From: Mesostigma viride
Taxonomy: Eukaryota; Streptophyta; Mesostigmatophyceae; Mesostigmatales; Mesostigmataceae
Direction of reading: 5' to 3'
Assembly (NCBI GenBank): GCA_009746045.1
Contig: RPFO01000102.1
Span: forward strand, 1,762,483 to 1,826,482
DNA length: 64,000 nt
Shown here: positions 1-64,000 of the stretch, one piece after another
How positions within the stretch are numbered: the stretch's first letter is position 1
Layout of the letters: every line of letters begins with the position of its first letter
The notes under the pieces: model-generated
What the model saw: the letters and a program-made list of their open reading frames with translations, nothing else
Told to the model about the DNA's origin: nothing
Database searches by the model: none
Program-made: the position numbers and the translations under genes

Positions 1-166
1 GTCTTAACTCGGTAGCTCCTACTAAACCTCACCTGGTTCCTACCTCGAATCCTGCCTCCAGGTTATGAGCGCCTCAAACTTGGCCTCGCCCGTTATCATA
101 TCCGTGTTTTGAACATCACCCCTGTACTTTTCTCCGAAGCTTCAGCAGGTTGAAAGGATTCCTCAC

Positions 167-8635
<8,469 letters not shown>

Positions 8636-9318
8636 CTGTGAAATGGGGGAGGTATCCGGCGGGGGGGGGGGGGGGGGGGGCGGAGATGACAGGGAGGCAC
8701 CGGGGGGGGCGGGTAGGCACCAGGGGGGAGGGGGAGGGGCGAGGGGAACCAAGGGGAGATGGGCCCGTAATGGGAAGACGGAGGAGAAGGGCCACCCTTC
8801 CTTGGCTTTTGAAGTTGTTAATGGGCACAGCAAACATCTACACCAGAGTTGCACTGAAACTGTAGACTAGAAACTGGGAAAAGACTTGCACATGCTTTCT
8901 CGAGCAAGAAGAATGCATGCATGGTGCAAAGGGTACATGGCGTTTGCGTTCCCAGTTCTCCCAAGGGGGGGCGATAGCTCAATGGCATCCATACCGGGAT
9001 GACATCCTCCAAAGGGGACGGGAAGGGCATGAATAATGGAAGTCGGCAACAGCAAGGGGGAAACCATGCATGCATGCATGTATGTATGTATGCATGTATG
9101 CATGTTGCTGGAGAGGACTCACGCATGAATATAAGCACCCGCTAGTGGCAACGTGAGCATGTGTTCAGACCGCTGAAACGTGGGCATGGCAGTTTTCCTG
9201 CTAAAAGGTGCTCCTGACCGGGGAGCAAAAAAGTAGTTACCCAAATGCCGTCGTGGGGGGAGCCCATGCAACGCACAGACAAATTGGCGACAAAGTCCTG
9301 GGGCAGCCTTTCGCCTCT
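8636..9318. other. Intron or upstream region of the TBC gene, no exon recognised
   Basis: Contains G homopolymers (8659-8680, 8701-8760) and an ATGC/ATGT microsatellite at about 9064-9105. No open frame with a recognisable motif was found on either strand. Confidence 0.5.
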
Positions 9319-9334
9319 GGCACCTACAGGAAGT

Positions 9335-9445
9335 GAAAGACTTGGTCCGATACTGGATTCGAACACAGGACCTCTTGCATGATTTCGCGTCTCCTGATCC
9401 GAAGGCACCCCAAGCAATAGGCCAACTACGAAAAAACCCTTTACC
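9335..9445 (-). other. tRNA-Arg-like degenerate sequence or SINE-type remnant
   Basis: On the minus strand GCCTTCGGATCAGGAGACG resembles the anticodon arm of tRNA-Arg, followed about 25 bases later by GTCCTGTGTTCGAATCCAG, a good T-arm/B-box, and then CGGACCA. The acceptor stem does not close and the anticodon stem is broken, so it is not an intact tRNA gene. It could be a pseudogene or the head of a tRNA-derived SINE. Confidence 0.35.
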
Positions 9446-9479
9446 GGAGAGCGGTGCAAGTGCGTCAAAAATTCCCCAA

Positions 9480-11305
9480 TATGAACCAGTGGAGTGAAGC
9501 TACGCTAGCCCCATGGGGGTGAATGTGAGTAGGAGTACTACTCACTGGGTCACGCAATGGCGGAAGCACATCTACCAGGTGTGGCAAACTTGAGACATGA
9601 TTCTTGCATTTGCAACTGTGTGGTGTCTATTTCTTTTCAATTGAAACGAGCAGCATTCCCTTGGTCAGCACAGGCGGGGTTGCATTTGGTTGCAGCTCCA
9701 TTCCTCACCAGAGACCTTGTGCACCAGCATGCTTGGCCAGAAGAGTTTCTCGCAGGAATCGAGTACGTTCATGTACTAGTACAATGCTACGCATTGTGCA
9801 AGATCACAGCAGCCGCATTTCCACGACACATATATCAGAAGGTATGGTGTGACCTACCTTGATAAGGACAAGGGTCTGGCACACGTAATGCTGCCATCTA
9901 GCCCGCACGTCATCTGGCGAAGAAGGACCTTGGCCGCGGCTGCGTGGGGCGAGAGAATAAAGCAATGCATTTGCGGTGGGGCAATGAGCGCAGAGCATAT
10001 TTGGGTTTCATGGAAGATGTAGCGATAAAACGGCCTAAAGAAGGAGAATTTTCATTTGGCGATCATGATGACTGGTTAAGATGCCACATTGAGTCATCAG
10101 GCGAAGCGCAGTTCTGCAATACTATGACGCGCATACGCCACGTAGGGGGTCAGCGGCTGGCCTCGCTATTGATAACAGCTCGAGCGCCGCAACCGTGCCA
10201 CGGGAATTCCATACTTGCACTGCCTTCTTTACCTTCAACTTGTACTTGCAAGCTGTTGGTCGTCACGGTGAAATAGTGCAAGCTGAACGCGAGGCATTTC
10301 TTGAGAGGGAGATACATCGCGTCAGCAACGAGTTCCTGCATGTGGTGATCCTGCCGTTGATGACCTACAAGTCCTTTGGAATGTCAAACTGGAACCAAAA
10401 CATACCTCGGTTCGGTGGGGCTCGACGTCCCACGGCTCGAAAAACGCTTCTTAATCCAGCTCATGGCGTTGTAGGCATCCTAATGCCAACCATTTACCAC
10501 GTGAATGCAGGCATTGCTGACCATGGAAGCGGCAAATTTAGCGCGGGAAGAAGAAAATCTCATTCCAGCTAACGTCGCGAGTGCATTCACTGCATTGCCT
10601 TGCCGCCCATTGAAGCTTTCCCGAAACTAAAACTCGAGGAATTCACAGAGCTCCGGCTGTGGTTCCCCCGGGACTGCAGAGATTTCTGGGCTGTGGTTTT
10701 CCCGCGAGCTAGGCCACTCCTAGATCCATGGAACTGGCGCGAGCCTATTATTGTACGTACGGCTGACGGCAGCACAAGCTTATCTACTTGTCCACACTCC
10801 ACACACGGCCATCCCTCGCGTCTTTTGTATCGTTGAGTTTGGATTCCACCCCGGAGAAGTGACTCTGGATTGCACATGGCCCTTGCATCAGTATTTCTAT
10901 TACTGTAGTTACTAGCATTTGTAAAGGTATTGCATACACAATAATGTACTAACTACTAGGGCATCCTAGAATCATCTTTGCCTAGATCATCTTTGCCAGT
11001 TGATTGTGTCATAGCCTTGTGCCCATTTTCCAGATGCGAATTCTCGCGATCTGAGGGATGTGCCATGTTTTTTTTTCCCCGTGAATTGACGGAGGATGTT
11101 GGTGACCTCATCAACCTGCGGTTCGGCTACGCAGGTTTTTTGGGGTGATTTCTATTTCTTTTTCAATCTTGGACTTGCTGATTTATAGCTGGTAGGTAAT
11201 TTTCTAAAAAAAAAGCAAGTTCAAATGAAGAGTCATAGACTATGAGTTTTGCTGATAGTTGGGTACACATGCATGTCATTATTATAGACTGACCGGCGAG
11301 CTCTT
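9480..11305. other. Unassigned region left of the chromovirus
   Basis: Several moderate open frames on the plus strand (9557-9862, 9944-10276, 10195-10572, 10600-10836) have fairly protein-like composition but no family I recognise, and they are not joined by clear splice sites. They may be exons of an unknown gene or a decayed element. Its right end is the empty-site flank of the chromovirus (target CTCTT). Confidence 0.3.
11301..11305. other. Target-site duplication CTCTT, left copy
   Basis: CTCTT immediately precedes the left LTR and recurs at 22087-22091 immediately after the right LTR, as expected for Ty3-type integrase. Confidence 0.9.
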
Positions 11306-11876
11306 TGTTACGCCGCAAGCCTCGGCCGCCACCTCTACCTCTACCTGTCCTGATACTACCTAAACTAGTGAGGCTGCTTCTATATACACCCCTAGCGAAA
11401 GACGACCGAGACGAACCAGATCTCAATGCATTTACATATGTACTACTGTAATATGCCATAGACCATTTAATCAAACCCGTTTACTCCAGGAAAAGAGGAA
11501 GGAAACACAACTACACTGCCGTGACCCAAGCTAATATGTGTTAATTCATTTAACACACGCCGAGTGACCACACAAGGAGTGGAACGTGCATAAATGGTCA
11601 CCAACGGTCCAACAGGCTCGGGCCGACCTGGCCCTCGCCTGCAGAAACACAGAAACACAAGCAGGTGCACAGATGCACGCCTGTCCACTACATTCTACAA
11701 AAGGATAAGGACCACTAATATAGTACGCGGCGCGGCGCCCAAAGGCACCCACTATACCACAGTACTGTTACGGGGACAATCATGTCCAAACTAGAACTGC
11801 ACGTAACCTAGGAACAACCGAGGCCAAGGACCTAATTTACGTCCGTAACTACAACGAATTGTTACGCGACGTAACA
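11306..11876 (-). repeat. Chromovirus 3' LTR
   Basis: 571 bp, identical to 21516-22086 except at 11462, 11513 and 11660. In element orientation it opens with the hairpin TGTTACG-TCG-CGTAACA. Confidence 0.95.
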
Positions 11877-11890
11877 CCTCCCCCCCCACA
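11877..11890 (-). other. Chromovirus polypurine tract
   Basis: Minus strand reads TGTGGGGGGGGAGG directly against the 3' LTR; this is the expected primer site for plus-strand DNA synthesis. Confidence 0.85.
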
Positions 11891-12253
11891 AAAGGTAGGG
11901 AGCCCTCTCCCTACGCAGAGAGGAGGGAACCAAAGGGGTAGGAAAATAATCCTAACGCACCCAGCACATACCAACACAATCGATAGACCATCCCAGATAC
12001 AAAGCACCAATAGTTCACACGGTCTCCACCACCACGCCGGGTGGTGTAGGGTTAGCCAGCACCAAGCCTGGTGGTAGGTTCCCCTAACTGCCTGGAACGG
12101 AGTCCTGGCCGGGGGGGACGGCACTGGGCAGGACACACAGAGTAAACACATCAGCGCTAAGGACCAAGAACAGCCAACCAACTGGCCAGAATATGAGGGC
12201 GACTCTACATACCGGAGGGACAACACCCTCAGGTCGGGCCTAAGGCCCTCTAT

Positions 12254-14566
12254 CTAGTGGCCATCCGTCTGGTAAGTGCCACGAGAGGCCAGCAGGACCT
12301 CCAGGTAGGCCTGGTAGTGAGCCACATCCTCAACATTGTCATGCCTATCTACAGTGAGGAAAACATCGGCCCACACGCCGTCAGGAAAGAGGCCCAGGAA
12401 GGCCCAGTAATACCTATGCTGCGTGAGGACGACCTGGCCACGGGCCCAGTCCAGAAAGCCACAGGCAAAGAGGCGAAGGAAAGGCTCTACCGCGATCAGG
12501 CAAAGGGCCCGCAGGAGGAGGCGATGGTACCGAATCCGAGGGCGCATACCCGTCGGGAAGAACAGGTCCACCAGGGGCTCCACGTTGGACGGCCACAACC
12601 GGATGTGCCGAACCTCGCGGGAGCGCCACCGACGAACACACTGTCGCGACCCGAATGTCTCTAGGTAGTCGCTGGCACGAGGAGGAGGGTGACCGCGGGA
12701 GTCTAGACCCTGGCCCGGGATAGGCGCCGGGCGGCGGGCATCCCACTCAAGGATGGGCTGGAGGACCGTAGTGTACGCCGCACCCGGCACCGCAGGAAAC
12801 TCTACTGTAAGGGCATCCGAAGCCATAATGCCCAGAGGGGGAGGGTAAGCCCACTGAAACCCACCGTAGGTGTCCAAGTCGTTGTGGCGCCTCGCCCAGC
12901 GATACAGGACGCGCCGGACCAGGATCTCACCCTCGAACACCGGATCAGCTAAAATAACCATGTCGAACGGAGGCCGATCAGTCTCAATGGGTAGGCCACG
13001 ATCCCGGGGCGCCCGACACACCTGGGAGAACCCATAGGACATGGGAGAGATGGCAAGCTCAGCAGAGGCGCGCGGCAGGTCACACTGTCGGCAGGCGAGT
13101 GCGGACATACCATACCCCGGAATGGGCGTGTCACGCGACTCCGGCGTCGCGTGCACCACAGAAGGAGCCCTGTCCCGATCACCCTGGGACAACTCCCTGA
13201 GGGAATCGGCAGCGCGGGTGGCGCGAGGATCCTGACCGGTGGACCGAACAACCGCGGCCAAAGACCGCGAGGCCGAAGGAGGAGGGACCGGAGCAGGGGC
13301 TGACGCAGGGGCAGGAGCCGACACCGACGCAGGGGGCACTGGTAAAACAGGAGGTCGCGCCGGACCCGAAGCCAGAGAGGGCCGTGACGGACCCGCCAAC
13401 GACGCAGGCGCGCCGGTCTCCGTTGCCGGTGCACCCTCAGGCCACATGTTGAAAATGGGGCCCGTAGGGACAGGCAGTCCTGCATAAGATTGACTACCAT
13501 CCAGGCCCCAGTCAGGAACCGGAATCCTCTGCGGAGGACCACCCTCCCAAAGTCTGGGAAGCCCGCTAGTATCGCCAAAGAAACCCCGCGACGTCTGCGC
13601 CTGAGCGGGAGGAGGCTCGGAAGCAGCGACGGAGGGCGAGCTAACAGGGGCAGGAGACTCCCGCGTAGGCGCAGGTACAGCGGTAACAGGCGCAGAGGCA
13701 GCAGGAGTCGCAGGAGCCGCCGGAACCACAGCGACCGCGGGCGCAGGCGGGGGCGCGGGCGAAGCCGTAGTCGCCGGGGCGACAGAAGGGGTAGGGGGCG
13801 CGGATCCAGCCGGCGTGGCCGGGACCTGCGCCTGGGCCGCAAGGAAGGCCCCAAACGCCGTGGTCAAAGACTGGATCTGAGCCTGCATAGCCGAGACCGT
13901 CGCCGAAAGAGGATCAGGCAAACCCGAAGGGGTAGGCTCCACTGCGACATCCCGGGTCGACCGAGGGGACGACGGGACCGGAGAGGGAGGAACAGACGCC
14001 GAGGAGGCGGACGCAGCGCTCGAGGCAGAATAATCTGGAGTATAATGTACCTCGGCTGGGGCGCCCGAAGGGGTAGGACCACTAACCGCTAGTCCCGCCG
14101 ACTGATCAGCTATCTCCATGAACTCTACGGCCCGTAAAAGGTCGCAGGGGTTCTCGTCTACCTCAGCATCACCCTCAGCTGGAAGCCACGGGAACACCTC
14201 CCGTAGGCAGGTACGGCCCACAGGAGTGGAGAGGTAGGAGAACACACGGCAACACCGGAGAACCGCATCTATCTGCCCCAAGGCGGGACAGCTGGAACCA
14301 CACCCCAACAAACAGTGTCCGGCATCATCGAACCCGTGCAGGACAAGCTGGTGCGGCTCATCAGGGGAAGGACCATACCACGTGACCCCGAAGAGGGCCG
14401 CCCTGACTAAGCCCGCATGTTGGGCCTGAAGGGCCGGCTGCACCACGCCACCCGGGTAACTAGATCGCGACACCCAGCGGCCCGGAAGGGCCTCGAAATA
14501 CAGCTCAGGGTCCGGTGGGGGCGGGGACGGCAGCGAGCTCTCAGCCGGAGGGGTAGGCTCTGACAT
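12254..14566 (-). CDS. Chromovirus extra 3' ORF, unknown function
   Basis: An open frame of up to 812 codons begins at 14692, but the first Met after the integrase stop is at 14566 (MSEPTPPAESS), giving 770 residues. The N-terminal 170 residues look folded. Residues of about 190-470 are a Pro/Ala/Ser-rich low-complexity spacer. The last 250 are rich in Arg, Trp, Tyr and Leu (for example YRWARRHNDLDTYGGF and FLDWARGQVVLTQHRYYW). No signal peptide or clear fusion/transmembrane layout typical of an envelope protein is visible. The segment is clearly more GC-rich than pol next to it. I do not recognise the family. It could be a captured host sequence or a lineage-specific accessory protein. Confidence 0.6.
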   Translation of the reverse strand: MSEPTPPAESSLPSPPPPDPELYFEALPGRWVSRSSYPGGVVQPALQAQHAGLVRAALFGVTWYGPSPDEPHQLVLHGFDDAGHCLLGCGSSCPALGQIDAVLRCCRVFSYLSTPVGRTCLREVFPWLPAEGDAEVDENPCDLLRAVEFMEIADQSAGLAVSGPTPSGAPAEVHYTPDYSASSAASASSASVPPSPVPSSPRSTRDVAVEPTPSGLPDPLSATVSAMQAQIQSLTTAFGAFLAAQAQVPATPAGSAPPTPSVAPATTASPAPPPAPAVAVVPAAPATPAASAPVTAVPAPTRESPAPVSSPSVAASEPPPAQAQTSRGFFGDTSGLPRLWEGGPPQRIPVPDWGLDGSQSYAGLPVPTGPIFNMWPEGAPATETGAPASLAGPSRPSLASGPARPPVLPVPPASVSAPAPASAPAPVPPPSASRSLAAVVRSTGQDPRATRAADSLRELSQGDRDRAPSVVHATPESRDTPIPGYGMSALACRQCDLPRASAELAISPMSYGFSQVCRAPRDRGLPIETDRPPFDMVILADPVFEGEILVRRVLYRWARRHNDLDTYGGFQWAYPPPLGIMASDALTVEFPAVPGAAYTTVLQPILEWDARRPAPIPGQGLDSRGHPPPRASDYLETFGSRQCVRRWRSREVRHIRLWPSNVEPLVDLFFPTGMRPRIRYHRLLLRALCLIAVEPFLRLFACGFLDWARGQVVLTQHRYYWAFLGLFPDGVWADVFLTVDRHDNVEDVAHYQAYLEVLLASRGTYQTDGH

Positions 14567-14642
14567 GACGGCTGCGGAGGGGAGGGGACAACCAACCATC
14601 CGTCGACAGCAGACATAACATAAGAGAGGAGAAGGTCTACAA

Positions 14643-16349
14643 CTAGAGCTTATGCAGGGTTTTATACTCCTGCAGCAGGCGACTACACCCATCTAGCTCA
14701 CTCTCAGTATACCAGACCTTATCTACCTCACTACGAGCATACATCCACTTCACCTTATACTGGCGCTGGGTACCGCGGCCTTTTTTGATATCTCTATGGG
14801 CCACGATACCCTCTACCTCATCCTCTACCTCACCAGTATCCGGGTTATGCTCTAAAGGGGCAGGGGCCAATTCTCTACCAGCGAACGTGCTCTGATGATA
14901 GAGCTTCAGCTGGCTTCTATGAAAGGTGCGAGAGTGGGTCTGCCAAGAGGTAGGAATATCTATCTCATACAGAAAATTACCTACTCTAGACAACACACGG
15001 AAAGGTCCTAAGAAGGCGGGCCTAAGTTTCACTTTCAGTTCAGCTTCGAACTTATGAGCGAAGCGGCCAACACGGGGGCCTTCTACTAAGACTAAATCTC
15101 CTATTTCTATCTCAGGTGCTCTTCTATCTAATGAGGCACGCAACCTAGCAAGGTATTTGGCCTGCGCCCTATGGTACCCTGCAATAGCGTTGTCGTGTGC
15201 ATTCTTCATCTTATCTAATAACGCCTGCACACCTTCTACAGTATCCCGGGACACATCATCCTTGTCCCTTAAAGGACTAGCTAAAAGAGAGGTAGGGGTA
15301 AGAGGTTGTCTACCAGTATCTAGGAAGAAGGGCGTATAACCATGCGCAGCCTGAGGGCAATTGTTAAGGGAAAACTCTACCAAACATAGGTAATCCTCCC
15401 AATCACTCCCAGAGCCATTCACATAGTGACGCAGAGCTTCTTCCACTACCCTATTCAAACGTTCTACTAAATGAGACGAGGAGGAGTGGTAGGCAGTACC
15501 GAAGGTGACCTTGGTACCGATAGCAGCGAAGAACTGCTGCCAAAAATCAGAAGTGAATAACTTATCCTTATCACTAATAAACTGCCTACTCAAACCATGA
15601 TATCTATATACGTTATTAAGGTATAGGCGTGCGCAATCGCGTGCGGTGAGTTCTAAGGGACACGGCACGAGATGACACATACGAGTAAAACGATCTACAA
15701 AAACAAGGATCTGGGCGTTACCTCTATCATTCTTCCTAAAAGGTCCTACAAAATCCATCATAATGGAGTCCCACGGCATGATGGGATCAGGTAAGGTCCT
15801 AGGCTCTGCTATCTGTCCTACATTGTTGGGTTTCATCTCCTGGCAAGATTGACAGGTTCTAACATACTCATCTACATCCTTTAAAAGGGAAGGCCAGTAG
15901 TAAGAGCGGGCTACTAGGTCCCGTACCCGTTTACCACCCTGGTGAGCAGCTAAGTCATGCAACTCAAAGAGCAAGGAGGAGCGACAGATAGGAGGGACAT
16001 ACAGGCGCCATTGAGGGGGAGAATCTGCTATCTGCACATATAAAAATCCACCTACAAATTTACAAGGGTGCTTGCCTAATTGTTGGGGATGGGCAGCAAT
16101 GGCAGCTAATGCTTCCGGCTCAGTGGCCGTAAATCTACTAATAAGACGTTCGAGATCAGAGGTAGGCATCGCTACAGAGGTATCCAGAACAGGTTTAAAG
16201 AGATCTCCTACCGCCTTGCCAAAGAGAAGGGGAGGTCCTAGAGGGACTATGTGTTCATAAGACTTTCCTGACCTAGTCGCTATATGGCTAAGCGGTATAG
16301 AAATTTTATTTTTCCCCTCCCCCCCCCGAGACCACAGGAAGGGCCTCAC
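14643..16349 (-). CDS. Chromovirus integrase with C-terminal chromodomain
   Basis: 568 codons. The zinc-binding part has the H-H-C-C spacing (ELHDLAAHQ then TCQSCQ). The catalytic core has Asp in MMDFVGPF, Asp in FISDKDKLF and Glu in SHLVERLNR, the D,D-35-E triad for strand transfer. The last 65 residues (EVEGIVAHRDIKKGRG, QYKVKWMY, KVWYTESEL) match a chromodomain, which in chromoviruses targets insertion to modified histones. The frame is +1 relative to RT, the switch falling at a G9 run (16317-16325), and the first codons overlap the end of the RT frame. Probably translated as one polyprotein with RT. Confidence 0.9.
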   Translation of the reverse strand: MRPFLWSRGGEGKNKISIPLSHIATRSGKSYEHIVPLGPPLLFGKAVGDLFKPVLDTSVAMPTSDLERLISRFTATEPEALAAIAAHPQQLGKHPCKFVGGFLYVQIADSPPQWRLYVPPICRSSLLFELHDLAAHQGGKRVRDLVARSYYWPSLLKDVDEYVRTCQSCQEMKPNNVGQIAEPRTLPDPIMPWDSIMMDFVGPFRKNDRGNAQILVFVDRFTRMCHLVPCPLELTARDCARLYLNNVYRYHGLSRQFISDKDKLFTSDFWQQFFAAIGTKVTFGTAYHSSSSHLVERLNRVVEEALRHYVNGSGSDWEDYLCLVEFSLNNCPQAAHGYTPFFLDTGRQPLTPTSLLASPLRDKDDVSRDTVEGVQALLDKMKNAHDNAIAGYHRAQAKYLARLRASLDRRAPEIEIGDLVLVEGPRVGRFAHKFEAELKVKLRPAFLGPFRVLSRVGNFLYEIDIPTSWQTHSRTFHRSQLKLYHQSTFAGRELAPAPLEHNPDTGEVEDEVEGIVAHRDIKKGRGTQRQYKVKWMYARSEVDKVWYTESELDGCSRLLQEYKTLHKL

Positions 16350-18111
16350 ACGGGAGAGAGAGTCCTACGTGAGAAAGGAGATCAGGCATGCGAACAGCTG
16401 TATGAAAGAGGTAGGCATAGGATTCATCATCAGGTAGTTCACCATACGGGGTTACACCCATAGTAGTAGGAACTAGAGTAGTATTGAGAACATCAAGGTC
16501 CTCGAAAAAGGAGTAATCTGCACGACGAGAGAGTGCATCTGGTACTATGTTATCTACACCCTTAACATACTGAAGTTTAAAAGGGGAGAACTGTGCTAAA
16601 AACTCCATCCAGCGCGCTTGACGAGGGGTAAGGTTGGGTTGTGAGAGAAGATGGGTAAGAGGGCGGTGATCTGTCTGGATAACTAATCTATAAGGATCAA
16701 TCTCACAGGGTTCATTCAGACAAACATCAAATTGAGCACCTTTAAGAAAGTGCTGCCACGCGTGGCAACAGTACACCACAGCTAATAGTTCTTGCTGGTG
16801 GACGGGATAGTTACGCTCCGCAGGAAGCATTGTCCTAGAGATATACTCGATTGGCTGTAAGCCCTGACCCTGATCCTGGAGAAGGACGCCCCCTATAGCT
16901 ACCTTGCTAGCATCTGTGGCTACAACAAAGGGTTTAGTAGTATCCGGTAGGATGAGTACAGGAGGGGAGAGGAGTAGGGATTTTAGACACTGAAAAGCCG
17001 ACTGACATTCACTACTCCAAACAAAGGGGATATCCTTCTTTAATAGATGATTAATAGGAGCTGCTATAGTTGCGAAACGCGGGATAAAACGCCTATAGTA
17101 AGAAGCAATTCCTAGAAAACTACGTACACCTTTAACGTCGGTAGGGGTAGGCCATTCCTGAATTGACTTAGTCTTATCCGGGTCGGTAGCGACCCCGGCA
17201 TCTGATAGAACGTGCCCTAAGAATGGGACACTTCTACCAGAGCGAACTTTAGCACGGCGCGCCCATAAAGAATTTTCAGCCATGATTTCTAATACTTTCT
17301 TTAAATCACGTAGGTGCGTTTCAAAATCAGGAGAATAAATAAGGATATCATCTAAGTAAGCTTGAGCACAAGAACGGTCATGCTCAGATAAAGAAACAGA
17401 GGAGAAGGAAGGATCCTTTAAATCAGAGGACACTTGAGGAAGGTGGGAATTTCCCATAACAGGTCTAAGCACTTCATTCATTAACATTTGGAAAGAGGCA
17501 GGAGAGTTACAGAGTCCCATAGCCGCTACTCTAAACTGGTAATGCCCAAAAGGGGTAGCAAAGGCGGTTTTGTGGCAATCCTCAGGAGCTATACGTAGTT
17601 GCCAAAAACCATCCGCACAATCTAGTACTGTGAAACAGGTAGAACCTTTAACCTTATTAAATATATCATCAATACGAGGTAGAGGGTATTTAGACTTCAC
17701 AGTAATATCGTTTAGCTTCCTATAATCAGTAACTAGGCGAAACTTGCCATTTGGTTTAGGAACTAACAGGACACCAGCGGAGTAGGGGGAGTTACTAGGC
17801 TCTATCAATCCTGCTTCTAATAGTGATACTAAAATCTGTTTTAGTTCCTTTAATTCTGTAGGGCCCATTCTATACATCGGAGAGTGCGTAGGAACTGCAC
17901 CGTCCTTGATAACTACACGGTGTAAAACAGAACGAGGAGGAGGATAAGAAGGAGTCTTTTCTTCAAATACTTTTGAGGAATCTATCACAGCCATGTATCT
18001 TACTATTTCATTTTCAGTAAATCCCACTCCTATTGTATCCACTGTATTTACATCTATATCCACACTATTATTAGTGATAGGTATCTCTTGTACTTCTAAC
18101 TGAAGGAACAT
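16306..18111 (-). CDS. Chromovirus reverse transcriptase and RNase H
   Basis: 601 codons. RT motifs in order: KFRLVTDYRKLN, the catalytic LDCADGFWQ, FRVAAMGLCNSPASFQ and YLDDILIYS. RNase H follows with VVATDASKVAIGGVL, ELLAVVYCCHAW and the TDHRPLTHLL block. About 30 residues rich in Ser/Asp are inserted just before YLDD relative to ordinary Ty3 RTs. The frame is -1 relative to the protease frame, with a short overlap at 18096-18111. Confidence 0.9.
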   Translation of the reverse strand: MFLQLEVQEIPITNNSVDIDVNTVDTIGVGFTENEIVRYMAVIDSSKVFEEKTPSYPPPRSVLHRVVIKDGAVPTHSPMYRMGPTELKELKQILVSLLEAGLIEPSNSPYSAGVLLVPKPNGKFRLVTDYRKLNDITVKSKYPLPRIDDIFNKVKGSTCFTVLDCADGFWQLRIAPEDCHKTAFATPFGHYQFRVAAMGLCNSPASFQMLMNEVLRPVMGNSHLPQVSSDLKDPSFSSVSLSEHDRSCAQAYLDDILIYSPDFETHLRDLKKVLEIMAENSLWARRAKVRSGRSVPFLGHVLSDAGVATDPDKTKSIQEWPTPTDVKGVRSFLGIASYYRRFIPRFATIAAPINHLLKKDIPFVWSSECQSAFQCLKSLLLSPPVLILPDTTKPFVVATDASKVAIGGVLLQDQGQGLQPIEYISRTMLPAERNYPVHQQELLAVVYCCHAWQHFLKGAQFDVCLNEPCEIDPYRLVIQTDHRPLTHLLSQPNLTPRQARWMEFLAQFSPFKLQYVKGVDNIVPDALSRRADYSFFEDLDVLNTTLVPTTMGVTPYGELPDDESYAYLFHTAVRMPDLLSHVGLSLPCEALPVVSGGGGEK

Positions 18112-18923
18112 ACATAATAAGTATCCATATTCTTTAGTTCAGAACGTAACTCGTCATTGGACATTAATACTTCAGGTATAGGTCTAACAGGAGGATCAAC
18201 AGGTGTAGGAGGAGTAATATCTACCAAGGATAAATTTTCTAATCTATAATGACGTTCTGGTACCCAGTAGGAGCTATCTGGAAACCAAATGACCATAGTA
18301 TCATAATTAATAGTGATTTTATTATCCTGATGCCAATCTAATCCTAGTAATACATCAGCTGTAGTGATAGGGCCTATAGTGGCCGTCAGGTTGACCGTAC
18401 GTCCTTGTATGACCAGGGGAAGGGACACCGTACCCGGGGAATGACTGGTGCGACCGTCAGCATAATGGACAGTGACAGTTTTTGTGTGAGGGGTAGGGAC
18501 TAGTCCTAAACGCCTAACTAGGGCCTCGCTCACAAAGGAGCTAGCCGCACCGCTATCCACTAACACAGAGACATTCAAGAGTTCATCAGCATGCAGGAAG
18601 GGGTCTACAACAGTATGAGGGACGGTTAAGCCACCATTCAAGAACATAAGAGGACGCACACGTAGTGGTAGGGATGATTCAGCTCCTACAGAGGTTATAA
18701 AAACAGGCAAGCAAAAATTATTATCTGGGGTACTATCTAAGGACCTGTCCAGGTTACCCCCGGCTGACAGGCCTACTGTTCCCCCTCCCCCCCAAATCCA
18801 TAGGAACGAACCCCGAAGAAGACCCTGGCGGAAAAGCCACTGCTGGAGGGTCACGAGGGATTGAAGAGGGTGCGGGAGCCTGATTATCATAGGGGAACCC
18901 TGGGGATCCTGTCTGCACAGCAT
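18096..18923 (-). CDS. Chromovirus aspartic protease region
   Basis: The frame overlaps the end of gag. The retropepsin motif VLVDSGAASSFV is at about residue 120 and the matching C-terminal ADVLLGLDWH at about 190. It would cleave the Gag-Pol polyprotein. It is +1 to gag, the switch falling at a G7-A-G5 purine run (18780-18793), so it is probably expressed by frameshifting. An artefactual homopolymer error is the alternative. Confidence 0.85.
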   Translation of the reverse strand: MLCRQDPQGSPMIIRLPHPLQSLVTLQQWLFRQGLLRGSFLWIWGGGGTVGLSAGGNLDRSLDSTPDNNFCLPVFITSVGAESSLPLRVRPLMFLNGGLTVPHTVVDPFLHADELLNVSVLVDSGAASSFVSEALVRRLGLVPTPHTKTVTVHYADGRTSHSPGTVSLPLVIQGRTVNLTATIGPITTADVLLGLDWHQDNKITINYDTMVIWFPDSSYWVPERHYRLENLSLVDITPPTPVDPPVRPIPEVLMSNDELRSELKNMDTYYVCSFS

Positions 18924-20502
18924 TCAGCCTACTAGGGGTAGCTGAAGGAATGCGTCCTGAAGTGGGACGAATAGGAGCACGCTGAGGGGTACGAGGAGGG
19001 CGAGCGTCGGGATGAGGGGGAGCACCCGAAAGGAACTTGGGGCACTCACGTTTAAGATGACCTACTTCCTTACAATGATAGCAGGTAATATGAGAGACAT
19101 CCAGAGCTGAAAGGTCAGTCACACAGATATCTAATTCTTCTACATAGGAGTTCTCCTCCTCAGGGGTAAGGCTAATATTATTAATACGGGAACGGGTAGG
19201 AAGAGAAGGTGTGGAGAAGAAATCTGCTACTCGTAAAAGATGCTGGCGCACATGCTTGAGGGGCAGGTCAGTAAAACGGTAGGCAGAGAACTGGCGCTTG
19301 ACTTCACGCAATAAGGGTCTACTGAGGCCCTGAAGGAAGCGAGCACGTACTTCTGCACCCGACAAATCCCTAATTCGTACCATCTGAGCATCAAACTCTT
19401 TCATATATTCTTTGAAGGACTTGGTACCCTGCTGCAAGGTGCCAAAGGATAATCTATCCTGCCAATCTGCATCGGGAGGGACTAAATGGTTCTCTAAACG
19501 CTTGAACAATTCTGCTACAGAGTTTGGGTAGGCATGAGAGGCAAGAGACTCACACTGGATGAGGTTAGCAAGTTCAGGAGTAATGCAGGTAGTAAGATAA
19601 TGAGGAACTAGTACAGCATCAGAGAGGCGCCACCTATTGTGGTTCTGCCAGGACTCTGTGTTCTGGGTGAGCAACATAATGAAGGTGAAAAACTGTTGAG
19701 GGGTAGACTTGACATCCAGCTTAGGAAGGTTGGCAAAGAGGGGAAGAGCAGGAGGCTTAGGGGGATTAGAAGAATCAGTTTTTCCCATAGGGCCACTATC
19801 TTCCACTGCTACATAAGCGGGATAGAAGGAAGGGATAGGAAAAGTCTTGGGTAGGGGTCTAGAGGGAGCCACCGTTTCAGGATGGTGCCCATAGGAGAAG
19901 GGGACAGTATATTGCTCACGAAGAGAGGAATAGGCAAAATGATCATAATTCCTATCATCTAGGGGCATGGTACTGAAATCATTATTAACTTCTAAATCAG
20001 CCACACGGGTAGGAACCTGGGCAGCCTCATAGGCCGTCTCAGGGTAGGACCAGGAAGCAGGTGGGTAAAAGGGAACTGCACTAGGGCGCCCAGAAGGGCC
20101 GACAGGGGCCGAGGTACGACCCGTGTTAATAGCAGGCATTGAAGGCACAGGGTGGGAAGGAGGCCTAGGAGCATTGTTAGTGTGTGAGGACCTGCTGGAG
20201 GGGTGAGCCAAGGTTGCAGAAGGGGCAGGGGCCTGGTTCACAACGAAAGAAGGTTCCTCACTAAATCTGACTTGGGAAATACGTTGTTCATAGGTAGGTG
20301 GGGTAATTGAGGGACGACGGCGACCACCAGCAACAGGAGAAGGAGGTGAGGTACGCAGAATACCTTGAGGAGTGAGATGGTGTACCGTTTCCAAGGAGTC
20401 CCGTCGGTTACCACGAGTATTGTTATTGTTAATGTTATTAGTAGTAGTATTATTATTATTATTGGTAGGTATAGGCGACATATCTCCACCCACTGGATCC
20501 AT
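18754..20502 (-). CDS. Chromovirus Gag
   Basis: 582 codons. The N-terminus is Asn-rich then Pro/Ser-rich. The middle third contains the retrotransposon-gag core (SFKEYMKEFDAQMVRIRDLS, then RARFLQGL). A CCHC knuckle (CYHCKEVGHLKREC) sits near residue 475, followed by a Pro-rich tail. It forms the particle and binds RNA. Confidence 0.9.
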   Translation of the reverse strand: MDPVGGDMSPIPTNNNNNTTTNNINNNNTRGNRRDSLETVHHLTPQGILRTSPPSPVAGGRRRPSITPPTYEQRISQVRFSEEPSFVVNQAPAPSATLAHPSSRSSHTNNAPRPPSHPVPSMPAINTGRTSAPVGPSGRPSAVPFYPPASWSYPETAYEAAQVPTRVADLEVNNDFSTMPLDDRNYDHFAYSSLREQYTVPFSYGHHPETVAPSRPLPKTFPIPSFYPAYVAVEDSGPMGKTDSSNPPKPPALPLFANLPKLDVKSTPQQFFTFIMLLTQNTESWQNHNRWRLSDAVLVPHYLTTCITPELANLIQCESLASHAYPNSVAELFKRLENHLVPPDADWQDRLSFGTLQQGTKSFKEYMKEFDAQMVRIRDLSGAEVRARFLQGLSRPLLREVKRQFSAYRFTDLPLKHVRQHLLRVADFFSTPSLPTRSRINNISLTPEEENSYVEELDICVTDLSALDVSHITCYHCKEVGHLKRECPKFLSGAPPHPDARPPRTPQRAPIRPTSGRIPSATPSRLNAVQTGSPGFPYDNQAPAPSSIPRDPPAVAFPPGSSSGFVPMDLGGRGNSRPVSRG

Positions 20503-20595
20503 CTTTAATTACGTAAAGGAATAGGAATCAAAAGAAGAAAGCAACAAAAGAAAAAGGAAAAACCTTGAAGGTCTGCAGCAGGAACAAAATTAAAA

Positions 20596-20988
20596 TCAAT
20601 CCTTTTTAACAACAGTAATGGATAGGGAACCAAACTCCAAAGTGAGAGGAGTATCTGAAGCAGATGCAGATGCAGCCCGTTTAGGGGGAGAAGAAGGAGG
20701 GGTAGCAAAGACTAGAGCTTCTACTGGAGGGCGACCATGAGGAATAGGGCGTACATGCAGGCCTAAATCTGTTTGGCTATGATCTATAAGGAACTGCTGA
20801 GCTTCTTCAAAGGACATAAATTTCTTATACCTAATTACGTTATATTCACGATTCTGAACGATCTTCCTAGCGTCGGACCAAGAAAGGAAAATGGAGGACC
20901 ATTGAGGCGTAATCACTACGTAATATTTAGCTAGACTATTATCGCTAGAAGAATGGGAAGGAGCAGTAAAAGATCGCCGTTGGCTCAT
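20596..20988 (-). CDS. Chromovirus ORF0: RNase H1 N-terminal / Cauli_VI-type domain protein
   Basis: 130 codons upstream of gag and separated from it by about 90 bp. Residues 22-70 (AKYYVVITPQWSSIFLSW, then VIRYKKFMSFEEAQQFL) match the small RNA-DNA hybrid-binding fold found at the N-terminus of eukaryotic RNase H1 and in caulimovirus P6-type translation factors. The conserved aromatic YYVV, the SW pair and the KKF-x-S-x-EEA-x-x-F-L ending are all present. The tail is Pro/Ser-rich. By analogy it could bind hybrid or double-stranded RNA during reverse transcription, or act in reinitiation on the polycistronic RNA. Neither role is shown by the sequence. Confidence 0.75.
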   Translation of the reverse strand: MSQRRSFTAPSHSSSDNSLAKYYVVITPQWSSIFLSWSDARKIVQNREYNVIRYKKFMSFEEAQQFLIDHSQTDLGLHVRPIPHGRPPVEALVFATPPSSPPKRAASASASDTPLTLEFGSLSITVVKKD

Positions 20989-21502
20989 GGTAACGCACCT
21001 GGTAGGTCTTGAGCAGTCAAATGAGGAGAACGAGGAGAAGGCGACTTATCTCGGGTGTCTGAAACCGAACCAGATTGACGACGCACGTAGGGACGATGTT
21101 TCCAGCGCCAGGTGGTCGTAAGTATCCGGTTTCAAGAATTCTGCGTCCGGCGAAGGGTCGTCTAAATACGAAGCAGGCACGATGCAGAAAAAGGGTAATC
21201 TACGAGACGCTAGCCGTCTCTCTATCGTCGAACCAAAACCAGCAACTGTCTACGGCAGTAAACCATCTTTCTAAGGAAACAAGACGAGGAGCAGGAGCTA
21301 TATACGAAAGGATTTTCCGCTTCGAGCAGGTCTAACGTCTAGGCAGGGCGTGTCCTGAATCAGGCAGCACTATCCTCCTAGCTTGACGGCGACCCGCCCA
21401 TTACCTGTCAAGTACGTGTCGTCTTCTTTTTCCCAGCCGCGGAAGGGTTGATTCAATGACGTATGTTGCAAAGGATCGTCGTCTCGCTCTCTATCTAAAC
21501 TA
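20989..21502 (-). other. Chromovirus 5' leader
   Basis: About 500 bp between PBS and ORF0, the expected place of packaging signals. No long frame on the coding strand and no clear repeat. Confidence 0.5.
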
Positions 21503-21514
21503 CCTCCGAGTCCA
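21503..21514 (-). other. Chromovirus primer-binding site
   Basis: One base after the 5' LTR the minus strand reads TGGACTCGGAGG, complementary to a tRNA ending CCTCCGAGTCCA. The same 12 bases follow the 5' LTR of the LARD element at 37659, which supports a real shared primer tRNA. I cannot name the tRNA. Confidence 0.8.
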
Positions 21515-21515
21515 T

Positions 21516-22086
21516 TGTTACGCCGCAAGCCTCGGCCGCCACCTCTACCTCTACCTGTCCTGATACTACCTAAACTAGTGAGGCTGCTTCTATATACACC
21601 CCTAGCGAAAGACGACCGAGACGAACCAGATCTCAATGCATTTACATATGTACTACTGTAATATGCCATAGGCCATTTAATCAAACCCGTTTACTCCAGG
21701 AAAAGAGGAAGGAAACACAACTAAACTGCCGTGACCCAAGCTAATATGTGTTAATTCATTTAACACACGCCGAGTGACCACACAAGGAGTGGAACGTGCA
21801 TAAATGGTCACCAACGGTCCAACAGGCTCGGGCCGACCTGGCCCTCGCCTGCAGAAACACAGAAACACAGGCAGGTGCACAGATGCACGCCTGTCCACTA
21901 CATTCTACAAAAGGATAAGGACCACTAATATAGTACGCGGCGCGGCGCCCAAAGGCACCCACTATACCACAGTACTGTTACGGGGACAATCATGTCCAAA
22001 CTAGAACTGCACGTAACCTAGGAACAACCGAGGCCAAGGACCTAATTTACGTCCGTAACTACAACGAATTGTTACGCGACGTAACA
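21516..22086 (-). repeat. Chromovirus 5' LTR
   Basis: 571 bp, direct repeat of 11306-11876 in the same orientation, TGTTA...TAACA ends, followed by the right CTCTT duplication. Confidence 0.95.
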
Positions 22087-22091
22087 CTCTT

Positions 22092-22825
22092 GATGAGATT
22101 ACGCAGGCCTGACTAAGAAGTGCTCTTATGTTAGGGTCATTGTCCATGTCTGCAATCAATGGTGTGGGTGCTGGAGGACTACTGATTTTTTCTGCTACCC
22201 CTATCTGTGTCGAATAGAAAGTATATATTCAGCTCATGTGACTCGGCGGGGATGTCATGGAGCACACTGGAATGTTTTCGGGCCCTTCCCAACGTGGGGC
22301 GATCAACCATCCTTCGTTCTTACATAGTAGGGGGCCCCAGACTTACTCTCTGGGCTGCCCGAAGGGGCTGGCAATTGCGAGTCTCTCTGGCAACAGCTTT
22401 TATGTCAAGAAATGTGCAACAACCGGGCAGCTCTTAGGCAGGGAATGCATGGTTTTTATGTGATGCTATCTAATCATAGCAGTGCTGAGTGCCTGTTGGA
22501 CATTTCGGTCCGGAAACGTGACGTTTCAGCACGTGTGTGGAATCTATTGTTGCATGCAGACCTGGGCGGCATGTGGACTATTGTTTTGGGTGCAAGGGGG
22601 GTCAACAACAGAAATGAGTGAGGAAAGCTCGATGGGAAGCTGGCACGGGAGGGAGGGGAGGGCGGGGGAAGCGTACTAGCATTGTTGGTCAGGCAACTAG
22701 TGCACTTAGTTGGTCCATTGAACCCGATTGTGCTCTGCAGGTTGGAAAGAAAGGGGAGAGTATGTTCGGGCAGTTGGGGGGAGGGGCTGGATGACACACT
22801 TGAGATTTATCTAACTCTCAGCATA
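22092..22825. other. Unassigned flank between chromovirus and LINE copy
   Basis: Continues the pre-insertion sequence left of 11305. Short frames exist on both strands (for example 22474-22797, minus, Ser/Pro-rich) but none has a recognisable motif. Confidence 0.4.
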
Positions 22826-22834
22826 TGTAGCATT

Positions 22835-23727
22835 ATTAATTAATTAATTAATTAATTAATTAATTAATTAGGAACATAACTCCGTTGGGAGTATATGTAG
22901 CACATAGCCCTGAGAAGGGGCATATGAGCCTATATAATACATTCTAAGCTACTTCCTGCAAGGGTGGGAATGTAAACAACTAGGTGCACCAGGGCACCCG
23001 CACCCTCATGGTCTATCACGCTATGCCCGGGTAAGGGGGGAGCATGCCTGTGAGGGGGAAGATCATCATGGCTATACAAAAGCTATGGCATGGCTTCTCA
23101 GCAGAGAGTGACTCCCTGCATGGGCACAACATTACTAAATAAGGCTAGGCATCGTCTAGAGTGTGGCTCATCATAGGCACACATGTACATGATTAAATAA
23201 AGCGCGTGGCTTAGCTGGGATAGGGCCTCTAGGAGGCGTACATGTACATGGCCACGGTCTATCTATTCTACACTACTACTGCTGTATTCCCCTAAGCTGG
23301 GGCGCCTGGAGTCGCTGGGGCCGCGGGGGTCGCCTGCCAGGGCTTGTGGCCGACGTAGATGGCCGCCCCCTTCCAGTACACCGGCTGCCCCGCCTTGGTC
23401 TGCCGGAGCTGGAGGTAGGTCGGCCATAGCTCCCTTCGCCGTTGTTGCTGCGCCAGGGTCAGGTCGTCATCAAGGGTGAAGAGAGTCTTCTCGAGCCGCT
23501 TGCGGCGTCTGAGAAAAGAAATCTTGTCCGCCGGGGTCTTAAAGGTGAGAAGGAGCGGGGGCGGCCCTGCCTTACCCCGCGCGCGGGGAAGGCGGTGGGC
23601 GGCCAGCTCGATCTCACCAGTAAGGCCCATGCGATCAAGGATTTCTCTCTCAAAAGCACGCGCAAGCTTCTCGGAATTCTCACCTTCCTCCATCTTGAGA
23701 TTCTTGACAATGACGTTAAGGCTGACG
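22835..23727 (-). mobile_element. 5'-truncated L1-like LINE copy (family A), containing ORF1
   Basis: 893 bp on the minus strand bounded by the 9-bp duplication TGTAGCATT (22826-22834 and 23728-23736). Contains most of ORF1, a 3' UTR of about 420 bp, the terminal hairpin ACTCC-CAAC-GGAGT (22876-22889) and an AATT/TTAA tail (22833-22871). There is no RT, so ORF1 sits directly on the 3' UTR. Either an internal deletion or a non-autonomous derivative. Confidence 0.8.
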
Positions 23728-23735
23728 TGTAGCAT
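23292..23735 (-). CDS. LINE ORF1-like RNA-binding protein, partial
   Basis: 147 codons; the first few come from the target site. It has the layout of L1-type ORF1 proteins: NVIVKNLKMEEGE (RRM start), AHRLPRARGKAGPPPLLLTF and KISFLRRRKRLEKTLF, DDDLTLAQQQRRRELWP, then YWKGAAIYV near the end. Two relatives lie at 33074-33638 and 35794-36081. It would coat LINE RNA. The N-terminal coiled coil is missing. Confidence 0.7.
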   Translation of the reverse strand: MLHVSLNVIVKNLKMEEGENSEKLARAFEREILDRMGLTGEIELAAHRLPRARGKAGPPPLLLTFKTPADKISFLRRRKRLEKTLFTLDDDLTLAQQQRRRELWPTYLQLRQTKAGQPVYWKGAAIYVGHKPWQATPAAPATPGAPA

Positions 23736-23847
23736 TGTTATTTTTATATTAGTAGAATGTAGGATGAAAATCTTAATATTATTTACATTATTTAAAAAAT
23801 TAATGTATTATTGTATGCTACATCACAATAACACTACTATTAATAAG

Positions 23848-23866
23848 CACGTGACTGCGTCACGTG
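23848..23866. other. LINE 3'-end hairpin CACGTGAC-TGC-GTCACGTG
   Basis: A perfect 8-bp inverted repeat with a 3-base loop, followed on the minus strand by a short TTATTAATA tail. It also forms two G-box/E-box cores (CACGTG). Identical structures are at 24255-24273 and 34002-34020. Confidence 0.85.
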
Positions 23867-24235
23867 GGTGCCAATACAGGGTATAGGAGCCTTCAACCCT
23901 GTATACACAACGAGAAGGAGGGAGGGCGCCCTAGCTATATATGCACCATGGTTGACGTGTTATTCCGCCGCACCCGGGCCGACTTTGTCGCGACCCATGC
24001 GGTCTAGATCCCTCCCATGCCTGCATGGTGGGCCGGCAGCGATGTTGCTGCGTGTCGTAGTTTTGTGATGTAGTTAGTTGTACCTTTGTGCAGCTGGCGT
24101 GATCCTTGGATGTCTGTGTCCGATTACTATTAATTTCTTCAGGGTTCTTCTTTTCGGGCTTTTCCGTATGTTGCATGCCAATCTCACCTCCGTAATTTAT
24201 CATTCTCAATGAATATATATACTATAATAATAATA
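23848..24235 (-). mobile_element. LINE family B 3' fragment
   Basis: About 390 bp on the minus strand whose last 110 bp (GCTAGGGCGCCCTCC and onward, to the CACGTGAC hairpin) match the 3' end of the copy at 33083-34038. The upstream part does not match it and has no recognisable coding motif. It looks like a short LINE insertion in the tail region of the ORF2 copy to its right. Confidence 0.55.
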
Positions 24236-24254
24236 CTATTAATTAATTAATAGA

Positions 24255-24922
24255 CACGTGACTGCGTCACGTGAGCATAAGTCCTCAGTGCATGGGAGGG
24301 GAACATGGGATGGAATGGATGGTATAAGCTATCTAGGTCCTAGTTACAGGGGTGTGGGCACCGCGGCCCGAATCGCTATGAATGCCATACTTGGTCACAC
24401 GCGGAGCCCCCACAGGCTTGGGGGTGGTCTCCTTCATCACTACTTGCCATCTATCCTTGCGCACCATCTGCCTCCATATTACAGACAAACCAGGAGGCTG
24501 CCCGGGGGTGAGCCCGTCACGTCTAGTGTAGCACATGTCCATGCCCAGTCTATCACAAAATGTCCACGGGTGGCGGCCCTGCCGCGCGCGGCCGCGGGGG
24601 CACGCCAGGTGAGGACATATCGCCCAGGCTGGGCGGGCTTGGTGCCAGCTAGTCTATCTGAGGTATCTACCTGATCTGTGCGGGCCAGGTGCCCGGCTAG
24701 GCCCAGGCGCCTGTGCCTAATATGTGGGAAACATAGGTCAAATCAGCGTACAAATCCTCATTACTAATGTGCAAACCGAAGGGGATGTTAAGGGCCTTGC
24801 GCAGCATCTTGGTGACGTTGCCGTCGAGTCGTTGCTCCAGCTCCTGCGTCAGTGTCCACGTCTCGGCGCCGTAGGTCAGGATCGTCAGAATGACGACCTT
24901 GAAGAGGTCACGCTTGACGATC
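24255..24922 (-). pseudogene. LINE ORF2 (reverse transcriptase) 3' part, downstream half of the split copy
   Basis: Minus strand; continues from 32753 after removal of Copia-1. The first codons read LTYGAETWTLT, QRLDGNVTKMLRKALNIPFG, then (after a frame break near 24725) RRLGLAGHLART. These are the hallmark C-terminal blocks of L1-like RT proteins. The copy ends with the hairpin at 24273-24255 and an AATT tail. Decayed, not functional. Confidence 0.8.
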
Positions 24923-25539
24923 AGTTAACGTAAAGGATTTACGTTAGATGGATAGAGATTGTTACGCTCTTTCCAACGGCACCTTGAACGCCTCATTTGG
25001 TTAAGGAACGTAAAAGTTATGACGTTTCCTAGGCTGTGCCGACAGTACCCGGCGCGCCACTGTGGGCGCGTACGGACACAGGATGTACAAGTGTCACTTT
25101 GATAGTCCGCAGGACGTTGACAGGACTTGTACAGGACTTGATGGTCAATTGATAGGTAGGCGCACTGTAGCGCGCCAGGACCTATGAGACAATTGATGCT
25201 GACTAGTGTACGGATAGGTCCACAGGACTAGCCGTATGGACAATTGATAGATCTGCGCGCCAAAGGCGTGCCAGAGTCTGTGTAATCAATTGATTGACAG
25301 TTCAGCTGTGACAGTGCAGCTGAATACTTGGACGCGTCCCTAGTAAGCTATATGAGTGACTTGGTCACACCGGGACGCTAGTTCTTGCGTGCACGTTCTC
25401 TTGGCACTGCGACCCTGTCGTCTGTGCTGCGTGCAGTCTTGGAAGTGACGTGACTTACGTCTGTGTTTCCTGATTGTTAATAAAGGCAACTTCCTGCAAG
25501 AACCATGGCGGAATTCGTGGCATTCTTACCCTCACAACT
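24923..25539 (+). repeat. Copia-1 5' LTR
   Basis: 617 bp. The first bases form the hairpin AACGTAAA-GGA-TTTACGTT. Near the end lie a TATA-like GCTATATGAG (about 25348) and TTAATAAAGG (about 25478), plausible promoter or polyadenylation signals. No ordinary PBS starting TGG follows at the junction, so the primer is unknown. Confidence 0.9.
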
Positions 25540-25563
25540 CGTATTACACGCTCTGTCAAAAAG

Positions 25564-26274
25564 ATGCCAAATTCGGAAGAATTTCGGATTCCGGACGATG
25601 AGGAAATAGCCGCTCCGCCGGCTGGTTCTTCGTCAAGACCGACGGTGCCGTCGTGGCAGCAATTGCTCGACGAAGTAACGGTCTCGCTCGACGAGCTTCA
25701 TCGTCAGCAGCGTGCAGCTCACGCATTGCTCGGGGATAACCCCGAGGACCCCGATTTGCCAGCACTGGTGCCGGCAATCCGCAACCTGTTGGACCAGATT
25801 CGAAACATTTTATCGACATTTACGGTCCAGGTGCGGGGAGGTTTGCGGTCGGTGACCGAAGTCACGACTGCCATTGAGGAGTTGGACAACGTCCTCTCTT
25901 CACTCACCGGTTACCAGAGAAACCTGCAAAACTGGGCATCGCTACGCACGGGGGGCGCGCCGGCGGTGTCGACAAATTTGTTTCAGGATCTCGCGCTGTT
26001 ATCGCTGCTCACTCGCGGCGTACGCAGTCGCGAGCGCCAGGTTTTAATTAACCTGGTGGCATTTCTCGCCTCTGTGCGAGAGTGGATTCCCGCGGGGTGG
26101 GAATTATTGACGATCTTTACACATCCTCTGCGCCTCGTCGCGCGTCGGCGCGTCGCAACTTACGCGGCGGGGAGCACGCCGGTTTTAATTCATACCGGTG
26201 CAGGTCCGGAGCTGGATATGGAGGATCGTGAGTTCGTATACACGTACTGCGACTTCAGGGGCCTTGACTACTAG
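25564..26274 (+). CDS. Copia-1 extra ORF upstream of gag, unknown function
   Basis: 237 codons starting MPNSEEFRIPDDEE. The frame is open even from inside the LTR (25474). Acidic Pro-rich start, then predicted-helical stretches (SWQQLLDEVTVSLDELHRQQ, ALVPAIRNLLDQIRNILS, LINLVAFLASVREW) with heptad-like spacing, suggesting a coiled-coil or matrix-like protein. No Cys/His knuckle and no enzyme motif. Its CpG-rich codon use contrasts sharply with gag and pol. I do not recognise the family. Confidence 0.6.
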   Translation: MPNSEEFRIPDDEEIAAPPAGSSSRPTVPSWQQLLDEVTVSLDELHRQQRAAHALLGDNPEDPDLPALVPAIRNLLDQIRNILSTFTVQVRGGLRSVTEVTTAIEELDNVLSSLTGYQRNLQNWASLRTGGAPAVSTNLFQDLALLSLLTRGVRSRERQVLINLVAFLASVREWIPAGWELLTIFTHPLRLVARRRVATYAAGSTPVLIHTGAGPELDMEDREFVYTYCDFRGLDY

Positions 26275-26443
26275 TCGGCCTAATTTTCTTCTGCAGTACT
26301 CGTCGACATTTTTTTGTCGAATTTTCAGCGGCAATTCGCGGGGCGGCAGCGACACCGGCGCAGGCGGCAGTGGCGACACAAAAATTTTGTACATATTTTC
26401 TGCTGCTTTGTTAAGGTGTTCTTTGAATAGCTGGTAGTGCAGG

Positions 26444-27559
26444 ATGGCTGAGGGACGCCGTAGCAAGGGTCCAGCCAGTGGGAATAATAATGGGGGTGCT
26501 GGTAGTGGAACCGCTCACGTAGATGACGTGGGGCTTACCGGAGAGATTACCAACCTTCCTCACAATAATAATAATGCACAAGCTATTCATGGCTTTGATC
26601 TTACCACACAGGGTCTTTTAATTGTCAATCAGTTGCAGCCTGTAACCTCAGACTCCAAGCCTAAGCAGGCTGAAGAGTTTGTGGAGGGATTGGAAGGGTT
26701 CCCTAGCTTGTACGGTGGTACAAATTACTATCAAATCTGGATAGGCAGTAGCACTTTTGGCAAGTGTACTGACCAGATTAAGGACCTAACCAGGGAGTGC
26801 AAAAAGGCCAATAAGGCCTGGGCACTGTACGTGGCTGAGCTGAAGGAGCTGCTGGAGGATCAGAGGAAGAAAGTGGGCATCCATTGGCAGGACAAGTACC
26901 AAGGGTGGGAGGTCAAGGGGGACCTGATCCAGAACTTTCTCAACTATTGTAAGATGGTTGAGGAGGGCAGGGCTCACGGCTTTAATGTCGCTGATAACAT
27001 AGCCCTAACCAACTGGCTCAAGGTTTCTGGGCTGGATAAGGCGACACGTGGCTCCTTAAAAGTCATGTGTGCCCCACACTCTACCCTGAAGGCCTACAAG
27101 GTCATCATTAAACAAGCTCTCGAGGCAGAGGAGCTGTTTGAGGGTGGAGTGCCAGCAGTGAAGGCTACCCAGGCAGGCGGGCGTACCCAGGGTGGCTCCA
27201 AGACGTCTGAGGCTGACCGAAGCCAAGGAGGGCGTAGGGGCAACCATCACAAGCGCAAGGGAGATCATTCACCTGATTCTGACAGGAGGTCACACTCCAA
27301 GTCGGTGTTCAGGCGGGTGGGTGGTCAGCCCAAGCAGGGCAACGCGTCTGACAATGGGGGCAGTGGCCAGGGCAAGTCCAAGATACAATGCTACCTGTGC
27401 AAGGGGTGGGGGCACATCAAGAAGGAGTGTCCCAGCTTCAAGAAGTCCCAGGGCCAGGGCAGCAACAAGAATAACAACAACAACAAGAAGAACAACAACA
27501 AGTCCCAGGCAGGCCAGCCTTCAAAGGGCAGTCAGCAAGAAGACAACAAGGAGCAGTGA
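26444..27559 (+). CDS. Copia-1 Gag
   Basis: 371 codons starting MAEGRRSKGPASGN. Helical middle (for example WALYVAELKELLEDQRKK) and one CCHC knuckle, CYLCKGWGHIKKEC, near residue 313, followed by a Gln/Asn/Lys-rich tail. It packages the RNA. It ends 142 bp before the pol frame. Confidence 0.85.
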   Translation: MAEGRRSKGPASGNNNGGAGSGTAHVDDVGLTGEITNLPHNNNNAQAIHGFDLTTQGLLIVNQLQPVTSDSKPKQAEEFVEGLEGFPSLYGGTNYYQIWIGSSTFGKCTDQIKDLTRECKKANKAWALYVAELKELLEDQRKKVGIHWQDKYQGWEVKGDLIQNFLNYCKMVEEGRAHGFNVADNIALTNWLKVSGLDKATRGSLKVMCAPHSTLKAYKVIIKQALEAEELFEGGVPAVKATQAGGRTQGGSKTSEADRSQGGRRGNHHKRKGDHSPDSDRRSHSKSVFRRVGGQPKQGNASDNGGSGQGKSKIQCYLCKGWGHIKKECPSFKKSQGQGSNKNNNNNKKNNNKSQAGQPSKGSQQEDNKEQ

Positions 27560-27700
27560 CTGTCTGAGGCAACCCCTACACACCTTAATTCACCCAAGGG
27601 GGAGGCCAGGTGCTCCAATGCAGATTTTATATCTGGGCAACAAGAGGGTGATCTCCAGGTTCAGTGTGGCCCCAGGTCACCTGGAGAGGTACAGGTTCCT

Positions 27701-30700
27701 ATGAAGACGTCCTTGACAGCTGATGCAGCTGTAAGTATGTCTGACCCTATGCATCCTCGTGCTGGGCACGAGGGTGGACCTCTCATTTTGAGAGAAACCA
27801 ATGTACAACCACAGAGGGGTGTGAAGGCCTCTGGTGGTATGCATGTGGTCCCTGCTGGCGGTCCAGGTGTTGGGCATGAGCAGGGTGACTCAGGCTCTGA
27901 GTCAGAACAGGATGGAAGTCAGCATGGTGATGCTGGACAACCTGACAGCACAGTCCTGACTGTGCCAGGGACTGCTTCCTCTGTGTACCAGGAGTTGGGT
28001 GCCCGAATCCACAACATGTTTGGGCATGCCACTTCTCTGTCAAACAACTTTGCCTTCCGTATGGGCAGGGCACCCCTTCTTAAGGCGTGTCAGCAAGCTG
28101 CCTCACGGTGTAAGTGCCAGTTGTCCTCCAACAAGCCCAGGAAATCACATGCCAAAGCTCTACCTCAGAGCATTGGTGATCTGCAGTGTGATATCCAACA
28201 CATCAGGGGCATGCAACTGTTGGTGTGCGTGGACAGGTACACGAAATACAAGGTGCTGGAGCATTTACCTTCTATGAAGAACAGGTACTTGCTGGCTGCC
28301 CTGCAGAATGTAAGAGCCAAGTTTCCTACCACAAGGATCCAGGTGGACATGCAGTTTCAGCATCTCAAGGGTGATCCTACCCTTCCTGAGTTGCTGGTTA
28401 CACCTAGGGAGGCTCATGGGCAGCAGGGTGCTATCGAGAGGGCAATCCAGGAGGTCAAGAAATTGATCATCTCTGAAGACTGGGTACCCTTGTCTGCACC
28501 TGCACTTGTCAGGAGTGCATGGCTGAGGAACGTGGAGCAGCAGCTGAACAGCAGGGTTAACTTCTACTATGATGGAGTTGCTGTCAGCCCAATGGGTCTA
28601 TATCATGGCCTGTGCCCACCACATGTGCTGGAGGGCTGGAAACATGCTGCACATGTCACCTTTGCCAAGCTGAGGGAGAAGGACCGGGGTTGGAAGATGC
28701 TGGAGCCACAAGTGGGTCAGAAGGTCCTAGCTTGGAAGGAACCTAGCCTTTATGGCAAACGTGGTAGCTGGAGTCCTGGGGTGGTTACCCAGGTTGATGA
28801 AGCTAGCCACGCATGCTTGGTCAGCATGGAGGACGAACCAAAGCATGTACACCGGCTGAGTTGGTCATATGTCAAGCCTAACCTGATGAATGAGGGCAGT
28901 CAGGCACAAGGCTCACAGGATCTGCAGGATTTTCAGGTCCCAGGTGACATCACTGACGCAACGACCACATCTGTTGCAGGGGAATCTGTCAGCCCTGGCC
29001 AGGTTGCAGAGGTACTTGTTGAACAGGCTGCAAGGTCAACAGCTGGGGAGTCAACTGTCAAGCCCAAGGCACTAACCAAGCCCAGGGGGACAAGTTTGGC
29101 TGGATTGATTGGGGCTCTACAAAGGGCCAAGAAGCAGCCCAAGGTAGCCAAGCTCAGGTGGCATGGCAATCTGGGGCTGGACACTGCCTTAGAGGTAGAC
29201 ACTAATTCTCAGGTCTCCATTATTGGGACCAGGGCTGCAGCAGGGTACAGCATGTCTGAACCCAGCTATCAGTTTGTGTCTGACTTCAGTGGCGGGGTAC
29301 ACGTGAAGGTACTGGGTGAGGTATTCATTCCTATCCTTGGACAGGACACTGCTTTTTGTGTCTTGGAGGGCTATCAAGGACCTGCTCTTCTGGGGCAGAA
29401 TTTCCTATGCCAGGATGGGGTAGTGATCACGTCCTCTCTCCTGACTAAGGAAGGGGCTGGTCAGGTCCCACTGATTAATTTCAGGACCACTCACCTATCA
29501 CGTGCAGTAACCAGGACGGTTAAGCGTGTGCAAGTGTGCCAGGGGCAGGAGCCCTTGGTTGATGACCTCATACTGCCAGCTGCTAGTCATCCAAGCAGTT
29601 TGGGCATTGGTCCTCACTCACTTGCTGGACACAGCCCTATCAACTACCAAGGCCTGGTGAAGCTCATGTCCTCTCCCATTATGTGTCCCCAGGTCACACT
29701 GGGTCTGATTAAATCTGGGGAGGACTGGATCTCCAAGAAATGCGTGGAACCTGTCAATGACCTGCCTCCTGCACGACGTCTACTCAAGCTCAAGTTTGTC
29801 ATCAAGATGAAGGAGGTGGACGGGGTCAAGGTACCACATGTCAGGCCAGTGCTGAATGAGTTCAAGGGTACTGGTGAGTGCACTGCTGAGGAGTTGTATA
29901 CCCCTGGCATGCTGCATGATACTTGGAGGCTGCTGCTGTGTGTCTTTCTAGGCCTTCTCAACAAGGGCTTGGACTATGGCTCAGTGGTGATAGACTTCAA
30001 GAGGGCATTTCTGGAGGGTGATGCAGATGTGGCACAGGAAAAGTGGGAGGGCAAGACGCCTTTCTATGTTAGGGTGCCTGCTGTATGGAAAAGGGACATC
30101 CACACGGAGTTCCTTAAAATCCTCAAGGGCCTGGAGGGCCTGAGGTCAAGTCCAATAATCTGGAGGGAGACTCTCAACCGTTTCCTGAAGGAGCATTGCA
30201 ACTTGAAGGTCTCTCCTGTAGACCCCTGTCTGTTTCTGGGGCAATGGGAAGGCCTGCCAGTGTATGCTTCGCTGCACGGGGATGACCTACATCTGATAGC
30301 TCCCACGTCGTGGCTTAAGGAGCTGATCTCCATCATTAAGTCCAAGTTTCCTCTGGGTAGGGAGCAATGGCAGGTGGAGAATGAGCCTCTGCTGTTTGTG
30401 GGCATGGAGGCCACACTGGTGAAGAAGGGAGGGGAGTGGCGTATGCTGCTGGTGGGGGGCAATGACTATCAAGAGACCCTCATTAGCAAGCTTCCTCCAA
30501 CCATCACACAGGCACTGTGTCCCATGGTGAGGGGCATGGTTGCTTGGGTGGCAGGCATTTCCAGGCCAGACCTTATGGTCATAGCCAGGTTGCCTGATGA
30601 CATGCTGGTGGAGCTAGGGTCTGCCAAGGTGGCTGATCAGGTCAGGGCTTCATCTGGCATTCTGTTGTCTGCAGTGGATTTATCACAACCCATTTGCATG

Positions 30701-31186
30701 GAGCTGTATGTGGATAGCTCAATGGACAGCAGGCAGGTCTCCAAGGTCAGGGGCAGGGCTGCAGGGCTCTTTGTGCTCAGACAGGAAGGCCTGGGGAGTT
30801 TGGTGAGCTGGTTTAGTCGCCTGCACAAACGGGTGGCTGTCAGCAGTGATGTGGCAGAATGCAGGGCTATTTGTGAAGGCATTCACACAAGCCTTTATCT
30901 GAAGGAGTTGCTTCATCAGATGACTTCTAACACTCCTTGGCCACTTCAGGTTACCACTCTTCTAAAAACAGACTCCATGGGGATGGTGCAGTTTGTGCAC
31001 AGGCAGATGGCCAGAAGTAGGGACTTGGATTATCTCCTTCTTAAGGAGTTGTCCTCCTTGGCCAATATTGAGCATATCCCTGGGGTTGACAATCCTGCTG
31101 ATGCTTTGACCAAGCTAGTGCAGAAGGCAGCAGTGCAATACAAGGTTCTTCAGTCTCTGATGGACCCATCTCAGCAAGCTGTCTAA
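27701..31186 (+). CDS. Copia-1 Pol: integrase, protease-like, RT, RNase H
   Basis: 1161 codons. Residues 100-140 hold a weak zinc site (IHNMFGH, CQQAASRCKC). The integrase triad is probably D in LQCDIQHI, D in IQVDMQFQ and E in GAIERAIQ (about 162, 215, 244). At about 490-580 a retropepsin-like unit (LEVDTNSQVSIIG, ALLGQNFL) lies after integrase, with Asn in place of the usual Gly. RT occupies 665-870 (VVIDFKRAFLEGD, LKGLEGLRSSPIIW); its metal-binding motif is HGDD instead of YVDD. RNase H ends the protein (YVDSSMDSR, SSDVAECRAICEG, VDNPADALTK). The coding sequence is poor in CpG. Confidence 0.88.
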   Translation: MKTSLTADAAVSMSDPMHPRAGHEGGPLILRETNVQPQRGVKASGGMHVVPAGGPGVGHEQGDSGSESEQDGSQHGDAGQPDSTVLTVPGTASSVYQELGARIHNMFGHATSLSNNFAFRMGRAPLLKACQQAASRCKCQLSSNKPRKSHAKALPQSIGDLQCDIQHIRGMQLLVCVDRYTKYKVLEHLPSMKNRYLLAALQNVRAKFPTTRIQVDMQFQHLKGDPTLPELLVTPREAHGQQGAIERAIQEVKKLIISEDWVPLSAPALVRSAWLRNVEQQLNSRVNFYYDGVAVSPMGLYHGLCPPHVLEGWKHAAHVTFAKLREKDRGWKMLEPQVGQKVLAWKEPSLYGKRGSWSPGVVTQVDEASHACLVSMEDEPKHVHRLSWSYVKPNLMNEGSQAQGSQDLQDFQVPGDITDATTTSVAGESVSPGQVAEVLVEQAARSTAGESTVKPKALTKPRGTSLAGLIGALQRAKKQPKVAKLRWHGNLGLDTALEVDTNSQVSIIGTRAAAGYSMSEPSYQFVSDFSGGVHVKVLGEVFIPILGQDTAFCVLEGYQGPALLGQNFLCQDGVVITSSLLTKEGAGQVPLINFRTTHLSRAVTRTVKRVQVCQGQEPLVDDLILPAASHPSSLGIGPHSLAGHSPINYQGLVKLMSSPIMCPQVTLGLIKSGEDWISKKCVEPVNDLPPARRLLKLKFVIKMKEVDGVKVPHVRPVLNEFKGTGECTAEELYTPGMLHDTWRLLLCVFLGLLNKGLDYGSVVIDFKRAFLEGDADVAQEKWEGKTPFYVRVPAVWKRDIHTEFLKILKGLEGLRSSPIIWRETLNRFLKEHCNLKVSPVDPCLFLGQWEGLPVYASLHGDDLHLIAPTSWLKELISIIKSKFPLGREQWQVENEPLLFVGMEATLVKKGGEWRMLLVGGNDYQETLISKLPPTITQALCPMVRGMVAWVAGISRPDLMVIARLPDDMLVELGSAKVADQVRASSGILLSAVDLSQPICMELYVDSSMDSRQVSKVRGRAAGLFVLRQEGLGSLVSWFSRLHKRVAVSSDVAECRAICEGIHTSLYLKELLHQMTSNTPWPLQVTTLLKTDSMGMVQFVHRQMARSRDLDYLLLKELSSLANIEHIPGVDNPADALTKLVQKAAVQYKVLQSLMDPSQQAV

Positions 31187-32135
31187 GCTGGTGCATGGTT
31201 ATAGGGCATTGGAGAGCAGATTGTGTGGTAGTGTCAGCATTGTGACTGGCATAATACCTGTATTTTAGTCTGTACTAAGGCTCATGGACCATGGTACACT
31301 CACTCTGATTTTAATCAGGATACAGCCAGGTTTTGGCTGGGGTTCATGCTGTTGACTACACAAGGTTGACAGGTCCATTACAGACCATGTATTCTATTTT
31401 AAAAGAAATGTATATTTGTACATACCTCTCACAATGGTCTGGGAACCTTTATTCTGGGGTTTATAGGGCGGGGTTCGATTCCCTGGTATTATGTTTCTAC
31501 AAGCTGGCCTGTTCAGGTGTTTGCCTGTTCAGACTTCCCTAGTTCCCCAGGGCAGGATTTAATTGTTGCCTATGTGTTTCATTTTGTCATTTGTTTGCTG
31601 TGGCAGTTTACCATCTGGCAAGTAGACGGGCGCCGTAAGACGGGCGCCAATAGACCCCTGTTGAGAGAATGACAGGCAAACTATTGTAATACGCCTTACT
31701 TTGTCAAGTGGTATTTTAATTGTCATGGATTTATTGTACTTATATTGAATATGTACTGGGTTTTATGGGATTAGTATCTGGGATTAATGTAACTCACCGC
31801 CAGAAGGTCATTGTACTGGAGGCTCTACCGAGGTGATGGGATTAATTCCTGGAGAAGACCTCATAGAATTAACCTGTATGTATTTAATTTTGTGTGCTTC
31901 TAATATCTGGTGGTACTCTGTAATGCCACTTCCATAGGTTTTCTCCATTTCTCATGAAATGGTTTTCCCTGTGGCAGATCTGTTTCTTTTCCAGTTCCTT
32001 AAAAGAAAGGGCTGGGGGAATGGCATTGGCCATTAAAGACATCTGTTCAAGCTTCAAGCTGGAGTGAAGGACATTTCAAGCTACTTCAAGGGTCCCTGGC
32101 AGGGGATGTGACCCCTAAAGAAAAGAAGGGATTGG
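31187..32135 (+). other. Copia-1 3' non-coding region
   Basis: 950 bp without a convincing frame. Holds two GGGCGCC boxes ten bases apart (31631-31650). A purine-rich AAAGAAAAGAAGGGATTGG (32117-32135) just before the 3' LTR is the likely polypurine tract. Confidence 0.6.
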
Positions 32136-32752
32136 AGTTAACGTAAAGGATTTACGTTAGATGGATAGAGATTGTTACGCTCTTTCCAACGGCACCTTGA
32201 ACGCCTCATTTGGTTAAGGAACGTAAAAGTTATGACGTTTCCTAGGCTGTGCCGACAGTACCCGGCGCGCCACTGTGGGCGCGTACGGACACAGGATGTA
32301 CAAGTGTCACTTTGATAGTCCGCAGGACGTTGACAGGACTTGTACAGGACTTGATGGTCAATTGATAGGTAGGCGCACTGTAGCGCGCCAGGACCTATGA
32401 GACAATTGATGCTGAGCAGTGTACGGATAGGTCCACAGGACTAGCCGTATGGACAATTGATAGATCTGCGCGCCAAAGGCGTGCCAGAGTCTGTGTAATC
32501 AATTGATTGACAGTTCAGCTGTGACAGTGCAGCTGAATACTTGGACGCGTCCCTAGTAAGCTATATGAGTGACTTGGTCACACCGGGACGCTAGTTCTTG
32601 CGTGCACGTTCTCTTGGCACTGCGACCCTGTCGTCTGTGCTGCGTGCAGTCTTGGAAGTGACGTGACTTACGTCTGTGTTTCCTGATTGTTAATAAAGGC
32701 AACTTCCTGCAAGAACCATGGCGGAATTCGTGGCATTCTTACCCTCACAACT
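32136..32752 (+). repeat. Copia-1 3' LTR
   Basis: 617 bp copy of 24923-25539 with differences only at the bases corresponding to GACTAG/GAGCAG (about 25205). Followed by the CGATC duplication. Confidence 0.9.
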
Positions 32753-33065
32753 CGATCCGGGGTAGGGCGGGGTTGCTCCACCGGCGGCGGTGGTCATGGA
32801 GGTGCGCCCACGCCATGCCGATCCGTGTCGTCATGTCGTCCTCGCAGTCGGGAAGCCAACTGCCGAGCAGCTTGAAGCGGCCTGAAGGAGGGTAGTTGAC
32901 CTCGGCATCGTCTAAGAGGCGGAGTGTGGGTGGGGGCCCTGCCATGCCGAGGGCCAGGGCCTCCGTTTTGGGGCTGATTTCTAGACCAACCGCCTGAGCC
33001 TCGAGCGCCAGGCAGTCCAGCCAAAGTTGGGCAGACTCCGGCTTCTCGATGAGCGTGATGTAGGA
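32753..33065 (-). pseudogene. LINE ORF2 RT, upstream half of the split copy
   Basis: Minus strand reads ITLIEKPESAQLWLD, VGLEISPKTEALALGMAG, then FKLLGSWLPDCEDD and ends WSNPALPRI at the Copia-1 border. It starts right after where the YADD catalytic motif would be, so the copy is 5'-truncated inside RT. Continues at 24922. Confidence 0.8.
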
Positions 33066-33082
33066 ATACTACTATGTATTAT

Positions 33083-34038
33083 ACTAGCGATGACCCCTCG
33101 ACTCGCGCCTCCTGGGCGGACCTGCTCAAGAGCCAGGTATCCTCTACCACGACCGCCATCACCACCAAGCTCCAGGAGCTGGAAGACACGCGCCGCGAGG
33201 CCGCTGACCGCGACCGTCGCCGCTGCCGGGTCATCCTCAGGCGCTTCGACATGCCGCCGGAGGAGACCCCGGACTCTCTTCTCGACGAGCTGAAGAAACA
33301 GCTCTTGGCGTGCATACATGCAGCTGCCAGGTGCGATACTGCAGGGCGCCTACCGCCTGCCCCATCCACGGGCCAAGGCTGGGCCCCCTCCAGTGGTCCT
33401 CACCTTCAGCGACATCACAGCCCGAGTTCGGTTCCTCTCTCGCCGCAAGAAGCTGGTGGACACCTCCTGGTCGGTTGACGACGACCTGACGCCAGCCCAG
33501 CAGCAGCAACGCCGCGATCAGTGGCCCGACTACATCCGCCACAAGACCAACCCCGAGAAGCCCCAAGTGTACTGGCGGGGCGGGGACCTCTATGTCAACA
33601 AGAAACTGTGGAAGCCCCCCCGGGCTTCCCCGGGATAGAGCACTCCAGCTAGTTGTCTAGATGGGGGCAATCGATTATGGGATAGCTTAGGCATTACAGC
33701 ACTTGAAACGATATTAGCGCACAGCGTTATAGTACCTTCAACTAGCTCTAGCACCTTGTGGCCATCAGCTTGCGCCTTAATTAGCCGACGTCTTGAGCCC
33801 ACCTCACATTTGTAGCATAAGCTATGCGTCAGCCTACCTATGGTATAATTGCACCCACAGTGTTGCGCCCCGGCACCATGCCGTGGAGAGAGCGCTCTGT
33901 GCATGGCCTGCCCACCTGCGGCAGTGAGAGAAGCTAGGGCGCCCTCCCTCCTTCTCGCTGTGTATATAGGGTTGAAGGTTCCTTTACTCTGTATTGGCAC
34001 CCACGTGACGCAGTCACGTGCTTATTAATTAATTAATT
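33083..34038 (+). mobile_element. LINE family B copy with ORF1 and 3' UTR
   Basis: Plus strand, bounded by the 12-bp duplication ACTATGTATTAT (33071-33082 and 34039-34050). Contains an ORF1 with one frame break, a 365-bp 3' UTR, the hairpin CACGTGAC-GCA-GTCACGTG (34002-34020) and a TTAATT tail. No RT, as in the copy at 22835. Confidence 0.8.
33092..33638 (+). pseudogene. LINE ORF1 with one frame break
   Basis: First part (to about 33325): a coiled-coil stretch (STTTAITTKLQELEDTRREA) and the RRM start (VILRRFDMPPEETPDSLL). Second part, in another frame from about 33318: AYRLPHPRAKAGPPPVVLTF, RVRFLSRRKKLVDTSW, DDDLTPAQQQQRRDQWP and VYWRGGDLYVNKKLW. The break near 33318-33330 makes it a pseudogene unless it is a sequence error. 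Confidence 0.75.
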
Positions 34039-34227
34039 ACTATGTATTATTGTAATGTGATACTTGACTCATGCTTTATTAATTGCTAGTCAAGTCAATC
34101 TTGATTCGCTTCCTACTTAAATATTATTGAATACGACCAGCTTTTCACCTCAGTGGTTTCAAGCCCTTTTCACACCAGTGCGTCAGAGGGATTCGGAAGG
34201 GCGGGGTACCGCCGGTATCTGCCTGCC

Positions 34228-34280
34228 ATGTTGGCTAAATTCATCATGTTGCTGCCTGTGTTCGCAGTTCCTGTGTGCCA
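34228..34280 (+). CDS. Possible signal-peptide exon of the HSP70 gene
   Basis: ATG followed by a hydrophobic stretch (MLAKFIMLLPVFAVPVC), suitable as an ER signal peptide for a BiP-type protein whose ATPase exon starts 140 bp downstream. No convincing donor was identified, so this is a weak candidate. Confidence 0.3.
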
Positions 34281-34419
34281 TTTGGTTTCGTTTCCTGGAA
34301 ATCTATGGACCTATGCGGGCAAGTGGCTGATTGAATTTTGACAAAACATGTCTTGTGTATGCTCGGACCAACGCTCGCGTGCCCACAGTCCTCTGGATCG
34401 AGTTTGCAAGCCGTACTAG

Positions 34420-34678
34420 CACAAGATCCATGGGGAGGTGCCTGACCAGGAAGTGGGCCTGGATAACATCATCGGCATTGACCTGGGCACAACCTACTCC
34501 TGCGTCGGAATATACAGGGATAAGCTCGTGCACATTCTGCACAATGATCAAGGCAACCGCATCACTCCCTCCTGGGTGGCGTTCACGGACACCTTGGAGC
34601 GGCTCCTGGGGGAGGCCGCCAAGAACCAGGTCAGCCGTAAACCTGCGCGGTCCATCTTTGACGTTAAAAGACTAATTT
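34420..34678 (+). CDS. HSP70 (BiP-like) exon: start of the ATPase domain
   Basis: In phase 0 right after a CTAG acceptor: [19 protein letters not shown], then [13 protein letters not shown] (phosphate-binding loop), [14 protein letters not shown] (the Trp is typical of ER BiP) and [10 protein letters not shown]. Hsp70 chaperones bind unfolded protein in an ATP cycle. After KRLI homology stops. About 15 residues normally preceding PFKVV are not found, and the next exon is at 57250. A GT at 34679 is a possible but unverified donor. Confidence 0.85.
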
Positions 34679-34785
34679 GTAGAAAGGGAGTCCATGTAGA
34701 GAGGCACTGAGTTCCTTTTAAATTGTGAGAGCTCTTTGTCTAATGTAATGTGGGATTCCAAACCTGTAGCATGCACGTGTATATA

Positions 34786-34950
34786 CCTCCAGGCCGTTTC
34801 CGGTTTCCTAGTAGGCTAAACCGGTTTCCTAGTAGACTAAACCGGTTTACTAGTAGACTATACCGGTTTACTAGTAGACTATACCGGGATTACTAGTAAA
34901 TAAACCGGTTAACTAGTAGAGTATACCGGTTTCATTGTAGACTACAGGTG
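34786..34950. repeat. 21-bp tandem repeat (ACCGGTTT-CTAGTAGACTA)
   Basis: Seven or so units of about 21 bp, each with the palindromes ACCGGT and ACTAGT, in the first part of the giant HSP70 intron. No function visible. Confidence 0.85.
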
Positions 34951-35274
34951 GTCCAAATATTCGGCAGTGGGGAGACATGAATGGTTCAACCGGCTGTGAG
35001 TACTGTGCAACCCTGTGTCCACCGCCGGGCTGGCCCAGCCATGGCCTATTCAAACCTCGCAAACTCGCCATTCCCTGTCCCATCTATTCAGAAACCTCGT
35101 GTGCTAGGCTCGTCGGGCCCCTTCACCCATTCAGCCACCTGCTGTCTGGTACATGACGCTGAGAGTTTCGTGGACCATGCTGCCATGTGTGCTGGCATGC
35201 CATCCACGTCGTGCGGCTGCAGGTTTGACGACAGCGAGGTCCAGAGTGGCATGAAGCACTTCCCCTCCGGGTTG

Positions 35275-35402
35275 GCAAATACGTGTACGGGGTATAATAC
35301 GCGGACCTAAAATACGTGTATTATACGCGGGGGGTGTGAAATACGCGGCGGTGTATAATACGCGACTGTGTAATATATACGGGGCGGTATAATACGCGAC
35401 AG
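35275..35402. repeat. Cluster of AATACGCG/ATACGTG boxes
   Basis: About seven copies of TATAATACGCG or ATACGTGTA-like strings in 125 bp. A related run (AAATACGCGTATACACGG) is at about 57165-57185 on the other side of the intron. Confidence 0.7.
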
Positions 35403-35790
35403 TTTTTTTGGTCCAATTGTCAGTCATGCACCCAATTAGCACGCTCCTTGATGATGGTCATGCAGTTATTGCAACTGAAATTTGTTGTATATGCTTATTT
35501 ATTAACATAATCCATTTGCGCCCTGCAATCCTATCTGATTATGATGTGTTAAATGCAGGGGGGAGCAGGCTGCAATGGGAATTGTAAGGAGAGCCATCCA
35601 CTACCGTATATAATGCATGAGAGGATATAAGACACAATTAAGGACCATGCTCTCAAGGATCCCACAACAAGTTCCATACACATACACATGCACATGTGCA
35701 CACACATTCATCATTGACAAAATGCACAACAGCATGCACCCCCGCTGCCATGGAGATTACTCCACGTTGGTCCATGCAATTATATAAGGC
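35403..35790. other. HSP70 intron, no gene seen
   Basis: AT-rich sequence with CA-rich stretches around 35680-35710. No coding motif on either strand. Confidence 0.5.
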
Positions 35791-36081
35791 CTCATGGGCC
35801 TGGTAGGTGAGGTAGAACTGCGTGGGTGTCATCGCCTTCCCCACTCACGGGACAAGGCGGCTCCCCCACCAGTTCTGCTCACCTTCCCCTCCCGTGAGGA
35901 CAAGCAGCGGTTCCTCTCTCGTCGCAAGCGGTTGCACGACCTCACCTGGACGCTGGACGACGACCTGACCCCCGCTCAGCAGCAGCAGCGACGCGACCTG
36001 TGGCCGGAGTACCTCCGCCACAAGCAGGACCCCCAGAAGCCCAAGGTGTACTGGAGGGGCGGGGACCTGATGAATAACCAC
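35791..36081 (+). pseudogene. LINE ORF1, left part, interrupted by the LARD
   Basis: Starts MGLVGEVELRGCHRLPHSRD, 5'-truncated, and shows the same blocks as the other ORF1 copies (KQRFLSRRKRLHDLTW, DDDLTPAQQQQRRDLWP, VYWRGGDL). It breaks at 36081. The reading resumes at 43613 as KMWTPPAG and stop. Confidence 0.85.
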
Positions 36082-37657
36082 TGTTGCGTCCAAGCCTATT
36101 TAATTAGGTTCCTTTAGTGGACAGTTTGGCGCAACAATGTGAAATAGGCGAAGTCTTAGTGTTCAACTATTTAGGAATATTTGTACAGCCGGTTCATACG
36201 GCGTTGTACTTGCTATTCAGTGGTTTTGTAGTACTTTCGGTACTTTGGTTTATCTGTAGGTGCGCAGCATGTCAATGTGCGTGGACCTATATACGAAGGC
36301 AAAATGAAAAAAGTTAAAACGTTAGCCGCCGACAATCTGGAGCGTCCGATGATGGATCCAACGGACGCGATAAACCCGCTAAGTTAGCGGCTCGGGTCGT
36401 CCGTACAAATACTAAATCACCAAACAACCAATACAAAACAAGCAAACTACGGAAAACAAACGGCCTTCGGCCCCAACCGCATAGACGCGACGCGAGGGAT
36501 TGGGGCCGTCGGATGGTGGAGGCGTTGTCCCCAACCCGAGGGGCGACGGGTTGACTGGGGTAAAGGTGGCGCAAGCCACCGGAGGTGGGCGGGGGCGGCC
36601 AAGTGCCTGTGGCAGTTTGGAACAAAATTCTACTACAGTATTGTTGTTGTTGTTGTTGTTGTTTCCCACTCTGCGAGTTGAGACTTGAGAAGTGAGAACG
36701 TATCTTACAGCATCGGATCACTGGCACCTAATCTACAGGCACCTAATCATGTGCGGCATGGGCCACAACAACAAACAACAAGGAATGTCACAGAACCCAA
36801 ACAACAAGGAATGTCACAGAACGTCACAGATTGCCATAATGTGACGAGATAATTCTGAAGGTATGCCGACAGGCACATTCTTTTCGATGTCCTGTGGTGA
36901 GATGATTTTAGCAATTACCCAGCAAGCCCACATGATGGGCATACTGGATATTAAGACACGTTGGGAAAATCATTGTTTGTTAAACTCAGGTCTTTAATTA
37001 TCGCCCAAAGGCCAATCTGACACGATAATGCTGAAGATTATGATGTTCGCACAGAACTTTTATCCACGACGAAAACTGCAGGCATGTGTGAGTCATCAGA
37101 CAAGACCACCGAGCAATCTGCGCTCCATACACACAGGAAGTTTTGCAACATCACTCCATGGAATTTTGCTCCATGGAAGTCGTTTTGGGTCGTACAGTCA
37201 ATTCGTGTGAACCGTAGCGCCCTAGAGATCTCGGTTGACCATGCGTCCAAGCAGTGCTGCTTGGCACTGCTTGGCAATGCCGTGAGACGCCAAGGTTAAT
37301 AGTGTGTGGGAACGTTCACCATTGTCACCCCCGGAATGAATGAAATGAATTGAGTTAATCTCTTTCTCTTTCCGGCTGGGTCACGCCCGCGGGTTTAGGA
37401 AATGCATGGTCCTGAATTCCTGTCGTAAATGCTACATGTACCTCGGGAGGCATTAGCCACGCTTCCCTAGAGGTTGTCTCACCGCAGGCTTGAACCGGCC
37501 AGGGTCAACTGCGCCAGGTCAATTATGTTAGATTAGTTATCGTCCATACTAGTCATGGTGTGGATTGCGTAGATTAATATAGCGACCACTGTTCATAATG
37601 GTCTATTATGAATCAGGTGTAGATCTTTCGCAGCCGGCAGTCAGCCGGGATGTAAAA
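36082..37657 (+). repeat. LARD 5' LTR with 889-bp extra segment
   Basis: 36082-36288 and 37178-37657 match the two contiguous halves of the right LTR. 36289-37177 has no counterpart there. Confidence 0.85.
36289..37177. other. 889-bp segment present in only one LARD LTR
   Basis: Starts TATACGAAGGC and ends with the doubled CCATGGAATTTTGCTCCATGG-type motif. Contains a (TTG)n run near 36640 and a duplicated ACAAGGAATGTCACAGA. No clean target duplication, so I cannot tell an insertion here from a deletion in the right LTR. Confidence 0.6.
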
Positions 37658-37658
37658 C

Positions 37659-37670
37659 TGGACTCGGAGG
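37659..37670 (+). other. LARD primer-binding site
   Basis: TGGACTCGGAGG one base after the LTR, continuing AATCC. Identical to the chromovirus PBS. Confidence 0.8.
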
Positions 37671-38219
37671 AATCCACCTGAGTCGCAGAGGTAAATAAGC
37701 GCTGTTTATAAGTTTCTAAAACAACTGTAATGTCACATCGCAGACTGGCCACCTTGCGATTGTGCGTATGTCGTGACCTACACTCTAGAGGTCATGACCC
37801 AGGTTCCTGTCAGGAACGGATTTTTTTCACGAATTTAATTTTTTTCTTTAGGCGGTAGGTCGATTTTCAATTGCACCTGCCGAAGAGGGGTTATGGGTTC
37901 GGTAGTTATTGAATAAGTCCGGCAATCGGCATCGAGAACCTATAGCGGGTCCATAATCCCTCATAGTCGACTTTTTAGTGGGGCGGGGTGCTGGCGAGCG
38001 TCCGAGGGAATATCCTCATCATCGGCGACCTCTTTTACTTCGGCAGCGTCCATGGGCACGACACCCGGCAGTCAGCTGGGGGAGTCGAAGACACAGGTAT
38101 GCCCGGAGTAGGATTGTTCATTATGATAGAACGCTCCTTCGGCCAATGCTGTTGAAATTTTAGTTTTTCCTAGACTTGAATTTCTATCAGTATATGCAGC
38201 CCTACCCAGCAGTGTTTCT

Positions 38220-38585
38220 TTTAGGGTTGCAGCCCTTCCAGGCTGTAGCCCCCTTTTCTTTTTGTCATGCTGCAGCCCTTCCAGGCTGTAGCCCATTTTT
38301 GTGCTGCAGCCCTTACATGTTGTAGCCCATTTTTGTGCTGCAGCCCTTACATGTTGTAGCCCATTGTGGTGCTGCAGCCCTTACAGGCTGTAGCCCCCTT
38401 TGTGTGTGTGTGTGCTGCAGCCCTTACAGGCTGTAGCCCATTTTTGCGTTGCAGCCCTTCCCGGCTGTAGCCCATTTTGGCGTTGCAGCCCTTCCCGGCT
38501 GTAGCCCATTTAGCGTTGCAGTCCTTCCAGGCTGTAGCCCAAGTGTTTCTTTTAGTGGCAGCCCTTATAGGCTATAGCCCCTAGC
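38220..38585. repeat. Array of about ten hairpin units in the LARD interior
   Basis: Units of about 35-40 bp, each with CTGCAGCCCTTACAGGCTGTAG or a variant. The arms CTGCAGCC and GGCTGTAG can pair around a six-base loop, and compensating changes (CAGG/CATG, GCTG/GTTG) are seen. It could be an RNA packaging or structural element. Confidence 0.85.
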
Positions 38586-38829
38586 AGCAATAGTGTACAC
38601 TGTGGCTGGCTCCTTAATCTTCGGAGCACGCTGAACAGGTCATTCGTGGGTACGGGTGGGGGAGGCAGGTCTTGCCACTCTTGTTCAGGCAAAAGAGTTA
38701 ATTCTTATGCACACGGCACTCCTGGGTCACTAGGAGCCACTTGTACCACTCTATGACCTTCACCACCACCTTTGCCTTCTGCCCCAACCCTCCTCTCACC
38801 TGGGTCATCAGTGTAGAGGGTACAGGGAG

Positions 38830-39140
38830 GGCAACAATTGTTGGATGCACTACGTAGCTGTGACAACAGGTAGTCATATCTGTTGCATGCGCGAGTGGTG
38901 ACGCGCAGTAGTAGCTACTTTGGTTGGCTGCTGCAGTGTTACAGGTGGTCACACTTGTTCTTTAACTTCATTGGGTTGTTTTATTTTCTTTAGGTGCTGG
39001 TAGTCATGCCAGTATCTTGGAGACAGGCAGGTAGTAGCCAGTCTGGCTAGCTGCTACGCTGTCACGGGTGGTCACACCTGTCCTTCTTCTTTCTTTTGTT
39101 GTTTGGTTATTTCCATAGTAGTATGCTGCTAGTCATGCCA
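38830..39140. repeat. Diverged tandem duplication, about 120-bp unit, in the LARD interior
   Basis: GGTGGTCACAC-TGT and GCTAGTCATGCCAGTAT motifs recur (38944, 39066 and 38999, 39126). No reading frame. Confidence 0.6.
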
Positions 39141-39659
39141 GTATGTTGACACTGTGTCCCTGTGGTTGTAGCCGTTAGCTGCCTGTACCATGTACCTCCT
39201 TTGCAGGGGCCAGGATGGCTGCCGGTGCTCACCTTATAGGTGCTATAGTGACAATTGCTATTTTTAGTAGCATCGTCCCTTGCAGTCTTTAGTGACTGCA
39301 ATATTCTATCAATATTTGTATCAGCTGTGACAGCAGCTAGTAATAGCTGTGTTGTCTAGGTTGCTCTTATTTGCTACTAGACATCGCAATTAGGGATACC
39401 CTCATGGCTATTGCTGTCTCTTTGTTGGGATTAATTAGTTAAAGTGACAGTTGTTGCAACAGTTAGTCATAGCTGGTGCCATCATGAGTATTTTGTCTCT
39501 TTTGCTTCTTTTGGTTCCTGTGTATATGGCCCTCACGGCCGTCCATGTGAAGTGCATCAACGCTTTACCTCTTTTGTTCCCTTAGTGGTTGTCGCCGGCG
39601 TTCCACCGGCTTGTTCCTTTGTGCATCATGTCCATCTTCAAGCGTCGGCCTGTTTGGCA

Positions 39660-41150
39660 AGGGTAATTAATGTTTCTTACCTTTGACGTATCAATGCGAC
39701 GTGGTTGTTTCAGGATGATGCGCTTGGTTGTTGTAGCTCGGGTACCTTACTTTTCCTTCCAGTCAGGGAGGGTTCTATCAGCATATGCTTTGCAACCTTC
39801 CTAGTTGCAGACTTCACTTTGCTGAAATGCATGCTGTTGTGGACGTTCATGGACATCATTTCCCACGTGTGGATCCTACAGGGTTCCCAGTACTCCTGTC
39901 ATGCACACTTGTTGTCTCCTCGTACTTTTTCCTTCCAGTCAGGGAGGGTTACGTCGCCATAAGGCCTTCTTAGTTGCAGGTTTTAGGCAATGGAGCACTT
40001 AGCTGCATTTCGGGCCTGGGATTGTTGTTGACTTTTGTTGCTTGACATAACAATCAATGGATCCTATAGGGTTAGCAGTACTCCTTCAGTCTGAAGGCGC
40101 TATTAGCATTTTGTTCTCTTCCCTGTTCTAAGGGGAGTTAGGACTCTTCACATGGGGTGCATTGGGTTTTACCACCACCCCCACCTCATCTATCCTCAGT
40201 CGCATTCAGCCCCTTGCCATCACCCCTTCCCTGCACAGCCACCAGTGCCAGGAGCTAGCAAGTAGTAATCCTTGCTGTTAATCGGGGTTGCTGTTGGTCA
40301 TACCTGCTGTTTGCTGGGATTGATGTCAGGTGATAATGGGTGTTCCTACCCATTGTTGTGGGTGTGTGGCACGTTTCTGTTGCAGGTAGTCATACCTTTT
40401 TTTTTTTTTGTACTCAATACTAGCGGTCATGCTGGTAACCGTGGCAATGGTTTATCGGACATCGCCAGCTAGACACATCTACCATGATGACAGGGGCTCG
40501 TGAAAGCTCAGTACCGGGGAGTTCCTCGACGTGTTTCTAGGGGCAGCCTTGCTTGTGGACCTGATCACTCCACTCTCACTGCCATTCGGACACATGTTTC
40601 GTAGACACTGCCTTGTCTTGACCTTCACACCCCTTTCTCCCCAGTCTGGGGGTACCGTTGTGGGTACAATGTCTTTGTACCTCAGTTGTGGCACGTCTAT
40701 TTTGGCTTGATATTCTATCTGTTTGGTTTGTTTGGAATTTTTTTGGATCCTGGAGGACGTGCTTGGAATTTTTTTTTCCTTCCCCCCCCTCCCCCTCCGG
40801 GTGCTTTCCGTCGCGAGGGCGCTCCGATTCCCATAGAGGGGGGAGGAGAGAAGAAGGAAGAGGCTTCACAGCCCCTTAGGGGGGGAGGAGTCACAGAGAT
40901 AGGCATCTGTGTGTTACCCAGTTAGTGGACTGAAGGGAGAGGCTCCCATCCCCCTTAGGGGGGGGAGGAGTAAGTGTGAGAAAGCACTGAGGTTACTAGT
41001 GTTATTACTAATGGCTCTAGTAGCTACTAGATATTGTGTCTGTACTAGTAGTCATACTAGTGGATGCACATGTTGGTCAGAGCATCTGTGTTTGTACTGG
41101 TGGTTGGTTGTCCTTGGTTCGTCAGTGCCTGAGGTCAACTAGGTCATGTA
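39660..41150. other. LARD interior, non-coding, with repeated purine tracts
   Basis: Contains the duplicated CTTCCAGTCAGGGAGGGTT (39757, 39931) and two of the CCCCTTAGGGG-GGAGGAG boxes (40873, 40948). No credible frame. Confidence 0.6.
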
Positions 41151-41369
41151 GTAGGTGTATGGGGGTGTACGTGGTGTGTGCATGAAGGATTGGAAGATGC
41201 GTATGCGTGTCAGAGGAATCTTTCAATTTTTTTTCTTTGAACTTGGTGCGGGTTCCTCCATGCCGAGGCACACGCTTGGCTCCCCCTTAGGGGGGGGAGG
41301 TATCTCATCTCTTTCGTGCGATGGATGTGCGCAGTCATGCACACTTGTCTCTTCCCCACCACACCAATA

Positions 41370-42260
41370 CCAGCCGCAGGTCCGCAAGGAGGAGCTATCT
41401 GCTCTTCAGGACCCCGCTCTTCAGGAGGGGTTGGACCTCGGCATTAGTTCATTCGGCGCGGAGTCCCCCTTGTAGTCATACGAGGTGGCGAGGGACACCG
41501 ATTTCATAAGGGTTACGGCGGCGACAAAGAGCGCGGGATACGGTGCGCGCAGTTCGAGCTATGATCGCGCCTCAAGTTGCGACATCGGCGCAGTGGCGGC
41601 AGTCAGCGCTAGGGCGGCCGTCAGGCGAAGTATCACACGCGACTTCCGTCGCAAGCGTATATTTGTGCAACGGTGGTAAGCCACCGTACATGGAGCCCGC
41701 GCTATGCCCCTCAGGTATAGTGGCGACGGGCGACAAGGACAAGGAGACACAGTGGCCACATCGGCGAGTCGATGGACGCATCGGCGAGTCATTTGTTGGA
41801 CAACATGGTTTCCGGCATTAACAAGGCGTCCGACCTCTCTTCGCAGTCCGCGGTGGAGGTCGAGCAGCGGGTTTTCTCCCAGCTGCAGGCGCTGCGTTTA
41901 GGTTTGGAGAAACAGATGGTTGCACAGGCAGAGTTTTTTTTTTTAGGCGCGGTTGTCCACCACGATGGAAGCGGTACTCCAGAAGGTGATGGAGCGGATG
42001 TTGACTCCCCAAGCGGCGGCGGGACCTGGGGCTTCTACACATTCCAGTGCAGGACCCAATCGGGTCGCGCCTTAAGGGCCGGGCGGGGCAGTCACCAGCG
42101 CGACGTTACCGGTGGGTACTGTGACCGTTGCGGGTGGTGATTCAGGGGTCGCACCGGGGCCGTCAGGTCCCCACGTGGCGGGGCTTTCCAGCTCCTCACA
42201 CCGACCTTTGGCTCCTGTCCAGGTTCCCCCTCAGGGGTCTGGGTGGACCTCCCTATTGCC
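41370..42260 (+). pseudogene. Possible decayed gag-like coding segment in the LARD
   Basis: GC-rich stretch with coding-like fragments in several frames: VRKEELSALQDPALQEGLDL, then MDASASHLLDNMVSGINK with a Gln/Leu-rich helix, then (after a T10-AG at 41936) TMEAVLQKVMERMLTP and a Pro/Gly/Ser tail. This fits a degenerate Gag or an unrelated captured exon. No diagnostic motif. Confidence 0.3.
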
Positions 42261-42895
42261 GCGTGTGGCGATAGTACGGGCGTGCGATTGGTCATGGTCA
42301 CATGACAGTTTACATTGTGTTCTTCACCACATTGTCTTATCGGGTTGGAGCTTTTGGCACCTTGCTTGCCATTGGTAGACTGTTCTATCTGGGACGTCGT
42401 TGAGTTGGTGACATTCGGTGACATTTGGCGACACTCAGTGATCTTTGGCGACTTTTGGCTACTTTATTGTAGCATGGCCTTTATTGGCTCTTGTGATGAG
42501 AATTTGGAGGTTGAGCCACCTGCGTGTGATGTATCACCTCGTGCAGTTACAGTGGTGGTCGTGTCGATGCCAGTATTGACTATCCTCACTGTGGATGTGT
42601 TACGATTCACGTATGTCCGTGGCTAAACTTGTGGTGATCGTGGAGACCTTGGCCTACTGCCCTGTGTCTTTGCCCCTCGCTTCTGTCCTTTGGGCATGCA
42701 TCCTTCTTCTGCGTGCCGCGCGGCCAATGGACGGGATCTGAGTTGGGCTTGCCCGATGGACCAGCTTAGTCGTGCAAGCTGGTCCCTGCCCCATCGGGAC
42801 CATAGGTCACTCATGGGTTGCACCATGCGTATACGGAGTCTAGCATGTTCTGGGCGTGGTTGTCGTTGGGCTACTAGCGGGTTAGCCGACCTCTC

Positions 42896-42914
42896 CCCAG
42901 AGAGGGGGGAGGAG
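42896..42914 (+). other. LARD polypurine tract
   Basis: CAGAGAGGGGGGAGGAG directly against the right LTR. Confidence 0.8.
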
Positions 42915-43607
42915 TGTTGCGTCCAAGCCTATTTAATTAGGTTCCTTTAGTGGACAGTTTGGCGCAACAATGTGAAATAGGCGAAGTCTTAGTGTTCAAC
43001 TATTTAGGACTATTTGTACAGCCGGTTCATACGGCGTTGTACTTGCTATTCAGTGGTTTTGTAGTACTTTCGGTACTTTGGTTTATCTGTAGGTGCGCAG
43101 CATGTCAATGTGCGTGGACCTAGTATAAGTCGTTTTGGGTCGTACAGTCAATTCGTGTGAACCGTAGCGCCCTAGAGATCTCGGTTGACCATGCGTCCAA
43201 GCAGTGCTGCTTGGCACTGCTTGGCAATGCCGTGAGACGCCAAGGTTAATAGTGTGTGGGAACGTTCACCATTGTCACCCCCGGAATGAATGAAATGAAT
43301 TGAGTTAATCTCTTTCTCTTTCCGGCTGGGTCACGCCCGCGGGTTTAGGAAATGCATGGTCCTGAATTCCTGTCGTAAATGCTACATGTACCTCGGGAGG
43401 CATTAGCCACGCTTCCCTAGAGGTTGTCTCACCGCAGGCTTGAACCGGCCAGGGTCAACTGCGCCAGGTCAATTATGTTAGATTAGTTATCGTCCATACT
43501 AGTCATGGTGTGGATTGCGTAGATTAATATAGCGACCACTGTTCATAATGGTCTATTATGAATCAGGTGTAGATCTTTCGCAGCCGGCAGTCAGCCGGGA
43601 TGTAAAA
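42915..43607 (+). repeat. LARD 3' LTR
   Basis: 693 bp, TGTTGCG...TGTAAAA. The first 55 bases contain the inverted pair TGTTGCG / CGCAACA. Followed by ACCAC. Confidence 0.88.
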
Positions 43608-43612
43608 ACCAC

Positions 43613-44146
43613 AAGATGTGGACGCCCCCCGCGGGCTAGACTAGCTAATAGCCCTAGCTTGTATCCATTGGTAGTCACTGCCGCCGCATGGCAGCCATGC
43701 TTAGAACGTTTGCCTAGCCGTGCCAACATACCTAGTCACGCGCACCGCTAACGCACGGTACACAACCAGCCATGTAGCCTTAGCTTAGTCCTTGTTGTAC
43801 AGCCATGCTACGTCTTGGCTATGATCAGTTTACTCGCCCATGCTCCTTGTTATGCCATGCTCACATGGGTCTTATTGCACCCACAGATTGCCGGATCGTT
43901 AGCGTGTCCGTTTAGCTAACTTGCTCGAATGCAGCTGTGGCATGCCTTTGGCATGAAGGAGACTGGGGGTCTCTGCCCTTTCTCCTGTTGTGCATGCACA
44001 CACAGGGATTAAAAGCACTTCGGTGCTCCGTGACTCCCCAACGGGAGCACGAGTTTAATTAATTAATTAATTAATTAATTAATTAATTAATTAATTAATT
44101 AATTAATTAATTAATTAATTAATTAATTAATTAATTAATTAATTAA
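43613..44146 (+). mobile_element. LINE family A copy, right part: ORF1 end, 3' UTR, hairpin and tail
   Basis: Resumes the ORF1 reading (KMWTPPAG, stop at 43637), then a 400-bp 3' UTR, the hairpin CTCCC-CAAC-GGGAG (44034-44047, extended by GTGCTCC/GGAGCAC) and about 95 bp of AATT repeats. It is the same hairpin type as the copy at 22835. Confidence 0.8.
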
Positions 44147-44319
44147 GCCAGCGTGACCATGCTTTCTTAACGGCAGCGCATGCAGCCCTTGTTCTCACTA
44201 TACTATTGCTAGTAACTTGTGAGTTATAACTTTATATGTCCCATCAATTAATCACATGGGTCCATGCAACCATCGGCCATCACCCACTGCCATCACATAC
44301 TACACCGGCTCAACATGGT

Positions 44320-44534
44320 ATTTGGTGAGCTATGCTCATTTTATCTATGACTAACCTGCTGAGCGGAGAATGCAACGCCGTATAGCACCAAAGGAAAAAA
44401 TAATTTTAGAAAAAATATATATATTTTTTGTGCTGGCACCCGTACCCCAGCCACCCAGGTAGGGGTTGGCTGGAGAGGTGGTTGCTATAAAGGGTGGGCT
44501 TCCATTCTAGGGAAGCAGGTTGTTTCTTTTGCCT
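44320..44534 (+). repeat. PAT element repeat A1
   Basis: 215 bp, repeated as A2 at 53981-54084 and 56047-56159. Confidence 0.88.
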
Positions 44535-44602
44535 GAGAACCTCAAGTGACCACATCACAAAAAACAAAGCGCAAAATAACACATCAAGCATTATAACCCA
44601 CC

Positions 44603-45704
44603 ATGACCTCAGTGACAGCCCCAGAGCGGAATTTCATAGCAAAGCTCAAGCAAGAAGCCAGGGAGGGATGCACCCCAAAGGAGGCCGCAACTGCGGTCCA
44701 GAAGATCCTAGGGGAGGGGCATTGGCTAGAGCGGATCCAGAAGCTCAATCCGGGGCGTGCCAAGAACGTCATGGACGTGTTGGAGAAAAGGGGGTTTGTC
44801 AGCGACTGGGATGGGGAGGAGGCCCTGGCCGATGTGCTAGCAGCGCAACTGGGGGAGGCTATTGCAGAGCCGGATCCACCAGTGTCAGCAGGTGGGGTGG
44901 GAGCTGGGGGTGTTCCCCCTTCGGCAGGTGGAAGCGGAGGGGCGGGGCATGGTGGACCGGGCGCTGGCGAGGAGGATGGCGCCCCTGGGGCGATCGACCA
45001 GGATGTGGCGGACCTAGACCGGAACATAGGTCGGCTGCTGGGACCGAGACGGGCTATGCAACGCCAGCGGGAGGGCTTCCATCCCGCCCGGGCAACGCCC
45101 GCACTGGCGGAGATATTGGCGACCTGATATCGGCCATGTCGAAGCTGCTGGACCAGGCAAAGACTCCAGCAACTGCAAGCCCAGCCGCAGCGGCGACTGC
45201 TGGCAGGCTGGCGCGCACGAAGGGGGTGGCGCTGAGCGGGCATGCAGTGCCGGTCCTGGTGAGCAACATGCTGGAGGCGGTGCTGCCGGGGATGCTGGAC
45301 TACGCAGAGAGCGTGGGGGGGAAGTCAATCCGTGCATCGTTAATGCTGACGATGCACGGCAGCTCAGCCAGCGGGGAGAGGAGGATGCTGCTCCTGCAGA
45401 TGGCAGGAATTCTGGACACGATGGTGACAGAATTTGGCTACTGGGCCACGCCACGCTCCGAAGTAATTCTGGAGCTGGCAGCAGCCGAGTACCTGGCAAA
45501 GCTGATCACGGCATGCCAGCTGGTGGATGTGGGGTCGACGGGTGGAAGGGGACGCCGTCGGCAATGCTGCCATTCCAGGAGGGTGGAGCAATGCTGGCGT
45601 CTCCGGCGGTGCGGGCGGCGATGAGCATGGGGAAGCTGCAGCACAAGCTGGAGCAGGGTCCCGGCAAGAAGGGGCAGGGCGGCCCGTCCAACAACAACAA
45701 GTGA
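44603..45704 (+). pseudogene. PAT element gag-like ORF with two frame breaks
   Basis: Frame one, from MTSVTAPERNFIAKLKQEAR to about 45127, includes a Gly/Ala/Pro-rich spacer. The reading continues in a second frame (LISAMSKLLDQAKTPA, then NMLEAVLPGMLDYAESVG and an Ala-rich helical stretch) to about 45520, and in a third (MLPFQEGGAMLASPAVRAAM) to 45704, ending in a basic Gly/Asn tail. The position before RT and the helical, low-Cys character fit a DIRS Gag. No CCHC knuckle was seen. Confidence 0.6.
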
Positions 45705-45899
45705 GGGAGCGGTGCCTTCTTCCACTACCTCTTCCAGCACCCCTGCCACCTCGTGACTGGTGGCAGCAGGTACGCTCAGGCCGTAGGCGCGATAGGATGA
45801 GTCGGGCTTTTAATGCTCGCACACTAGCCTGTCAGACGGTTAGGGCGTTAAACTGGATGGGGGGGGGGGCGAGACCCGCCTGCTGTAGATTCAGCCCGT

Positions 45900-47828
45900 G
45901 TGCCCGGGCCTCTGCAGCAGGCGGCCCTAGATGGGATCGATGATGCTTGCAGGTCCTTTGTCCGCCGGAACGGTGGTTCCGTAGCGGCAATGGCAGGATC
46001 TGTAGTGGATGGGGGTGAATATGCTGAAGGAGCCCCTTACGAACCGTTAGTGGCCGCACGCTTGGCTTTGCCTGGTCCGGGGGAAGGTGGCCAAGTGGAT
46101 GTGCTGAACTTACTACCCCCCTCTTGGGGAGCAATTTTGAATGATGAGAGTAGGATGGTACGGACGCTGAGCCCAGCAGAGCGGATCTTGCAGAAGTCGA
46201 TGCGGATCTCGCGGGGGTGTAGCATGGAGGAGTTCGCGCGGGTTTGCACGGTGTGTGTGGAGAGGGGGATTTTGGGTGGATTTTTTGAGGAGGAGCCGCC
46301 TATGGTGAACGGTACTTTTGGGGTCGGAAAGCCCGACGGCCGTATACGGCTGATTGTGGACAACCGGCGTGGCAACATGCCACTACCAGATCCTATGCCC
46401 GCTTTTTTACCACACCTTGGCGTGATTTGCGATTTGCCCACGCGCGCTGGGGAGGATGTTTTTGGGGGCGTATCAGATTTGGATTCGTACTACAACAGAC
46501 TCCGCCTGCCAGTTTGGATGCGGCGGTACTGTGCGTGGATGCCGGTGTGGTCGGATCTGGTGGGCCTGAGTGGGGCTCGTCGGAAGGTGTGGCCGTGGAT
46601 GTTGTGCTGGCCAATGGGCAACAAGCTGGCCGTCGCCGTGGCCCAGTGTGTGCATCAGTCTGTGTTGTACCGCTGTGGCCCCAAGCCGCCGTTGGAGGCT
46701 AGTCGTGGGCTGAGCATCAACATGTCCGCGCTGATCCTGGTGGCGGAGGCCAACGAGGCGGGGGAGACCGTCCGGCTGAGGCTGGAGGAGGACCCTGCTG
46801 CGCCCTTGGCGCCCTCGCCGTGCTTCGAATCTCGGCAGGATCTGGAAGGTATGCATGCTGTGACGATCGATGACCTCCATTTCACCCACTGTGCGTCGGT
46901 GGATGGGGTGAATCAGCAGCTAGATCGTGTTCAGGCTGCCTACGCCGCTGTTGGGCTGGTGCAGAAGTCTGACAAGGTGGTACGGGCGACAGCAGAGCAG
47001 ACTGGTGTGCAGGCGGTGGGTGTCATTCACCAAAGAGATGGTGACGTGGTGCCTGTTCCTGAGCGTGTGGTGGCAGTTATCGCTGCTACTCATAGAATCT
47101 TAGATCGCGGGTTTACATACTACCGCGAACTTAGTTCTGTGCTTGGGAAGTGGGTGTGGATGCATCTGCTGTGCCGCCCCATGCTTTCGGTGTGGTCTGA
47201 GACGTACCGGCTGCTAGCAGCCATGAATGCCTCCCTGCCTGGGCGCCGCTGGCGCCTCCCTGCGGGGGCCCGCCAGGAGCTTCAGGCGGCGATCGACCTG
47301 GCCCCCTTTTTGAGGGCGGCCAGGGCCCGGCCCCTTTCTGACCGGGTCGTCGCAAGTGATGCGAGCGGCTCCGGCGGTGGGGTGGTCTACAGGGACCTGC
47401 CTGGGGCCGATTGTGCCCGGCTGGCGACCCGGCGCGAAGCGCGGGGGTGGCGGACGACAGCTTTAACGTCTGGGGAGGACTGGGACCTGGAGCGCATGGA
47501 GGAGGGGGACTACAGCCTGCTGGATAGTGGCCACTGGCGTACGGCACTGTCCTACCGGTGGCGGGGGCAGCCTAACCACATCAACGTCAAGGAGGCGATT
47601 GCTGCGACACAGGGGGTCGAGTGGTCGTGCCGGACCAAGGCGTGTCGAGGTAAGCGAGTCGTCCGGCTCGTAGACTCCAGTGCTGTGGTGGGGGCGTTTG
47701 TCAGAGGGCGGTCGTCTTCCTACCGCCTCAACCAGCTGGTTCGGCGCTACTGCGCTCTGTCACTGGCTGGCGACACGCAGAGCCACTGGGTCTGGGTGGC
47801 TACCGACCACAACCCAGCTGACAATTAA
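45900..47828 (+). CDS. PAT element reverse transcriptase and RNase H
   Basis: Up to 642 codons. RT blocks: DGRIRLIVDNRRGN, SDLDSYYNRLRLP, and the metal motif in VTIDDLHF. RNase H: VASDASGSGGGV (first Asp), HINVKEAIAA (Glu), RLVDSSAVVGAF (Asp) and ATDHNPADN just before the stop. Copies RNA of the element to circular DNA. The true start may be upstream of 45900. Overlaps the recombinase frame. Confidence 0.85.
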   Translation: MPGPLQQAALDGIDDACRSFVRRNGGSVAAMAGSVVDGGEYAEGAPYEPLVAARLALPGPGEGGQVDVLNLLPPSWGAILNDESRMVRTLSPAERILQKSMRISRGCSMEEFARVCTVCVERGILGGFFEEEPPMVNGTFGVGKPDGRIRLIVDNRRGNMPLPDPMPAFLPHLGVICDLPTRAGEDVFGGVSDLDSYYNRLRLPVWMRRYCAWMPVWSDLVGLSGARRKVWPWMLCWPMGNKLAVAVAQCVHQSVLYRCGPKPPLEASRGLSINMSALILVAEANEAGETVRLRLEEDPAAPLAPSPCFESRQDLEGMHAVTIDDLHFTHCASVDGVNQQLDRVQAAYAAVGLVQKSDKVVRATAEQTGVQAVGVIHQRDGDVVPVPERVVAVIAATHRILDRGFTYYRELSSVLGKWVWMHLLCRPMLSVWSETYRLLAAMNASLPGRRWRLPAGARQELQAAIDLAPFLRAARARPLSDRVVASDASGSGGGVVYRDLPGADCARLATRREARGWRTTALTSGEDWDLERMEEGDYSLLDSGHWRTALSYRWRGQPNHINVKEAIAATQGVEWSCRTKACRGKRVVRLVDSSAVVGAFVRGRSSSYRLNQLVRRYCALSLAGDTQSHWVWVATDHNPADN

Positions 47829-48176
47829 GGCCAGTCGGCGTGGCGCTTGGATTCCTGACTTGACCCGGTGTGGTGACGTGCATCCCAACCCTGGGCCTGA
47901 GGGGGCGCGACGCCCTCGGGACTTGGCACTTTTGGAAGGCACAGTCAACCCTGTGTCTACCTTGCCAGCGTACAGGCGTGCGGCGGCTGTCTACGTGGCG
48001 TGGGCGCCACCTGGCCCTGTCGACCCAGCTGACGCGGAAGCCATTTTCTGTGAGTGGATTTCTGCTGTCTACCATGCCAGGGGCGGGCGGGGGCGTACCT
48101 TATGCCAGCATACCAAGGCCTGTCTCCACCTGTACTACCCCGACATTGTTCGGAATTGGGTACTGGCGGACCGCCT
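47680..48176 (+). pseudogene. PAT tyrosine recombinase, N-terminal part (split), with 2A-like motif
   Basis: The frame overlaps the end of RNase H and continues. CGDVHPNPGP at 47869-47898 resembles a 2A ribosome-skipping peptide. An N-terminal recombinase domain follows (AYRRAAAVYVAWAPPG, HTKACLHLYYPDIVRNW). It is cut after VLADRL by the LTR composite. With the GCCT duplication collapsed, codons run VLADRL-LAGWQRLV without a break. Confidence 0.8.
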
Positions 48177-49455
48177 TGTCGCGTCTGCGTGCCACAATCT
48201 CCGGCGCCACCATGGCGGCTGGCCACTCAGCTTAATTTGGTAAAACCCAAATGAGCTGAGCTGATGTGCCTGCCTTAACTGCATGCCCTGTGGGGTGGGC
48301 GAGGACCTGTCCCATGATTAAAGAAAGGAGGGCTCTCAGCCGAGGACAAGGAACTGTCCCTCGTGCCTGATGACCACCTTATTGCCTCCCCTGCTATAGA
48401 ATAATGCTTTCACAACACACACTTTGCACAGTCTGATGATGAAGCCGCACATGCGGAATTTATTGAGAAAGTTAATACAATTACAACACGTTGATAGTCT
48501 CAATATCGATGCACTCCATGCTCACGAGCCCGCAGTTAGGCAGCGCTCCATGACATGCTACCGGCCTTGCTCCCAAGGAAAGGGAGAAACACGAAGGCCA
48601 CTAACGAGAGACTCGAAGAGACTACACGCTGCGTGAGAGTCCTCTTCGACTATGAACCAAACCATTCGTCATGCCACACGCATGACACACGCCACACTTG
48701 TCAGTCCAGCCAGGAATGCCAAAACTATCTTGCTGCCTGAACCATGCGAATAGAAACCGCATTCCAGTTGCCGTCCTGGCTTTCTACCACACATGCCAAC
48801 AAAAGCAGGAAGGCATCCCGACAAATCTAAATTGCTACCCTGTTGCCGATCTCATCTCCTAGAGGCTCCGGCATTTCTGTCCCTGGGAATGTCCGACATT
48901 GAGTCACGTCCAGCAAGGTCGAAGCATAATATCCTTCAGACAATCTGCACGCTCACACCTTGCGTGTGAGTGGCCCAGCAAACATTGCGTCTAATCGTTC
49001 CTTTCTAGAAGAAATCCCTTTTTAGGGCTGCCAGCGATTTCGCATTCATTCCAGCGATCTGGCTCCGCACCGCAAATTGTCCTTTTCCATTTTCTGTCCA
49101 GTCCTCATAACGTTGACCCGCTATTCTACACCACAAAGACACCTGGCCTGTCAATAGCCTCGGCGCTGTTGAAGTCCAGCAGTACAGCTTCAGCTCCAGC
49201 TGTCCACTAACACGCGTATGATCCTCTCGACGCTGCACACTTGTGCTGCCGTCCGCTCAAGTCAGTGCTGCGCGCCCAGCTGTGCCTGGCCCGGCGCGCG
49301 TGCACGTACACTTTCGTCCGCTCTTATGCTGCAAGTGCTAGTGTCCCCCCCGGTCACTAGCCTTTGTCGAAAATGCGTAGAAGACAAATTCCTTGCGCAC
49401 GTCACCGGTCTTGTGCATAGTGGGCGCCCGGATGACATAGCGCGCGTCCGTGACA
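48177..49455. repeat. LTR-like unit UV, uninterrupted copy
   Basis: 1,279 bp starting TGTCGCG and ending GTGACA; repeated as U' and V' around the gypsy fragment. No coding motif recognised. Confidence 0.75.
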
Positions 49456-49626
49456 GCTGTCGCGTCTGCGTGCCACAATCTCCGGCGCCACCATGGCGGC
49501 TGGCCACTCAGCTTAATTTGGTAAAACCCAAATGAGCTGAGCTGATGTGCCTGCCTTAACTGCATGCCCTGTGGGGTGGGCGAGGACCTGTCCCATGATT
49601 CCCCCCCTCGCTGGCGACCGGCCCCA

Positions 49627-49890
49627 TCACGAAGACAGCGATCGTACCAAGACAAGGGCAGCGGTGACCGCAGTCAAGCTGCGGGAGGTAAACTGCGCAG
49701 CGGTGCACACTGGACAAAACCAATCCCCCTCCGGAATGCTGGTGACCACGGGCTGCAAGCACTGCATGTGCCAACCACAGTTACACTGATCACACAATAA
49801 CATGGACTCCGCCTGATCGACCCGGTGACAAACCTGACACTGGGCGTCCTTGACTCGGCGAGATGTGTGCGGTTGGAGGTCGTGGACCAA
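49627..49890 (-). pseudogene. PHD finger at the C-terminus of the gypsy integrase (frame-shifted)
   Basis: Minus strand: CQVC, LLCDQC, GWHMQC, WFCPVC in the exact C4HC3 order and spacing of a PHD finger, preceded by NLVHDLQPH, which resembles the end of integrase C-terminal domains. It follows the integrase in another frame; the break lies near 49940. PHD fingers read histone H3 tails, so it may have replaced a chromodomain as a targeting module. Confidence 0.8.
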
Positions 49891-49929
49891 ATTGGGCAGT
49901 GAGCAGGGACTGAGATTGCTGAGTTGTCT

Positions 49930-51790
49930 GTCGTACGGCTCCCGTCGGCGCCCTCCAAAATTGCCACTCCCGATGGTTTGATAGCCACAATGCGCAAAAT
50001 GGTGGGCCCCGCCTCCACATCCAAAGTGTGCTTCAGCTGAGTGCGCAGGAAAACATACTGCCCTGGCCTAAACCGCAGCTGGCGAGCCATGTATGCGCCC
50101 CCCCGGCGCTGAGCGTAACGCAGGGAGTCCCTGTGCTGAGCAATGAACAAGTTGTTCATCGCGATGGGCATGACCTTCTTAAAAGTCTCTGCCCTGGCCA
50201 GCACCTCAACCAAAAATTGCTGAGCGTTGTCGAAGGCCATGGGTTCGGGGTGCGCAACCTGTGCCTCCGTAGGCAAAAGAGGATTACGCCCGAACAGAAG
50301 GAAATACGGGGAGAAGGTAGCGAGAGACTCCTGGGGAGACATGCGATAACCCATGGCAATCCATGCCAACTCGCGATCCCACCTGGCCGACTCCGGCACC
50401 TGCAGGCTCCACTTGCGCAGCGCCTGCTTGACGGTCTGCACCAATCTCTCAGCCAAACCATTGGCCTGAGGATGCTCCCGAGAAGTGCGACGGTGATCAA
50501 TAAGACATCCATCCAGCAACTCCTGGAACTCACCCCTGAACTCACCACCCTGGTCCGTGACTACCTCCGCGGGAGCCCCAAACCTGGTGATGATGTCTGC
50601 AAAATGCTTCGCTGTGGTAGCGGCATGCTTGTCAGCAATGGGGATCAACTCAACCCATTTGCTAAAGCTCTCCACGCATACCATGACATAGAGGTTGCCG
50701 TCAGGGCTCTCCTGAAACGGCCCGCACAGATCGACGTGCCAGCGATAAAACAAGCCCTTGATGGGAAGCGACATCAGCTCCTTGGCACCATGATCTGCGC
50801 TAAAGTTAGCCTTGGTTCGAGCACACGGGACACAGCTGGCCACTACCTGGGCCACTGTGTGTCGCATGTTATTCCACCAATAGCTGGTCCGTACGAGGCT
50901 GAGCGTGCGATTGCCACCCAAGTGACCATACCGCTCGTGGTACGCCTGCACTATAGCAACGCGCTTGTCAGGCGGTGGGACGACCACCCTACGCTTGCCC
51001 AACAGCTTGTACAAAACCCCATCTTCCCAACCATAGGTTGCAGCCCTGTGCTGCACCCTGTTCAACTCCGTCGCCTTCTGAGCAGGAGTCCAATCGACTG
51101 GAGTAGGAGTCAAGACAGCACCCTGCACTTGCTCCAAAACTCGACCATCTAGCCAGATATCAGCGGTGTAGCAATCAGCAAGAGAGCTACGCGCTAAGAG
51201 AGCCTGCACAGCGATCAGCTGCTGCAGAGAAGGATCAATGTCAAAGGACAGAGACCTACCCTCTTCCATAGCGCACACAGCTTTGGATGGCGTGAATGGC
51301 GACGGCCGCACCGGGTCGTCGCTGATGCCGAAGTCCGCCACAGAGTACTCGACACTGCGCCACCACGCCTCCTCCTCATCGTCGGCCGCATACCCAGCAG
51401 CGTTCACAAAGACCACAGAACCCGACGAGCCCTCGGCACCCATGGCCCGGGCTCCAGTGTGGTCAACAGTGGTAGGCATGGCGTATCGGGATAGCACATC
51501 GGCGTTGACATGGTCCTTGCCGGCCCGATGCACAATGGTCATGTGGTACTCCTGGATAATCATGGCCCATCGGGCGAGCTTACCCGTCAGGTTGGTGTTG
51601 GTCATTAGCCACTGAAGCGGCTGGTGGTCTGTCACCAGAGTAAACACGCGCCCAACTAAATACGGGCGAAAGTGCTTGATGGCCCACACCACAGCCAGTG
51701 CCTCCCTGTACTGCTGATGGTTGCTAAACACTAAAGCCAACGTCTTGGCTTCGAACAGAAGGAAGCAGACTACCGGGTAGTCTCTTCGAG
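49930..51790 (-). pseudogene. Gypsy RNase H (partial) and integrase fragment
   Basis: Minus strand, inside the rearranged insertion. RNase H is truncated: YREALAVVWAIKHFRPYL and TDHQPLQWL remain. Integrase follows: H-H-C-C in YHERYGHLGGNRT and CVPCARTK, catalytic Asp in RWHVDLCGPF, Asp in VTDQGGEF and Glu in NGLAERLVQ. RT, protease and gag are absent. Confidence 0.88.
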
Positions 51791-52928
51791 TAAAGAAAGG
51801 AGGGCTCTCAGCCGAGGACAAGGAACTGTCCCTCGTGCCTGATGACCACCTTATTGCCTCCCCTGCTATAGAATAATGCTTTCACAACACACACTTTGCA
51901 CAGTCTGATGATGAAGCCGCACATGCGGAATTTATTGAGAAAGTTAATACAATTACAACACGTTGATAGTCTCAATATCGATGCACTCCATGCTCACGAG
52001 CCCGCAGTTAGGCAGCGCTCCATGACATGCTACCGGCCTTGCTCCCAAGGAAAGGGAGAAACACGAAGGCCACTAACGAGAGACTCGAAGAGACTACACG
52101 CTGCGTGAGAGTCCTCTTCGACTATGAACCAAACCATTCGTCATGCCACACGCATGACACACGCCACACTTGTCAGTCCAGCCAGGAATGCCAAAACTAT
52201 CTTGCTGCCTGAACCATGCGAATAGAAACCGCATTCCAGTTGCCGTCCTGGCTTTCTACCACACATGCCAACAAAAGCAGGAAGGCATCCCGACAAATCT
52301 AAATTGCTACCCTGTTGCCGATCTCATCTCCTAGAGGCTCCGGCATTTCTGTCCCTGGGAATGTCCGACATTGAGTCACGTCCAGCAAGGTCGAAGCATA
52401 ATATCCTTCAGACAATCTGCACGCTCACACCTTGCGTGTGAGTGGCCCAGCAAACATTGCGTCTAATCGTTCCTTTCTAGAAGAAATCCCTTTTTAGGGC
52501 TGCCAGCGATTTCGCATTCATTCCAGCGATCTGGCTCCGCACCGCAAATTGTCCTTTTCCATTTTCTGTCCAGTCCTCATAACGTTGACCCGCTATTCTA
52601 CACCACAAAGACACCTGGCCTGTCAATAGCCTCGGCGCTGTTGAAGTCCAGCAGTACAGCTTCAGCTCCAGCTGTCCACTAACACGCGTATGATCCTCTC
52701 GACGCTGCACACTTGTGCTGCCGTCCGCTCAAGTCAGTGCTGCGCGCCCAGCTGTGCCTGGCCCGGCGCGCGTGCACGTACACTTTCGTCCGCTCTTATG
52801 CTGCAAGTGCTAGTGTCCCCCCCCGGTCACTAGCCTTTGTCGAAAATGCGTAGAAGACAAATTCCTTGCGCACGTCACCGGTCTTGTGCATAGTGGGCGC
52901 CCGGATGACATAGCGCGCGTCCGTGACA
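51791..52928. repeat. LTR-like unit V' (right part of the interrupted copy)
   Basis: Matches 48319-49455 almost base for base. The only difference I noticed is one more C in a C run near 52819. Confidence 0.85.
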
Positions 52929-53589
52929 GCCTGCTAGCAGGTTGGCAGCGGCTTGTTCCGGCTGTCAGCCCTCCGCCTATGCCCTGGCGCCTTTGCTATT
53001 TCACTGCCCTGTTGCTAGTTTCACGTCGACAGGTGCACTTGAGTGCGTTGATTATTATTGCTTTCCAGCAGTATTTACGCATTAGCGAGGCGCTAGGGCT
53101 GCGGGTTCGGGATGTGGCTCATCCCGGCCACCCCTTTCTCGAGCCAGGGCCCATGGTCGGTGCCCTGGTGCTGCGCAACCCCAAAACTGCGCAGGGGGCG
53201 GCCCAGCACGTCCTCGTCCGGGATCCACTTTCTTTGTGGCTCCTGCGACGTCTGACGGCTGGCCAGCCCCCGGATGCACTCCTCTTTCGGGGCTTAACGT
53301 ACAGCCAGGCTAGACAGCAGTGGGAGGCTGTGCAGGCCCGCATGGGCATCCCAGGGATGTTTTCTTTTCACAGCCTCCGGCATGGGGGGCGACGCACGAC
53401 GCCATCGCTGGCGAGTCGCCGGAGGCCATCCAGCTGCGCGGCCGGTGGGCTTCGGCCCTCTCGGTCACGCGCTACATTGGCCTCCACCGCAGCCTCCTGG
53501 GGCGCGACATCCCACCCGCCCTCTGGGCTCAGGCCCTGGGTTTTGACCCAGCGGCGTTCCGGCGCCACTTCGGTGGCGTCGTGTTTTGA
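52929..53589 (+). pseudogene. PAT tyrosine recombinase, catalytic part, with one frame break
   Basis: LLAGWQRLVPAVSPPPMPWR begins the core. The catalytic first Arg is in LRISEALGLRV and H-x-x-R in SFHSLRHGG. After a G6 run (53384-53389) the reading shifts by one base and goes on as ATHDAIAGESPEAIQLRGRW, then TRYIGLH with the nucleophile Tyr. All key residues are thus present but in two frames. It would insert circular cDNA. Confidence 0.82.
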
Positions 53590-53785
53590 CGTCCTCCTGT
53601 TTTTATCTCTCGTCTTTTAGCTATCAACTGACCTCACCCTTGTGTGGGAGGTCAGGGGGGAAATGGTTTAACTAACCCGAGGGTGAACCTGGGTTGGGAC
53701 AAAGTACCCCCATAGCTAGGTAGTTTAAGTTTTCTTTTTTGCATGTCCTACGTATTTTTCGGCTGTTAGCCATGTAAGGAGATGT
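53590..53785 (+). other. PAT element 3' non-coding part
   Basis: About 200 bp between recombinase and B1; nothing recognised. Confidence 0.6.
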
Positions 53786-53982
53786 GGGTAGAGCAGGGGC
53801 ACAGCTGCTGTGGGCTGGCCCTGCACATTCACATAGTGTGCTCACCCTAGCATACAGATGGCCGTGTTGCCATCTGGTAGACATGTCTGTGTTATTCCAC
53901 CGTATAGAGCTAGCACACATATTGTAATAAATTTGATGTTTTGTGGTGATGCATGCAAAGCAAGGCAAGGCCAGAAATGGAT
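53786..53982 (+). repeat. PAT element repeat B1
   Basis: 197 bp, matched by B2 at 56184-56380; joins A2 directly at GGAT|TTGG. Confidence 0.88.
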
Positions 53983-54228
53983 TTGGTGAGCTATGCTCAT
54001 TTTATCTATGACTAACCTGCTGAGCGGAGAATGCAACGCTGTATAGCACCAAAGGAAAAAATAATTTTAGAAAAAATATATATTCATGTCCCACGTAGCT
54101 CCCACAAAAACCAGCATCTTCATTAAAACAATAAGTGGAAGCATACATGTGACACTAATTGACATGCCCGGAGGCACGCCGTTCAAGGCCCTTCATGAAG
54201 TACGTTGCCCTAGAGGCAACCAAGACAA

Positions 54229-54244
54229 GGGTGGGTGGGTGGGG
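54229..54244 (+). other. G-quadruplex motif in the short spacer of the miniature element
   Basis: GGGTGGGTGGGTGGGG, four G tracts with one-base loops, exactly at the C1-D1 border. Confidence 0.75.
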
Positions 54245-54791
54245 AGCAAAGAAAGAGGCCGACAAAACCAGCCAGAGCGGCTTTTAGTCGCAAAACCTCC
54301 CTTATCCCTAGCTAACTGACGTCATTTAAACCCTTATGTTTAGTGGATGCTAGTAAGACGCTAACCGTACAGACCGGGGGTAGAATATCCCGAATCTGCA
54401 CGGCTAGTATTAAATAATGCGTAGGTTGTTCTTTTCAGGGGCACTGCACCTCACGCCCCGTTCCGCCCGGGTATAATCAACCCAAGCGCGGAACGCACAT
54501 TTTATTTAATTCATTTTTCAACCATGCACTATATTGCATCTACTAATCACAAAAGCTCTAGCCAAACAGCTACGAGTAAACACTGCGACCTATAAGCCGC
54601 TCATCCAGCGGCCTCTTGTTCCCGCATTCACGTATAGAAGAAACTCCGTTCAAAGAACCCCGATTCATGTCCCACGTAGCTCCCACAAAAACCAGCATCT
54701 TCATTAAAACAATAAGTGGAAGCATACATGTGACACTAATTGACATGCCCGGAGGCACGCCGTTCAAGGCCCTTCATGAAGTACGTTGCCC

Positions 54792-55627
54792 AATCACCCC
54801 CGCCCTGGCTTTCCCTTGAAGCCGCACTCCACCTTGCTCGTTGTCACAAGTGACCGCCCTGCCGCAAAACGGGAGCCCCCCCACATCGGGAGGCGTGTGC
54901 CCGGCGGCTGTGGATGCATGGCCAGGCCCAAAAAGGCCCAGCGCATTTGCACTGCGATTGCGCACGGCCAGCCTATCATGACCCCTCTCGGGGCCCCGAG
55001 TCGGTACCGCTATGGCCGTCTCCCCATAGACCCGGGGTGCTTCGAGAAAAAACGTGGACCTAGCCCAGGCCCCGCCAGCCCGGATGCCCGAGGCCACAGC
55101 CCCAGGCACCTGGCTGAACGAGAGTCCGTTCAGCCAAGACCGCATTCCCCCCGAGGTTTCTATGCGTGGGGAAAAAATTTCTAGCTTAGACGCTTTTCCC
55201 ATCGCCGTCCCCAGCCCCAACCACCCCCCCTCGGCGGAAGGCAATTGCAAAGTTTGCTGGCCAGCAGCAATTTCCGAAGAAAAAGCCGCAGGCCGCGGAC
55301 CGAGACACGGGTCGCCAGTGCCAGCCATCCGGCTCCAACCCGGGGTGCAAGCATCCCCAGGTACGGAGCACCAGCTCGCGCACTGGGCCGACCAAGCGAC
55401 AGTTGAGCACCTGTCACGGCATCCGGCCCACCAAAGACCCCAAGCTGGGGAAAAGGTGCGGACCGGAGGTAATCTTTTTCTTTTCTTTTAGTTAACCGGG
55501 CGAGGAACTACGCCTGGCCGGTTAACAACTGGAAGTCTCACCACTGGCCAAGTGGCCAGTGCAACCAGTGCTTTTGGGATTTTGCTCCGCAGCACCCATA
55601 GCTGCGGCTGCCGCCGCAACGACAACG
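54792..55627. other. Long spacer of the miniature element
   Basis: GC-rich, open in more than one frame (for example 54786-55184 plus) but with no recognisable motif. Probably not coding. Confidence 0.45.
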
Positions 55628-56159
55628 AGCAAAGAAAGAGGCCGACAAAACCAGCCAGAGCGGCTTTTAGTCGCAAAACCTCCCTTATCCCTAGCTAACT
55701 GACGTCATTTAAACCCTTATGTTTAGTGGATGCTAGTAAGACGCTAACCGTACAGACCGGGGGTAGAATATCCCGAATCTGCACGGCTAGTATTAAATAA
55801 TGCGTAGGTTGTTCTTTTCAGGGGCACTGCACCTCACGCCCCGTTCCGCCCGGGTATAATCAACCCAAGCGCGGAACGCACATTTTATTTAATTCATTTT
55901 TCAACCATGCACTATATTGCATCTACTAATCACAAAAGCTCTAGCCAAACAGCTACGAGTAAACACTGCGACCTATAAGCCGCTCATCCAGCGGCCTCTT
56001 GTTCCCGCATTCACGTATAGAAGAAACTCCGTTCAAAGAACCCCGATATATTTTGTGCTGGCACCCGTACCCCAGCCACCCAGGTAGGGGTTGGCTGGAG
56101 AGGTGGTTGCTATAAAGGGTGGGCTTCCATTCTAGGGAAGCAGGTTGTTTCTTTTGCCT

Positions 56160-56174
56160 CCCACCCACCCACCC
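56160..56174 (-). other. G-quadruplex motif (minus strand) between A2 and B2 of the PAT element
   Basis: CCCACCCACCCACCC on the plus strand, i.e. GGGTGGGTGGGTGGG on the minus, at the short A2-B2 spacer. Confidence 0.75.
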
Positions 56175-56183
56175 TGGCAAAAG

Positions 56184-56380
56184 GGGTAGAGCAGGGGCAC
56201 AGCTGCTGTGGGCTGGCCCTGCACATTCACATAGTGTGCTCACCCTAGCATACAGATGGCCGTGTTGCCATCTGGTAGACATGTCTGTGTTATTCCACCG
56301 TATAGAGCTAGCACACATATTGTAATAAATTTGATGTTTTGTGGTGATGCATGCAAAGCAAGGCAAGGCCAGAAATGGAT
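56184..56380 (+). repeat. PAT element repeat B2 (right end)
   Basis: Matches B1; ends GGAT before flanking AATAAG. Confidence 0.88.
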
Positions 56381-56464
56381 AATAAGTATTAAGGGTTAAG
56401 CGCTTTATGGAAATTCGGCAGCCAGCAGCTGGACACCTTTCTCGTCGACGGGAACCAGCCATTT

Positions 56465-56841
56465 GGTGATGCTCAGCTGGCCTTTGTTGGGAACCGACGA
56501 CAAGTCAGCCGGCGCAGCCCCTCCCATATCCGCCATAATGCCCTGTGCAAATGGTGATGCTTCTTGGCGTCTGACTGCAGCAACTTGTTGCTAGCAATCC
56601 TGATAAACCTGCTCCGGATATTCGGTGGAATTTTGTCGCAGGGTAACATCCCTTCCCCTGCGATTCCGGCAAAGTGTGCACGGACTCGGAATACGCTGAT
56701 TGGCCCCGCCTTGTAGGAGAACTTCTTGTTGCAAAATTAGCAGAACATCTTCGACACATACACCATTTTCTTACTAACAGCATCTGTGACTGCTTCTTTC
56801 TTCTCGACAACGAAATCCCATTCAGGCCCTTTCTTCGGCAT
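56465..56841 (-). pseudogene. BED-type zinc finger fragment (hAT-transposase-like N-terminus)
   Basis: Minus strand from ATG at 56841: MPKKGPEWDFVVEKKEAV, then C-stop-F-C, NKKFSYKAGPISVFRVRAHF, GEGMLPCDKIPPNIRSRF. The C-x2-C...H...C layout with the GxGxxPC-like part fits BED fingers of hAT transposases. A TAA lies inside the CxxC, so the copy is broken. No DDE core is near. Confidence 0.55.
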
Positions 56842-57249
56842 GGCTGCAAATCGAAAATGGCTGCACACCGTCGCACAGTCGCACTGGCCTCGTCGTCGCT
56901 ATATTGCATTACACCGTCAGTAGCACAGCTGGCATTTGCTGGCATACTGTTATTATGCGTTATGTACCTAGTCCTAGCTGTTTCCTACCGGCCAAACATT
57001 TTGCAAGGCTTGCGCTTTATGGAACGAACTGTACGCATCTACTTCTAGTAGTAAAAATCTCGAATGTGCAGTGAACGCGCCGCGCCCAGAATCTGGGCAC
57101 CGCGCCAGTTCCCGCTGCCCGCTGGTACCCCCGAAAAATTCTAAATCCAAATCGCATATTCTAAAATAAATACGCGTATACACGGCGGAGGCCTCCTGTA
57201 CGCGTTTTCCCGTATTTTTGCGGCTCCGTACGGCGTACTGACCAACCAG

Positions 57250-58161
57250 GCTTCCTCTTCAAGGTGGTTGATGAGGGCGGCAAGCCCTGCATTCAGATCG
57301 TCTTCGACGATTATGCTGGCACCGGGAGTTTGAAGATCTTTGCACCCACAGAGATCAGCGCGATGGTCCTGTACAAGATGAAGGAGATTGCAGAGATGCA
57401 CCTGCGCGGCAGTGTAACGAATGCCGTCATTACAGTGCCTGCCTACTTTAACGACGCTCAGCGGCAGGCCACCAAGAATGCGGGCACCATTGCGGGTCTG
57501 AACGTGGTGCGCATCTTAAATGAGCCGACAGCAGCCGCGATTGCCTATTGGCTGGACAAGAAGAGCGAGAGCAACATCATGGTGTTTGACCTTGGAGGAG
57601 GCACGTTCGATGTCAGCATTCTGACGATCGCCAGTGGCGTGATTGAGGTCCGCGCCACGAGCGGGGACACCCACTTGGGAGGGGAGGATTTTGACCAGCG
57701 GGTCATGCAGCATTTCATTGACCTAGTGAAGAAGAAGTATGGCAAGTACATCAGTAATAATGGGCGAGCTCTGGGAAAGCTACGGGCGGAATGTGAGAGG
57801 GCCAAGCGGGCATTGAGTAGCCAGCTGAATGTGCGAGTGGAGATAGACTCCTTAATGGATGGTATTGATTTGTCGGAGTCACTCAGCCGGGCGCAGTTTG
57901 AAAGGCTGAACGCAGATTTATTCAACAAGGTGCTCGCGCCTATTGATCTTGCGCTGAAAAAGGCATCATTCACCATCGATGACATCGATGACATTGTACT
58001 GGTGGGGGGCTCCACTCGCATCCCCAAAGTGCAAGATATTATCCAGGGTTACTTCAAGGGCAAGAAGCCAAACATGTCCCTGCACCCGGACGAGGCGGTC
58101 TGCAACGGCGCGGCTCTCCAGGGTGGCATACTTGCCAATGCCGGCAAAGAGAAGGATTTAT
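57250..58161 (+). CDS. HSP70 (BiP-like) main exon
   Basis: After acceptor [63 protein letters not shown], the second phosphate motif [37 protein letters not shown] and the adenosine motif [12 protein letters not shown]. It covers most of the ATPase domain. Donor TTTAT|GTGAGT, phase 1. Sequence is more diverged than usual BiP in places (for example [17 protein letters not shown]). Confidence 0.88.
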
Positions 58162-58933
58162 GTGAGTTGTAGAGCTTGCAATCTGACCCCTTTTCTCCCC
58201 TCCTCAAACTACACTTAAACTGCCAATCGATTTTACAGCCTGTGTCAGTATCAGTAAGCCTGCGCCGCTTGTTGTCAGGGATGGTTATGTATGCACATTG
58301 TCGATTGCTTGATGTCAGTTCCATGAGTCTCATTCATTTGATAAATGCTTTCCACTGGATAGCTCTAGGGACGTAGTTATTTTGCCTTCAAGGGGGTTTG
58401 AAGCTTGAAGATAGCAGCTGTGCGCAATTGTCTGTGCTCCTCCTGGATTCACTGTGGAGGCCTTCTTGATATTATGTTTTCTATAGTATTACCTGTGGTC
58501 GCTGACTCGCTGTAGATTTCAACACATGGTGGTCTTGTGTCAGTACGATAGGGTATGAGGTCGGTCAAGCCCTGTTCAGTGGCTTCCTGTACTTTTCTTT
58601 GCTATCGCCATCTATTACAAATGGGGCCCGCTAGTAGTAGCAGCATACTTTTTTGCTCGATCTTTCGTCAGGTAAATGCATACCTGTAGGACAGCTGTAG
58701 TTCTTACTATGCAGCAAGTCACCTACCTGCCTGGGGTGAAATGCACGTTTTGCTGGCTGCGTAGTACAATAGTCGCTGCAGCTGATCAGCTTTGTTGCTG
58801 AGCATAGCGATACTTGCACTTGCTTTATCAAGCTGGTTGAGTGGGTGTGTTTGCGCCTGTGCCATATGTGGCTGGCTGACCTGCCATGCATGCTTTGCCA
58901 ATGCACGTGGCCCACCATATGCCTGATCGGCAG

Positions 58934-59217
58934 CCATGCTGCTTATCGATGTCACGCCGGTGTCGCTGGGCATTTCGGTCGGCGCTGAGGAGGAGATGGC
59001 AGTCATCATCCCGAGCAGTACCATTATTCCTGTTGAAAAGGTGGACACGTTTACAACTGGTGTCGATTACCAAAGGTCTGTACCCATTCGCATGTATGAA
59101 GGGGAGCTATCCTTGGTGAAGGATAACCATTTTTTTGGAGGGTTATCTTAACTGCCATCCCGTCGGCACTGCGTGGTGTCCCTCAAATTGCCATCAAGTT
59201 TGAAGTAGACGCGAATG
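58934..59217 (+). CDS. HSP70 substrate-binding exon, with a frame break at T7
   Basis: Completes the split codon, then MLLIDVTPVSLGIS, TIIPVEKVDTF, YEGELSLVKDN. At the T7 run (59130-59136) the frame is lost (stop after GGLS). One base over, it reads LTAIPSALRGVPQIAIKFE and VDANG, the conserved HSP70 block. Donor GTAAGT. Either a one-base deletion (pseudogene) or a sequence error. Confidence 0.8.
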
Positions 59218-59502
59218 GTAAGTACTTTCTTGCAAGTCGTGTTGACCTTGATGTTTCCTTTGCATAATTTTACAGAGCGTGCTTGCTGCACTAATAATAT
59301 TACCTGTTTGCATGGTGTTGCCTGAAACCAGTGCAGTCAATGACTCAATGTGCTGAGTTTTGCTGCTGCGTTGATAATGCACGTGATGTGTCGCAAGTTT
59401 TCAGTTGGTTTTCTCTAGTTAACTTGACCTGGCTGGGATGAATATGACGGAGCTTGCATGATCTTGGGGTACCGGTGGCCTTGGGGCATATGTGTTCTGA
59501 AG

Positions 59503-59710
59503 GAATCCTAAACGTTGCTGCGATGGACCTGGCCACGGGGTCCAGAAATAGCATCTCCATCCAGCGTGACGCAAACCAGCTGAGTGAGGAAGAAATGTTG
59601 AAGATGAAGGAAGATGCCAAGGAATTGGCAGAGGAAAATAGGCAGGCTCGCCTACTTTCCGCAGCCAAGCAATCCTATGATTTGCACAGCAACTCGTCAG
59701 CAGAGCTAAT
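59503..59710 (+). CDS. HSP70 C-terminal exon, truncated by an LTR
   Basis: Acceptor CTGAAG, completes Gly, then ILNVAAMDLATGSRN, SEEEMLKMKEDAKELAEE and SYDLHSNSSAEL. An LTR begins at 59711, before the usual end of the lid domain. The rest may lie beyond the element outside the window. Confidence 0.8.
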
Positions 59711-60840
59711 TGTGAGCTCCTGGTCTTGCTGGCTGGAATGACCCTAGTCTGCTGGCTAGCAACCTCTATCCTCACACCAGGCCTACGACCCTCGATAGGC
59801 TCGCCACTCGATCGTCGTGACGACCAAGGCTCGTGTGTGAAGACGCTCGTTGCCTCGTTGAGCCTCGAGCTACATGCAACCTCGTTCCATCCTCGTTCCT
59901 CGGTCATGAGCAACGCTGTGCAACGCTACATTGCCAGAGCCTCGTATCGCTGCCCTGCATCCTTGTTGCAGGCAGCATACAGGAATCTCTGGCTATCCTG
60001 TGTCTAGGACAGCACAGGACCTGCCACAGTTCTGCATGGACTTACATCCTTGCAGACCTGCTGGCTGGCTACTGGCTTCTACTAGCCACAGGACCGTTGC
60101 TTCCTCAGAACACTGTGTCCCAGTCACGTGATGGTTCAGGCTAAGCCTGTGCAGGCACTGCCTGCCACGTGTCCTGTCCACTATGCCCTGAGAGTGCACC
60201 GCCCTCGCCCACCGGTCGGCAGTACCTCGGGACCTGATGATCTCTCTATAGTCCCTCGTCTGTTCTAGGCGGTTGACACGGCGTTGGAAAGGTCTCCTCA
60301 ACCTGCATCCATCTTATAGTAGCACATTGGTGCCCCAATATGCTAACTCCAACCCTTTCTTGTTTTGGAGCTTGGACCAGCCTGATAACCTATCAGCCAC
60401 TGTCCCCACAGCCTTCAGACATCTGATCCCTCCTAGAGACCAGACCTGCCTTTTCTTTGGAACCTGAGGTGCCTCCAAATATTAGCTAGGCCTGCTCATT
60501 GGTTCAAAGGTTGCCCTCTGACCCATGCACATGACATCCCAACCCTTTCTTTGGGAACCTGGTGTAGATTAACATTAAAGTTAGGTCTTCACTTAGTCAG
60601 AGGAGTTTGGATAGAGGAGTCCATGAACGTACTATTGTGAGTTCCTGGTCATCCAGTTATCACAGGCGCCCGTTCATATATGGCGCCCGCCACGGAGCCT
60701 CCCTTATCTTTTAAATCCTTCCAAAGACTGAGAGAGCCCTGACAAATGTTAGCCAACACATGGGAAGCCCATGTCCTCACTGAGGGATAAACTCAGGATT
60801 CACACATCAGCCAGGCTGAGGTCAGCTGGGGAATCGAACA
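59711..60840 (-). repeat. Diverged LTR copy adjoining the Copia-2 LTR
   Basis: Starts TGTGAGCTCCTGG. Shares in order with 60860-62001 the blocks GCACGGCGTTGGAAAGGTCT, GCTAACTCCAACCCTTTCTT, ACTATTGTGAGTTCCTG, CACAGGCGCCCGTTC and GGGAATCGAA. Clearly more diverged than the young LTR pairs elsewhere in the window. 19 bp separate the two. Confidence 0.65.
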
Positions 60841-60859
60841 GTTAGCGAACAGCCAGAAC

Positions 60860-62001
60860 TGTGAGTTCCTGGTCTCTCGCGCCACACAACGGGATGAGCC
60901 AAAGTTGCAAAGGCAGCAACCTTTTAACCCGTGCACCAAGCCACGACCACGGTGAGCGGTTCCACGACCAATGTGGGAGCCTCGGTTCGTGCTTGCCAAG
61001 ATAGCTGGTCATCCCCCATGACCAAGCTATATCCTTTGCGTTGTTCCTCGTTCCCATCGGTGTGACGAGGCACGTGCAGGCAGGCAAGCAAATCCTCAAC
61101 GTCCACTGGCATCAGTGCAGAGCCAGGACGAACTGGATTTGCCTAGACTCTGCAACCTAGGAAGTACAGGACCTGTCACAAGTCTGCAAGGCCTAGTATC
61201 CTTGCAGACCTGTGCCAGTTCCTGTAGTCCACCAGTCACAGGCTGCTGCTCTTCTGGTCTACGTGGACCACAGTCACGTGATAGTCAGGCTAAGCCTGCG
61301 CAGGCACGGCCTGCCACGTGTCCTGTCCACTACACCAGAGGACTGTACCTCAGTCGGCCACGGACGGCTAGGACTTCGGGACCTCATATCTTTCTTGTCC
61401 CTTGTCTGTTTCAGGCGGTCAGCACGGCGTTGGAAAGGTCTTTCCAAACTGCATCCACTTAGCATATTGGTTGCCCAAAATGCTAACTCCAACCCTTTCT
61501 TCTTTTGGAGCTGGACCAGCTTGAAAAAACCTAACCTTGCTTGTGCCCACTCAGCCACAGACCGCTTGGTCCCTTGAGGTTGATCAGACCTTTGAGGGCC
61601 CAGGTTCCTGCCTCCTTTGGGTAACAACATATCTGCCCTTGGACCAGGCTAGGTGTACTGGCCAGTGAATCAGAGGTCACCCCAGGTTATCCCCTGACCC
61701 CTTGGTCAGCTCCCAACCTTTCCTTGGGAACTTGGTGCTGGATTAAAGTCAAGGCACATTACCTAGTCCAATGGCTGGGATTACAGGATGCCAAGAACGT
61801 ACTATTGTGAGTTCCTGATCTTTCACAGTTATCACAGGCGCCCGTTCTTATGGCGCCCGCCTTGGCCAGCCTTTCCCTTCTGCTCAAAGAACTCAGGTAG
61901 CACCTAGGCAAATACTGCCTCCTTGGGGAGCCCATGTCTTCACTGGGTGTTAAGCCCAGGAATCACTCATGCCAGGCTGTGGCTCTGCTGGGGAATTGAA
62001 C
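60860..62001 (-). repeat. Copia-2 3' LTR (element on minus strand)
   Basis: Second copy of the LTR; next to it (62002-62020) the minus strand has the purine tract GGAGGTTGGGGTGGGG, as expected upstream of a 3' LTR. Confidence 0.65.
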
Positions 62002-62020
62002 CCCACCCCAACCTCCAGGT

Positions 62021-62494
62021 TTATAGGTGACCTGGAACTTTACACAAGAGAAACATTACAACCATGGAACAACATGAGAATGACATGACATGATTATGTT
62101 TTATTCAAGCATTATATAACCCAGAATGTGGCCCCCTGGCAACCATGTTCCACATGGTCACACAACCAGGTTCTTTATTAGCAACAGGTTGGAAACAAGC
62201 ACTAGAAAACATATATACAGCAACCTGTAAGAACCAACATTCGGGTTGCCCTTGCATGGCCTAACTGTTTGAGGCCAAAGGCGTCGACTTAAGTCCTGGC
62301 GACTCTTCTGAACCCCATGGGGAGGGCCAGGCATGATTCTCAGCTGGTAGGAGTGACATTCCACACCAACTCCTGTCCAGGAGGGTGTACCTAACCCTGA
62401 AGGACCGGCTGTCAACCAGTAAGCACCAGTCACCACTTGGTACTTTGGTCAAGCAGCCCACTGGGGGCACCCAAGCTGAAGCAAGGCCTGGTCT
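62021..62494 (-). other. Copia-2 3' non-coding region
   Basis: Between the pol stop and the purine tract; no frame or repeat recognised. Confidence 0.5.
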
Positions 62495-63995
62495 CTATGG
62501 CCGCCCGTGTAAGGGGTCCATGAGCCCACGGAGCAGGGGGTACTGCCTCTCCGCCTTCTCCTCCAGCTTGGTGAGGGCATCTGCAGGGTTGTCCACACCA
62601 GGCACATGTTCAATGTGAGCTAGGTAGGACATCTCCTTGAGCAACAAGTAGTCAAGGTCCCTGCTCCTGGCCAGCTGCCTGTGCACAAATTGCACCATGC
62701 CCATGCTATCAGTCCTCACCAGTGTGTGCAGCTGCAACCTACAGGAAGCCACTTGACATAGCTGGTAGAAGAGCTCCCTCAAGTAAAGAGCAGTATGCAG
62801 CCCTTCACAGATTGCCCTGCACTCAGCAATATCACTGCTGGGTGTAACCCTGTTCTGCAACCGACTGTACCAGGTAACAAGTGAGGTGTGATCTTGCTCC
62901 AGGGTAACTAATGCTGCTGCCCGGCCCCTGACCTCTGTGACCTTCCTATTGTCCATAGAACTGTCTACATAGAGAACCATGTCAAGGGGCTTGTACAAAT
63001 CCACAGGACCCAGTATGAGAGGGGGAGACATCATGACAGCCTGCACCACACTCTCAGCACCCACCTCAACCAGCTGGGAATCAGTAAGTCGACTCAGAAC
63101 CAGCAAGTCAGGGGCACATATACTTGCAAGCCATGCCAGCATGCCCCTGATGGTAGCACACCTAGCCTGCGTGATGGGCTCCTGCAATGCATCTACAATC
63201 TGCTGTGGGTAGTCCTTACCACCCTCCATCCTGATGAACCACGAGCCCTTGGCTTGGAACAACGTAGCCTGCATGCCACAGAAGACCATAGGCTCATTCT
63301 CCACCATGTGCTGTATCTTACCCAGCTCAAACCGCTTCTGGATCTTAGCCAAGACAGCCTCAACCCAGTCTGGTGGACCTATGAGATGCAGGTCATCACC
63401 ATGCAGTGAGGCAAAGACAGGAAGGCCATTGTAGGACCCTTGGAACAAACAGGGATCCACTGGAGACACAGAACCCACAAGTATTCTTCAAGAATTTCTC
63501 TAGGCTCTTTCTCCAGATAATGGGACTGGACCTGAGACCTTCCAACCCTTTCAGAATTCTCAGGTACCTGGCCTTTATCTCTGCTCTCCATACAGCAGGT
63601 ACAGTCACAAAGAAAGGAGGGATATCTCTCCAAGTCTGCCTAGCCTGATCTTGGTCACCCTTGAGAAAAGCCCTCTTGAAATCAATCAGCACAGAGCTAT
63701 AGGGCACACCCTTAACCAGAAAAGACAGAAATATACACAGCAGAATCCTCCACGTGTCATGCAGCATCCCTGGAGTATAGAGCTCCTCATCTAACAACTG
63801 GCCAGTGCCATGATACTCGGTTACAACTGGTCTGACATGTGGCACCTGGACACCATCAACCTCCTTGAGCTTGAGGACAAACATCAATCTGAGCAGCTGG
63901 TGAACTTCTGGCAGCTCATCCACAGGTTCTGCACAGTTGGAAACTATCCACTCATGCCCAGAAGCAACAAAGCCAAGAGTCCATGCCTTAGCCAT
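62495..63995 (-). pseudogene. Copia-2 Pol: RT and RNase H, one frame break, runs off the window
   Basis: First frame (63995-63396): LKLKEVDGVQVPHVRPVV, SSVLIDFKRAFLKGD, LKGLEGLRSSPIIW. After a shift near 63470 the second frame (to 62495): SPVDPCLF, FASLHGDDLHLIG (again HGDD), LYVDSSMDNRKV, SSDIAECRAICEG, VDNPADALTK. Same family as Copia-1 pol but well diverged. Integrase, protease and gag would lie beyond 64000. Confidence 0.88.
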
Positions 63996-64000
63996 CTTGG

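Follow-up and report, generated by a model that had tools for sequence, protein, structure and literature searches.

LTR retrotransposons usually need just gag and pol. Among the 15 extra domains found in Gypsy elements of 121 angiosperm genomes, those named in that survey do not include PF01693, the profile of the RNase H1 hybrid-binding domain (HBD). The AlkB ORF of orchid Gypsy elements, described there, is, like the ORF presented here, an additional ORF acting on RNA that is fixed in one lineage of Gypsy elements, with a different domain (PMC9289625). The oomycete Ty3 elements Chronos and Archon likewise gained an RNase-H-related module, and Chronos captured a chromodomain too; according to their description the gain was a ribonuclease H domain, whereas the ORF studied here (ORF0) is a separate ORF with the binding domain only (PMC5348765). 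PF01693 is also present in a mobile element of Pleurotus, in the helitron gene capE, which, unlike ORF0, belongs to a DNA transposon and is a captured sequence in one long copy, its description mentioning neither a conserved place nor selection (PMC4289320). Among reverse-transcribing elements, caulimoviruses encode an HBD in P6/TAV, a protein of 520 aa with other domains (PMC7102451) that, like ORF0, is separate from gag and pol. In CaMV P6 the domain with the HBD motif serves binding of TOR, on which reinitiation depends, and the 2018 review that reports this states that TAV-like reinitiation activator proteins were unknown outside the Caulimoviridae (PMC5902531). In the human HBD, the substitutions W43A and KK59/60AA are reported to compromise hybrid binding (PMC10639055) and were used as a non-binding mutant (PMC6868509). 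Among the papers listed in our searches of open-licence PMC literature, none reported a Ty3 element with an HBD, in agreement with a preliminary description of this locus, which knew of none.

The window, that is, the whole 64-kb stretch of Mesostigma viride DNA analysed here, contains a Ty3 element that spans positions 22086 to 11306 and lies, with all its features, on the minus strand. It has the marks of a Ty3 chromovirus: TG..CA LTRs, a target site duplication, the order gag-PR-RT-RNaseH-IN and a chromodomain at the end of the integrase. The two 571-bp LTRs (5' LTR, TGTTACG...CGTAACA, 21516..22086; 3' LTR, 11306..11876) differ by 3 mismatches and are flanked by the duplication AAGAG, identified by sequence comparison (22087..22091 on the 5' side, 11301..11305 on the 3' side). 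A putative primer-binding-site region beginning TGGACTCGGAGG (21496..21515) directly follows the 5' LTR, and the 527-nt leader (20989..21515), with three short upstream ORFs of 6, 7 and 14 codons, precedes ORF0 (20596..20988, 130 aa). Pfam profiles identified gag (Retrotrans_gag and a CCHC zinc knuckle, 18754..20502), a retroviral-type aspartic protease (18096..18923), reverse transcriptase with RNase H (16306..18111) and an integrase with chromodomain (14643..16349); ORF3 (12254..14692, 812 aa) lies downstream of pol, and a putative polypurine tract region (TGTGGGGGGGGAGG, 11877..11896) precedes the 3' LTR. Reverse transcriptase and integrase are out of frame in the window copy and in L043, and share one frame in 10 of the 11 other junction-spanning copies (L040, L042, L044–L048, L050, L051 and L053); gag and protease show other frame changes, which differ between copies. 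The window copy, initially described as complete and young, is thus young, given its LTRs, and not obviously complete, given this frame break. ORF3 gave no match in Pfam, PHROG or PDB, and its NCBIfam match was far below the cut-off. Its first half is proline/alanine-rich and its C-terminal part better conserved; pieces of it are 61–94% identical in the diverged copy L050 (dN/dS 0.23, one copy measured), and a distant match to the C-terminal part (40% over 37 aa) was found near a broken copy of a second family (family 2, see below) in L023. Elsewhere in the window, a Copia-like element (26444-31186, plus strand) has a gag-like CCHC ORF (sub-cut-off) and a pol ORF with RVT_2 just under the cut-off. 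DIRS-like pieces on the plus strand (45900-53620) include a sub-cut-off tyrosine recombinase match at 52886-53620, and a second Ty3 RNaseH-IN fragment (49674-51821) lies between them on the minus strand. Short tandem repeats with several open frames on both strands (SFVR/ERTN/ASQP repeats) occupy about 1.7 kb at 2791-4509.

PF01693 matched residues 21–66 of ORF0 with an E-value of 5.7e-8 and 33.3 bits, against a curated cut-off of 21 bits, which confirmed the initial assignment of an RNase H1 N-terminal domain to a separate ORF ahead of gag. The best solved match of the ORF0 structure model was the human RNase H1 HBD, and the model has the 3bsu-like fold (a sheet of three strands and two helices), with the predicted order beta-beta-alpha-beta-alpha. 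Beyond this core ORF0 has a tail of low model confidence, and the motif LTLEFGSLSI, common to the families described below, lies near the C-terminus (residues 115-124). ORF0 thus agrees with the RNase H1 HBD (PF01693; PDB 3bsu, 1qhk) in profile, in predicted secondary-structure order and in the positions of human W43, K59 and K60, which in an alignment correspond to W37, K55 and K56 of the window's family (family 1). It differs from RNase H1 in that the G-R-x-x-G turn is not conserved in family-1 ORF0 and in that no RNase H catalytic domain, the hallmark of the RNase H1 enzyme, was matched in ORF0 by Pfam profiles at E up to 1. An RNase H1-type HBD on a separate small protein without an RNase H match points to binding, not cutting, of hybrid or dsRNA, and judging from its sequence ORF0 probably binds one or the other.

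A protein search of the genome (440 Mb, 2243 contigs) found ORF0 open in all 150 scored matches (1500 candidates), with residues 1-130 covered at 98–100% and no stop. Among eight open diverged variants of family 1, dN/dS was 0.06–0.24 in 28 pairs with dS up to 0.73; three of these variants (L028, L030 and L032) have an altered C-terminal end, some have one-residue indels, and the set does not include L001–L008 (protein identical to the window's), L033, L035 and L037 (truncated) or L026, L027 and L029. When the window copy was compared with five diverged copies, gag had dN/dS values of 0.15–0.44, and ORF0 was lower than gag in four of them (0.09 versus 0.44, 0.18 versus 0.24, 0.20 versus 0.35 and 0.10 versus 0.16); L049 showed the opposite (0.24 for ORF0, 0.15 for gag). 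Reverse transcriptase, at 0.02–0.07 (window versus four copies), was below ORF0. The near-identical copy L044, with 0–3 changes per class, was excluded from the gag and reverse transcriptase ranges. The only protein match to ORF0 (one of 32 candidates) was a 73-aa piece, 99% identical, in the EukProt set of Alexandrium andersonii (P0001), which is probably a contamination of that set; its presence there suggests that ORF0 may be transcribed somewhere. A dinoflagellate host, to which this match might point, was rejected: the dinoflagellate spliced leader pattern had 0 exact matches, and a plastid contig of the genome has psbA twice, on opposite strands, next to a penicillin-binding transpeptidase gene (ftsI-like) and a PSII-family gene read as psbC. 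According to PMC4194372, Nephroselmis olivacea was the sole reported case of chloroplast ftsI and ftsW until they were seen in some Prasinococcales, which lack the inverted repeat; taken by themselves, these plastid genes would suggest a Nephroselmis-like green alga.

Three further families with HBD ORFs were found, which makes four in one genome; the genome search with PF01693 scored 150 of 1764 candidates, and with the family-2 ORF0 as query there were 75 matches among the 150 candidates scored out of 625. Family 2 (L012–L017, L021, L024, L039, L040 and L042) has an ORF0 of 229 aa with two HBDs that is intact in L012 only (74.3 bits over two stretches), and its gag starts 805–819 nt downstream of the ORF0 ATG in six of eight loci examined; identity to the window element is 31–39% in gag, 46–47% in protease (main pieces), 69% in reverse transcriptase and 53–60% in integrase. 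Nested in the family-2 copy of L039 are a tyrosine-recombinase element, whose ORF of 1084 aa is open (153-3407, plus strand), and a DDE_Tnp_1_7 (piggyBac-type) transposase (4783-7062, minus strand). In family 3 (L059 and L060) an ORF0 of 141 aa (PF01693 26.6 and 34.1 bits, above the cut-off) lies directly 5' of a gag with a CCHC knuckle, whose Retrotrans_gag matches are sub-cut-off (22.6 and 15.5 versus 24.1) and which is 30% identical to the window gag in a two-sequence comparison (E 3e-48). In family 4 (L061 and L062) the two ORF0s, 115 and 113 aa long, score 31.9 and 28.4 bits, above the cut-off; no gag was recognised in the short stretches examined. Besides family 1, the position ahead of gag was therefore seen in families 2 and 3. 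Among the matches listed for the family-2 ORF0, 29 were L059-like, 9 L060-like and 5 family-4-like by open-frame length and query range, counts that are a reading of the match table, four loci having been read.

Two-sequence comparisons linked the ORF0s of families 3 and 4 (E 1e-21) and of families 1 and 3 (4.5e-10); support in the HBD tree was weak. The hydrophobic motif near the C-terminus was present in five of five representatives, covering all four families, and in 0–1 of 20000 shuffled tails, for a pattern written after the alignment was seen. The representatives of families 2–4 keep the tryptophan and the first lysine and have glycine in place of the second, and L013 and L014 of family 2 lack the first lysine too. 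For ORF0, the single pair compared in family 3 gave a dN/dS of 0.18 (dS 1.09) and the single pair in family 4 a dN/dS of 0.08 (dS 0.72), so that purifying selection was seen in all three families measured (1, 3 and 4). The profile, the predicted structure, the sister copies and dN/dS, which the preliminary description had proposed as checks, agree, and ORF0 is almost certainly a real, selected ORF with an RNase H1-type HBD. The genome also encodes the host's own RNase H1 with an HBD (L011) and other HBD genes. The host-like gene L009 (contig C1413, 497154-500282) has two HBDs followed by a weak, sub-cut-off match to the start of a Pif1-like helicase, and L018 and L019 are single-HBD reading frames whose domains are 71% identical to each other; the sequence around these domains is rich in proline and serine, and neither frame matched the window gag.

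The borders of ORF0 resemble splice sites. A putative 5'-splice-site-like sequence, CAG/GTGCGT (20993..21001, minus strand), has its GT 10 nt 5' of the ORF0 ATG; AG/GTGCGT or AG/GTGAGT was found 10–14 nt 5' of this ATG in 21 of 21 aligned copies, with the leader further upstream drifting, and the site is the best donor match of the 125 GTs between LTR and gag start. Between ORF0 and gag lies a putative 3'-splice-site-like sequence (TTTTGTTCCTGCTGCAG, 20573..20589, minus strand), and an AG after a pyrimidine-rich stretch follows the last ORF0 codon by 24–25 nt in nine of nine copies examined. In families 3 and 4, AGAG/GTA was seen by eye 55–59 nt 5' of the ORF0 start in the three loci examined, and family 2 has no such donor-like site adjoining the ORF0 ATG. 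These sequence patterns suggest an optional intron that would contain ORF0. A spliced cDNA copy was not found in the genome: the joined-junction pattern had no match even when as many as 3 mismatches were allowed, and the donor followed by a non-G base gave 0 exact matches, compared with 102 for the control with G. This absence may be compatible with splicing if spliced RNA escapes reverse transcription. In the window copy 93 nt separate the ORF0 stop from the gag ATG downstream. Among 22 sequences (L029, without a start, left out; 6 of 22 without a gag start), the 16 copies with both starts found had gaps of 59–124 nt and did not conserve the frame of ORF0 relative to gag; with gap and frame both varying, ORF0 is not a part of Gag made by read-through. 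Four further ATGs lie between the ORF0 and gag ATGs, making simple leaky scanning to gag unlikely.

We propose that ORF0 is an accessory binder of hybrid or dsRNA of this Ty3 lineage that acts in trans on replication intermediates, and give this explanation as a whole a probability of roughly 0.5. Modelling of the Ty3 RNase H suggests, according to PMC5371799, that several hybrid contacts of cellular and retroviral RNases H are absent from it, which makes a helper that grips the hybrid in trans plausible; ORF0 may provide the grip missing from the Pol RNase H. ORF0 would be translated from unspliced RNA, and translation of gag would use RNA from which splicing has removed ORF0, or would bypass ORF0. 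Acting in trans, the protein would coat RNA:DNA hybrid or structured dsRNA of the replication intermediates, and its C-terminal motif might be its point of contact with Gag, with Pol or with a host factor. That its site of action is replication intermediates, rather than host defence or translation, we hold only tentatively, at slightly less than even odds.

Small separate ORFs commonly encode silencing suppressors, and ORF0 could be one, hiding dsRNA of the element from Dicer/Argonaute with its C-terminal motif as a docking site. The HBD motif of CaMV P6 is reported to bind hybrids and dsRNA in vitro, but the same account finds this domain dispensable for silencing suppression in CaMV (PMC5902531). 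Since the host genome has Piwi-domain (Argonaute-like) sequence (20 matches on six contigs, 17 over the cut-off), such a role is conceivable, and we regard it as unlikely. We consider it very improbable that ORF0 is a P6/TAV-like translation factor that would allow ribosomes to reinitiate at gag and ORF3 on a single long RNA. The CaMV TOR-binding domain, required for reinitiation, includes the HBD motif (PMC5902531), the four intervening ATGs argue against leaky scanning, and BFVD searches matched P6/TAV of three plant pararetroviruses at E 0.11–0.48. However, ORF0 has one domain and 130 aa against the 520 of P6 (PMC7102451), occupies the 5' end of a Ty3 element that integrates, and resembles P6 over only about 45 residues, in the domain that P6 has in common with RNase H1; in the profile search of ORF0, PF01693 alone was matched. 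The splice-like sites would offer an alternative, simpler route to gag, and pol does not resemble a series of separate cistrons, because reverse transcriptase and integrase share a frame in all the junction-spanning copies but the window's and L043. A polycistronic pol was therefore dropped as the main reading, and the initial suggestion that ORF0 aids polycistronic translation is weakly supported. Nor was a special link to caulimoviruses, raised at the same time, demonstrated, since the sole part common with P6 also occurs in the cellular RNase H1 and other genes of this genome. That ORF0 is a captured host RNase H1 exon or a chance ORF, hitch-hiking without function, is barely credible: the host has HBD genes from which to capture, and a Helitron in Pleurotus is described as having taken up an HBD (PMC4289320), but selection largely refutes this reading, dN/dS in three families being far below 1 for dS values that reach 1.1. 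ORF0 is also retained 5' of gag in families whose gag is only about 30% identical to the window's, and family-1 ORF0 shares only 16% identity with the domain of the host RNase H1.

A far-reaching version, which we think quite improbable, would make ORF0 a P6-like hybrid/dsRNA-binding regulator, an old gene kept by vertical descent in a whole Ty3 lineage of green algae and switched on by retention of the intron that contains it. If this were true, ORF0 would be the first non-catalytic HBD regulator of such a kind in LTR elements that integrate; it might be related to the P6 domain of caulimoviruses, or be a model of where that domain came from. ORF0 also bears on the origin of the P6 domain. 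The strong conservation of a separate ORF0 in four families suggests that these elements are limited by some aspect of holding RNA:DNA hybrid or dsRNA. ORF0 offers a small protein with which this limitation can be tested.
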